Source: Coptis chinensis
Taxonomy: Eukaryota; Streptophyta; Magnoliopsida; Ranunculales; Ranunculaceae
Assembly: GCA_015680905.1 (NCBI GenBank)
Contig: CM027379.1
Span: forward strand, 93,209,501-93,273,500
DNA: 64,000 bases
Reading direction: 5' to 3'
Of this stretch, positions 1 to 64,000 are shown one piece after another. Under the pieces are notes generated by a model. The model saw nothing but the letters and a program-made list of their open reading frames with translations. It was not told the origin of the DNA and did no database searches. Made by a program: the position numbers and the translations under genes. Every line of letters starts with the position of its first letter. Within the stretch, counting starts at the first letter, position 1.

Positions 1-660
1 TTAGTATTAAAATTAACTAATTAAGACCTATAGCCTAGTAGTAAACCGTGTGCGTGACAGAACAAAATTTATGTTGTGGTGAATGGGGAGTATGTTGAAT
101 TCTAAGTTGAGGGTGCTTACAACATGCTAATTGATCTTTATGTAATTGTTCACGCGAATCGCAAAGCATGACAATTGGACAAAAGAAGATTGAATGTGGT
201 GATAGAAATGGACAAAAAACAAATCAATTAAAACACTTACCAATGCAAAGCGAATAACCAATAAAAGTGGAGGCGAGATTTCACGTGGTTTGGCGTTAGC
301 CTAATCCACCAAGCAAAAGAGGAGAATTTTATTAATTAAAGAGATAAACAAATAGAGTACAATCACTCAAAAAGCAATCGAAAAATTCACAAACTCTCTC
401 TCACAAATTGAACTTTACAAATCCCACCAACTGGTCTCGTATTTATAGAGGTGGGTATCAAATTAGAATCCTATTTAGAATAAGAAACCAAAACCTTAAC
501 CGTGTGCTTTATCCAAATCTGAGTCGTATACCAACAGTAATCATATAGCCTATTGCAATCCCAACAATGTTGACATATTGAGTGATTCCACAATCGACGT
601 ACCTTACTCCACCTGAAATAAAACATTTAATCTGGAAATCTGGAATACCTCAGAACTATC
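1..660. other. Unassigned AT-rich flank, possible LTR remnant
   Basis: No coding sequence is supported here. Around 430-460 the minus strand reads as a TATA-type core (CTATAAATAC) followed by a pyrimidine/GA-rich stretch, which resembles the promoter part of a plant LTR. No partner repeat was found in the window, so the assignment is weak. The copia dimer begins immediately after it. Confidence 0.25.
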
Positions 661-1543
661 TGTTGGAATCTTCATGTGTATTTCAAATACTTGTGTGTTG
701 TTTAGTCCCACATTGATGAACCACCACTAGCAAGTGAGGTATTTGAGGTGAACCTCTAGCATAAGGGCGTGCCCTTAGGGTACAAAGGCTTTTGTGTTAG
801 GAGGGAGGACTCACCCAAAAACACACTGCAGCGCCCGCAAGCCGAACCGTCGTGTAGGTAATGTATGGAGGCTTGGGCTTGGGCTGTTAGACTAGTGGGT
901 AGTGGATCATCAATAGCCTAAACTTTTTCTTTTTTTGAACTAAGTTTAAATTTTGGAGTTCCACTAACAGTTGGATTACGTATCGGCTTGAGAGTTCTAC
1001 TTTGATTTGGTTTTGTGAAACCAAATTAGAGAGGTGTCCTTCTCCATCTATGATTCGATCATACCTCTATATAAACAACTGCTTTGTGTTCATTAGAGAA
1101 ATTGATCCGAGAGAGAGAGAGAGAGGGACCTGAAGAGAACTTCGTGTATCTGATCTTTAGCTCTTTGCTCTATATTGAGAAAGAAGACAAAAGTCGTCTT
1201 TGCCTCCATACTGAGAACCGAAAAAGCGAAGTTGAAGTCGTTGATACACCCATCTCACCATTACGAATAGGAGATAAGTCTTTGATTGCTTCAATCTTCT
1301 TCTTTTCTCTTCTTCTGTCGGCCGCCGAGAGAGAGTTATATTCTTTGTTCTAGAGGGTAGTCTATTCTAGTGCAAAGTTAGGCTGCTTTTAACCATTGAA
1401 TCTGTGAGGAAGGCATGCTTGTTGCCTTTACGCACCATTGGAAGAAGGCGAAATCTTTCCTTAAGAACGACCTAATCCAGCGCCTTGGTTATTACATTTA
1501 TTACGTCCTTGTCTTCTATAAGTTTCTTTTATCTACATCAACA
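661..1543 (+). repeat. Copia family A LTR, copy 1
   Basis: It begins TGTTGG and ends in CA just before ATCTTAAGG. A TATA-like box (CTATATAAACA) lies near 1067, so transcription probably starts around 1095-1100, followed by a GA-rich stretch. A GC-rich patch near 830-870 differs strongly among the three LTRs. U5 carries the segment 1453-1466 that is the reverse complement of the sequence just after the LTR. Confidence 0.88.
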
Positions 1544-1544
1544 A

Positions 1545-1558
1545 TCTTAAGGAAAGAT
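1545..1558 (+). promoter_or_regulatory. Putative self-complementary primer-binding site, copy 1
   Basis: The sequence directly after the LTR, TCTTAAGGAAAGAT, is not a TGG-starting tRNA-complementary site. It is the exact reverse complement of 1453-1466 in U5 of the same LTR (14 of 14 nt). The copia consensus site TGGTATCAGAGC for initiator tRNA-Met was not seen here or elsewhere in the window. A role in priming is inferred from position and complementarity. Confidence 0.6.
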
Positions 1559-1624
1559 CAAGATGTCTACACTGTTGACACCACACCGATCAAAGAAACT
1601 AGTGCAGGTCATGGAAGTAACCCG

Positions 1625-4600
1625 TCTATGAGAGATCTTTGCACCTCTTGAATGCTGCAATTTACCTAATGTGTCAAAGATTGAATCCTTGGCGGTTCAC
1701 ACTTCAAGAGATGGAGAGAAAGGGTATTCCACACCCTAGATGTACTCAACTATGCAAAGTATCTCAACGTCTGACACCCGTGGAGGGTTCTAATGATTTG
1801 AAAAGAAATCAAAGTTGCTAGCTCAATGGGAATAAGGTATGTCGTCATGCTATTTTGAGTACCTTGTCGTATGAGATTTTTTGATATTTATTGTTCAAAT
1901 AAGAATGCACATGATATATGGGAGAGTTTGAACAAAAAATACATAATAGAGGATCTTTGGTACTTTCGAGAAATATGCTATTGGGAATTTTCTTAAGTTC
2001 CATATGAGAGAGGATAGAGATGTAGCGTCTCAAATCCATGATTTTCATGTCTTGATTAATGATTTGGCGGGGTATTAATTTACCCGAATCCTTTGTTCTT
2101 TGGATGTTTGATTGAGAAACTCCCGAGTCTTGGAAACACTATAAAAATAGTATGAAGCATAAAGCGTAGCGGAATGACTCTTGAGGATGTGATCATTCAC
2201 ATTCACATAGAGGAAAAAACAAGACTTCGGGATGAGGTGTTGTCTAAGGAATTTCATTCTAAAGCCAATATCGTTGAAGGTAATCCCGACAAATCTAACA
2301 AAACCTCTAAAAAGCGGAAGTCCAACAAAAATAAAATTTCAAGGTCAAAGGCACTTCTTTTAAAAGGAGTGAATGCTTGTGATGGAAATTGTTATGTTTG
2401 TGTAAACTGGACATAGGGCTTTTCGGTCTGCGGACACACAAGAAAGACAGCGATGATCCTCCCAATGCTAATCTAGTTGAGGGAGATGATATTGTTCTTT
2501 CTTTGTAGTGTCCAAGTGTTCATAGCCCTTTGGGAAGAGGAAGCTGGGTACTAGATTACAGTGCCACCCGCCACGTCTGTGGTGATGTTGAAACCTTCTC
2601 GGATTACATACTAGTGAAAGATGAAAAGGTCTATATGGGTGACTCTAGGTCTGTTCTGTTGAGGGAGCAGGGCAAAGGTTCTTCTGAAGTTAACCCGGGG
2701 AAAACCACTTTCACTTAGTAATGTTCTTCATGTTCACGAGATTAAATCGAGAATCGATTTACAATGTCCCTCTTGGGAAAAAGGCGTCAAGGTGACTTTT
2801 GAGAGTGACAAGTTTGTTCGACAAAGAATGAGGGTTTTGTTGGTAAAGGTTATTGTAATAATATGATGGTCTTTTCATGTTGAATGTACTTGACAACATT
2901 ATTATTAATAAGAATGAATGCATACGCTTATTTGCTTGACTCTTTTAATATATGGCATGGTAGACTAGGACATGTGAATGTTAGATTATATGAAAAGGAT
3001 GAAAGCATGTGGTTTATTGTCTAATATTTCTGATTTTTTCTAATGATAAATGTGAAATATGTCTTTGAGACTAAAACCCTGAAGAAACCACAATAGAAGC
3101 TGTGTCTAGAGATAAAAGCTGGATTACTAACTCTTATTCATCTGGTTTGGGTGAATTGGAAGTACCATGTCTAGAGGGGAAGTTTTATTATATTACATTC
3201 ATAGATGACTTCTCTAGGTACACCATGGTATATTTACTTAGACACAAGCATGAGGCGGTGAGATGTTTCTCAAGTACAAAGTGAAGTTGAAAACCGGCTT
3301 AAGCTGTAAGATTAAGAGACTTGATTACGATAGGGGTGGAGAATATGAGTCTAACCCCTTCCGGGACTTTTGTGACAAGAATGGCATTATTCATGAGACT
3401 ACTCCACCATACTCTCCACGAGTCTAATGGAGTAGCCCGAGCGGAAAAAAACAGAACAACTAAAAGAGATGATGAATGCTATGCTTGTAAGTTAAGCTTC
3501 CACTGAACTTGTGGGGAAGCAATCCTATCTGCTTGCCATATCTGAGAATAGGATACCCAACAAAAAACAGGGAATAAGACACCATATGAGTTATGGAAAG
3601 GTCATGTACCTACGACATACTTAAAAATGTGGGGGTGTCTTGCTAAGGTTCTTGTGAGCGAACCTAAAAAGAAAAATTGGGACCTAGAAGCATTGATTGT
3701 ATGTTCATTGGTTATGCTCATAATAGTCTTTGCATATAGATTTTTAGTAGTAAAATCGATAATAACCTTGTCGATGCTAACACTATTATAGAGAGTAAAA
3801 ATCTGATTTCTTTGAGAATTTGTTTCCTTTGAAATTGGCATTGAGAGGTTGGTAGCTCTAGTGAACAACAATCAACGGATCCTGAAATTCTGAACAAGAA
3901 ATTCGGAAGAGTAAAAGAAGACGGAAAATCCACCAATTTTGGTGATGACTTTTACATTTCTTCTTGATGATGATCTGTGGCATATAATGAAGCAATCAGT
4001 TCTCGAGATGCACCTTTACGGAAGGATGCTATACACTCGAGCTAGATTGATTATAGCTAATCACACATGGGAGATAGTTGATCTTCCCTCACGGGGCCCG
4101 AAACCTATCACGTTACAAGTGGATCTTCAAAAAAATTGAAACTAGATGGTTCCATTGAAAATACAAGGCTAGACTTGTAGTCAAGGGGATTCTCGAGGAA
4201 AAAAGGCATTGACTATTTTGATACTTATGCTCCTGTAACTAGGATTTCTTCTATAAGAGTTCTAATGGCTCTAGCTGCTATTCATAATTTATTTATTCAT
4301 CAAATGGATGTAAAACTGCATTTTTGAATGGTGATCTTGATGAAGAAATATATATGATGCTGACTGAGAATCTGATAGTCTTAGGGAATGAGCATAAAGG
4401 TATGCAAGTTAGTTAAGTCTTTATATGGGTTGAAACAAAGCGCCAAAACAATGGCATGAAAAGTTTGTGATGTCATGATGTCTAATGGATATCACATAAA
4501 TGATCTTTGATAAATGTATTTACTTTAAATCTTTTGATGTGAATTCATATGTGATTATCTGTCTATATGTGGATGACATGTTAATCATGAGTCCTAGCCT

Positions 4601-5450
4601 TGATGTTGTGAAAACACCAAGATGTTTTATCCTCCCAATTTGAAATGAAGGATTTGGGAGAAGGCGATGTGATTCTTGGAATCAAAATCATCGAGAAAGC
4701 GATGATGGCTATCTGGCTTTCACAAGAGCATTATGTTGAGAAGTTTTTGAAGAAGTTTAACTTTTATGATAGTAAGCTTTGTAATGCCGACACCTTATGA
4801 GGCAAATAGTGAACTTCAGAAAAATGCTCAACATGGTGTACTTCGATCTAGATATGCCCAAATTATTGGTAGTCTCATGTACTTGATGAATTGCACTAGA
4901 CGACATTGCTTATGCGGTTAGCGGGCTAAGCGGATACACTCATTGTCCTAGTCGGGGAACATTGGAGTCGTTAGAGATTAGCCAAGTACTTGAGAGGAAC
5001 AATGAATTACGGCATAAGGTTTAGACAAACTCCACCTGATAGAGGGTTATTGTGATGCAAAGCTGGATATCGATTCTCATGATATCAAGTCCACTAGTGG
5101 TTATATTTTCACCCTAGGTGGAGGTCGCGATCGCTTGGAAATCTTCTAAAGCGGACCTTGATAGCTCGTTGACCATGGAGTCGAGCTTATTGCTTTAGAT
5201 AAAGCAAGTCTTTGAGGCTGAGTGGCTTAGAAACCTCTTGGCGGATCTTCCTATTGGTACAAAACCGCCTCGGTTTGTACCTATGCATTGTATTTGTCGG
5301 TATGATAGCAAAGGCAAAAGCAAATTGTATAATGGGAAGCGGGCATATTAAATGCGAGACTACGATCTATAAAGCATTTTTTGGAATCTGGAGTTGTGGC
5401 TCTAGATTATGTGAGTCGAGGAGTTAAATTTGGCGATCCTCGACAAAACC
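1625..5450 (+). pseudogene. Copia family A polyprotein, copy 1 (gag-pro-int-RT-RH, broken)
   Basis: This encodes the copia polyprotein in several shifted frames. Gag runs about 1640-2480, with a damaged CCHC zinc knuckle near 2391-2432 (CYVC and GHRAF are recognisable). The protease region at 2530-2718 reads VLDYSATRHVCGD, where a D-S/T-G-A site is expected. The GAG-pre-integrase segment (NIWHGRLGHVNV) is near 2950. Integrase pieces include FYYITFIDDFSRYTMVYLL at 3183-3240, the NGVA region near 3430 and LKMWGCLAKV near 3620-3660. RT includes FLNGDLDEEIYMM near 4325 and the catalytic YVDDM near 4565. RNase H remains extend to about 5420. Many one-base indels break the frame. Some differ from copy 2, so part of the damage may be sequencing error. 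Confidence 0.85.
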
Positions 5451-6100
5451 ACCATAACGAGGAGACAAGTGGTTGATCGTCGAGGGATGGGACTTTTACC
5501 TTAGATAGATAGAGAGGCGACAGCAACAACCCACCTATGTGATTGGAGATCCCATGAAGTAGGTTCAAAGGGAAAAACAAGTCACCTATTAAATGCGGTA
5601 TGCTATTGTCTTTATTTGAGGCGTCCCTTTATGACTAGATAGCATTTTTGTATACTTTGTATAACTTGAATAGCAATGAGAAAAAGGATGAGTTATTTTA
5701 CTCTTAATGGAATCCATAGTCCATTATTTTTATGAGATAGTGTATTTTAAGCTGCTATGTACACTTGATGGATATCCACCTCGTGAATGTAGAAGCTGGA
5801 GTTAGTTCTTATGGGTATTGAGGCAAATACTCTAGAGCATTCACTTAACACAGTTAGCCTTGAGGGCCAAAAGCATGACACCTTGAAACGGGCATATAAT
5901 GAAAGGAGCAATGTGGGTGCATGTCCTCTATTTTACTACAAGGGAATGTTGGTTCAAAGATTTTTTAATCCACCACTTTCCGTATTATAAGACATGTTAC
6001 CACATGGTAGGTTCAAGCCGAAAAGCACCGATATCTTATGCATTGTTTTTCGATTCTCTCGGCATTTTGTTAACCCATTTCTTTTGTAATATCCTATTCC

Positions 6101-6141
6101 AAAATAGTGGGGACTATAAGTATTTTGAAATAGTGGGGGAT
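6101..6141 (+). promoter_or_regulatory. Doubled polypurine tract before LTR 2
   Basis: Two purine-rich segments precede the LTR: AAAATAGTGGGG at 6101-6112 and AAATAGTGGGGGAT at 6128-6141, the second abutting TGTTGG. The second is the normal plus-strand primer position. The first is a near copy about 26 bp upstream. The same double arrangement occurs before LTR 3 and in the minus-strand relative at 50882-50923. Confidence 0.7.
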
Positions 6142-7036
6142 TGTTGGAATCTTCATGTGTATTTCAAATACTTGTGTGTTGTTTAGTCCCACATTGATGA
6201 ACCACCACTAGCAAGTGAGGTATTTGAGGTGAACCTCTAGCATAAAGCGTGCCCTTAGGGTACAAAGGCTTTTGTGTTAGGAGGGAGGACTCACCCAAAA
6301 CCAAAGCTGCAGCAGCGCCCTTGCCCCGCCAGAGCCGGCAGGCGAGTGGGCGTGGGTAATGGGTGGGCTTGGGCTTGGAACATTATAGTCTAGTGGGTAG
6401 TGGATTATCAATAGCCTAAACTTTTCTTTTTTGAACAAGTTTGGTGGAGTTCCACTACTGAGTTGGATTACGTATCGGCTTGAGAGTTCTACTTTGATTT
6501 GGTTTTGTGAAACCGAATTAGAGGTGTCCTTCTCCATCTATGATTCGATCATACCTCTATATAAACAACTTTGTGTTCATTAGAGGATCGATCCAAACGA
6601 GAGAGAGAGAGGACTTGAGAGAGATAGAACTTCGTGTATCTGCTTTGCTTTTTCTTCTATATCGACTAAGATAGAAGTCGTGCATCTTCTTTGCCTCTAT
6701 AGAACCAATGAAACCGAAGAGAAACTTGAAGTCGATACTATCCCTTCATCTCACCATACCGAATCGAGAAAAGCGGATAAGTCTTTGATTGCTTTCTTTA
6801 TTCTCTTCTTCTGTCGGCCGCCCGAGAGTTATATTCTTTGTTCTAGAGGGTAGTCTATTCTAGTGCAAAGTTAGGCTGCTGTTAACCATTGAATCTGTGA
6901 GGAAAGGCGCCCTTTGTTGCCTTTACGCACCATTGGAAGGGGCTTTCTTTCCTTAAGGACTGACCTAATCAGCGCCTTGGTTATTACATTTATTACGTCC
7001 TTGTCTTCTATTGTTTTCTTTTATCTGCATACAACA
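6142..7036 (+). repeat. Copia family A LTR, copy 2 (shared middle LTR)
   Basis: This LTR is both the 3' LTR of the first internal region and the 5' LTR of the second. It starts TGTTGGAATC and ends ACAACA before ATCTTAAGG. U5 contains TCTTTCCTTAAG at 6946-6957, the exact reverse complement of 7039-7050 just past the LTR (12 nt). A TATA-like box lies near 6557. Confidence 0.88.
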
Positions 7037-7038
7037 AT

Positions 7039-7050
7039 CTTAAGGAAAGA
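7039..7050 (+). promoter_or_regulatory. Putative self-complementary primer-binding site, copy 2
   Basis: CTTAAGGAAAGA directly after the middle LTR pairs perfectly with U5 segment 6946-6957. It occupies the same position as the site after LTR 1. No tRNA-type TGG start is present. Confidence 0.6.
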
Positions 7051-7139
7051 TCAAGATGTCTACACTGTTGACACCACGCCGATCAAAGAAACTAGTGCAG
7101 GTCATGGAAGTAACTTACCGTCTATGAGATCTTTGCACC

Positions 7140-10100
7140 TCTACTGAATGCTGCATAATTTACCTAATGTGTCAAAGATTGAATCCTTGGCGGTTCACAC
7201 TTCAAAGAGATGGAGAAAAAGGGTGTTCCACAGCCCTAGATGTACTCAACTATGCAAAGTATCTCAACGATACTGACACCCGTGGAGGGTTCTAATGATT
7301 TGAAAGAAATCAAAGGCTTATGCTAACTCAATGGGAATAAGGTATGTCGTCATGCTATTTTGAGTACCTTGTCGATGAGATTTTTGATATTTATTGTTCA
7401 AATAAGAATGCACATGATATATGGGAGAGTTTGAACAAAAAATACATAATAGAGGATCTTTGGTACTTTCGAAAAATATGCTATTGGGAATTTTCTTAAG
7501 TTCCATATGAGAGAGGATAGAGATGTAGCGTCTCAAATCCATGATTTTCATGTCTTGATTAATGATTTGGCGGGGGTATTAATTTACCCGAATCCTTTGT
7601 TCTTTGGATGTTTGATTGAGAAACTCCAGGAGTCTTGGAAACACTATAAAAATAGTATGAAGCATAAAGCGTAAACGGAATGACTCTTGAGGATGTGATC
7701 ATTCACATTCACATAGAGGAAAAGAACAAGACTTCGGGATGAGGTGTTGTCTAAGGAATTTCATTCTAAAAGCCAATATCATTGAAGGTAATCCCGACCA
7801 AATCTAACAAAACCTCTAAGAAGCGAAGTCCAACAAAAATAAATTTCAAGGTCAAAGGCACTTCTTTTTAAAGGGATTAGTGCGGCAATGGAAATTGTTA
7901 TGTTTGTGTAAACTGGACATAGGGCTTTTTCGGTCTGAGACACAAGAAAGACAGCGATGATCCTCCCAATGCTAATCTAGTTGAGGGAGATGATATTGTT
8001 CTTCTTTGTAGTGTCCTGAAGTGTTCATAGCCAACTTTGGGAAGAGGCTGGGTACTAGATTACGGTGCCACCGCCGTCTGTGGTGATGTTGAAACCTTCT
8101 CAGTTACATACTAGTGAAAGATGAAAAGGTCTATATGGGTGACTCTAGGTGCATTTCTGTTGAGGGAGCAGGCAAGGTTCTTCGAAGTTAACCCGGGGAA
8201 AACCACTTTCACTTAGTAATGTTCTTCATGTTCACGAGATTAAATCGAGAATCTGATTTAATGTCCCTCTTTTGGGAAAAGGCGTCGTCAAGGTGACTTT
8301 TGAGAGTGACAAGTTTGTTACGACAAAGAATGAGGGTTTTGTTGGTAAAGGTTATTGTAATAATAGATGGTCTTTTCATGTTGAATGTACTTGACAACAT
8401 TATTATTAATAAGAATGAATGCATACCTTATTTGCTTGACTCTTTTAATATATGGCATGGTAGACTAGGACATGTGAATGTTGATTATATGAAAAGGATG
8501 AAAGCATGTGGTTTATTGTCTAATATTTCTGATTTTTCTAATGATAAATGTGAGATATGTCTTTGAGACTAAAGCCACGAAGAAACCACAATAGAAGCTG
8601 TGTCTAGAGATAAAAGCTGGATTACTAACTCTTATTCATACAGTTTGGGTGAATTCAAGTACCATGTCTAGAGGGGAAGTTTTATTATATTACATTCATA
8701 GATGACTTCTCTAGGTACACCATGGTATATTTACTTAGACACAAGCATGAGGCAGGGTGAGATGTTTCTCAAATACAAAGTTGAAGTTGAAAACCCGGCA
8801 AGCTGTAAGATTAAGAGACTTGATCTGATAGGGGTGGAGAATATGAGTCTAACCCCTTCCAGGACTTTTGTGACAAGAATGGCATTATTCATGAGACTAC
8901 TCCACCATACTCTCCTGAGTCTAATGGAGTAGCCGAACGGAAAAACAGAACACTAAAAGAGATGATGAATGCTATGCTTGTAAGTTATGGAGCTTCCCTG
9001 AACTTGTGGGGAGAAGCAATCCTATCTGCTTGCCATATCTGAGAATAGGATACCCACAAAGAAAAGCAGGGAATAAGACACCATATGAGTTATGGAAAGG
9101 TCATGTACCTACGACATACTTAAAAATGTGGGGGTGTCTTGCTAAGGTTCTTGTGAGCGAACCTAAAAAAAAATTGGGACCTAGAAGCTGTTGATTGTAT
9201 GTTCATTGGTTATGCTCATAATAGTCTTTGCATATAGATTTTTAGTAGTAAAATCGATAATAACCTTGTCGATGCTAACACTATTATAGAGTAAAAATCT
9301 GATTTCTTTGAGAATTTGTTTCCTTTGAAAATTGGCATTGAGAGGTTGGTAGCTCTAGTGAACAACAATCAACGAGATCTGAAATTTGAACAAGAAATTA
9401 GGAAGAGTAAAAAGAGGCGAAAATCCACCAATTTTGGTGATGACTTTACACATTTCTTCTTGATGATGATCTGTGGCGATATAATGAGGCAATCGGTTCT
9501 CGAGATGCACCTTTACGGAAGGATGCTATACACTTTCGAGCTAGATTCGATTATAGCTAATCACACATGGGAGATAGTTGATCTACCTCACGGGGCGAAA
9601 CCTATCGTTACAAGTGGATCTTCAAAAGAAATTGAAACTAGATGGTTCCATTGAAATACAAGGCTAGACTTGTAGTCAAGGGATTCTCCCGGAAAAAGGC
9701 ATTGACTATTTTGATACTTATGCTCCTGTAACTAGGATTTCTTCTATAAGAGTTCTAATGGCTCTAGCTGCTATTCATAATTTATTTATTCATCAAATGG
9801 ATGTAAAAACTGCATTTTGAATGGTGATCTTGATGAAGAAATATATATGATGCGACTGAGAATCTGATAGTACCCAGGGAATGAAGCATAAGGTATGCAA
9901 GTTAGTTAAGTCTTTATATGGGTTGAAACAAAGCGCCAAAACAATGGCATGAAAAGTTTGGCGATTGTCATGATGTCTAATGGATATCACATAAATGATC
10001 TTGATAAATGTATTTACTTTAAATCTTTTGATGTGAATTCATATGTGATTATCTGTCTATATGTGGATGACATGTTAATCATGAGTCCTAGCCTTGATGT

Positions 10101-10925
10101 TGTGAGAAACACCAAGATGTTTTATCCTCCCAATTTGAAATGAAGGATTTGGGAGAAGGCGATGTGATTCTTGGAATCAAAATCATCGAAAACGATGATG
10201 GCTATCACAGCTTTCACAAGAGCATTATGTTGAAAGTTTTTGAAGAAGTTTAACTTTTATGATAGTAAGCACATTGTGTCGACACCTTATGAGGCAAATA
10301 GTGAACTTGAGAAAAATGCTCAACATGGTGTACTTCGATCTAGATATGCCCAAATTATTGGTAGTCTCATGTACTTGATGAATTGCACTAGACGACATTG
10401 CTTATGCAGTTAGCGGGGCTAGCGGATACACTCATTGTCTAGTCGGGAACATTGGAGTCGTTAGAGATTAGCCAAGTACTTGAGAGGAACAATGAATTAC
10501 GGCATAAGGTTTAGACAAACTCCACGTGATAGAGGGTTATTGTGATGCAAGCGGATATCGATTCTCATGATATCAAGTCCACTAGTGGTTATATTTTCAC
10601 CACCCTAGGTGGAGTGCGATCGCTTGGAAATCTTCTAAGCGGACCTTGATAGCTCGTTCAACCATGGAGTCGAGCTTATTGCTTTAGATAAAGCAAGTCT
10701 TTGGTGAGTGGCTTAGAAACCTCTTGGCGAGATCTTCCTATTGGTACAAAACCGCCTCGGTTTGTACCTATGCATTGTATTTGTCGGGCCATGATAGCAA
10801 AGGCAAAAACAAATTGTATAATGGGAAGCGGGCATATTAAATGCGAGACTACTGATCTATAAAGCATTTCTTTGGAATCAGAGTTGTGGCTCTAGATTAT
10901 GTGAGGTCGAGTTAAATTTGGCGAT
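7140..10925 (+). pseudogene. Copia family A polyprotein, copy 2 (broken)
   Basis: Domain order matches copy 1. Gag is about 7150-8000, with the knuckle near 7893-7935 also interrupted. Protease (VLDYGATA-like) is near 8050. The pre-integrase segment is inside 8300-8566 (LDSFNIWHGRLGHVNVDYMK, then a C-x2-C pair). Integrase core fragments lie at 8690-8960, and the integrase C-terminal part at 9006-9194 reads NKTPYELWKG then LKMWGCLAKV. RT starts near 9570 and has YVDDMLIM near 10058-10080. RNase H runs to about 10900. Several frames that are open here are closed in copy 1 and the reverse, so a composite would be more intact than either. Closest in type to Tnt1/Hopscotch-like plant copia elements, by motif memory only. 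Confidence 0.85.
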
Positions 10926-11592
10926 CCTCGACAAAACCACTTAACGGGGAGACAAGTGGTTGATCGTCGAGGGGATGGGACTTTTTACTTAGATAGAGGG
11001 CGACAGCGGCGGCAACCCCACCTATGTGATTGGAGATCCCATGAAGTAGGTTCAAAGGGAAAAACAAGTCACCTAATTCGCTCACGGTATGCTATTGTCT
11101 TTATTTGAGGCGTCCCACCCTATGACTAGATAGCATTTTTGTATACTTTGTATAACTTGAATAGCAATGAGAAAAAGGATGAGTTATTTTACTCTTAATG
11201 GAATCCATAGTCCATTATTTTTATGAGATAGTGTATTTTAACTGCTATGTACACTTGATGGATATCCACCTCACGTGAATGTAGAAGCTGGGTGGGTTCT
11301 TATGGGTATTGAGCAAATACTCTAGAGCATTCACATAACACGGAGTAAGCGAGGGCCAAAAAGCAACTTGCACATGAAAAGGGCATATAATGAAGGAGCA
11401 ATGTGGGTGCATGTCCTCTATTTTACTACAAGGGAATGTTGGTTCAAAGATTTTTTAATCCACCACTTTCACGTATTATAAGACATGTTACCACATGGTT
11501 GGTTCAAGCCCTTAAACCCCATATCTTATGCATTGTTTTTTTAGATTCTCTCTGGGCATTTTGTTAACCCATTTCTTTTGTAATATCTATTC

Positions 11593-11635
11593 CAAAATAG
11601 TGGGGGACTATAAGTATTTTGAAATAGTGGGGGAT
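11593..11635 (+). promoter_or_regulatory. Doubled polypurine tract before LTR 3
   Basis: AAAATAGTGGGGGA begins at 11593 and a second GAAATAGTGGGGGAT abuts the third LTR, repeating the arrangement at 6101-6141. Confidence 0.7.
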
Positions 11636-12471
11636 TGTTGGAATCTTCATGTGTATTTCAAATACTTGTGTGTTGTTTAGTCCCACATTGATGAACCACC
11701 ACTAGCAAGTGAGGTATTTGAGGTGAACCTCTAGCATAAGGGCGTGCCCTTAGGGTACAAAGCTTTTGTGTTAGGAGGGAGGACTCACCCAAAAACCATT
11801 GCAGCCGCACGCCCTCCCGAACCGAACCGAGGCAGTGCCGTCGTGTAATGGGCTTGGGCTTGGGCTGTTATACTAGTGGGTAGTGGATCATCAATAGCCT
11901 AAACTTTTTCTTTTTGAACTAAGTTTGGTGGAGTTCCACTAGATTGGATTACGTATCGGCTTGAGGGAGTTCTACTTTGATTTGGTTTTGTGAAACCGAA
12001 TTAGAGAGGTGTCCTTCTCCATCTATGATTCGATCATACCTCTATATAAACACACTGGCGTGTTCATTAGAGGGGATTGATCCGGAATCGAGAGAGAGAG
12101 AGGAGAGAGATAGAACTTCGTGTATCTGCTAATCGACTAAGATAGAAAGTCGTGCAAAGCTTTGCCTCTACCATAACCTCCGTAAACCAGAAAGTTGAAC
12201 TTGTCAGTGACTATCCGCTTCATCTCACCATACCGAGAATCGGAGAAAGTCTTTAGTAAATTAATCATTTCTTTCTTTATTCTCTTCTTCCATCAGTAGG
12301 CCGAGAGAGTTATATTCTTGTTACAGAGGGTAGTCTATTCTACAGTGCAAAGTTAGGCTGCTGTTAACCGTTGAATCCTGTGAGGGAAGACGCATGCTTT
12401 GTTGCCTTTCACCACCATTGGAAGGGGCGAAATCTTTCCTTAGGACCTTAAATCAGCCTTGGTTATTACAT
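11636..12471 (+). repeat. Copia family A LTR, copy 3, 3'-truncated
   Basis: It starts TGTTGGAATC like the other two but stops after CCTTGGTTATTACA. About 50 bp present at the ends of LTRs 1 and 2 are missing and unrelated sequence (TTGACCTCACC) follows. The end may have been deleted after insertion or lost in assembly. Confidence 0.8.
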
Positions 12472-12690
12472 TGACCTCACCATTTTTTTTTATTGGTAAG
12501 TTGTTTTAAATGAGAGTAGTAACTTTTTGATGTCTTTGAGTTCGATTACCGAACTCATCACCAAAGGCTTTACCGACTTTGCTAGTCTGCACCTGCGCAC
12601 TGAACCATTGTTTGACCATACTCTTAAATCTTAATAATAGCCAGCCCAGCCGAGTCTCTCTCTAATAAACTTTTTCCTCTCCTTGATTTC
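12472..12690. other. Intergenic sequence upstream of the eIF3G-like remnant
   Basis: No coding sequence is supported. The segment near 12575-12600 (ACCGACTTTGCTAGTCTGCACCTG) resembles 15850-15872, hinting that it belongs to the same duplication seen downstream. Confidence 0.4.
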
Positions 12691-12692
12691 TT

Positions 12693-13301
12693 TTGTTCAC
12701 AATTTTTAATAATAATGGCGACGGCCCTGAAATACCCCCTGGATATCGTGATTGGTCTAAGTGTGGTGATTTTGGTGGTCCTTGTAAAGATGTTGACGCT
12801 GCTACCAGGGAAGAACTTCGCCGTCAGAGACGTACCAAAACATTTTGTCGAATGTTGTTGTCGAATGTCAAAATGTTTTGTCTTCACTCTCCTCTCGAAT
12901 TGTTCCTTTTATCTTAATAAATAATTTTTTTTAGTTACTGTAGAACAAGGAATGGATATCATTAAAGATGGTGTGTGTCCGTCCCGAGACCTTTCCCCGC
13001 TACCGTTATATCCCCCACCTGGTGCCAAAATATTACTATATTAGTACCCCCTTTGAACATTAAAGAGAACGCAAGAAACAATTCAGTTGTTATTAAGAAT
13101 CTCTCCAAAGACATTCGTGACAATGACTTGCTTAAGCTCTTCACCGATTTTGGTCCTGTGCCAAAGGTTCAGGTTGCAATGTACAAGAAGACTGGCGTGT
13201 CCCTATGCGTTGGTTTTGCTAGGTTTGAAAGCATTGATGATGCTGAGAGAGCTATGAACAATCTCAATGCAGATGGTTATCACATTGAGTGGCTAGTTTA
13301 A
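12693..13301 (+). pseudogene. Divergent eIF3 subunit G-like gene, RRM at the C-terminus
   Basis: Two blocks resemble plant translation initiation factor 3 subunit G, an RNA-binding member of the eIF3 complex in the cytoplasm. Block 1 (about 12714-12840) reads NNNGDG, then YRDWSKCGDFGGP and DVDAATREELRRQRR. It parallels the part of eIF3G before its zinc knuckle. Block 2 (13060-13301) is an RNA recognition motif: NSVVIKNLSKD (RNP2), LLKLFTDFGPV, VGFARFESIDDAERAMNNL (RNP1) and HIEW, then a stop. The first 27 residues of the 12975 ORF are probably not coding. The normal knuckle and linker are missing between the blocks, and RNP1 has CVGFARF where RGFGFVNF is usual. An intron may separate the blocks. 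Either a degenerate duplicate or a strongly diverged paralogue. Confidence 0.6.
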
Positions 13302-14750
13302 TCCTCTTTTTTTTTTATTATTAGCTCTGCCACTGTCTTATTAGTAGTATCCTACGACTTGCTACTATATGTTTAGTGTTTCTGCTATGGATATGTTTAC
13401 TAATTACTATGGTGCCAGAACAATTCTAACTTTAAATGGCATGTTAGCTATATATCTCTATTAATAAATGTTGTTATATTAGTTTGAGGTAGTTGTTGCT
13501 GTGGATGTTTGTTTCTTAAATGGTAGATCGACAAGCTGTTGTTAAGCCTTGTGTGGTGCTGATACCATTGACAGATTTCATAGGAAAAGAAGTGAAAACT
13601 GAAACTGATTCAATTTATAACATGAATTATGATGTGTTCTGTTTACACTTTAACTGAATAACTCAATTCTTGTGGTGTTTTCCCTGCTAGACTTTTAGTA
13701 TACCTCACATGTTGAGAGTTCTAAAGTGTGCCAGATATTAAATTTGAAATGATATTGAGGGGGCGTCATTAAACTGTGCTATTGTGTATAAAGATATTTC
13801 ATAATTGGCTGTGCCTGTGTTTGTTTGCCTGTGTATTATATTAGAGATGGTATTAAGGATAATTTGGAAGTAGGATAGGAATATTTCTAGGTTGTTTCTA
13901 ACTCCAAATTCCTTACCAAAAGATTCAAATACAGGTAAAAGCTTTACATTCAAATGGCATCAAAGTTTACACAATTTGTTCCATACTCGTCACTTTATTA
14001 GTGGTGAGAACGCCTACAACACACTCAGTTTTGTTTAAAATTATTAGGTTCTTGCACCTGCATAACATGTTTATGAGTGCGGTAAGGCTTAACTCCGACT
14101 GGAGATCCAGTTTTAAGCATAGGTGTGACTTGTTTTGTGCCATTATAATAATTGTGTCAGATCAGTTTTAGATGCAGAAGTCATATTTATGCACACTGTC
14201 AGGGTTGTTCGCGTGCCACTTGATGTGTCTGTATCATGTACCGAAGTACTGACTGACTTGTAGCCATTATAACATTGCTGCCAGATGATGGCCCCCTTCT
14301 TGACTCTCAGTAACTGATGGAGGTGCCAAATGTAGGTTCTGAGGACTAAACACTTGCATTTGGTGATGGGTGTTCCGCGAGAGCCAAATCACGGATTTAG
14401 ATCCAGATGTATATCTATGATCTGAAATTTGACGGTCTTCAGTACCCTGCGGTCTGCCCTAGAGGGAAATTTGTTGGTTGGCCTTTTGGGGCCCTTCTAA
14501 TGAATCAGTGCCACATTGAGAGTTGCTCCTCTTAGCGATGGTGTCTAATCTCAATCCCTTCTAGTACTCTGTGACTCTATAACTGCATCCTTGACCTTCT
14601 GCAGAAAACCTATTATGAGATGCTAAGATGCCTTGAGAGCATCAACCAGGTTACTTAATGGTGAAGCATTTTCAAGAGGCGGCAAATAGTGCTTGAGAAG
14701 GCATACACGCAAGAGTGTGCTTCTGAGTACAGCTTTTTTAGAAATGAAAT
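13302..14750. other. Non-coding region after the eIF3G-like remnant
   Basis: No convincing coding sequence. The part 13600-14190 has a diverged second copy at 15880-16380. Several blocks in 14200-14640 look like untranslated or intronic sequence, but no splice structure could be established. Confidence 0.4.
13600..14190 (+). repeat. Segmental duplication, left copy
   Basis: Blocks shared in order with 15880-16380 include TAACTCAATTCTTGT, AAATTTGAAATGA, GTGTATTA, GTGGTGAGAACGCCTACAAC, CACCTG.ATA.CATGTTTAT and GAGATCCAGTTTTAAGC. Spacing is similar and both copies are in the same orientation. A shorter shared block near 14636-14702 and 16396-16442 extends it. Confidence 0.6.
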
Positions 14751-15003
14751 ATGCTTTAGAAGGATCGAGCCTACACTTAGGACCCTGTTTCAGAGTAGGG
14801 TTACTGAAATGAACTGTGCTTTAGAAGGATCGAGCACACACTTAGGATCCTGTTTCAGAGTAGGGTTACTGAAATGAACTGTGCTTTAGAAGGATCGAGC
14901 ACACACTTAGGATCCTGTTTCAGAGTAGGGTTACTGAAATGAACTGTGCTTTAGAAGGATCGAGCACACTTAGGACCTTGCTCCAAAGTAGGGTTCTCGA
15001 GAT
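14751..15003 (+). repeat. 65-bp tandem repeat, four copies
   Basis: The anchor AGGATCGAGC occurs at 14761, 14826, 14891 and 14956, an exact 65-bp period. The two middle units are almost identical; the first and last are more diverged. The array reads open over part of its length in one frame, but no known protein is recognised. Confidence 0.92.
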
Positions 15004-16590
15004 GAGCTTCCTTCATTAATCAAAACTTCGGGGCTACACGCACAAGTTTCTTTTTACAATTTAAACATGTGTAAACATAATTAAAATTTGTTCAGCATAG
15101 TTGGTGGGACGTCATCCAGTTTCCTGTGGTTCTGCACTTCCGCGGCCATACACCTATACCACACAACTACCCTCAACTCGTGTAGTCAAGTTGATGTAGT
15201 ATTCAGGAGTAAATGGGAGGTGCGCAGTAGATGACTTTGCCTGTTATAAAATATGAGGTCCTTTCAATTCCCTCCTGACGTATCCCTCTTTATTATGGGC
15301 TGCATCTGAGATGTCCTTATAATTTGGTTTAAGCTTGAAAATTTGTACAGTTTAACCTTAGTAACAGAATTCAAAATTCAGTAAATTAAGATCAATTTAT
15401 TGGACATTCTTCATATATACAAAACTAAAAAAAGAGTGTTAATTAAGAAGAGCTATGGACACTTTCTGAAACTTAAGAGCTTTAGGCGCTTTAACGCTCT
15501 CGCTAAATTGTTTGGCTATTAAAGTTTTTATCATCAAGACTTCAGTTTTATAAGGTTTATACGTGGTAGAAGGATATGCAGATCCAATACTAAGTAACTT
15601 TCATTATGTGCTATTAGGCTTACAAAGAACACTAACTAGAAATTTTGGCCCGATCCAGCTTATTGAAACACACTATAGCAAACTTTCGTGCCATGATCTT
15701 CGGCATTAGGGAATCGATTATCTTCCTCCAATTCTATATCTAGTAAACCTTTTACTTTACTTCCTTGTTCACAAGACTTAAATTATCATCACCCAATAAA
15801 TTTTACCGATTTTATAAGACTCACATATCATCACCCAAAAATTTTACTGACTTTGTTTAGGTCGGCACCTGTGATGTGTCTACTTTACACTTTATATGGA
15901 CCATAGGGCAGTTTACATTGAATTGAATAACTCAAATTCTTGTTTTCTGTTGAGATGGTTTGGACAATGGACATCCGTTGTAATTTCAAATACCTAACCA
16001 GTTGAAAGTTGTAAACTGTGTCAAACTTCAAATTTGAAATGAATTTATAGGGCTTTTTTTTAAACTGCGCCAAGTTATTTACTGTCCTTTTGTTTTCCTG
16101 TAGTTTTTCCCTTGTGTATTAGGGATGATTTAGGAGCATAGGAATGTTTCCAGGTGTTTTACATTGAAATGGCTGTGAACTTTTGGTCTTAAGCCGCCTC
16201 TTATTTTAGTGGTGTGAACACCTACAACACCTCTGCCTTTTTTGTTCAAAATTGTTCTTATGTTCTAGCACCTGTATAGCATGTTTATTGAATGTTGATG
16301 TTAAAACAAACCCTGAGATCCAGTTTTAAGCTTCGGTGTAACTTGTTTGAGTGGTACAAAAATCGTGTAAGTTTATTAGTTTTTAGATCCCTTCACAGCA
16401 TCAATCAGGTAACCAAAAGGCGGATAGTAATGCTTTAGAAGGTCTGAATCGATTTTCGCTAGGTAAGTGGCAAATTGTATTTTAAAAAGTAAAGAAAAAA
16501 CTGTCCAATATTAAGCAAATCCATTCGACAAAACATCAACTAAATCTCATCATTAATCAAGTGAGCGGAGTTCTGGGCTGAAGGGGGTTT
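15004..16590. other. Non-coding region with diverged duplicate
   Basis: No gene is supported. 15880-16380 is the right copy of the duplication described at 13600-14190. The rest is AT-rich with no recognised feature. Confidence 0.4.
15880..16380 (+). repeat. Segmental duplication, right copy
   Basis: Diverged copy of 13600-14190 with the same block order. It lacks any copy of the RRM-coding part that lies before the left copy. Confidence 0.6.
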
Positions 16591-16780
16591 ATGAGGACAA
16601 AAAGTCATTTGGTTGGTTTCTCTCTGGCTGTCCTCACTTCTCATTCCTCATCTCTTATCTTCGTCCCTCTCCCTCTCCACCCTCTCAATCTTTCCCTCTC
16701 CGCTCAGCCCCCACTATATCGCAGTATACTAGTACAAGAGTTTCATCTTCTTCCGAGTCAGCACCAGAAGGACTTCAGTT

Positions 16781-16827
16781 TGGGCCTCACACGCACTGGG
16801 CCTTTCAAACGTACTCGGCCCGGCCCA
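16781..16827 (+). promoter_or_regulatory. Site II-type TGGGCC/GGCCCA cluster upstream of MCAT
   Basis: TGGGCC occurs at 16781-16786 and 16797-16802, and GGCCCA at 16822-16827, about 180-230 bp upstream of the proposed MCAT start codon. Such motifs (site II elements, bound by TCP-type factors) are common in promoters of plant housekeeping and organelle-related genes. A pyrimidine-rich stretch at 16660-16710 lies just upstream. Regulation is inferred from motifs only. Confidence 0.55.
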
Positions 16828-17009
16828 TCTGTCTGCAATTTTCTTGCCTACTCTACAACGGCCCCTTCAATGCTGTAACTTGGCAAACTCCGTCGATTGA
16901 AAACCATTGCTTTCTAGTACACATAAAAATTCATTAATGCTGCTGCATGTTCATTCTCACTTGTTGTCCTTCATTTGTTTCTCGCTTTTCTAACTCTCTT
17001 ATTACAACA

Positions 17010-19788
17010 ATGGCTTGTTCTTCTTCTTCTTCAGCAGCAGCTCTTCTTGTTCCTTCCAGCTTCACTTCACAAGATTTCATTTCATCCAAAGTTTGATTCT
17101 TTACGTTTTTCTGGATTGACAAATGGAAGAGTTAAACCGTCCAGGTTATGTATGGAGTGTATGTCAGTTGGATCTAGTACATCTGTTGTTGACGATGGTT
17201 TGTTTGTGGATTATAAGCCCACTACTGCTTTTCTCTTCCCCGGTCAGGTATGCCCACAACTTGTCATTGTTGGAACCAAATTTTAAGAATTCAAATGGGA
17301 CAAACTTGTTAAATTTAGGATACAATACAACATACCCTTTGCGCCAATGTGATGATATTATAAAGGACTATTGCTTACCTTTTATATATGCAACATAGTC
17401 TTTTGAGGTTGTTGATACTGTTACAGTCTTTTACGCAACCCGAGTTTCTATGGCTTTTCTTAGGGTGCACAAGCTGTGGAATGGGTAATGAGGCCCAGGA
17501 AGGTACAAGCTGCTGCTGCGTTATATGAGAAAGCAAATAACATACTTGGGTATGAGGACTCCTCTTTCTCTCTGAGTTAATTGTTGAATTTCAGATATGA
17601 TAGCAAGCTCTTCTTGGTTTGTGCGATAGAGCAAATGTTTTGGTCTTGTGAATTTCATATAATGTTGGGAAATGCAGTTTCGATCTTCTGGATGTCTGCA
17701 TTAATGGACCTAAAGAAAAACTGGACTCAACAGTTATTAGCCAGGTAATCTTCTCCCTTTGGTTGATATTGGTGTGTGCAATTGAAACTTGGGAAAGTGC
17801 TGGTTTGTTTTGGGATTTTCAATTGATCTCTAAGTCAGTGTTAATATTTGATTTTGCTTTTCCAGCCAGCTATCTATGTCACAAGCTTGGCTGGGTGGAA
17901 TTACTAGTGCCATTGATGGAGGGCAGCAGATTATAGATTCTGTGGATGTTACTTGTGGTCTAAGCTTGGGAGAATATACTGCCCTTGCATTTGCTGGAGC
18001 TTTTAGGTAGACCTTTTCACAATGTACATTAGAATTATTAGCACTTTTTCCTGTTGAAGGCACTGTCATCATACAACAATTTATTGGGAGATATGTTTCC
18101 GAACAAGTGCATGTGATGCATCATATCACTCAATAAGTGTGCCACCTTGGACACACCATGGTAAAAAAAAATTAAACTAAATGAACGCCTATACCGTTTG
18201 TGTATAAGGCCTTTTATCAAAACATGTTTCTCTAAACTAAAATCGGTATGGCGATACCTATATTTATACTGTTTTAAGGGGTTATGGCTTACTCTGGATA
18301 TCACCAACCATTTATCAGTCCAGATCACTGGTTACTTCATTTGTGTATGTGCTTTCTTTTCGATAAAATTTCTTTGTATAGACTACTTGGCAATGCACCT
18401 TCCCAGAATTATCACTCCACAGCATCATATTCTAGTTTGAAGTTATCAATTTAGGATGCTTTTGCATTTTAATCCTCGAAATGATATCAATCTGTGTTGT
18501 TTCTCTTATTTATCTCCCTGACTAATTTTTCATGTGTAAGCTTCGAGGATGGACTAAAGCTTGTAAAGCTAAGAGGAGTAGCTATGCAGGTAAATGAAAC
18601 CGTTTAAATGAATAATTCAGTTTTGTATCACTGACATGAAGCATTAATTACATCATTCGATGACTTTTTGCAGGAAGCAGCAGATTCTGCCAAAAGTGCA
18701 ATGGTCAGTATCATAGGACTGGATTCTGAAAAGTGCAATTGCTATGTGATGCAGCAAACGGGGCATGGATGAAGAAAAAAGTTCAGATCAGAAATTTTCT
18801 ATGCCCGGTAAGATTGTTTATGAATCTAAACCTTTTGTTCTAAGGTACATTGACACGGATCATTGTGTAATATCAAAAAATTGAGGTATATCACATACAA
18901 TATGTGTGTCGGACACGACACGTGGATATGTATCCGATCTTGATTATTTTAAAATATTGTGTGCCCATGTAACATAGTTTTTTGTTGTCATATACCTGGC
19001 TGATTTGATAACCTAGTCCTTTGACACAAGATGTTTAAGTAATCCTAGGAAATTATGCAGTGTCTGGAGGTCTGAAAGGAGTGGAAACAGTAGAAGCTAA
19101 AGTGAGAAGTCATTTAAAAGCTTCAATAATGATGGTAAGTTGTCTTTAGGTGTATTGTAGGGAAACATAGCTGTCTGTCAAATATGTATGTTTTAGGGCA
19201 AGTTTTCAAGTAACAACAATTATAAGTAGCATCCTTCCTGCATGCCCCTTCTATCAGATGCGCCTTGCTGTTGCTGGTGCTTTTCATACCAGATTTATGA
19301 ACCCAGCTGTCTCAAGATTGGAAGCAGCCTTAGAGCAGCAAGAAATCAGAACCCCCAGAATGCCAGTCATATCCAGCGTGATGCACAGCCACATGCAGAT
19401 CCAGCTACAATTAAGAATATTTTGGCTCAACAAGTGAGTCCTTAAATTTTTTGTTAAGTTGTTGCGTCTCTCGGATTCTAGGACCAAGAGCTAAAAGATG
19501 TTAATTACCCTCTCAACCTGGAAAAATAGGTGACTTCTCCAGTTCAGTGGGAGACAACAGTGAAGACTCTTCTAACCAAAGGGCTGGCAAAAGTTATGAG
19601 TTGGGCCCTGGAAGGTAAACTTTACTGACCAGGAAACTAGTAGAAACTATACTAGTTTAGTAGTTATCAATTGCAAAAGTGTATCTCACGAAACGACCCA
19701 TGTCTTACTTATTCCATAATGTATCAGGTTATAGCTGGCATTGTGAAAGAATGGACAAAGTGCTCAGCTTGAGAACATAGGTGCCTAA
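17010..19788 (+). CDS. MCAT: Malonyl-CoA:acyl-carrier-protein transacylase, organelle-targeted (10 exons)
   Basis: Transfers malonyl from CoA to acyl carrier protein in type II fatty acid synthesis; the Ser-rich N-terminus (MACSSSSSAAALLVPSS) fits a transit peptide. Exons: 17010-17247, 17464-17549, 17678-17744, 17866-18006, 18541-18589, 18674-18807, 19049-19134, 19258-19433, 19530-19614 and 19728-19788. All nine introns are GT-AG. Conserved parts are TAFLFPGQGAQ across exons 1-2, the nucleophile motif GLSLGEYTALAFAGA in exon 4, the catalytic-His motif VAGAFHTRF in exon 8, and the C-terminal ELENIGA, stop TAA. Single-base lesions break the frame near 17091, 17480, 17499, 17893, 17905, 18730, 19380, 19590, 19747 and 19757. 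Many are shortened A runs, and those at 17480/17499 cancel. With splice sites intact, these are probably sequencing errors in a working gene, though a young pseudogene cannot be excluded. Confidence 0.9.
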
Positions 19789-20149
19789 AGGAACCCAAGG
19801 CTGCCCCCTTCGAGGAGGTTTTCCTCAAAACAACAACAACCAACGACAAGAGAAAAGCAGCAGCTTCAGGGTGTTTGGACCTGATTGAACTGGAGGACGC
19901 CTCATGTCTCTGCATGTAGGATTTTTGAATTTCAACAGAATTGTAACACTAGAGAATAAGACACATTTCGTGGCAAACAAACATGTCGTGTGCGTAAAGG
20001 TTTTGTTAGGGATCCTTTTTTCTTGTGTTTAATCTGTAATTGAGATGTATGAACCATGTTAACTCAATTTTTTGAATAACAATATACTATGTTTGAACAA
20101 TTTCTGTATTGGTTTGCATATTGATTCTAAAAGAATCTGGGTAGATCTT
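19789..20149 (+). other. MCAT 3' untranslated region and downstream spacer
   Basis: AT-rich sequence after the MCAT stop with AATAAC-type signals near 20077, a plausible polyadenylation region. No other feature is seen. Confidence 0.5.
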
Positions 20150-20579
20150 TGGGCTTAGAGCATCTTTTAGCGATTCAACCAAAAATCACCAAAATTTTGA
20201 GCCAAAAACACCAATAAAAACAGCCGGTGAACTGGGAAAAACACCAAGCAGAAACAACTATGCGGTTTTGCACAGAATGGCAGCCATATAATACCTGGCG
20301 GTTTTGGCAAAACCGTGTCGGCAGACTGTGATTTTAAAACCCCGCGGCGGTTTTGCCAAAGCGCATGGTGTTCTGGTACAGCGTGCTGCTTATAAAGCGG
20401 CTCCGAAGTGGCCGGTTCGATCATTTTCACCTCTTCTCACAATCATAAAACCCACTCTCCCTTAGTTTAAAAACAAAAACCTACTAAACTCTTGAAATTT
20501 TATATGGATCGCTTTGAACCTTTCGTGATGTTAAAGCAGTACACACATGAGCGTGGTGATGGGGATGGGAGGCAGAGGA
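20150..20579. other. Unidentified fragment cut by the Tat element
   Basis: It starts with AGAGCATCTTTTAGC, a phrase like the ends of some plant non-autonomous elements, and contains several copies of a GGCGGTTTTG/CAAAACCG motif in both orientations (20275-20360). A TATA-like GCTTATAAAG near 20389 and an ATG at about 20503 open a short frame (MDRFEPFVMLKQYTHERGDG). That frame runs into the truncated LTR. It could be the 5' end of a gene or of another transposon; not recognised. Confidence 0.35.
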
Positions 20580-21847
20580 TGAGAGTTCATGGACCTTCCT
20601 AATGGATTAATTAACATTTTTTGTGAAGAAAAACTTGCCTAATTTTTGACCAGGTCAAGGGAATTTCAAACATTGAAAAATATGGTCAAAATGGGCCTTT
20701 TGTTGGATTTGGACATATTCTCATGGGCTGTGGATCCAGCTCGAGTTGGAACTTTTCATTAGAATTTCTAGCCCATTTTCAAGCCTCTAAAAACCTAGAG
20801 AACCTTCCTTATTTGTTTGATTTGATTTGATCCCTAAAATCAAGAATATTCTAGAGAATATGCCACTTTGGAGCCAAGTTTGGAAACCCTGGATTATGGG
20901 CTCATTGAGGACGTGTAGGGCTTGATTTTTTGCCCTAATCCATCTGAAACATCCAAAAATCAAGGACCAAGATTGCACCCCTTATCACATCTTGAATCAA
21001 GAGCCAGATTTAGGAGGTGCAACCAGAAAGAGATCAAGCCATTGGATTTTTCTTCATCAATACTCAGCCATTGGATCAAACTCATTACCATATTAAAATC
21101 CATCCCAAAAAACTATAAATATGGGTCTCATTCACCCACAAAAAAACAATCTAGAGCAAGCTAAAGCTAGGAATTCGGAGTTAATAATCTGGACCTAGTT
21201 ATTCAGAGCTAATAGCCTTCTTTTCTTCAATGTTCTTCATTTTTTCTTTCTAGTTCTTCATTTTTAACCTTCTTTTCTTCTCGTCGATCTTAAGTAGAAA
21301 CTTCTTTTCACCAAAAGTTATTTTTTCCTCAAATCACCTGTTTCAATCCAAAAATCACAGTTGTCAATCCAAAATCAAGTTGATCATCATCATTCATCAA
21401 CAATCAATCAAGATCATCAATCAATCAATCAATCTACAATCAAGTATGAGGCAACATTCCAAACAAGGTGACATCTTTATTTTCTCTTTTATTTTAATTA
21501 GTATTGCATATTAGGATTATTTGTTTTTTTTAGTTTTACTATAGCATATAGTCATTTGCTTTAAATAATTTAGTGAAGATCATCCAACTTGGTAGATTAT
21601 TTTTCAAGCTTTCTTCGTTTGCCTATCTTAAAACTTTGCACCTCAATAGAAGAAAAAATTTTGGTTTTATAGCGCGATTGTGGGTGCCTAACACCTTCCC
21701 ACATCGTACCTTGACTCCCGAACCCAATAATCATCTAGTTTCGAGAGCTAGTCCTTCACATAGGTTTTACTCAACTTTTCCTCAATAAAGTTAGTGGTGA
21801 CTCTAAAATCAATTGCATAGACCTAGGTACACATTTTTGTGCATATA
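20580..21847 (+). repeat. Tat element 5' LTR, 5'-truncated
   Basis: Similarity to the 3' LTR begins sharply at AGAGTTCATGGACC (20580; partner near 33789) and continues to about 21847. TATA-like CTATAAATATGG lies near 21112. It includes an ATCAATCAATCA-type simple stretch near 21405-21435. The LTR start TGTAGACACC is absent. Confidence 0.88.
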
Positions 21848-21854
21848 GGTTTTT

Positions 21855-21872
21855 TGGCGACTCCGCTGGGGA
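21855..21872 (+). promoter_or_regulatory. tRNA-type primer-binding site of the Tat element
   Basis: TGGCGACTCCGCTGGGGA follows the 5' LTR after a short spacer. The TGG start matches pairing to a tRNA CCA end. The tRNA was not identified. This contrasts with the copia elements in this window, which lack such a site. Confidence 0.8.
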
Positions 21873-21983
21873 TTTCCCTAGAGAGTCAAACTTACATTTT
21901 CTTTGAGGTGTTTCAGTTAAGATAGGAAGAAGAAGGCATCTAGAAGCTAGTTGGAATAGAAGACCAGGGGTTAAGGTTATCTC

Positions 21984-24377
21984 GTGCAACCATTAACTTC
22001 GGCTGATTCAAATGGAGAATCTACGGGACGGTTCTTCTCAAAGAGTTATCGCTGCCCCTATATCTTCATCACGGATGTATGTGCCCAAGGAAGTTCTCCA
22101 CCAGCACCTCCATCTAAAGGGACAAATTTTATCGTGAACATTCGAAGTCCACATACAAGTAATTACGGTGAATCGTCAATCCCTACCCGGTCAAGAGGAA
22201 TTGATGGAGAAGGGGATGGAAAAGATGTTTCTCAAGATGATGTCAAAGTTTGCAATAACTCCAAAGTGCGGGTCAACCACAACAACCGGGTATCACACTA
22301 CCTCCCATGGTTAGTCCTAACCCTACCATTCTACCTCCTCATTACCCACTCCGGTATCGACCACGTAGATCAACCCGATTACATGTTCCTATGTCAACCC
22401 ATACTCCGTCCGAATTTTTTCCTCGGGGATAACACAACCTACATCCCTCAACCATCCACTCATCAAACTTTTCAAAGCCCAAACCAAATTCCAACTACAA
22501 CCATGATGTCCAACCCACTTATGTTACCAACCCCAACCTATTTTCCACAAACTCCACAACCACTGTTCTACACGAACCCCCAATACCAAGTGCAAAACCC
22601 AATCCAACCACCGGTTGACCCCGTAATGGAGGAGATTAAGAAATTGAAAGAAGCAATGACCAAGATGAAAGGTGAAGACCTGGACCTTGATAATATGTGT
22701 CCATATCCACATATCATAGTACCACATGGATTTGAATTTCCAAAGATGGAGCGATATGAGGGAACCGGTTGTCCAAAGGTCCACATTCGTATGTATGCAA
22801 GTTATCTATAACCAATGGGAATCGGGCCATAACTAATGGTTCAACTATTCCAGAGGAGTCTTAAGGGTGCAGCCCTTACCAGTGGATGAATCTTGAAACA
22901 CATAAAAAAATCAAGACTTGGCTTTGAACTAGTAAAGCGCTTTTTGTAGCTCACTTCTCTTACAACACCGATATCCAAATGGGCGAAGGCAATTTGGAAG
23001 CTTTGAAGCAAGGTCGAATGAAAGTTTTCTGAGTACATTACAAGATGGAGGACAAAAGCGGCCCAAATCATTGATAGGCCCACGGAACATGAGCAAATTA
23101 GGATGGTTATGAAGAGTTTGAACCAAGAGTATGCTACCCGGGCTAAGTGCTAGTTATCATCCGACATATCAAGCCTTAGTTACCCATTTGGATCACAAAT
23201 AGAAGATGGGTTATCATCTAGCAATATTTCTCCCATCAGCTCAATGTCTAGGATCTAACCCGCTTGAGAAGAAGAAGCCTCCCCAGTAGCGGTGAACAAC
23301 AAAGAAGCCAATGTAGTTCTTTGCACAAGTTTAACCTCGACCACATCGCCAAATTTAGTCGAAGTGACAACTCATCCTTTTCCCATCAAGTGGGTTTCCC
23401 TCCAAGGCGGAAGGCGGGGGTTTTCCCTGTGCAAATGAGGCGGTTCATAGAATTGGGCTTCCCATTACAAGTTGTATTGAGGGCTTTAGTCCAACGAGGG
23501 CTTGATTACGTTAATCTTGTTGAGGCCTCCTCCAAATCCGGTGCCGATTACGGTATGGCGGCTTCAAAACATTGTGACTTCCATCGGGCTCCAGGTCACC
23601 GCACGCGAGAGGTGCATGCTCCTTAAACATCTTATCCAAAACTTAATTGATGAGGGTAAGATAGATGAGTCCAGTCTCCGCACTCCCAATATATCGACAA
23701 ATCCACTACCAATGCATAATGGAAGAGTTAATACTTTGGAAGCTGTCAAGAAGGATCCGGCATCATTCATCATTCCGATCAAACAGACATCCAATGTTAA
23801 CACCACAAGGCCAGTTAATCTTCAAGATGCAGTCAGAAGATGCATGGAGCAAACAAAGCCTAGAGGTATCCAATTAAATGAGGTGGTAGCACCATTTCTT
23901 CATACTCCACAGATTCAAAAGTCGTTCAAGTTTACTAGGGAGCATCTTGAATCCTTTATGATGCAGAGGCCCATTACAAAATGGGTAGATCCTTTGAATA
24001 CATCTCAATCTATGGCATCACAAGTGGGGTCAGAACCTCAAGGACCCGTGATTCGCCAGAATCCAACTCAGCAGCAGGTGATCCCAACTCCGATCACAAT
24101 CCCCAAGGTCCAGTTTATGCCAGCCAAGAGTCATGATACCGAGGAGGTTCTAGGGAAGAAATTAATTGAGCCCGAGAAAAGTGCAGATGACTCAACAATC
24201 TCACTACATCAGTTGAAGCAATTAAAACCTAGTTTGGCAGAGGAATGTGTTGAGACTCACGGTTTGACAAGAGGAGGAAGGATATACAAGCCACCACACT
24301 TACAGAAGGATCAGGTCTTGGCCCAACGGCTGACCACTTTGCTCTTGAACCAGAAAAGCAAGAGGGTAATGAAGTAA
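21984..24377 (+). pseudogene. Tat element gag (capsid) region, broken
   Basis: The first open stretch (21984-22811) has a Pro/Gln/Thr-rich N-terminal half, a Lys/Glu-rich helix (EEIKKLKEAMTKMKGED) and then the conserved gag start (FPKMERYEGTGCPKVHIRMYA). The capsid part continues in shifted frames to about 23160, with KVFWVHYKMEDKSGPNH-like and WRTKAAQIIDRPTEHEQIR segments recognisable. A CCHC-like segment (CDFHRAPGHRT) lies near 23571-23610. The section to 24377 is Gln/Pro-rich spacer. Frames change near 22811, 23264 and 23502-23626, so no single protein is possible as written. Confidence 0.75.
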
Positions 24378-24385
24378 TCCAACAA

Positions 24386-24901
24386 TTGCAGAAAACCAAG
24401 TCCAACATTTCCATATGGGGCTTACTCATGGCGTCACCCCAACATAGGCAAGCAGTTCTTCAAACCTTGAACCAAGCTCATGTTCCAGCTTCCATCCAGC
24501 CGAATGATTTGGCGCGTACCATCTTTTCCCTCAGGAAGACAAACTCCATAACATTTTCTGATGATGATCTGACCCCAGATGGAATAACCCACATGAAAGC
24601 ATTGACTATTACGGTGCATTGCAATAACCATAAGGTACCATTTGTACTTATTGACAATGAATCCGGTTTGAATATCTGCCCGGTCAATTCTGCGAAAGCC
24701 ATTGGAATCATGCTGGAATACTTCACTTTCACTAAGGATACAACCAAAGCAGTTCATGGGTTTGATAATCAGAGAAGAGAAGTCCTTGACAAGTTTACAA
24801 CTGACGTCCAAATAGGTCCAGTCACGTTCAAAGTCACATTCTTGGCTATGGACATCGAGGCTAATTACAATTTCCTTTTGGGCAGACCATGGCTACACTA
24901 G
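24386..24901 (+). CDS. Tat element aspartic protease
   Basis: A 171-residue open stretch with the retropepsin site in the form VLIDNESGLNICP, where most Tat proteases have D-N/S-G. It is followed by the usual second half (REVLDKFTTDVQIGPVTF) and the ending NFLLGRPWLH. It cuts the polyprotein during particle maturation. E in place of G after DN may be a mutation or a base error. It is followed directly by the pol linker. Confidence 0.8.
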   Translation: MQKTKSNISIWGLLMASPQHRQAVLQTLNQAHVPASIQPNDLARTIFSLRKTNSITFSDDDLTPDGITHMKALTITVHCNNHKVPFVLIDNESGLNICPVNSAKAIGIMLEYFTFTKDTTKAVHGFDNQRREVLDKFTTDVQIGPVTFKVTFLAMDIEANYNFLLGRPWLH

Positions 24902-24979
24902 GCCGGCGCAATTCGCTCTACACTTCACAAAAAGCTTAAGTTCTTATGGCAAGGGAAGATTATCTGCATCACTGGTGAT

Positions 24980-26419
24980 TTGGATGATCTGGATTCTTCA
25001 AAAGAGCATAAGGTAATACCAATGATTAAAGGAAAGTGTAACTACACTGAGGAACCATTAGGGATTGTGGAGTTTAGAGCACCCGACAAGGAGAAGCTCC
25101 CTACCCCATTTTGCAATGGAAATCCCAAGACGACTCAGTTGTTCCGTGAGCAGAACTATTTTCCAGGACTTGGATTGGAAAAAAACCAAAACGGCATTTT
25201 AGAACCACTACAGATTCCTAGTCAAGATGATCGAAAAGGGCTAGGCTATACTGAGGAGGTTGTGGAAGGACTAACAGAATTATTTATCAATTCTAACGCC
25301 ACGGTGAATTATCTCAGATTGGCTCTACCTAATCTAGGGGCAGAGATAGGGGGCTATTATTGATTCCAATATATTTTGGGGTGAAGACGACGACCCATAT
25401 CCAAACTCAGAAGTTACTGTTTCAGATCCAGATGTTAATTCCTATTCAGGATATCGCCAACTTAGGTTGGATCATGAGGCTAGACAGTTTAATTGGATAA
25501 ATGAGGTTGGATCGACATCCTCCTCGTCAGGTATGGACTATACTCCATCTTTTACTTTGGCTAGTCTCCCCGGGTTAGATGCTGACCCCGGAGACGAGAT
25601 TGTCACTCCTTATCATGTCCAGTTGAACCCTCAGACCATACTTGATTTGGATGATTTGTTGAATATGGAATCTATTACTGACCCAGTTCAGTGGATATTG
25701 AGAACATGCCACTTTCTGACTCCCAGACGCAATATGAAATTTGGGAAAGGTTTCTAGATACGTTAGATTCTGATGAGGATCCGATCCTTGATGGACAATA
25801 TGATGATTGGGGAACCCAAATATCCATGACCGATCCGGTCCCCAGCCAACGTAGTCCTCTCTTTGAGCCTTCGGATGAGTCCGATATGGCCCAAAAAAAA
25901 AAAAAAAAACCCCTATGAGACTTTCTGTTTCAACCCATGTATATAATAATATTTTAAAAATCCAAAAAAATTCAAATATTTTAAAAATCCAAAAAAATCA
26001 AAAAAAGTTTTAAAACTCCCGCAGATTTGATTTACCCCCTTGCCTTAGGGCAAGATGATTGGATGATTTGTGCAGGTTATGACCCCCTTTCCCCCGACAA
26101 TGAAGAAGAAATGGACAATGAAGTTGCTGAGTCCATTCTTCCTCACGAACATTATGAAGACCGATCGATGCCAGTCATCGAGGAAACAGAGACAATTAAT
26201 CTTAGCACCATAGAAGAACCACGCGATGTGAAGATTGGTACAACTCTAACCCTCTCTGAGCGCAGAAACCTGATTGAATTGCTAAAGGAATACAAAGATG
26301 TGTTTGCTTGGTCCTATGATGATATGCTGGGGCTGGACACCAATATAGTACACAAGTTGCCACTATCTCCAGAAAAGAAACGGTTAAACCGAGGAGGCTT
26401 AGACCGGAATGGATCTTGA
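24980..26419 (+). pseudogene. Tat element protease-RT linker with G-patch-like segment
   Basis: Open pieces at 24980-25363, 25467-25757, 25691-25918 and 26027-26419 belong to the region between protease and RT. The segment NYFPGLGLEKNQNGI and GLGYTEE resembles the Gly-rich patch found here in related plant elements. An A run at 25888-25904 lies in the middle. The last piece ends at the RT start (RRNLIELLKEYKDVFAWSYDDMLGLD, then a stop inside the expected RRLRPE region). Confidence 0.65.
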
Positions 26420-27054
26420 AGATTAGAGGAAGTAATCAAGCAATACAATTTGGTTTTTCGATGGTAACTCACTATCCTACTTGTTTGGCTAACATCGTCC
26501 CAGTCACTAAGAAAGATGGTCGAGTAAGAATGTGCGTCGATTACAAAGATCTTAATAAGGCAAGCCCGAAGGATGACTTCCCGTTGCCTAGTATTGATAT
26601 TCTGGTCGATAACACTGCTGGTCATGAACTATTATCATTCATGGACGAATTCTCTGGATATAACCAAATCAAGATGGCGGAAGAGGACAGAGAGAAGACC
26701 TCGTTTATCACCCCATGGGGGACCTTTTGCTACAAAGTTATGCCATTTGGTTTGAAGAATGCGGGAGCTACGTACCAAAGGGCCATGACTGCTTTACTCC
26801 ATGACATGATGCATGTGGAAGTAGAGGTGTATGTGGATGATATGATTGTTAATTCATGGAGTCGAGACGACCACTATGTGAATCTGAAGAAGTTGTTTGA
26901 ACGGCTTCGTAAGTTCAAGTTACGGTTAAATCCTCATAAGTGTGTTTTTGGAGCCACATCCGGAAAGTTGCTTGGTTTCATGGTTAGCAAAAGGGGCATT
27001 GAAGTTGATCAGGCTAAGGTCAAAGCCATTGTGGAAATGCCGCTTTTTTCCTGA
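26416..27054 (+). CDS. Tat element reverse transcriptase, open core
   Basis: A 212-residue open frame covers most RT motifs: NIVPVTKKDGRVRMCVDYKDLNKASPKD (fingers), FSGYNQIKMAEEDREKTSF, the catalytic VYVDDMIVNS near 26830-26860, and GFMVSKRGIEVD (thumb). The frame breaks just after KAIVEMP, near 27042, where a homopolymer-rich sequence (CCGCTTTTTTCC) replaces the expected reading. It copies element RNA into DNA in cytoplasmic particles. Confidence 0.88.
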   Translation: MKIRGSNQAIQFGFSMVTHYPTCLANIVPVTKKDGRVRMCVDYKDLNKASPKDDFPLPSIDILVDNTAGHELLSFMDEFSGYNQIKMAEEDREKTSFITPWGTFCYKVMPFGLKNAGATYQRAMTALLHDMMHVEVEVYVDDMIVNSWSRDDHYVNLKKLFERLRKFKLRLNPHKCVFGATSGKLLGFMVSKRGIEVDQAKVKAIVEMPLFS

Positions 27055-27446
27055 GAGAGAAGGAAGTCGAGGATTCTTAGGGGCGACTTCAAGATATATC
27101 CAGATTCATTGCACAACTCATGCCCATTTGTGAGCCTATCTTCAAGTTGCTAAGGAAAGATCAACCTAGGGAATGGAATGAGGAGTGTCAAAGGGCCTTC
27201 GACAAGATTAAGCAATATTTGTTAAAGCCGCCGGTACTTGTTCCCCCTACCCCTGGCAAACCATTGCTACTTTACATCTCTGTCACAGAAACTTCTATGG
27301 CAGCAGTGCTTGGACAACATGACGGGACAAGTAGAGTTGAGCGAGCTATTTACTATTTGAGCAAGCGTCTTCATAAGTCTGAAGCAAACTACTCCTCTAT
27401 TGAGAAGACATATGTCGGCACTAGTCCGGGCAACCTAACGTCTTAG
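27055..27446 (+). pseudogene. Tat element RT connection and first RNase H
   Basis: After a frame break the region continues with FRGDFKIYPDSL-like remains. An open stretch from 27120 follows: CEPIFKLLRKDQPREWNEECQRAFDKIK, LLYISVTETSMAAVLGQHD and AIYYLSKRLHKSEANYSSIEK, the classical gypsy RNase H. It ends at a stop at 27444-27446 inside the domain. Confidence 0.8.
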
Positions 27447-28170
27447 ACACTACATGCTTGCATATTGGTGTTGTTATTATCAAGGATAGATCCGCTCAAG
27501 TACACGATGGATAAGCCTATGATCAGGGGCGAACCTCCGTTGGCGGTTGCTTTTGGCAGAGTTCGAGATTACATTATGTCACCGCGAAATCTATCAAGGG
27601 AAAGGCATTGGCATATCACCTAGCAAAGACACCCTTTGGCGAATTATCAGCCGCTCGGGGACCGAAGTTCCCGGATGAGTATATTCTGCCCGTCGAGCGG
27701 ACCACGGAATTGGTAGAACCACAGTGGACTCTATATTTTGATGGTGCTATGAATCAATCTGGAAATGGAGTAGGGGCAGTTCTTATCTCCCCCGAAGGAG
27801 TACGCACGCCTGGTTCTATCAGACTCGAGTTTGAGTGCACCAATAATATGGCAGAGTATGAGGCTTGTATTGCTGGACTTCGAGCTGCACTACAGCTCCA
27901 GATAAAGGAGATTGATGTTTTTGGAGACTCCTTGCTAATTATCAACCAGATCACAGAATAATGGAAAGTTAAGCATGCCAACCTCCTTCCTTCTCACAAG
28001 TGCTTGAGAGAACTGGTTGACGAGTTCGACCGTATTACTGTCACTCACCTTCGGCGGAAAGGCAATAACTTTGCCGATGCTTTGGCTACTTTAGCCTCTA
28101 TGCTCAAGATTCCGGAAGGTGAAACATTTAGGCCAATCGAGATTATATCACAAAGTGAGCCAGCTTAATG
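27447..28170 (+). pseudogene. Tat element second (archaeal-type) RNase H
   Basis: An open stretch 27608-27961 encodes WTLYFDGAMNQSGNGVGAVLISPEG and NNMAEYEACIAGLRAAL with GDSLLIINQI, the additional RNase H characteristic of the Tat lineage. D, E and D catalytic positions are visible. One nonsense codon at 27959-27961 (ITEQ-like to ITE-stop) interrupts it. The domain continues open as HANLLPSHKCLRELVDEFD and RRKGNNFADALATLASM to about 28110. Confidence 0.82.
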
Positions 28171-28399
28171 CTTTGATATTGATATAGCGGCTGAGTCCTC
28201 TGATGGAGAGCCGTGGTACCACGACATTCGTGAGTATCTTCACCATCAACGACTCCCTAATGGTCTGACTAAAAGAGAATGACGATCACTTCGGGTTTTA
28301 GCTTGCCAGTTTATCATATGTGGAGATGTTCTATACAAGGGGTCGTACGATGGGATTTTACTCAAATGCTTGAATGAGAATGAAGCTCGGACAGTTATG

Positions 28400-29460
28400 A
28401 CTGAAATACATGGGAATTTGTGGCCCTCACATGAGTGGGCACATGTTAGCTAAGAAGATCATGAGACTGGGATACTATTGGACAACTATGGAGACAAATT
28501 GTTGAAAGTACGTTAGAAAGTGTCATAAGTGTCAGATTCACGGGAATTTGATGCGGCGCACTTTCGAAGTTAAACCCATTTTCACGTGCCTCCGCCCTTC
28601 TCTGTTTGGGGGCTCGATGTCATTGGCCAGTTAAATCCTTCAGCATCCAACAGACACGGCTTTGTCCTTGTTGCCATTGATTACTTCACTAAATGGGTCG
28701 AAGTTATATCTTTAAGTAGTGTTACGGCATTGAATGTGGCAAAGTTCTTGCGCACCAACATTATTTGTCGGTATGGGATACCACATGAGGTTATCACTGA
28801 TAATGGTACATGCTTCAAGGGGAAGGAGTTTAATGCTATACTGCAGCAGTTCAAAATTCGGCAACATTTGTCTTCACCCTACAGACCTCAGACTAATGGG
28901 GCAGTTGAGGCGGCAAACAAGACACTTGTCGAGGATTGTAGAAGATGATCGAGACATACAAAGGCGGCATGAGAAGTTACCATATGCACTATGGGCTTAT
29001 CGAACTTTAGGTTAGATACGATACGTGGTCTACTCCCTATGCACTAGTCTATGGAATGGAGGCCGTTTTGCCAGCCGAAGTAGAAATGCCTACTCTACGC
29101 ATTTTGCAGGAGGGTGCCAGTTCAAAGGAGGAATGGATCCAAGCCAAAGTAGAATCTTTGAACCTAATCACAGAAAAGCGACTTAAAGCTACAGCTCATG
29201 CATGAGCTTACCAGCAAAGAATCGCCCGAGCATTTAATAAGAAAGTTCGTCCGAGGGATTTGAAGGAAGGGTATTTGGTTCTGAAAGAAATTAGGTCTAA
29301 ACATCTGCCAGACCCACGAGAGAAGTTCAGACCTAATTGGGAGGGCCCCTTCATTATTAAGAAGATTCTACCTGGGAAAGTTGTGATCCTCACTGATCTT
29401 GACGGTGTTGAGTTCTTCAATCCTACCAATGCCGACCAGTTAAAGAGGTACTCTTCGTGA
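28400..29460 (+). pseudogene. Tat element integrase
   Basis: The zinc-binding N-terminal part is near 28420-28560 (HMLAKKIMRLGYYWTTME and C..C.KCQIHG). The DDE core is open at 28586-28948: first D in WGLDVIG, second D in VITDNGTCFKG, E in NGAVEAANKTL. A frame change near 28945 moves reading to the overlapping frame (DDRDIQRRHEKLPYALWAYRT). The C-terminal part 29260-29460 (MKEGYLVLKEIRS ... NADQLKRYSS, stop) closes pol. It inserts the DNA copy into the host chromosome. Confidence 0.85.
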
Positions 29461-30043
29461 CCCAACCTTGTTTTTTTTAGACAAAGAGTATAGTGGAAAT
29501 CTTAGAGAGATGATGGAACAGGCCATTTTTACCTGATATATTAGCCTAACAGGCCCACCCAATGTCGTATGTTTCCTCTAGAAGCCATTTTGAGCCTTAG
29601 CCTTTTCTTTCATCCCCACGATTTGACCTATGTCCTTTAGGAAACCAGATTTACCCTTAGCCTACCCATAGATACCCCAATTCCATTTTATAGAACTTGT
29701 CATGATTAGGAAAATCACTTTCATCATCAATTATTGATCGTTAAGTATCTACTATGGTCCCAATCTACAATATGCTATGATTACCCCAATGGTTACCCCC
29801 AAGAGAAGCTGCAAAAAAAAAAAAAAAAAAAAATCTATGCAAGGGGCAGTACAAATCAATTCAAGGGACGGTTCATATGAAGTTTAGGATATTTTATCAT
29901 TTTCTTTTCATGACAAGTTCTACCCTATATTAGAAAAAAAAAATCCTTATTCTCTTAACCCGCTACCTAAGCCTACATTAGTCCTATGAAAGTCCGTTCT
30001 TGATCTTTAGATCCACTATGTCTCCTAGTTGAGAAATGTTCAA

Positions 30044-30082
<39 letters not shown>

Positions 30083-30823
30083 GAGGATACACTGATATAG
30101 TGTAATCCATTCAGAAGTTATAGAGGCCAGAAGGAATGTTTTCGGAAGTGTCTCTAAGAAGTTGTCCTATGTTTACTTTATGATCATTTTGAGTGGTGGA
30201 AAGGATTTATTGTTGGTTTTCAGCATATAGTGGAGATCATGCAATCAGATAGGGAAAAGGGTGGTGTGTGCTTACTACTTTTTGGTGTTAAGATTAATCG
30301 TACTCCTATCCTGAGGTCGTTCTAGTGAGGATCTTCTTGTCGGTAACTCATTCCCACACCTTCACTTATTATTCAATCATTTGTGGTATTTCTTGTTCTG
30401 TGGATAAAAAATATTTTGTTTTACATTGTTTTCAAAAAAAAATATATATATATATTTGTTTTCGAAAACTTGGTTTGCTTTGGATGGCTGATGATGAAGA
30501 ATCTAGGTTAACATTACATAGAGGATTCTGAAGCAATATATCCAAAATAAACCATGCCATTTCATTAATCAGTTTCATGCATTCTTTCTAACCACTCATG
30601 CATACTAACATAGAGTTTCAACCATGCTCACATAAAAGCATTTCCTTATTACATATCATATTTAATGTAAAGCGCCTACCTAATTTGTGTGTCGAGTGGT
30701 TTAGTTGTCCAGGGACTACTTGTTGCTATACAGCCATCTCCGGTAGCATCATGCAATTGGAAAATCCCATGCATTCAGATCCTAACATGACCGAACCTTA
30801 CCGGTCTTTGGGTATATGGTTAT

Positions 30824-31879
30824 TTATCGGCGGCTCTTGCTAATCTTCCACCGGTGAATTCTCCAATTAATGTTTGGAAAATCGGATTGGACCATGCGAA
30901 ATCTGTTGGCTATATGAGTTTCCGACGGATAACTCGTGAAAGAGATGCGGTGAAGGTACATGGCCAAAACATTCCTGGCCCCCCCCACCCCCATTGGTTG
31001 AGTTCGCAAGAAGTCTGTATGGGTGCTTAACCACAACTGTAAAACAGTACAAGGTAAAAAAAAATAAAAAAAACTTACCCAAAGGAGTTGAGAACTCCCG
31101 GTGAAGGGTTGATCGTTCGTGGTGTTATCGAGACCAATGATAGTTTCAACAAGAACGAGGGCGGCTATATTGGAGTTTATGCCTAAAGAATGGGTGGTAA
31201 CCAACGGGATGAGAGACACCATTTCTGATGTACGATTACAGAGAAGGACCTTGTCCAAGACATAGACACATAAGGCTACAACTTTGTTTGGTGCTCGTAT
31301 GACTGCAGATGGAGACGAGTAACGATGTGGTTCCGAGGAACGAGGGTATGATCGCATTTCTTCCCAGGGTGCCCGCACTAATTCACCTTGGTCTATGACT
31401 CCAAGCCGGGTTGCAAATTCCTCCACATTTGGGATGAGTTCAGAGTCTCCGAATTGGAAAGTATGAGAGGAAGAATTCCAGTACTTTAAAGCTAGCTTTA
31501 TTGTGATCCAGTCAAGTTCAAATGGCAGTAATCCGAGGGAATTTCCTAGGTTATACCCGGCGAAAGTATGCATTTCGCTGTCACTAAAGTTCTCTGTTAT
31601 CCAGCAAGGTATGTCTACCTCTCCAGGAATAAGGTTTCCTACGACAAAGGGAAAGGAAAAGGTTTCATCTGATATCATCAGTAGGCCCAACAATAGCATG
31701 CATGTGTATATACTATGCGTTTTGTTTTGCTGACATATAAGAAAAAAAAGAGAAGAACATGACATGAGCCAAAGGAAGGAAAGCAAGCTTACCATCGCCT
31801 GAAGAGGATGACTGTGAGGCGGCTGCCATATTGACTCTCTATACCGGTTGTGGAAAAAGTTGGTGAGGTACGTATGCAC
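30824..31879 (-). CDS. Antisense ORF of the Tat element, plant mobile domain-like
   Basis: An uninterrupted 351-residue frame on the strand opposite to pol. The middle part (GLLPFELDWITIKLALKYWNSSSHTFQFGDSELIPNVEEFATRLGVI) looks like the start of plant mobile domain (aminotransferase-like) proteins. Extra ORFs of this type are known in Tat-lineage elements; function is unknown. An intron is possible at 31730-31792 (GTAAGC ... TATATGTCAG on the minus strand). It would remove a hydrophobic stretch and keep the frame (63 bp). A 42-bp GT-AG stretch at 31037-31078 is probably too short for a plant intron. That this frame is open while the sense frames are broken is notable. Confidence 0.65.
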   Translation of the reverse strand: MHTYLTNFFHNRYRESIWQPPHSHPLQAMVSLLSFLWLMSCSSLFFLICQQNKTHSIYTCMLLLGLLMISDETFSFPFVVGNLIPGEVDIPCWITENFSDSEMHTFAGYNLGNSLGLLPFELDWITIKLALKYWNSSSHTFQFGDSELIPNVEEFATRLGVIDQGELVRAPWEEMRSYPRSSEPHRYSSPSAVIRAPNKVVALCVYVLDKVLLCNRTSEMVSLIPLVTTHSLGINSNIAALVLVETIIGLDNTTNDQPFTGSSQLLWVSFFYFFLPCTVLQLWLSTHTDFLRTQPMGVGGARNVLAMYLHRISFTSYPSETHIANRFRMVQSDFPNINWRIHRWKISKSRR

Positions 31880-32204
31880 CTTCTCAAGCCTATATATAGC
31901 GTTCCTTTGCTCCAGCTTTTAGAAGTTGCAGGTCCTTGCATAAATCACAAATGGAAAGTGCTGATGGGCCTTAACAAGAGAAGGGAATAAAGCCGGAATA
32001 GAGCTGTAGGCTCAGTACTTGTTCGTGTGTTTTGGAGGTAAGAAAAGGTAATAAGGCGGTTTCTCTTTCTATTTTGAATTTTGGGAAGTTTCTTTTTTGT
32101 CCTTTTACTGAGATTCCTTCCCTTTTTTAAAAAAGCTGTTCTAATTCAATTATTCAGTGCAAGCACCAGATAAGGAAGGTCGGGTACCCCTTACCTATTT
32201 TGGC

Positions 32205-32362
32205 ATAAGGTTCGGTCCTGTTCAACCAGGTTTGGACCCGTTTGATCCGGTTGGCCCAGGTTGACCCGGTTGGTCTAGACCGACCCGGGTTTGAGCTGTT
32301 TGACCCGGTTCTCACCAGTTGACCCGGTTTTGACCAGTTTTGACAGTTGACCAAGTTTGACC
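32205..32362. repeat. Degenerate GACCCGGTTTGACC tandem array
   Basis: Roughly a dozen imperfect copies of a 10-18 bp unit built from TTGACC and CCGGTT (for example TTGACCCGGTT near 32260, TTTGACCCGGTT near 32299, GTTGACCCGGTTTTGACC near 32319). It lies in the untranslated 3' part of the Tat element, where short arrays are often seen. Confidence 0.8.
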
Positions 32363-33004
32363 AAAAAAAAAAATTTCCAAAAACTTTTCAAAAATAAAAA
32401 AAATGATGAATATTAGTACCATGGGGTTCTTACCCTCCAGTATGAGAAAATATTCATCAAGTTTTGTTTTCACCATCACACTATTGGCAACCACTTGATC
32501 ATTAATATCATTTCGGTAACTCCATTTGTGCAACATTAAAATTGTTCGCTAGAACAATGTCAGTTTTACTGACAGCCTCATGGATGGATCAGCCTAAACT
32601 CTTAGTGACAGTCTTTTCCAATTTGAACGTAATTGATTGATTGATTGATTGAACTTGAACATCATCATCCCCAGCATCTATCTTTCATCTCCAGCACATC
32701 TCTTATCTTCTCCAACAGTGTTCGTATGTGTCTTCTTCCTTTATCTTTATAATCTTTCATCTCCAGTGGATCTTCTTGCTCTCCCCGGTGAGTCTTTCGT
32801 CAGTGTTTGGTTATCATCATTATATGAGAATTTTTAATCTAAGTCAAAATCATGAATGAATTGATCTATCCATTTAATTTCACCAGTTTTCTAAAATGAA
32901 TTTGAAAAATAACATATTTCAAAAAAAAATTGTCCCTTGATTTCAAAAAAGTTGTTCATCATTTTCAGAAAATATTTTTCAATCAACCAATATCATGTTA
33001 TGCA

Positions 33005-33130
33005 GTGTAAGTCCGTCCGATGCTTCCGCTAGCATTGATATTTTGTCTTGTGGTATAAGTCCGTCTGATGCTTCCACAGATAATCCAGTTACCATGTTGT
33101 GTGGTATAAGTCCGTTCGATGCATCCACCA
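33005..33130. repeat. Three-copy repeat of about 48 bp (TAAGTCCGTC.GATGC)
   Basis: GTAAGTCCGTCCGATGCTTCC near 33007, ATAAGTCCGTCTGATGCTTCC near 33056 and ATAAGTCCGTTCGATGCATCC near 33106 mark three diverged units, each followed by a TTGT/GTGGT segment. It sits between the antisense ORF and the 3' LTR. Confidence 0.75.
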
Positions 33131-33336
33131 ACATTCAATCATTTTTAAGCCCTCACAAACAACTTGAAAAAAATCAAGGATTTCAAATATCTAGGGAAAT
33201 GCCCTCTTTCAAAAATATTTTTTCAAATGAATTTTCAAAAATTGTATGAGATCTTTTGGCTGGAGCTTGGCAAAAATGGTTTGTCTCCATGGCTTTGCCG
33301 TTCCGTTGCAAGCAACCTCCGCCAAAGAGAGGCAAC

Positions 33337-35055
33337 TGTAGACACCCTATTTTTGCACCCCATGCATAATTCATTCACGATTTTGCCTTGAATTAAATTT
33401 GATCATATAAGGTGATTTGCTTTCTAGAGTCTTCATTTCTATATCAAAATTCTTTCTTTTCATCTTCTTTTAGCGTCTTTAGACTCTCCTCATCATGTTC
33501 TAGCTATGGCTGAAGTTTCGTTGTTTTCTGAGTTTTGAGATGAAAATGACCAAAATGCCCCTGTAACCCTTTGGAGCCCAAATCTCGTTTTTTCCACTCT
33601 TTCTTTGGATGAGATTATTTCATATTTTAGTTCCCCTTAAAAAATCCTTTGAAATGACTACAAGCTTGCCTAGGTTCCTTTTGGATTTCAGAAACCCTAA
33701 TTTTGCCCTATCCCGTTTCAGCCCATTGTGCACACTGTTGAGTGCAACAATTTTTTGGAGTAAGATTCCGACCCAAGGGTATTTTTAAGAGTTCATGGAC
33801 CTTCTTAATGGATTAATTAACATTTTTTGTGAAGAATAGCTTGCCTAATTTTGACCCGGTCAAGGGGAATTTGCAGCATTGAAAATATGGTCAAAATAGG
33901 CCTTTTTTGTTAGATTTGGACATATTCTCATGGGCTGTGGATCCAACTCGAGTTGGACCTTTTCATTAGGGTTTCTAGCCCATTTTTAAGCCTCTAAAAA
34001 ACTAGAGAACCTTCCTTATTTGTTTGATTTGATTTGATCCCTAAAATCAAGAATATTCTAGAGAATATGCCATTTTGGAGCCAAGTTTGGAAACCCTGGA
34101 TTATGGGCTCATTGAGGACGTGTAGGGCTTGATTTTTTGCCCTAATCCATCTGAAATATCCAAAAATCAAGGGCCAAGATTGCACCCCTTATCCCACCTC
34201 TTGAATCAAGGGCCAGATTTAGGAGGTGCAACCAGAAAGAGATCAAGCCATTGGATTTTTCTTCATCAATACTCAGCCATTGGATCAAACTCATTACCAT
34301 ATTGAAATCCATCCCAAAAAGCTATAAATATGGGTCTCATTCACCCACAAAAAAATAATCTAGAGCAAGCTAGAGCTAGGAATTCGGAGTTAATAATCTG
34401 GACCTAGTTATTCAGAGCTAATAAATTTCTTTTCGGTGTTTGTTCTTCATTTTTTTCTTTCTAGTTCTTCATTTTTAGCCTTCTTTTCTTCTCGTTGATC
34501 TTGAGTAGAAACTTCTTTTCACCAAAAGTTGTTTTTTCCTCAAATCACCTGTTTCAATCCAAAAATCACAGTTGTCAATCCAAAATCAAGTTTATCATCA
34601 TCATTCATCAACAATCAATCAAGATCATCAATCAATCAATCAATCTACAATCAAGTATGAAGCAACATTCCAAACAAGGTGACATCTTTATTTTCTCTTT
34701 TATTTTAATTAATATTGCATATTATGATTATTTGTTTTTTTTAGTTTTACTATAGCATATAGTCATTTGCTTTAAATAATTTAGTGAAGATCATCCAACT
34801 TGGTAGATTATTTTTCAAGCTTTCTTCGTTTGCCTATCTTAAAACTTTGCATCTCAATAGAAGTAAGGCTGGTTTTACCAGGCGATTGTGGGTGCCTAAC
34901 ACCTTCCCACATCGTACCTTGACTCCCGAACCCAATAATCATCTAGTTTCGAGGGCTAGTCCTTCACATAGGTTTTACTCAATTTTTCCTCAATAAAGTT
35001 AGTGGCAACTCTAAAATCAATTGCATAGACCTAGGTACACATTTTTGTGCGTACA
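33337..35055 (+). repeat. Tat element 3' LTR, complete
   Basis: It starts TGTAGACACCCTATTTTTGC, a common start of plant gypsy LTRs, and ends near GTGCGTACA. From about 33789 it matches the truncated 5' LTR at 20580-21847 closely. A TATA-like CTATAAATATGG lies near 34322. Length about 1.72 kb. Confidence 0.88.
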
Positions 35056-36450
35056 CATACTAACAAATTTTTGTCCGGTTTTTCGTTCAACATGTCTATT
35101 TTGTTCGCTCACTTAGTAAAATAATCTGTTGCGATGAGCAAGAAACAAACACTGCCAATGGTTGGCAAAAATAAACCAACAATGTCAAGGCCCCATTTCA
35201 CAAATGACCAAGGTTTATGGATTGGATAACGCTTCATCGCAGGAAGTTTGACCCATATCATACATCATGTTTTTGACAAGGCACACACTTCTCGGAAAAA
35301 TGCGTAATATTCTTTGGCATGTATGGCCACCAATACCATTGGGTCATTGCTATGTGAGCGAGACTTCGCCCAGGAGTGGTGTTCACATAGTCTTGAATGA
35401 ATTTCTTCGAGGCCTAGTAAATCGTTCGTTCTGCCCAAACAACGAAGGATAGGATTGAGACTTGTGCTGCTGCGATAGAGTTTTTGGTCATTAGGAATTC
35501 CAGAGCATCGTCATCTACATGATCGTCATCGGTAGATACCGAGACATTATCAGTGTCAAGCTCGTTGGAATCATCTGACAACATAAGTGGTTAATTCAGT
35601 GTTGTCGTGACAGCGACGACTTGATTTTTCACGGATATGTATGTGATAGAAGCAGGATGCCTTACATCGTAACGCGGATACTGTACAATACTGATAGATG
35701 CAAACTTTTGTATAATTCGTTGAATTAAGTCCAAATAAACGACCATTATATCATTGCGAGCCGCATATTATCATTCAAAGTGGCTAGCGACTAACTTAGA
35801 ATAATTAATCTTAACTTAGTCACCCCCAGCTGAAGAGTTATGCGTATACCGCAAATGACAGTTTCGTACTCAGCCATATTATGTGAAGCGTCAAAACCCA
35901 AACGTAAAGACCTCCAAATTGTGTCTTCATTCAACTTCAAGATGACAAAACCAAGACCGGAGCTAGACTTATTATGCGAACTATCGGTGTAAATCTAACA
36001 ATCAGCTGATATATCCGATAAGTATTTCAAATCATTGCTCCCGGGAGGTAAAGACAATTAGGGATCGACATGTTCCTCATCGAGTAATGCATTCGACATA
36101 GGAATATCATCAATAAGAAATCAGCCACTAGCGAAACCAAAGTTTGTCTCTTTTTAACTGTATGAGTGTCAGAGACAATGTTGTAAGCGCTAAGGTAACT
36201 TTTCTATTCTGCGACTCGATCCGTAGACCTTGCAAAAAAACTTGCACATCGGATATTCGATAAGTATAAACTTCGACTATTCCTTCTTTGAAATAAGCTT
36301 AAGATGTTTGAGAGCATGAAACAATACCAATACAAATTTCTCAAAGCAAGAATGTCACCATTCAGCTGATATAAGAGTCGTACTAACAAATAAAATGAGA
36401 CGACCATCGTCACTATCAAACGACAATGGACAAATATGAATTAGATACGC
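35056..36450 (-). pseudogene. Gypsy RNase H and integrase remnants
   Basis: The minus strand encodes, in broken frames, an RNase H tail near 36400-36230 (FEKFVLVLFHALKHLKLISKKE). A second RNase H follows near 36000-35820 (YTDSSHNKSSSGLGFVILKLNED, then LGFDASHNMAEYETVICGIR), as in Tat/Athila-type elements. An integrase start near 35205-35085 reads WSFVKWGLDIVGLF and LLIATDYFTK, then a stop. Many stops show long decay or heavy noise. Confidence 0.7.
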
Positions 36451-36524
36451 TTTACTGAAATTCGTGAAAAGTAACCATTGTGAAATCCGTATGAATTGTC
36501 TTGAACTCGTGGGTAATCATTGAG

Positions 36525-36758
36525 AACAACGAGAATCTAATCATCACCACTTAAACGATCCCACACGCAACTATGTTGTTAGCGTATGTTACGTTGTGGT
36601 GTGACAGATACAACACCATTTTCGAGAACTTGTGGATTACGTACGTTGCGAACAACAGGAATCTCATCCTCATCCTCCCCACGTAAATGATCCCACATGC
36701 TACGATGTCATTGGCGTGCGTTACATTGTGGTGTGATAGATACAACATCATCTTCGAG
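36525..36758. repeat. 126-bp direct duplication
   Basis: AACAACGAGAATCT at 36525 and AACAACAGGAATCT at 36651 begin two similar units. Both contain AT.ATCC(C)CAC, ATGTTA/ATGTCATT, GCGTGCGTTAC and TTGTGGTGTGA.AGATACAACA. It lies between the gag start and the RNase H of the deleted gypsy element. Confidence 0.75.
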
Positions 36759-37108
36759 AGGGATGGTTTATGTCAGACGACGTTTGTAGTAGTTGTTATG
36801 TTTGTCGTACACTCGTGCACTTTTAAAGAAGTGTTCTCAAGACATATGACGGACATTATCCGCAACAGATGACGAAGAATCGTTACAGGCAATAACTTTG
36901 TGCCGAATAATTTGGTGCATCGATGGAACGGTAGCTAGGTCGTATGCAATCGAGTGTTGAAAAAGAATAGGAGGGAGTAGTTCGATACCGCCAGGTTGAC
37001 CTTGAACCTCACATTCGTGATGATCGTCAGTAAGTGCGTCGAGAACTTAGGCTCATCGAGTATTCGTCATAACTTTTGTAGAACGTGATTGTCAATTTTG
37101 AATAAAAA

Positions 37109-37123
37109 CCGCAGACGGCGCCA
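37109..37123 (-). promoter_or_regulatory. tRNA-type primer-binding site of the deleted gypsy element
   Basis: On the minus strand TGGCGCCGTCTGCGG follows the LTR after a 4-nt spacer. The TGGCGCCGT start is typical of plant Tat/Athila elements. Confidence 0.75.
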
Positions 37124-37127
37124 ATTA

Positions 37128-37588
37128 TGTTTCGACCAAATATGATCAAAACACTAAATGGTGACGAAATAGATGAAGAAAGTAGAAAAGTAGTGAAAAA
37201 GCAGTGATCGAGTGAATGATGAGACTGTAGCTTTCGGTTGCCTATGTACCCAAATTATTGATGGGATCAAGTCTCAAGAACATAGTTCTGTATGAAAAAT
37301 AGTTTGGTATTTATATAGGTAGAGTAAAGACTCTTTGTAGCTTAAGTAATTGTAATTGAATATAACTCTCAATTGATAATTATCTCTTTGATAAGAAATG
37401 AATCTGGACATAAATTAATGTACGTTAGTGGCAAGCCATGTGGCTAAGGTTCAACCTTAGACACATGAGTTAATAGACTTGTACATTGATCCATGGTATT
37501 GCAAATTGGGCTTTACCCCTGTTGATTAAACGAATAAAGTGGAGACTCCTACCAATGGACGTTTGCCACGTAGGTGGGGGTCGAAACA
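37128..37588 (-). repeat. LTR of the deleted gypsy element
   Basis: The ends are a perfect 10-bp inverted repeat, TGTTTCGACC at 37128 and GGTCGAAACA ending at 37588. A minus-strand TATA-like box (CTATATAAATACC) lies near 37308-37320. Length 461 bp. On the far side the F-box remnant starts at once. Confidence 0.8.
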
Positions 37589-38340
37589 GTTTGCATACTA
37601 CTTTTGCAATGACATTACTGGAGAGAGGTTTAACGTATTACGTACATGACTTATGTAATGACAAGATTTCGGTTATAGAAGACTCTTGTGATGGTTTGCT
37701 TATTCTGGGGACTTTTATCGTATTACATGACCCTGACGTTAGTACTTATCCCGACATTGTCAACCCAGTCACTCGTTTTTCTACCAAGATACCTTCTCCC
37801 CCATAGAAGAATTGCGATTATCTTCGACTAGTTTTCGACGATACTATACACCAATATAAGATTCTGGTATGTAAGTCTCGAAGACGCTAATGATTACTAG
37901 GGGCGTTCCTTTTGGTCATACTTGCCATGACTGGGTTTCTTATTCTCATGAGCTCTTAGTGTTGACTTTAGGAGGTACATGGCATTAAAAAACATCATGG
38001 AGGAAATTTACACAATTAAAGCATTTGTCCGGTTGGATCTGAACCCGTGGTGTTTAATTGAAAAGTGTATTGGGTTTCTTATCTTGAAAGTGTCAAAAGG
38101 CATACAATCATGTCAATGGACATTGCAAGCGAGAAGACAGAGGAAATTGAAATGCCAAACCTTTCAAAGTTTGGCAGGAATTTGGCTTTGATTTTAAAGT
38201 TAATGGTGGTTAGGGGATCTTTGTATCTCGTATTTGGCTCTTGATCACCATTGTTTCATCATCTGGATTTTAGAAGACATTGAGAAGCAAATATGGACTA
38301 AGCTTCACCAAAAGAAATATGAGATGAATCATGATACTTA
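37589..38340 (+). pseudogene. F-box protein remnant with F-box-associated domain
   Basis: The part after the LTR reads in broken frames as the middle of a plant F-box protein, a substrate adaptor of SCF ubiquitin ligases. SLHTTFAMTLLERGLTYYVHDL and SCDGLLIL lead to DIVNPVTRFSTKIPSPP near 37765-37803. Other frames give CDYLRLVFDDTIHQYKILV, then HHGGNLHN and SICPVGSEPVVFN, VYWVSYL and HTIMSMDIASEKTEEIEMPNLSKF to about 38180. The N-terminal F-box itself is absent, cut off by the LTR. The 3' end runs into a TA microsatellite. The first 34 residues of the ORF at 37486 are LTR sequence and are not part of the gene. Confidence 0.75.
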
Positions 38341-38344
38341 TGCT

Positions 38345-38348
<4 letters not shown>

Positions 38349-38416
<68 letters not shown>
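38349..38416. repeat. (TA)n microsatellite
   Basis: About 34 TA units without interruption, at the edge of a MITE-like element. Shorter TA runs at 38794-38812 and 39190-39207 flank the second one. Confidence 0.97.
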
Positions 38417-38418
<2 letters not shown>

Positions 38419-38427
38419 ATGCCCCAC

Positions 38428-38773
38428 ACTTTTTATACCATAGTTTATACAATGCCCCACAACTTAATTTATCTACAACATGAATTATAACCTAGTTTTT
38501 GTGGATGTGTTCAACTAACCAAGAAGATCACCTCTATAAAATTTCACCTCATTTGATAATGTTTAACTATGTCAAAAGATGATTCCAAAATCAAAAAATT
38601 TGAACTATTAAAAAAAATTCAAAGTTCACAACAACTTTTAACTAGGTTGGAGATTTCCAAATGAGATGAATTTTTGTGGAGATGTTACCTATGGTTAGTA
38701 GATCATATCCACAAATTATTACCATTTAATTCATCTTGTAAGGGGGTGTGGTATAAACTATGGTATAAAAAGT
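38428..38773. mobile_element. MITE-like element 1
   Basis: The ends are inverted: ACTTTTTATACCATAGTTTA at 38428 and its complement TAAACTATGGTATAAAAAGT ending at 38773. Internal parts also pair (CACCTCATTTGATAATG against the CAAATGAGATGAA region). About 346 bp, no coding capacity. Superfamily not assigned; the target-site duplication is unclear in the TA-rich surroundings. Confidence 0.7.
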
Positions 38774-38812
38774 ATGATAAACGTAACTTGCTCATATATA
38801 TATATATATATA

Positions 38813-39178
38813 CGTCGACATACAGAAATGACATACGGAATTGACATACGCAATCCTACCTACTTACATAATGAACTAAAAGCTGATTTTATAAGGATGT
38901 GATCTTCACAACATAGAGATCATCTCCACAAAAAATCAGCTCCTTTGAACATGTCTAACCCTACCAAAAATTGAGTTCAAATTAGAAATTTATCTGACGG
39001 TCCAGAATTTTAACACTCTTTTGACAAGACTAGACACATCCGATTGAGCTGATTTTTTGTAGAGGTACTATCCATGGTAAGGAGATAATATCTACCAAAA
39101 ATCAGTCCTTAGAACAATGTGCAAGTCCACGTTTGGATTGCATATGTCAATTTCGTATATCATTTCTGTATGTCGACG
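38813..39178. mobile_element. MITE-like element 2, 44-bp terminal inverted repeats
   Basis: Left arm 38813-38856 (CGTCGACATACAGAAATGAC ...) and right arm 39135-39178 (... TTTCTGTATGTCGACG) pair over 44 bp with three mismatches. The 366-bp unit is flanked by TA on both sides, as for Tc1/mariner (Stowaway-type) elements, although the surrounding TA repeats make this weak. No coding capacity. Confidence 0.8.
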
Positions 39179-39207
39179 TAGCCAGCCCGATATATATATA
39201 TATATAT

Positions 39208-40490
39208 GAGCATGCATTTTATATTATTTTATTAGCATTATTTAGACATGTGCCTATTATCTACAACGTGGGCTTAAAAAAATGATAAAGATAAAAATAA
39301 CCACCGAACCTCTTTCTTTGTATTTGGGGTATTAAAAAAATATAAATAAAATAAAAGAGAGAGAAAATGATATGTGAGAGAAAGTGAGAAAGAGTGAAGA
39401 GAGGGAGAGTTCTAGGTTTAAACCAAAGAGAAATAAAGAGAAAAGAAAAAAGGAATAAGAAAGGGTATTGGCGGCTTCGGCACGAATGTCATTTTTCGAT
39501 TTTCTTTACTAGATTCTAACTAATGTTTTGCAATATCTGGTGAGTGGACTGTTTTTATTAATTTATATATTCTCACTATGAGTTTGTTACCGTGATTATC
39601 AATGCTTTGTGGTTTGACAAGGTATTGGCTAGAACAGATGATAGTACGGTGTGATGGGTAGCACTAGCAAGTGACATGGATACACATTAGTTTCTATTGG
39701 TTATTATGATTTATGTATTAAGAAACTGGATTCATCTCTTTATGCGTACTGTTTGATTTTCTTTTGGCTAAGTTTTGGTTACTTCTCACATCAAAATAAT
39801 AATGGGGATAATTTATGGACTTGAATACTTCTCATGGCCAAAAGCCATGATACATAATGTCCATGCAAGGACTGTTTGATTACATAGGAGGTATACCATT
39901 AAATTGGGGCCATCTAATAATTGTGCAATATGCTATAAGTTAGACTTTAATATGCATGAATACAACCTATCTATTAGTTTTGAACCGGCTTCTCTATTAA
40001 AATTTCTTAATGTAAAAAGATCCTACATGAGCATGATGTATATGTGTGTGTATACTTAAGTACTGACATGGGCGTGGTATATGTATATGGTGCACCACTA
40101 TTTTTTTTAAAGCCGCATGCAATTTCAATTTGCTATCAGCATATTGGTATCATGTCATTTCACCTGAGCATGCTATATGTTAAAGACTTGTACATACTGC
40201 ATGTTAATAAAATATATATCTGCAAGATGGAATGGTATTAATTTATTTTATTTACATTCTTTTATTTGGTTTACAATACTTTATCTATGTGGTAACATAT
40301 TTTCATGTTTTCACTGTTACGTTATAGCGGTCAGAATTTTGTCAATTTAATTTGTGAGTTAGATTTAATGATTTATGTAGTAACATGATATGTTCTTACT
40401 ATTTTTATTGTTCATATGAATCTTGATTGGTAGCATGAGCCATTAATAAACTGTAGAGTGGTATTTGAAGAAGATGAATAGAGTACAGTG
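39208..40490. other. AT-rich region without recognised genes
   Basis: No coding sequence is supported. A purine-rich GAGAGA stretch at 39355-39470 could be a leader or a decayed LTR part. The rest is AT-rich. Confidence 0.4.
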
Positions 40491-41040
40491 AACTTTACTC
40501 CACAAAACGTCTCTGATGTAGTATTTTGTTTCTACCTAGATGGAGACCTTCTCTGGCACAGATTTTTGTCAAATTTAAACCATAGTGTCCTGACACATTG
40601 AAGTATGGCATATTTAATTTTTGGACAGATCCAACAGTCGGATATCTGTCGAGGTCTTTATTAGAAAGACTGGTTTCTAGTTTAACTCTCTGTAGAAAAC
40701 TGCAGTGCGCAGTTGTAAGTTTTTGCTTAGATGGAGATTGAATCAATTATGGATGGAGGTTACATTAAATTTGTAGCTGTATAACACATGGTAGTATTAC
40801 ATATTAAAATTATAGACAGATCCAACGGTTGGATATCTTTTGAGGCACGCATAAGCGTGACTGGTCGTAGTTTTTCTACACCAGAAAAATTGCAGTGCTA
40901 GTCTTTTTCTTCTGATTAGATGGAGGTTGATCCTTTGTTGGATAGATATCAAATTTGATCTGTATATTTATAACACACAGTAGTTTTACCCTTTAAAATT
41001 TCAGAGAAATCTAACAGTGGGTTATCTGTTGAGGCAACAT
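40490..41040. repeat. Three diverged tandem repeats of about 190 bp
   Basis: The unit anchor ACAGATCCAACAGTCGGATATC near 40625 recurs as ACAGATCCAACGGTTGGATATC near 40816 and AGAAATCTAACAGTGGGTTATC near 41005, spacings of 191 and 189. Other shared parts are AGATGGAG(A/G)TTG, ATAACACA(C/T).GTAGT and GAAAACTGCAGTGC.AGT. The core is itself partly palindromic. Confidence 0.75.
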
Positions 41041-41750
41041 AGAAAAAACAAGCCTATTAATATTGGTTAAGTCGTGAATGGAAATGGTTAGGTGTTTAAG
41101 TTAGTTATTGGCAAAATGGCGGTGTATGTTATGTCGTGTTTATAGTTTTAGTATATTCGTATTATTATGGAAAGATTGGTATGGAATGAAAGGATATAGT
41201 TATTTTCTAATTATCGTAAATGTTCAAATGTATATAGATTTGGTTATGGCTAGTTATTGGATTTTATTGTTATATCTCGGTGATTTAAAATATTTGTGAT
41301 AAACGGTATATGAAACTTGATTGTGCTCTTTTAGAGTGTTGCTCCTCGATTGGGAGAGTATTTTAATTCACGAGGCATTTAATAAATGCATTAACTCTTG
41401 AATTCTACACGGGCCAAGCACCTAATGGAATAAAAACCAATTGGGTCATACACGATTACAGGACAAATCAGAGGCGCTGCGAGATTGCCAATGCTGAGGT
41501 ATTTTCAGACCCTCATCAACCTCTACTATTTAACCCATATATATGTTTAACCACTTTTTTGTAGTTCTTCTGCCTTTTGAGTTAAGTTTCATATTAAGGA
41601 GGTCCCACACTCTCCTCGTCTAGATTTGGAAACACTTAGAGATCTGTATTAGTTTATTCGCATCAAATCTAGCTCTGAATTAGCTCTTCATGTTAGCAAG
41701 GTTATAGACACTGGTCCGAAATGGTATGGGTTTTAATCCCACCAAGTATC
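41041..41750. other. Region without recognised genes before the palindromic LTR
   Basis: No gene is supported. The part 41340-41700 may be LTR-like sequence (a short TATATATG motif near 41542), but no partner copy was found in the window. Confidence 0.35.
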
Positions 41751-41924
41751 TGTTGGGTTTGTGGAACCATCGAGCTTTGCTCCGGTGTCCGACCTGTTAT
41801 CTTCGCCAGTTTGGGCTGGTCGCACCCACCTCCAATAATTTCAGCGTCTGGTCGCCTTTCTCCAAACTGGCGAAGATAATGGTCGGACACCGGAGCAAAG
41901 CTCGACGGTTCCACAAACCCAACA
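41751..41924 (-). repeat. Palindromic 3' LTR (or LTR start) of copia family C
   Basis: The segment begins TGTTGGGTTTGTGGAACC and ends GGTTCCACAAACCCAACA. Arms of about 63-65 bp (41751-41815 and 41862-41924) are inverted copies with few differences, around a loop of about 46 bp. The right end abuts the polypurine tract, as an LTR start should. Whether the LTR ends at 41751 cannot be decided without the other LTR. Confidence 0.7.
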
Positions 41925-42034
41925 ATCTCCCACTTGGAACCTTCGAGATTCTACATGCACATCACATCTCAATTGTAACAACTCAATCCAATTCCAATTT
42001 ACTAATGAAACACTCCGCTCATCCATCATGGTCT

Positions 42035-45000
42035 TCAAGCAAGAAGACCAACCGAAGTTGAACACAACTTCAACTTCTCAGTAGGCACGGTCTTGGTCAA
42101 CATATCCGCCGAATTCTCACTCCCTTGGATCTTCTCAAGTGCCAAAACCTCATCCTCCAATAGAGATCGGATAAAATGATATCGGAGACCAATGTGCTTG
42201 GTCCTAAAATGAAAGGCGGAATTCTTAGCAAGATGTATAGCACTGATCGGGCCATGTAACACACTTCTCTCTTGCTTCATCCCAAGCTCTTCCATCAATC
42301 CCTGTAACCAACTCATCTCTTTGCTTGCCTCTGTAGCGGCCACATACTCTGCTTCTGTGGTAGACAAAGCAACGATCTTCTGTAACTAAGAAATCCAACT
42401 CACTGTAGTGGCACTCCATCGTAAAGACATAACCCGGAAAAGTGCTTCTCCTGCGATCTACCTCACCTGCAAAGTCGGCGTCCACATACCCTTGCAAGTT
42501 CACAACACCCCTTCCATAACATAGGCATTTCTCAGTAGTACCTCTCAGATATCTCAATATCCACTTCACGGCTTTCCAATGTTGCTTTCTAGGATTAGAC
42601 ATAAATCGACTGACACCTCCCACTGCTTGGGCTATATCCGGACGCGTGCAAACCATGGCATACATAAGACTTCCAATGGAAAAGGCGTATAGTACCTTAG
42701 CCATGAAGTTGCTTTCCGCAATAGTCTTGGGAGAGTGTTCCTTGGACAACTTGAAGTGGACTGCCAAAGGTGTGCAAACTGGTTTCGCACCACCCATGTT
42801 AAACCTCTTCAATACCTTCTCAACATACTCAGCCTGAGATAACTCCAGAATACCTTTCTGTCTATCTCTTCCTGTACCACTGCCTAGGGGCTTGTTTCAA
42901 ACCATACAAGCTCTTTCTGAGCCTGCATACCATATTCTCTTTACCCTTCTTGATGAAACCCTCTGGTTGCTGCATGTAAATTTCCTCAACTAGGTCACCA
43001 TGGAGGAAAGCAGTTTTAACATCCAACTGCTCAAGATACAAATCTTCCGCTGCAACAATACTCAACACTGGCCGAATAGTATTGGTTTCACGGCTGGGAG
43101 AATATCTTTGTGAAGTCAACGCCGCTTTACGCTGAAAACCCTTGACTACTAGCCTCGCTTTGTATCTCACGGGAACCATCATGTTTCTTTTTTGACTCTA
43201 AACACCCATTTGTTCTCAGAGCCTTCTTGCCCATGGGTAGTTTGGCTAACTCCCACGCGCCATTAGAGATGAGGGACTTCATCTCATCTTGCATAGCAAG
43301 CTCCCACTTGCTTGCATCTTTCGCCTTCAATGCTTCATCATAGCATTAAAGCTCGCCACTATCAGTAAGTAGCAAGTAATTCACATAGGTGGAGGGCGGA
43401 TATCTCGTACTCGGTACATGTGGCCTGGATGTCTTCCTTGGGGAACGAGGTGGAGATGGACTTGGTAGTGTAGTATCCTCACTATTCTCTGAGTCACTAC
43501 CATCGCTATCCTCCTCGATCGGGGCTCCCACTATACCACGACTTATATCGAAGTCTTCCAACTCAACATACTCTGTGCTGCTCTTTGTACCCGATTCCTT
43601 GGTTTGTGCTTCATCTCTGTCCTTGTACATCACCTTCTCATTAAACACAATATCTCTTCTACGAATGATTTTTTGATTTTGATCATCCCAAAAGCGATAC
43701 CCAAAATCATCACCACCATAGCCGATAAAGGTACACCTTAGTGACTTAGCATCAAGCTTGCTTCTAGCTTGGTCACTAATGTGAACATAGGACACACAAC
43801 CAAACACCTTCTCGCTCCACACTTCCTCTGGAATCTTAAAATCCAAAGGTACTAATGGTCCTCTATTGATCAGGTAAGCTGCTGTGCTAATACTTAATTT
43901 TCTGCCTTTAATCGTTATAAGCCTCGCTAGTGCACGATACACCTAGCTCTCTCTCTGGCTGTTCTATTCAATTAAAAAGAACCCCATTCTCACGAGGTGT
44001 CCCCCGGCAAAGTCTTTTCCATCTTGATGCCATTGTCGACGACAAGACTTCTTAAAATCTGAATCTTCATACTTCCACCGTTGTCGAATCTCAGCTTTTT
44101 TACTTTCAAGCTTGTCTCATTCTCAACCATGGCCTTCCAAGTCTTGAACACTTCAAATACTTCTGACTTGTGTCTCAATAAATAGACCCACACCTTCCTA
44201 GTATGGTCATCAATGAAAGTCACAAAATATAACTTTCCACCAAGTGAAGAGACATTAGCTGGCCCCCAGACATCTGTATGAATCAACTCAAGCCTTCTAG
44301 CTTTCGGAGTCTGACCTATTCTCTGAAAACTCACCCACTTCTGCTTTCCAAATACGCAGTTCTCACAGAAGTCAATTTCAGTCAACTGTAACTTTGGGAG
44401 TTTACCAGAAGAGTGAAGGATTTTCATTCCTTTCTCACTCATGTGACCAAGTCTGCGGTGCCAAACATTCGGATCCTCTTTGCCATGTGCCACAGTAATC
44501 GACTCACACCCATGTGTAGTCATGTAGAGAGTACCATCTTTCTTACCATTTGCAACAACCAATGAACCCTTCGAGACCATCCAAGTGTTACCGGTGAAGA
44601 CTGTAACAAATCCTTCACTCGCTAATTGCCCCACAGAAATCAAATTCTTTCTCAAATCCGGAACGTGTCTTACGTCCCTCAATAACCATGACGAGCCATT
44701 CATCTTGACATGCACATCACCCTTGCCGACAATGTCACAAGGTTGGTCATCGCCGAGAAAGACCGTTCCAAGGTCACCTTCGGCGTAGTTCTCAAAGAAC
44801 TCTCGATGTGAGGTAGCATGGAAAGATGCACCGGAATCAAGTACCCAAAACTCCTTCTTTTGCTCCATTGAACATATCAAGGCATCATCTACCATCTCAA
44901 CAACATTAGCTTCTTGATTCTTTTTCTTGTTCTTATTAATGTTGTTGTTGTTTCTTGGTGCCGAGCAATTGGGACTATAGTGCCCAGGCCTACCACAGTT

Positions 45001-45740
45001 GTAGCATACAACTTCACTTAAGTCTCGAGGTTTATGTTCAACGCTTTGCAATTGGGGGGCTTGAGATTTTGATCTCCCCCTCCACTTTTTCTTACTTTTA
45101 CTAACTCGTTTGACTTTCTTCCCCTACTTTTCAATTCCGACTCGACCACGAAGTTGACCCCGAAGATGAAGGACAATCCTGTCTCCGGATTTCCTCGGTT
45201 AGTACCATACTAACAACGTGCTCAAACTTCAACTTGGTCATTCCCGCAGAGCCACTAATAGCCACCACAGTCGCCTTCCAACTTGGAGGCAACTGTCCAA
45301 GTATCGCCAAAGCTAGCACCTCATCACTAAATGTAATCTCAACCGACTCCAATTGGTCCTTAGTTTTGTTGAATTCATTTAGGTGATCCTTAAAGGAGGT
45401 CCCCTCCAACATTCTCATACTAAATAGCTTGGTGATCAAATAGACTTTGTTCGCGGCCGAGGGTTGTTCATACATCGTAGTAAGTGCCTCCAAAAGAGAT
45501 TTCGCCCTCTTCTCGATTTTAATATTGAAGGATACCGACTTTGAGAGACTCAATCGGATTGTGGCCAATGCATTTCTATCTTGCAAATCCCATTGTCTTT
45601 CGGAATCTCAGCGGGCTTCTCACTTATCAATGTTTCCATCGAATCCTTTTGATAGAGTACGTCCTCGATTTGCATCTTCTAATAGCCGAAGTTTGTTCCG
45701 TCAAACTTCTCTATCTTGTAGCTTTCCTTTTCGGTTGTGA
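42035..45740 (-). pseudogene. Copia family C polyprotein, RT catalytic core deleted
   Basis: Gag starts near 45720 (EKFDGTNFGYWKM-like) and continues open at 45586-45131. The zinc knuckle CYNCGRPGHYSPNC is near 44967-45008. Protease has VLDSGASFHATS near 44830. Pre-integrase WHRRLGHMSEKG and the integrase CENC pair follow at 44470-44340. The integrase core has HTDVWGP and FIDDHTRKVWVYLL near 44260-44170; the region after 43990 is frameshifted. The integrase C-terminus is open at 43942-43346. RT starts at 43330 (WELAMQDEMKSLISNGAWEL) with FLHGDLVEEIYMQQPEGF and ends at QAPRQWY near 42880. It then jumps to QKGILELSQAEYVEKVLKRFN, so the segment with the YVDD motif is missing. RNase H (STTEAEYVAATEA) follows. 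Tnt1/Tork-like in type. Confidence 0.85.
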
Positions 45741-45803
45741 TGACTTCCACTTGAACCAACACAATGGTGGAGTATCTCTCAGAGGAATTTCTTCAAACTC
45801 CTA

Positions 45804-46530
45804 CACTACAACAGATAAGAGTTTTAGCGGCAAAACAAAGTGTGGGTAAAAGTAATAAAAACGTTGGTAATTGTTATTAGCGACATTTATATGGTCGTCG
45901 CAAGAGGTACAGTCGCTAAAGATCGAAAACTACAAAAAAAAAGCGTCGGTGAATGGACAATATCAACGACGTTTTAAAATGTCGGTACTGCCCAAAATAA
46001 CATCGGTATATATATTTTTATTTGATTATTTAAAATGTGGCAAAAACTGTATTCTGGCGACGATTTAAAAAAACGTTGGTAATGAGGAGCACCACCGACG
46101 TTTTATATCGTGGCAAGAACACCTATTTTTCGTTATTAAAATTAGTATGACAACGTTATATATCGTTGCTAAAGATAGATTACTAGCGACGTTTTCAAAA
46201 TCATCGGTCATATTCAATACTACCGACGTTCTATTTCGTGGAAAGAACACCAATTTTTCGTTACTTTAATTACTATTGCGACGTTATTTACCATTGCTAA
46301 AGATTAACTTGTAGCGATGTTGTATATCTCGTAGTTGTAATCTTATACTACCGACGTTTTGTTTCGTGGCAACAACACCAAATTTTTGGTTGCTAAATCC
46401 ATATAGCGACAATATTTACCATCACTGAAAATGAACTCAGCGGCGCTTTTTAAATTTGTCGCAAATTATATGCTTATAGGAACGCTTGTTTTCACACTAT
46501 AAATTTATTTTTAGCGACACTTTAACAAAG

Positions 46531-46540
<10 letters not shown>
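45804..46540 (+). mobile_element. CACTA (En/Spm-type) transposon terminus with subterminal repeats
   Basis: It starts CACTACAACAGATAAGAG, a typical CACTA end. It is followed by many copies, in both orientations, of a short unit around (TAG)CGACGTTTT and GTTGGTAAT/CATCGGT, with TTTCGTGGCAAGAACACC repeated three times. Such arrays are bound by the transposase in this superfamily. The other terminus was not found, so the length is unknown. The array ends near a 33-nt T run at 46533-46565. Confidence 0.75.
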
Positions 46541-50197
<3,657 letters not shown>

Positions 50198-50253
50198 GAG
50201 ACCACATATCTAACTTATTTATATGCTTTTTCTTAACTGAAAAGTAGTTAGTA

Positions 50254-50258
50254 ATAAG
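50254..50258. repeat. Target-site duplication ATAAG, left
   Basis: ATAAG precedes the LTR start at 50259 and recurs at 55914-55918 right after the other LTR, proving one insertion event for 50259-55913. Confidence 0.93.
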
Positions 50259-50881
50259 TGTTAGAATAGTTGTATGAACACAACAACTAAAGTAGAACAG
50301 AAGGAACAGTAGCAATGAAGAAACAAGGACAGCAGTAACTGGGAAAAACCAAGGCGCGGATTAGAACGTCCTTAAGGAAAGATTTCCCCTTCCAATGGTG
50401 CGAAGGCAACAACAAATGGCGTCGCCTCACAGGATTCAATGGTTAACAAGCAGCCTGACTTTGCACTAGAACAGACTACCCTCTAGAACAGCAGAATATA
50501 ACTCTCGGCGGCGGCTGACAGGAATAAGAGAAGAAGAAAAGGACTGGTTTGAGTTTTTCGTTTTTCTCGAGTTGAGTTTCGATCAAGTCTTCTCTCTATG
50601 GACTCACAGTCCTATTTATAGAGGTTAGGAGGAAGAGAGACCAACTCCTAATAGAACACTGAAACTTGCTGCTCAAGAAAAAGGCAAAACAAGTTTAGGC
50701 TATTGGTCAAACCACTACCCACAAACATAAAGCCCAAGCCCAGCCCAAACCCTACCCGATGTAGTGGATAACTAATGTGGGACTATCTACTATGCACTAA
50801 AGTGCAGAGAACACCATTTGTTCATCTCCTCCACTTTGCACACACACACTAGTATTTAGAAATACACAAGAGATTCCAACA
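50259..50881 (-). repeat. 3' LTR of the 50259-55913 copia
   Basis: Minus strand starts TGTTGGAATCTCTTGTG and ends ATTCTAACA. It matches 55297-55913 closely. Its polypurine side (50882-50923) shows the doubled AATAGTGGGGA motif. TATA-like box (CTATAAATAGGAC on the minus strand) near 50610. Confidence 0.88.
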
Positions 50882-53800
50882 ATCCCCACTATTTCAAAAT
50901 ACTAATAGTCCCCACTATTTTGGAATAGGATATTACAAAAAGAAATGGGTTAACTTAAAATGCCAGAGAGAATCAGAAAAAAAATAATGCATAAGATCTT
51001 GGTGCTTTACGGGCTTGAACCAGTCATAGGGTAACATGTCTTATAATAACGCGGAAAGTGGTGGATTAAAAATCTTTGAACCAACATTCCTTGTAGTAAA
51101 ATAGAGGACATGCACCCACATTGCTCTTTCATTATATGCCTGTTCTGCAGTGTTGCGTTTTTTGGCCCTTGTGCTGCCTGTGTTCCATGAATGCTCTAGA
51201 GTACTTGCCTGAATACTCATAAGAACCGACCCAGTTCTACATTCACGTAGGTGGATATCCATCAAGTGTACATTGCAGTTAAAATACACTATCTCATTAT
51301 AAAAAAATGGACTATGGATTCCAATAAGAGTAAAATAACTCATCCTTTCTCATTGCAATTCAAGTTATACAAAGTATACAAAAAATGCTATCTAGTCATA
51401 GGGTGGGACGTCTCAAAGAAAGACAATAGCATACCAGAGCGACGAGGTGACTTGTTTTTCCCTTTGAACCTAATTCATGGGATCTCCAATCACATAGGTG
51501 GGGTTGCCGCCGATTAATAAGCCCTCTATCTAAGGCAAAAGTCCCATCCCCCTCAACGTATAACCACTTGCCTCCAAAGAAGTGGTGCGGTTAGACATGT
51601 GGCCAAACTAAGTCCAACCTAACATAATCTCTAGCAGCTACTTGATGAAGTTATATCTCAACTTACATGTATTCTTTTCCCATTGCACATAAGATAACAT
51701 GTCTTAGCTATTGCAATGAGACAGTTGCAAAGCATATACACATCAGGAGGCTGTTTAGAGCCAATGGGAAGATTTGCCAAGAGGTTGCTAACCTACTCAG
51801 CATCATCACATGCCTTTACTAAGGCAATTAGCTTGGATGATATCCAAGACACTCAATTTCCACCAAAAGTAAACACTTAAACATTACTGGATCCAGTTTA
51901 TAACATATTACCCTTCTAACAATGATGGAAATCTACTAAATATCAGTCCATAATCAATGGCTCTACTATAGTACTTGGATAATCTGACAATATATATCAA
52001 AGTTCCTTATAAGGACACAATGGGTTATCAGCTCAGTATGCCATTAATGTAGGCAATGTCATGTCTCACATACATTATCCATCAAGTACAATTGGCTACC
52101 AATGATATTGACATATTTAGTATGAGAAAACACAAGGAGATTATTTTTCATAAGATGGATATATGCCACAAAAGGTGTTAACACATGCTTACTATCATAA
52201 TACCCATACTTTTCAATGAAAAATATTTCTACTAAGTGCTATAACAATATAATGAGACCAACATGAGTTTTAATTCCTATATTCACCAGTCATTCAATTC
52301 TGTAGTGCCTTAAATTCCCCTATACCATCTGGCCGGTCTGGTTTAAGGTACGATGTGGCCTTCAACCATATTCAAACGTCAACATCTTGACAATTGAATA
52401 TAGTAGTTACAGAAATGAGTTTAACAACATAATAAACTATCATTTTCAATGACGGTTTATGATGTGTTTCAAATAGGAATTTCTCTGTCTCATACACATT
52501 CTCAATGCTAGCACTCATGATATTAAATCATCTAAACAAAGAGAGATTAACACATATGTCTTGCTTTGCTCTAAAGAAAGTACACATTTTTTATCAACAA
52601 CGGTACTTTGACATCCATATGACACTAATATGTTGTTGAATTGCTCATGCCATTTATAGGCGCTTGAATCAACTCATACAAAGATTTAACTAAATTGTAT
52701 ACCTTGACTCATCACACGGTACTACTTGGTATTGTAGTTCCGCACAACTACTCAACTAGAGTCTTTAGAATTCTGTAGAAGAAATTCTAGTTATATGAGC
52801 AAGGTTTCAAAATAGTATAAATCTTGTCTCTGATTAAAACCCCTTGGCTATTATTATTAGCATTGTATTTTGCAATACAACTATCACGTTTTAGTTTTCT
52901 CTTAAAGATCCAATTCAACCTATAGATCCCCCAATAAATCAAGAGTCCAGTTTAGAGGAGTTGTATCCTTAAAAAAAGACACTTCTCATAGACAGACAAC
53001 TTCCTTATAGGTTAATGAATCTTTCTCAAGAAACATATAAACATCATCACCGTGAATGGTGGAAATACTCATTGATAGTCTTCCAAATTTCTTGTGCAGA
53101 AATAATGGGATTATCTTATGTAGTTCATTATGAACATTCAACCACTCTATGCCAATTTCTCAGAAAGCACAACCTCAAATAAAATTAGCATATAAGACAT
53201 TCAATAATAGTGTGGTATCTACAAAATTGTTATCACTCATGACAACTGAAAACAAACATCACTATTATGAGTTTCACCAATGAACATCTACTAGATAATT
53301 CTAGGTCTCAAAAGACTTCTTTTAGATTCATTCACAATAGCCTTGGCAAGACACCCCCACATTTTGAAGCATTTTTGGATAGGCCCAAGACCTTTCCATA
53401 CTTTGTAGTTCAATGTCTTTCCAATTATCTTGTGAGATGAACTATGGTAAAAGCGAGTGTTATGCATATAGGTCACCACCCCCACAGTTCAATAGTTACT
53501 CAACTTAATCAAACTTACATGCAAAACACATTATACCGCTACAAACACTAAAAGAAACAACAACAATAAAATGCACTCTTATGACAAGAATATACTTTAC
53601 TCAAGTCTATGATTCTGGATCATATTAAACATAGTCATATTATGTTCATGTTATCTATATGAAAGGAAATCCACAAAAGATTCTCATGAATCTTAAAGAA
53701 TAGAAGAATTAGATGAAAAGGGTTTTACCCGAGATAATATCATTATCATCCTTCTTTTCATCATTCAACATTCCAACTGTCATAGGGAGACAATCCACGC

Positions 53801-55279
53801 ACTTGTACATCACCTTGGCTATTTATCCATAGTCATAGGAGGATAATGCCTAATAAGACAATCTACGAACGTTACATCTCCTTGTCTAAAATAGGCAATG
53901 GAGGATATTGTCTAAGAAGACAAACCATTACCTTACATCTCCTTAACTAAATTAGGTTTAAGAGGATATTGATTGTTTCCCATATTGTTTCCTCTCGTAG
54001 ACAACGATGCTCATTACTTAATAATATATGACATGGTTAAACTTCATGTCAATGTTAAATAATGTATTCATGCCAAACATGGTAAATATCATATCATAGG
54101 TTCAGGAAAAGTAAACTTTAACTGTACCCCTCACAACAAAAAGTATACGATATTTAAGCAAATCTAGCCACTGAATATGCAAAATAACTGAGGACTCCAC
54201 CTCCTCTTTTTACATGAGCTCAAGTAAGATAGAATACCCTATCAACAAGACCTCAAGTACTACCACAACATCTAATGGCTCAACCCATTAATGTCTTCAA
54301 CTAGAAAAATTTACCAATAAACTATTATCAAGTTTAAAGTAAATCCACGGTGATTAATATCCAAAACTAGCATGCTACACAACTTTAACATATGCTATAT
54401 TGGATATACGCTACAAGTTACTTCATCTAACATGTATTTTCACAACAGTACAATTATAACCATCGTCTAACAACACGTTCACTCAATAAAGGTAAGCAAT
54501 TATGCATTGAATACATTATAATTACTATCCAAGATTTGAGTGTGGTTGATATTAACTATCTTAAGGTCTCTCTTAGATCATCTACATACATCTACATATG
54601 TACAAAGAAAATTAATATCAAACTACTTCTAGTCAAACCAATTAATTCCTCAGTGATAAACACATATAATTTGTTGACTAGGTTATTAAAGAAGTTTAAG
54701 CTTAGGGATTTCCCTCCTAAGAAAACTAGCATGCAACTCAAGGCAAGAATATCACCATATAAAAAAACCAAAAGAATTGCAAAGAGTGAAAGAATACGAT
54801 ACCTAACCGATTGAAAAACCGGATTACCATATTTTCCTCCTTCTAGAAAAACAGTTCAAAAGAACTGTAATTCAAAACCAGCTCAAGACGAATTGGGTAT
54901 CAAGCCTTATACCACTGGAAAGCTCTTTGAATCAGCTATCCAACACAGGAAGTGGATTGCAAAACCGAGCTCTGAGCTGAAAGTTATAGCAGTTTCCGTA
55001 ACGAGTGATGCAGCTATCAAAAAGACGAACTTTGACGTTTTTCTTGATAGAAATCTCATATTTGACTCCCACAAACGTAGGAGAAAGGTCTACAACCATA
55101 TAGAGTTTGATAAACCACAAAAGATCAATAAATATTCAATCTTTAATTGGTTTCCCTACCAAAAACAAAATTATTAGAAAATTTCTAAAGTCATAACCCA
55201 ATAACACAAACAATAACTCAAAGTAAAAGACTTATCTTTTGATTGTCGTATTAAAGCACTCTCCTTTGTTCTACTACAA
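50882..55279 (-). pseudogene. Decayed internal region of the 50259-55913 copia
   Basis: The only recognisable coding piece is the integrase C-terminal fragment near 53485-53291. The 3' untranslated part (50882-51580) matches 10950-11635 of the dimer. The leader part (54700-55180) shares blocks with the leader of the 55949-61324 element (GATACCTAACCGATTGAAAAACCGGATT near 54798 and its counterpart near 60063). Long AT-rich stretches in between show no domain. Confidence 0.6.
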
Positions 55280-55294
55280 AAATCTTTCCTTAAG
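55280..55294 (-). promoter_or_regulatory. Putative self-complementary primer-binding site (family A relative)
   Basis: The minus-strand sequence after the 5' LTR, CTTAAGGAAAGATTT, pairs perfectly over 15 nt with U5 at 55408-55422 of the same LTR. No TGG-type tRNA site is present. Same position and core sequence as at 1545 and 7039. Confidence 0.62.
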
Positions 55295-55296
55295 AT

Positions 55297-55913
55297 TGTT
55301 AGAATAGTTGTATGAACACAACAACTAAAGTAGAAACATGAAGGAGCGAGCAATGAAGAAACAAGGACGGCGATGGCGGGAATAACCAAGGCGCGGATTT
55401 AGTCGTCCTTAAGGAAAGATTTAAGCCCTTCCAATGGTGCAGAAAGGCAACAAATGCGTCTTTTCCACACAGGATTCAATGGTTAACAGCAGCCTGACTT
55501 TGCACTAGAACAGACTACCCTCTAGAACAGCAATATAACTCTCTCTGGCGGCTGACGGGAATAAGAGAATAAGAAAAGGACTGGTTTGAGTTTCTCTGAG
55601 TTGAGTTTCTGATCAAATCTATTTTCTCTATGGACTCACAGTCCTATTTATAGAGGTTAGGAGGAAGAGAGACCAACTCCTAATAGAACACTGAAACTTG
55701 CTGCTCAAGAAAAAGACAAAACAAGTTTAGGCTATTGGTCAAACCACTACCCACAACAGTAAGCCCAAGCCCAGGCCCGAACCCTACCCGATGTGGTGGA
55801 TAACCAATGTGGGACTATCTACTATGCACTAAAGTGGAGATAACACCATTTGTTCATCTCCTCCACTTTGCACACACACACTAGTATTTAGAAATACACA
55901 AGAGATTCCAACA
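55297..55913 (-). repeat. 5' LTR of the 50259-55913 copia
   Basis: 617 bp, followed by TSD ATAAG at 55914. It holds the U5 segment 55408-55422 complementary to the primer-site position. TATA-like CTATAAATAGGAC (minus) near 55647. Confidence 0.88.
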
Positions 55914-55943
55914 ATAAGTGGGTGCCACTCACATTGAATTTTG

Positions 55944-55948
55944 AAATG
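55944..55948. repeat. Target-site duplication AAATG, left
   Basis: AAATG precedes the LTR at 55949 and recurs at 61325-61329 after the other LTR, defining 55949-61324 as one insertion. Confidence 0.93.
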
Positions 55949-56465
55949 TGTTGGTAACAATTGCTGCAACAAGAACAAACTGTGAATAAGAAGGCTGGCT
56001 GAGGCACGGATCAAAAGCTTTCTTTAAGGTTGTTTCGCGTCTGTTCCTCTTTATGCAGACAAAGCGCGTCAACCTCCAGGATACAACAGCCAGATAGACT
56101 CTCCTTTGTTTACTGGAGATAAACCAAAGAAGAAAAGAAAAACCACGATTCTGATCTTATGAAAGCCCTTAACTTAGTATAGAAAATAGTTTTTGCACCC
56201 ATTATTAGCTGCTGCTCTGGGAGTATTTATAGAGGAAAACGTGGAGCACTTAGTAAATCCGGATAGGGCACTGATCCAGTTTCCCGATAAGAATTGGATT
56301 CTACAAGTCTATCACATCTGTTTCCCAATCCATATCCAATTCTGTTTCCAAACTTATCCGGAAACAGTTTAAAGAAAATGGTCAACCAAAAAGAAGATAA
56401 GGGATCAAAGAGAGCCCAAGCCCAAGCCCAAGTTCACATCTTGTTTTATTCAAAATAACACAACA
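55949..56465 (-). repeat. 3' LTR of copia family B
   Basis: Minus strand starts TGTTGTGTTATTTTGAAT and ends GTTACCAACA. U5 contains 56023-56035 (TTTAAGGTTGTTT on the plus strand), the perfect complement of the site at 60790-60802. TATA-like CTATAAATACTCC on the minus strand near 56230. Confidence 0.9.
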
Positions 56466-59401
56466 ATCCCCCACTTATTTTTGATAAAAACAAAATAGAA
56501 AATATACTTAAGGGCAATCAATATCAGTATCAACATGTTATGCATAGATAAAGGTGTCCAAGACTTAAACCTTTACGTAGTGAAAATTACTCAAAGTATA
56601 AGAACCATAAGTGACTAAGTCTTAAACTTAGGTATTGAGTATACAATAAGTTATAATCACGCACAATATATCCAGTGTTCTTCTTTCATGTTCTACACAT
56701 TAAAGGCCCTGTGCTCTCCTGGATTCGTGAATGATCCAGAGAATCATCCCTCATTCTCATAGAAAGCGGCCTCTACTTTCATATTCACTAGGTGAGTCTA
56801 TCAAGAGTGCTCCTGTAGCTATGCACTCCGCCCATAAGGACCATAGAACTTCATTAAGAGTTTTTCCCAGAAAACCTCAACCTCTATTTATCGCTGCAGG
56901 ATTTCATACATTTTACTATCCAACTACGGGACAGATAAGTAACAATGTATGTCTCACAACCAACATTCTATGACTTGTTCTTCCCTTTGAACCTAGTTCT
57001 TGGGATCTCCAGTCCCTAGGTTGGGTTACCATCATAGATGTTCACCTTTCAATTGGCTTCAGTCCCATGCTAGTAGAGCAGTCCACATTGTATCTCTGGC
57101 CAGAGCTTTGGTTTGTGAATCTGCAAGATTATCTTCAGATCTCACAAAATCAAAATAATATGGACTCTCCCAGTAATAGCTGTAATGCTATCAACAAAGT
57201 ATCATTGTAATTAATACCGTCTATCTTAGACTAGTATATGAGTAAGAAAGCCTTGTACTCAACTAGTTTCTTCACTCGTACTAGCCAAAGCAATAATCTC
57301 ATACTCCATAGCAAACTGTGCTATCATGGTCTGTTTCTTGGACTTCCAAGATACAACACCTCCACCAATGCTAAACACATAGCCACTGGTGACCTCGGAG
57401 TTTTCTGAAAGGATGTTCCAATTCGAATCTATTGCTTGCTAGTATACCTGCAAATAACACCTACTACATAGGCAATGTCAGGTCTTAAACAATCTGTAGC
57501 ATATCTCAAACTACCAATGATACTTGCATATTCCTTCTGATTCACAGGTTCACCATTATTCGCAAATAATTTAACACAGGAATTAAAAAGAGTACTCACA
57601 ATCACGCAATCAAAGTAGTTATACTTCTTCAACATTTTCTCAATGTAGTGTGACTGATCCAGCCATATGCTATCAGACGATCTTGTAATTTTGATTCCCA
57701 ATATTACATCAGCCTCACCTAAGTCCTTCATATCAAAGTTAGAAGACAATAGGTTCTTGGTTTCTTTTACAACATGTAAATTGGAACCAAAGATTAGTAG
57801 ATCATCAACATATAAGCATATAATAACACATATCCCATCAGAATACTTATGATAAATGCACTTGTCACTTTCATTTATCTTGAACCCACTGGTAATTATA
57901 AAGTTATCAAACTTCTCATGCCATTGTTTAGGTGCCTGTTTCAACCCATAAAGTGACTTAAGTAATCTGCATACCTTTTTACCATTACCTGGTTCACATA
58001 ACCTGTTGGCTGATCCATGTAAATCTCCTCTTCTAAATCCCCATTTAGAAAGGTTGTCTTAACATCCATCTGATGAATAACAAGATTATGAATAGCATCA
58101 ACAGAAAATAATACTCTAATGGATGTTATCCGTGTAACAGGTGAATATGTGTCAAAGAAACCAAGTTCTCTCTCTGTCTAAAGCCCTTGCTAACAATTCT
58201 TGCTTTAAACTTATCCACTGAACCATCGGTTTTAAACTTCCTTCTCAAAACCCATTTGATTCCTATAGTTTTACAACCAATAGGCAAATAAACAAGTTTC
58301 CAAGTTTTGTTTTCCATGAGAGAATCAATCTCACTCGAATGACTTCTCTTCAAAACTTGAAATCAAAAGATATGAGAGCTTCTTCAATGGAGGGATCTCC
58401 TTCCAAATTACAGTGACAAAGTCGGGTCCCAAAACCTTAGTGACCCTAAGCTCTTTTATATCTTCTAGGTTCATCTTCTCTGTCCATGATCCTATCATGC
58501 AATCTAGATATGTCAGTGTCAGAAACATCATTATTAGGGGCCTTGGAGGATACTACCCTCACTCGCACCCCCACTATTTCTAGATAAATATGGAAATCTA
58601 TCTTCAAGAAACTCAATAGAAGATGATCAACAAAAACATTACTCTTCATATCTAGAAAAACGTAGGCATTGCTCTCCATAGCATTGCCTAAAACGACACA
58701 CTCATAAGCTTTGCTCTCAAACTTTGAGATCTTGGGATCATGCTTCCTTACAAAAGCCAAACATCCCCATATTCTGAAGTAAGTCAAATTAGGTTTCCTA
58801 TTCTTCAATAGCTCATAAAGTGTAATCTTTGTATTAGAATTAGCAATTCTATCCAACACATATATAGCTAATAATCAAAGCGGCTTCCTCCACAAATTTG
58901 AGGGTGCTCTTAACTAAGCAACATAGCAACAATTAATCCCTTTAAGTGTTCTGTTCTTACGTTTATCTACTCCATTCATTCCATATGAACAAGGAGTTGT
59001 CATCTCATGAATAATACCATGTGATTGCAAGAAAAAGATTAAAATCAGCATAACCATATCCAGTACCTCAATCACTTTGAATTACTTTAATGTTCCTATC
59101 ATGCTGATTTTGAACCTCAAGTACATAAGCTTTAAAAGCATAAAAAACACTACTTTTTATCTTCAACAATTAAACATATGTAAATTTCGAGCAACCATCA
59201 ATAAACATAATAAAATATATTTTTTCCAGCTCTAGTCAGAACACCTTCAAGCTCACAAATATCAGTGTATACCAAGTCTAGCAGATTTGTATTTCTTTCA
59301 ACTGACTTGTGACGCTCCTTTGTGATTTTGGCCTTAGTGCAAGATCCACCGTGTACAAAATCATCACTATCCAAATTAGGAATTAAACCAAGTATGCTCA
59401 T
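56466..59401 (-). pseudogene. Copia family B pol remnants (integrase, RT, RNase H)
   Basis: Integrase core start at 59401-59198 (NLLDLVYTDICELEGVLTRAGKN). Integrase C-terminal part at 58859-58446 (KPNLTYFRIWGCLAFVRKHDPKISKFESKAYECVVLG). RT start at 58353-58126 (EIDSLMENKTWKLVYLPIGCKTIGIKWVLRRKFKTDGSVDKFKARIVSKGF). RT core at 57944-57429 (QAPKQWHEKF, catalytic LYVDDLLIFGS, DMKDLGEADVILGIKI, then SLRYATDCLRPDIAYVVG), the best preserved piece. RNase H follows to about 57270 (EVTSGYVFSIGGGVVSWKSKKQ in a shifted frame). Not coding as one protein as written. Confidence 0.82.
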
Positions 59402-60376
59402 GTTCTTAATATATTTTCTATTAATATGACATAATCTACCATGCCAACATTAACAGAACAAGAAATCACGTAAGTAGAAGTAAAATATCATTAAGATCAG
59501 CATCATCCAATTCGGTCCATACACCTAACAATCTCCACCTTGGATCGAAATTGGTCTAACCGAACCATCGATTTTGTCTCACCAATCAGGCATGACCAGG
59601 GCCAAGTCTAGGGACCATCCATAGTACCCTCACAGATGTCTCACTCAAGACTGATATTGTCCCTAACCTAAGCCATCACTTGGCCCAAACCTCAGTTGGA
59701 CCTCATCTAAGGTGTGGGGTTCTATATCAATAGAAGTGTAGCTCCATTACTACTACATGTAGGATCAACAAACTTCAATATCTCCTTACATGCATATCCC
59801 TTACCAACAAAGACACCAACCTTGGTGATCATATATGTACAAAAGAGAAATTAATCTCAAACAATTATATCTAGTCAATGAAAAAACTTTCAAAGCATGT
59901 TAATCAACACCCAGTGCCACAACATATTGACTAGATAAATAACCAAAATATATAGACTTAGGTTTTAAATTTCCTTAAATTAAAAACCCTAGCATGTAAT
60001 TCTATGTTTTAATCCATCTCACAATATAAAACAAAGAATTTCATAGATTTGGTAAGGAATACGATACCTATCCGATTGAAAAATCGGATTTTCACATTTT
60101 GCTATTCGACGAGAAATTGGCCCATAAAAAACTGTAAAACTAAATCAGTCCTGGACGAATTAAGATTCAAGCCATACACCGTTGGAAACATCTCTGAGTT
60201 AGCTTTCTAATACAAAAAGCGGATTGTTAATCCGACATTTGAGCAAAACGTTATGGCCGGTTTCGTTGAGCGTGTCATAGCAGTCCGAATTTGGTTTCAT
60301 ATCGAACAAACTATATATTCAAAGTTCAAACAAGCTCACTAGATTTTCCATCTGACGTGCGACATGTGCTTACACA
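59402..60376 (-). other. Family B leader/gag region without recognisable protein
   Basis: No gag protein is recognised. Parts of the leader near 60060-60330 resemble 54790-55100 of the other copia (for example GATACCTATCCGATTGAAAAATCGG), so the two families share a leader. An antisense ORF across this region in the other element is probably meaningless. Confidence 0.45.
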
Positions 60377-60761
60377 TCACTTCTTATTGGCTACTTCTAC
60401 ATGTGCTCTTAATTTTTCATGACATCTTATGTCCTTTAAACTTTCAGTTTTGGGGTCATAAGAAACAATAACCACCTCATTGCGCCATCGTAAAAGTCCA
60501 CCACCTTTGCCCTTTGGTAAGAGCAAAAACTTTGTACCTGTGTTGGGCTTCTCACCGTATGCTCTTTCTGCAAGGTTTGAAACAAGGTGGCGATGAAACC
60601 ACTCGAAATTCTTCACTTGTCAAAGTCGAACGCAATAATTTTCTGATAGTAGCAACCGCGAACAATAGAAAAGTTTCTCGTTCATCCAATGAAGAGCTCC
60701 GTTCACAGAAACTATTATAGTGTAATACCTTGTAATCCCATAAATGAAAACTAGAAAACAA
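60377..60761 (-). pseudogene. F-box-associated domain fragment inside the copia leader
   Basis: On the minus strand, in two frames: VNGALHWMNE and then SEEFRVVSSPPCFKPCRKSIR (ORF starting 60761). It continues in the other frame as LLRWRNEVVIVSYDPKTESLKDIRCHEK to the stop at 60377. This is the C-terminal half of a plant F-box-associated interaction domain. It lies between the 5' LTR of a copia element and its leader, where no host gene is expected. The other copia has only about 100 bp at this point. It probably represents host sequence captured by the element. Confidence 0.65.
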
Positions 60762-60789
60762 ATCTTAACCTTTCTTCATATTCACTGTA

Positions 60790-60802
60790 AAACAACCTTA
60801 AA
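60790..60802 (-). promoter_or_regulatory. Putative self-complementary primer-binding site (family B)
   Basis: The minus-strand sequence after the 5' LTR is TTTAAGGTTGTTT. U5 of the 3' LTR (56023-56035) is its perfect complement (13 nt). U5 of the adjacent 5' LTR (60879-60891) matches 12 of 13, with one change at 60884. The sequence differs from family A, but the position and self-match are the same. Confidence 0.6.
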
Positions 60803-60804
60803 AT

Positions 60805-61324
60805 TGTTGGTAACAATTGCTGCAACAAGAACAAACTGTGAATAAGAAGGCTGGCTGAGGCACGGATCAAACGCTTTCTTTAATGTTGTTTCGCGTCACG
60901 TTTCCTCTTTTATGCGGATAAAGCGCGTCAACCTCCAAAGATACAACAGCGGATAGACTCTCCTTTGTTTACTGCAGATAAACCAAAGAAGAAAAGAAAA
61001 ACCACGATTCTGATCTTATGAAAGCCCTCAACTTAGTATAGAAAATAGTTTTTGCACCCATTATTAGCTGCTGCTCTAGGAGTATTTATAGAGGAAAACG
61101 TGGAGCACTTAGTAGATCCAGATAGGGCACTGATCCAGTTTCCCGATAAGAATTGGATTCTACAAGTCTATCACATCTGTTTCCCAATCCATATCCAATT
61201 CTGTTTCCAAACTTATTCGGAAACAGTTTAAAGAAAATGGTCTACCAAAAAGAAGATAAGGGATCAAAGAGAGCCCAAGCCCAAGCCCAAGTTCACATCT
61301 TGTTTTATTCAAAATAACACAACA
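60805..61324 (-). repeat. 5' LTR of copia family B
   Basis: 520 bp, followed by TSD AAATG at 61325. A few substitutions and indels separate it from 55949-56465. Confidence 0.9.
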
Positions 61325-63535
61325 AAATGTAATACGAAATAAGACTATTGGCTTGTAAAACTACATTGAGGCAAACTAATTAACTGTATCAATTTACTTT
61401 AGAGACTAGAGTAAAGTACATTGAAGCTACACTGCTTCAATATATATACTCAATTTTTTTTCCCCATAATGACTTCAATATACTCTAGATGTCTTAGAGC
61501 TTTCTTTCTTCAGTGTAAACATGACAAGAGTACGATTCTATACTATCATCCCTAAGATGATTTCTATGGACTAATTTCTAAAGCAATTCGTTGTACAAAC
61601 AGAATATACTTCAATACTTTCTTTGCTTGCCCAATCGAGCACCCATAAGCAAATTTATTGTAGTGATACTTCTAGGGGTGAGGTTGCAGAGGCAGCTACT
61701 TATTAGTTAGCATTCATTCAATTCTAGCTAATAGTCTCTAGGGTGAAACTTTGACCAAATCACCGAATGATGCTTTATTTTCACAACCTCTCATAAAAGA
61801 GTAAAAATCCAAACTATTATTGAATAGACCCAAATGTTATGTCCCCGTCATATATGTGCAACCGACGTAGTAGCACTGACTACCACAAAGAAGCTTTGAG
61901 TTGATGGCAGGGGTGGATCTAGAATTGCCACTCAAGGGGGGCTGCTACTACTAACATACACTTAGGGATAAATAGAGTTCTCTCTTCTTTGGACAACAAA
62001 GAGACTGAACTAGTATTTCTTTTGCAACAATCTAAATTGGGAAATGATAGACTATTTAAGAAGACCTGCCAACATGTAAAAGAGTATCTAGGGATAACCA
62101 AATTTTCCAAACTAATCTATATCACCTTGTCTTTGCAAACGGCACAGTGCCTCGTAGACACTCTTCAAAGTGAATTTCTTAGTCTCTAGACAATTAAGTC
62201 ATCTCACTAAATGTATAAAGTCGATAATCTCAGTAAATTGTCTCCTATTTTCTAGACATGGCATCAAAGAGGATCAGATCCATCTCTGCCTTTTCTGTTC
62301 CCCAAAATATAGGTGATTACCTAGATGAGATAAAATTTGTTCCTGGGCTCATTGCCCAATACTAACATAACATGTGAAGTCTTAATCTCCAATAACATTT
62401 TGTCTCCCGCGTTTGACTCTTTTTTATTGTTGAAGTATCAAAGGCCCATGTATAAGAACTTTGGTTTAAGTACCTAACAGTAACATGTACGCATAAAATT
62501 GACGTGCAGACACTATGAAACACATACACGAAACAAGACATGGATAAGCCCGACGGTGCGAATCTGACCCTTTTCAAACGGTAGGGATACGGCAATTCTA
62601 AGCAGATTAAGCAATAAGCAACATAACTTCGGTTGGATCAATTCGCCTCTTGTTTTGTTTTAAATGAGTGAATCCCTATTCTCGGTGAAAAAATATCAAA
62701 AAGCGAACAAAAATACACAAATAGTGCCATGTGCATGTCACGCACGTCCTCGATGTGTCAAAAGCGTTCCCAAAGTTGTAAAATATTCAAAGATTGGATA
62801 CTTCAACCGATTATATCGGATACATGTCGGAGGCAAATCGGGGAGTATTGATATCCAATACGTGTTGGACACAGATAGTTTGCCTCTGAAGAAGTAGCTG
62901 TGCTTCATAGTGCAAAAGTAGCACACATATTGGTGACAGAGACACCAAGTACAATGCTTCCATTACCAATAACGAAACAATGGTGGCTGTGATTCGGAAC
63001 CAAAAAGGCAGTGGAGCGACTTGTGATCTTTGGGGTCAATGTTTGTCCCGATTAGAATGCTCCTTGCCCAATAAACATCTTTGTTGCTCTGCCTAAGTTT
63101 GTATCTCTCTCAATTATGATCGTCACAAGCATAGAAGAATATCTCTTTTTTTTTTCTCCATGAGTCAAATAAATTTATTACATTAATATCACCAAATTTG
63201 GTTCTTTTGTGGTTTGTACATATTACTCCTCAAAATCCCGACTGTAAAACTGATTACTTAACCTAGAATCTGAACACTCCACCAAGATTCCAATGCCCAT
63301 GGAAAGCTTGAGAAGTCTATTTTCGGGAACAACAAACGGTTTGTAAAACAAAGGAATGAGCAGAAAGTTATGTACACCCATCGACGCATGGCGAAAACCA
63401 ACTAACCTAAACAATTGAAGGCATGAAAGAAAAATCCAATAAAACAACGAGGAAACATGGAGAGTTATTCAAAATCATGGCAGCAGGAAAACTAATTTCA
63501 AATGATAAAGGGAGCAAAAGTTATTTGTACCACAA
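61325..63535. other. Region without recognised genes
   Basis: No coding sequence with a recognisable product. The first bases continue the host sequence broken by the two copia insertions and were once upstream of the subtilase. Short ORFs at 61989 and 62664 have no recognisable features. Confidence 0.4.
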
Positions 63536-64000
63536 TTAAGGAGCATTCTGGAACTTCGACATAAGGAAGTCCAATGCACGTTGTTGCTCATCAATTCTTG
63601 CCTTTTGGGCATCCATTTCCTGCTGTTGGGCATTCATTCTCTCTTGTGTGTAATTACGCAACTCCTCAAGCTGGCTCTCCGCATCTGCTGCCCTCCTCCT
63701 CAGCTGATCCACCTCTGCATTGACATATCCACCTCCAGCTTTGCTTGATGGAGCTACCTGTCCGTGACCAAGACCTCTATTGTAACCACGTCTTACACCC
63801 AATATTCTATCAAATATCTATTGCTCTGTCAATGGGGTTGAGCCTTCTTGTGGAGGTTCATATTGGAGTTCACACATTCTTTCCTATATTATTGTTAGTT
63901 AGTTAGAACTAAATATCAAACAAATAGTGGGCATTTCAGAGTACATATTACTTACATAGTTTTCTTCAGCTTGAAGAGAAATCCAGCCTTTCTTTTCATT
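63536..64000 (-). pseudogene. CACTA-associated protein (Ptta/En/Spm family), C-terminal part
   Basis: Minus strand, two exons: 64000-63956 (NEKKGWISLQAEENY, incomplete at the window edge) and 63883-63536, with a 72-bp GT-AG intron between. Exon 2 reads ERMCELQYEPPQEGSTPLTEQ, a TAG stop at 63820-63818, then IFDRILGVRRGYNRGLGHGQ and a coiled coil rich in Arg, Gln and Glu (QLRRRAADAESQLEELRNYTQERMNAQQQEMDAQKARIDEQQRALDFLMSKF) ending at the TAA. The RGYxRGLGxG element plus Gln-rich coil is typical of plant En/Spm-type transposon proteins. The stop may be a real nonsense mutation or a base error. Confidence 0.75.

What the first reader, a model, noticed from the sequence alone, without database searches (positions are those of the whole stretch)
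56023..60802. A second copia family has a different sequence but the same self-complementary design
Family B has TTTAAGGTTGTTT after its 5' LTR (60790-60802, minus strand) and the perfect 13-nt complement in U5 (56023-56035; 12 of 13 in the adjacent LTR). Families A and B differ in the paired sequence, but each matches itself at a similar distance from the LTR end (about 75-110 nt). This is natural covariation between families and the strongest support for a functional stem.
Basis: partly seen in the sequence, partly recalled or inferred. Interest (0 to 1): 0.88.

Follow-up and report, generated by a model that had tools for sequence, protein, structure and literature searches.

The report
Self-priming site in plant copia retrotransposons
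Several related families of a plant jumping gene carry, just behind their left end, a short sequence that pairs with a stretch inside their own end repeat, most likely so that a piece of their own RNA, not a cell tRNA, starts the copying into DNA; this mechanism was already predicted for one plant lineage, and here it is backed by strong co-variation between families.

Summary
Family B (minus strand, LTRs 60805-61324 and 55949-56465, TSD AAATG) has TTTAAGGTTGTTT starting at the third base after its 5' LTR, and the perfect 13-nt complement in U5 of the 3' LTR (12 of 13 in the 5' LTR). It is not chance (0 of 4279 internal windows and 0 of 5000 shuffles reach 13).

The window's genome (936 Mb, plant) could be searched. 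Related copia elements fall into eight pairing types. Of 60 copies, 52 pair with their own U5 at 10 or more of 12 Watson-Crick positions and 34 at all 12; against U5s of other families 0 of 2206 comparisons reach 12. Ten of 14 helix positions change on both sides between types.

Best reading: a self-primer and its PBS. Neumann et al. 2019 (PMC6317226) already predict self-priming for the TAR lineage of plant Ty1/copia, so this is a known kind. TAR membership could not be tested. Unlike Tf1, the paired U5 stretch seems to lie about 165-370 nt inside the transcript (inferred from TATA boxes). Priming itself was not shown, and the control with tRNA-primed copia of this genome did not complete.

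The parts
60805..61324 (-). Family B 5' LTR (520 bp, TGTTGT...CCAACA)
   Evidence: self-comparison and TG/CA ends
55949..56465 (-). Family B 3' LTR (517 bp), 96% identical to the 5' LTR
61325..61329 (.). Target-site duplication AAATG (5' side of the element)
55944..55948 (.). Target-site duplication AAATG (3' side of the element)
60790..60802 (-). PBS-position sequence TTTAAGGTTGTTT, +3 to +15 after the 5' LTR, behind the spacer AT (60803-60804)
56023..56035 (-). U5 segment AAACAACCTTAAA in the 3' LTR, perfect complement of the PBS, 74 nt from the LTR end
60879..60891 (-). U5 segment AAACAACATTAAA in the 5' LTR, 12 of 13 complementary
61083..61090 (-). TATA box TATAAATA of the 5' LTR, about 200 nt upstream of the U5 segment
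56466..56483 (-). Polypurine tract CAAAAATAAGTGGGGGAT before the 3' LTR; its last two bases AT mirror the AT spacer after the 5' LTR
57429..57944 (-). Family B reverse-transcriptase piece (171 aa, RVT_2), query for the genome search
   Evidence: Pfam PF07727, E 1.7e-25
58446..58859 (-). Family B piece with the SH3_retrovirus domain, upstream of the reverse transcriptase
   Evidence: PF25597
55297..55913 (-). Family A reverse element, 5' LTR
50259..50881 (-). Family A reverse element, 3' LTR (TSD CTTAT)
55280..55294 (-). Family A reverse element PBS CTTAAGGAAAGATTT (+3 to +17)
55408..55422 (-). Family A reverse element U5 segment AAATCTTTCCTTAAG, 15 of 15 complementary, 111 nt from the LTR end
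1545..1558 (+). Family A forward element 1 PBS TCTTAAGGAAAGAT (LTR 661-1543)
1453..1466 (+). Family A forward element 1 U5 segment ATCTTTCCTTAAGA, 14 of 14
7039..7050 (+). Family A forward element 2 PBS CTTAAGGAAAGA (LTR 6142-7036)
6946..6957 (+). Family A forward element 2 U5 segment TCTTTCCTTAAG, 12 of 12

Best explanation
The bases after the 5' LTR are a primer-binding site for a self-primer. A stretch of the element's own R-U5 RNA pairs with the PBS (shown as conserved, co-varying complementarity). The RNA is then cut just 3' of that stretch, probably by the element's RNase H as in Tf1 (inferred). The freed 3' end starts minus-strand cDNA 1-2 nt before the LTR end (inferred from the register). 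No tRNA is used (inferred). Each round of copying could re-template the PBS from the U5 primer, which would keep the two matched while both drift between families (inferred). Whether the pairing acts within one RNA or between the two packaged RNAs is left open.
For: Exact pairing at the PBS position, matched by no internal window and by at most a few of 5000 shuffles for the 5' LTRs of A and the 3' LTR of B (0, 1, 1, 6). Genome-wide: 113 sites match the 22-base B junction at up to 2 mismatches, 11 for the reversed pattern; 19 of 28 B loci keep a perfect complement of 12 nt or more. A scan of the CA positions of 20 further windows gave as its best hit the LTR/PBS junction in 10 of 20: types A, E and F. 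Own versus other-family U5: 52 of 60 at 10 or more of 12 and 34 of 60 at 12, against 253 and 0 of 2206. Double changes at 10 of 14 positions over 8 representatives, also without the poorly placed one; type H adds a 13-nt perfect match. Of the 52 well-paired copies 41 start at +3 and 11 at +2, all five type E copies among the latter. No TGG in the first 12 nt of the A or B PBS, and no match beyond 5 nt to two plant tRNAs recalled from memory. The A and B U5 segments occupy the same aligned position. Published precedent: TAR elements predicted to self-prime (PMC6317226).
Against: No RNA or cDNA evidence. Single-sequence folding of the inferred R-U5-PBS RNA forms the helix in only 1 of 27 folded rows, 26 distinct copies. 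Within family B the helix shows no both-side changes, and that alignment held 18 loci that I had picked for an intact helix. Nine of 28 B loci lack a 12-nt perfect complement, and 8 of 60 copies fall below 10 of 12, including some with an intact PBS. Tested singly, 7 of 9 elements (L031, L032, L039, L040, L043, L044, L046) are equalled by some of their own internal windows. If the TATA boxes mark the start, a cut at this site would leave a strong-stop cDNA of only about 75-125 nt, so strand transfer must work otherwise than in Tf1. The control with tRNA-primed copia elements of this genome and the comparison with its own tRNAs did not complete. One survey reports tRNA-type PBSs of 14 bp or more for all its Medicago copia families (PMC2533021, passage), which sits badly with a tRNA-free lineage there; I did not look into its data.
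Confidence: 0.78

Rival explanations
1. The stem is real but is not the primer. U5 folds onto the PBS region to shield it, to package or dimerise the RNA or to place the reverse transcriptase (like the retroviral U5-IR/PBS stems), and a tRNA or tRNA fragment is the primer.
For: In Tf1 further duplexes between LTR and PBS-adjacent sequence are needed beside the primer helix (PMC10085805, passages); U5-leader stems of retroviruses are recalled. The LTR end of family B also folds locally in the alignment model.
Against: The PBS differs beyond +8 between types (AAGGTTG, AAGGAAAG, AAGACGAAA, AAGACAGAT, AAGGTGAAA, AAGACAATA), so a separate tRNA would be needed for each; no TGG in the first 12 nt of A or B. 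The genome's own tRNAs could not be fetched, so this is not closed.
Confidence: 0.15
2. A variant of the best explanation, not exclusive of it: self-priming in trans. The U5 fragment cut from one RNA of the packaged dimer primes on the PBS of the other RNA, which stays whole up to its cap.
For: The single-strand fold seldom forms the helix (1 of 27 rows), and an internal cut in cis would shorten the strong-stop template, which trans use avoids (inference).
Against: No direct evidence; for Tf1 the cited paper describes the helix within one mRNA (passages).
Confidence: 0.25
3. Chance or inherited similarity without function.
For: The types share a core (AAG invariant at helix positions 4-6), so part of the match is common descent; cross-family pairs reach 10 of 12 in 235 and 11 of 12 in 18 of 2206 comparisons.
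Against: The family-specific part of the helix changes on both sides together; 0 of 2206 cross pairs reach 12 against 34 of 60 own pairs.
Confidence: 0.02

Closest known systems
TAR lineage of plant Ty1/copia (REXdb; includes Houba and Osr-1), Neumann et al. 2019, PMC6317226
   Same: Copia-type reverse transcriptase; no tRNA PBS found; complement of at least 10 bp starting 0-5 bp after the 5' LTR found inside the LTR; self-priming predicted.
   Different: Lineage assignment by RT/RH/INT tree could not be tested here. The parts of the paper that I saw (abstract, passages, sections 13, 20 and 32 part 2) give no family-to-family covariation, primer position or register.
Tf1/sushi self-primed retrotransposons (PMC10085805, passages)
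   Same: A sequence of the element's own RNA pairs with a PBS behind the 5' LTR and serves as primer.
   Different: Tf1 is a Ty3/gypsy chromovirus, and its self-primer is the very 5' end of the mRNA; here the element is copia and the paired stretch appears to be about 165-370 nt downstream of the start (TATA-based inference).
tRNA-Met-primed plant copia (PBS TGGTATCAGAGCC, e.g. grapevine Noble, PMC2576258, passage)
   Same: Same superfamily and layout.
   Different: PBS of the tRNA type; no exact one in this window.
Bianca/Osser half-tRNA-primed copia (PMC6317226, passages)
   Same: Copia without a 3'-tRNA PBS.
   Different: PBS matches a half-tRNA; no match beyond 5 nt to initiator-Met or Ile tRNA as recalled from memory.

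Membership tests
Ty1/copia superfamily | Copia-type reverse transcriptase (RVT_2, PF07727) downstream of the integrase region | tested here: met
   RVT_2 in two family B pieces, SH3_retrovirus upstream of them in the transcript; no integrase core hit was obtained for B itself
Self-primed LTR retrotransposons (criterion of PMC6317226: complement of at least 10 bp in the 5' LTR to a region starting 0-5 bp behind it) | Complementary stretch inside the 5' LTR | tested here: met
   Met for the family: perfect runs of 12 or more in 19 of 28 B loci, 15 nt in the reverse A element. Not met letter for letter by the window's own B 5' LTR, which has one mismatch (12 of 13).
Self-primed LTR retrotransposons | cDNA actually begins on a U5-derived RNA | not testable with these tools
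   needs strong-stop cDNA ends
TAR lineage | Clusters with TAR in RT, RH and INT trees | not testable with these tools
   No labelled reference proteins; the nearest hits were unnamed or plainly named plant proteins, the best named ones from Cucumis melo
TAR lineage | Self-priming type of PBS | tested here: met
Tf1/sushi | Ty3/gypsy chromovirus proteins | tested here: not met
   Copia-type RVT_2
[quoted passage not shown]
   TATA boxes at 283-286 (B), 356-362 (A reverse) and 476-479 nt (A forward, two complete LTRs) from the LTR end put the start well upstream; start sites not mapped
tRNA-primed copia | TGG... PBS complementary to a tRNA 3' end | tested here: not met
   No TGG in the first 12 nt of A or B; no exact TGGTATCAGAGC in the window. 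Not compared with the genome's own tRNAs.

The most novel reading that the evidence does not exclude
A copia self-primer that is internal to the transcript: the RNA is cut about 165-370 nt from its cap, so the primer is the whole capped 5' leader fragment, probably used in trans on the partner RNA of the dimer; U5 and PBS are kept matched because each new PBS is copied from the primer, letting families switch primer sequence while keeping a CTTAAG-like core.
Probability: 0.3. Interest if true: 0.62.

Novelty: new member of a known kind. Interest (0 to 1): 0.42.

Why it matters
Self-priming has been studied by experiment for Tf1 (known here through summaries in two later papers); for plant copia the paper that I read gives a sequence prediction. 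The co-varying pairs from one genome turn that prediction into a well-supported base-paired element with a defined register, and so predict where the first cDNA base and the RNA cut lie. They also raise a concrete puzzle, a primer apparently inside the transcript and not at its 5' end. Practically, PBS finders that look only for tRNA matches would call such elements PBS-less.

Tried and rejected
Chance: rejected by internal windows, shuffles and cross-family U5s. Misplaced LTR ends: TSDs speak against it. tRNA or half-tRNA PBS: no support, but tested only against two tRNAs recalled from memory and by the missing TGG; no tRNA gene in the window. A hairpin right behind the U5 segment as a cut signal: seen in types D, E and F (z about -1 to -3, E copies L061 and L065 failing), no consistent one in A, B and C, so not part of the common design. 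Minimum-energy fold as support: failed (1 of 27 rows). One search found no LTRs in any of 20 stretches, which I put down to a wrong BLAST option; one search repeated it with the gap and score options removed. The positions printed were wrong (coding slip, and forward A LTR ends one base off) and were redone. In one search one row (L039) landed in a poor register; one search recounted without it. A relative search in viral contigs found nothing. Passages of PMC4963935, PMC3352295, PMC4535378, PMC4659654 and PMC2206039 gave nothing on this point; PMC5445492 (passages) says that no U5 repeat complementary to the PBS-position motif was found in its fungal copia elements. Controls wanted but unanswered: tRNA-primed copia of this genome and genome tRNAs.

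Rows dropped before the count of 60: of 20 loci, L033, L038, L041, L045, L048 (LTR end not settled, or LTRs broken); of 20, L056, L057, L058, L060, L062, L067. Looked at afterwards: L057 shows a 13-nt match (type H), L058 and L056 keep a PBS but lack the U5 match, L045 shows 14 of 15 with its 3' LTR, L060, L062 and L067 gave no LTR end that I could see. LTR ends of L064, L065, L068, L070 were set by homology or by eye, those of L034, L036, L050 and of the B loci by the PBS motif itself. The 20 B loci were hand-picked from the places that one search listed.
Full report
What was checked. The family B element lies on the minus strand of the window. Its LTRs are 60805-61324 (5') and 55949-56465 (3'), with TG...CA ends and a 5-bp target-site duplication AAATG. 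Behind the 5' LTR the strand reads AT-TTTAAGGTTGTTT-TACAG. U5 of the 3' LTR holds AAACAACCTTAAA, 74 nt from the LTR end; U5 of the 5' LTR holds the same with one mismatch. There is no exact tRNA-Met PBS core TGGTATCAGAGC in the window.

Family A. Three more 5' LTR/PBS junctions in the window (LTRs 661-1543, 6142-7036 and, on the minus strand, 55297-55913) carry ATCTTAAGGAAAGAT and a U5 stretch of 14, 12 and 15 complementary bases in the 5' LTR. The pairing starts at +3 after the LTR in B and in two of the three A junctions; in the first forward one the 14-nt run starts at +2. Aligned, the A and B U5 stretches fall on the same place, within a base or so.

Chance. For each element I took the post-LTR bases and asked for the longest perfect complement in its LTR that begins within 6 nt, then did the same for every window inside the element and for 5000 dinucleotide shuffles of the LTR. 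B (3' LTR): 13 nt, 0 of 4279 and 0 of 5000. Reverse A: 15 nt with either LTR, 0 of 4355 and 1 of 5000 each. Forward A, 5' LTRs: 14 nt, 0 of 4538 and 1 of 5000; 12 nt, 0 of 4539 and 6 of 5000. Forward A, downstream LTRs: 12 nt, 10 of 5000; 11 nt, 27 of 5000, and no internal window for either. B against its own 5' LTR: only 5, because of the mismatch. The gypsy element gave 5, with a start set 6 nt inside its PBS.

The rest of the genome. The window lies in a 936-Mb plant genome (the reverse-transcriptase piece has plant proteins as its named relatives). The 22-base B junction has 113 matches at up to 2 mismatches, against 11 for the reversed pattern. I looked at 28, the window's copy and 27 others (7 given by the search, 20 picked by hand from the places listed). 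Of the 28, 19 keep a perfect complement of 12 or more bases in U5 and 9 do not. RNAalifold on 18 of the 19 predicts the 13-bp U5-PBS helix unaided, but these were chosen for being intact and the helix has no both-side change.

Other families. I searched the genome with the B reverse-transcriptase piece (150 of 9169 candidates scored, identities 99-55%) and with that of a distant element (150 of 9287 scored), fetched 20 stretches of 9.8 kb and 20 of 1.2 kb, and located LTR pairs. The pairing types are: B and C (TTTAAGGTTG...), C2 (one element, TTTAAGGTA, weak), A (CTTAAGGAAAGAT), D (CTTAAGACGAAAA), E (CTTAAGACAGATTT, start at +2), F (CTGAAGGTGAAATT), G (one element, CGAAAGACGAATTTC, with its 3' LTR, 14 of 15) and H (one element, CTTAAGACAATAT, 13 of 13). 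A scan that tried the CA positions 260-1150 of the 20 short windows put a true LTR/PBS junction first in 10 of 20: L051-L055 and L059 (A), L061 and L063 (E), L066 and L069 (F).

The decisive comparison. Over 60 copies with an LTR end set, the best 12-bp pairing with the copy's own U5 (last 250 nt) has 12 Watson-Crick pairs in 34, 11 in 12, 10 in 6 and fewer in 8. With U5s of other families, 2206 comparisons give 12 in none, 11 in 18 and 10 in 235 (C and C2 counted with B). Of the 52 copies at 10 or more, 41 start at +3 and 11 at +2, among them all five type E copies. Over eight representatives, 10 of 14 helix positions show Watson-Crick pairs that differ on both sides, and the same 10 without the representative that landed in a poor register (L039); positions 4-6 (AAG) never vary and position 2 varies only once, without pairing. 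Taken singly, 7 of 9 elements tested against every seventh of their own internal windows (L031, L032, L039, L040, L043, L044, L046) are equalled by some, and 2 (L035, L049) by none; the strength lies in the set.

How it works. The complementarity, its register and its covariation are shown. That it is a primer is inferred: it sits where a PBS sits, no tRNA match was found in the limited test made, and the published survey of plant elements (PMC6317226; abstract, passages, sections 13, 20 and 32 part 2 read) predicts self-priming for the TAR lineage by much the same criterion, and for 12% of its elements in all. The cut behind the U5 stretch is inferred from Tf1. In B and A the bases between PBS and LTR are AT, and the polypurine tract also ends in AT before the 3' LTR, so a cDNA begun at +2 would carry two extra bases at both ends, as an integrase substrate might; type E has only one base on the PBS side.

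What does not fit neatly. [quoted passage not shown] Here the six complete LTRs examined have a TATA box in a shared CCTCTATA context, 283-286, 356-362 or 476-479 nt from the LTR end, so the paired stretch would lie about 165-370 nt inside the transcript. A cut there in cis would leave a short strong-stop template. Either the start lies elsewhere, or the poly(A) site lies downstream of the stretch, or the primer acts in trans. Folding the inferred leader gives the helix as the minimum-energy structure in 1 of 27 rows (26 distinct copies; five further loci had no TATA match), which also speaks against a simple cis hairpin.

Place among known systems. It works like the self-primed elements. It is a copia element (RVT_2), so not Tf1/sushi. 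Whether it is TAR could not be tested for lack of labelled references. One Medicago survey reports tRNA-type PBSs for all its copia families (PMC2533021, passage), against the expectation for a self-primed lineage. None of the titles and abstract beginnings listed by my literature searches announces covariation of a copia self-primer between families; subscription papers are not covered, and of the listed papers I opened ten and saw only passages or sections of them.

Noticed in passing
661-12472: Three family A LTRs share two internal regions (LTR-inside-LTR-inside-LTR), a tandem array as left by unequal recombination; the third LTR is cut short.
   Followed up: partly
50003-50259, minus strand: The 3' LTR of the reverse family A element ends about 60 bp upstream of an ORF that by eye looks like a secreted subtilase N-terminus (no Pfam hit); the LTR might serve as its promoter.
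   Followed up: no
L042, L044, L049, L046, L063, L064, L066, L069, L070: A short hairpin directly behind the U5 segment in types D, E and F, with no consistent counterpart in A, B and C.
   Followed up: partly
L046, L047, L061, L063, L064, L065: Type E has one spacer base between LTR and PBS, not two, while its polypurine side keeps AT (seen in L046 and L047).
   Followed up: partly
20582-35050: A pair of about 1.26-kb LTRs about 12 kb apart, with TTTTTTGGCGACTCCGCTGGGG behind the first; recalled as a tRNA-Arg-type PBS of Tat/Ogre gypsy elements.
   Followed up: no
42225-45586, minus strand: A separate copia remnant with gag, zinc-knuckle, integrase and SH3 domains (by eye Tnt1/Tork-like), for which the self-comparison showed no LTR pair.
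   Followed up: no
14741-14995: A short tandem array with a unit of about 65 bp (self-comparison).
   Followed up: no
L056, L058: Copies with an intact PBS whose U5 stretch is gone from the expected place, apparently replaced by other sequence.
   Followed up: partly
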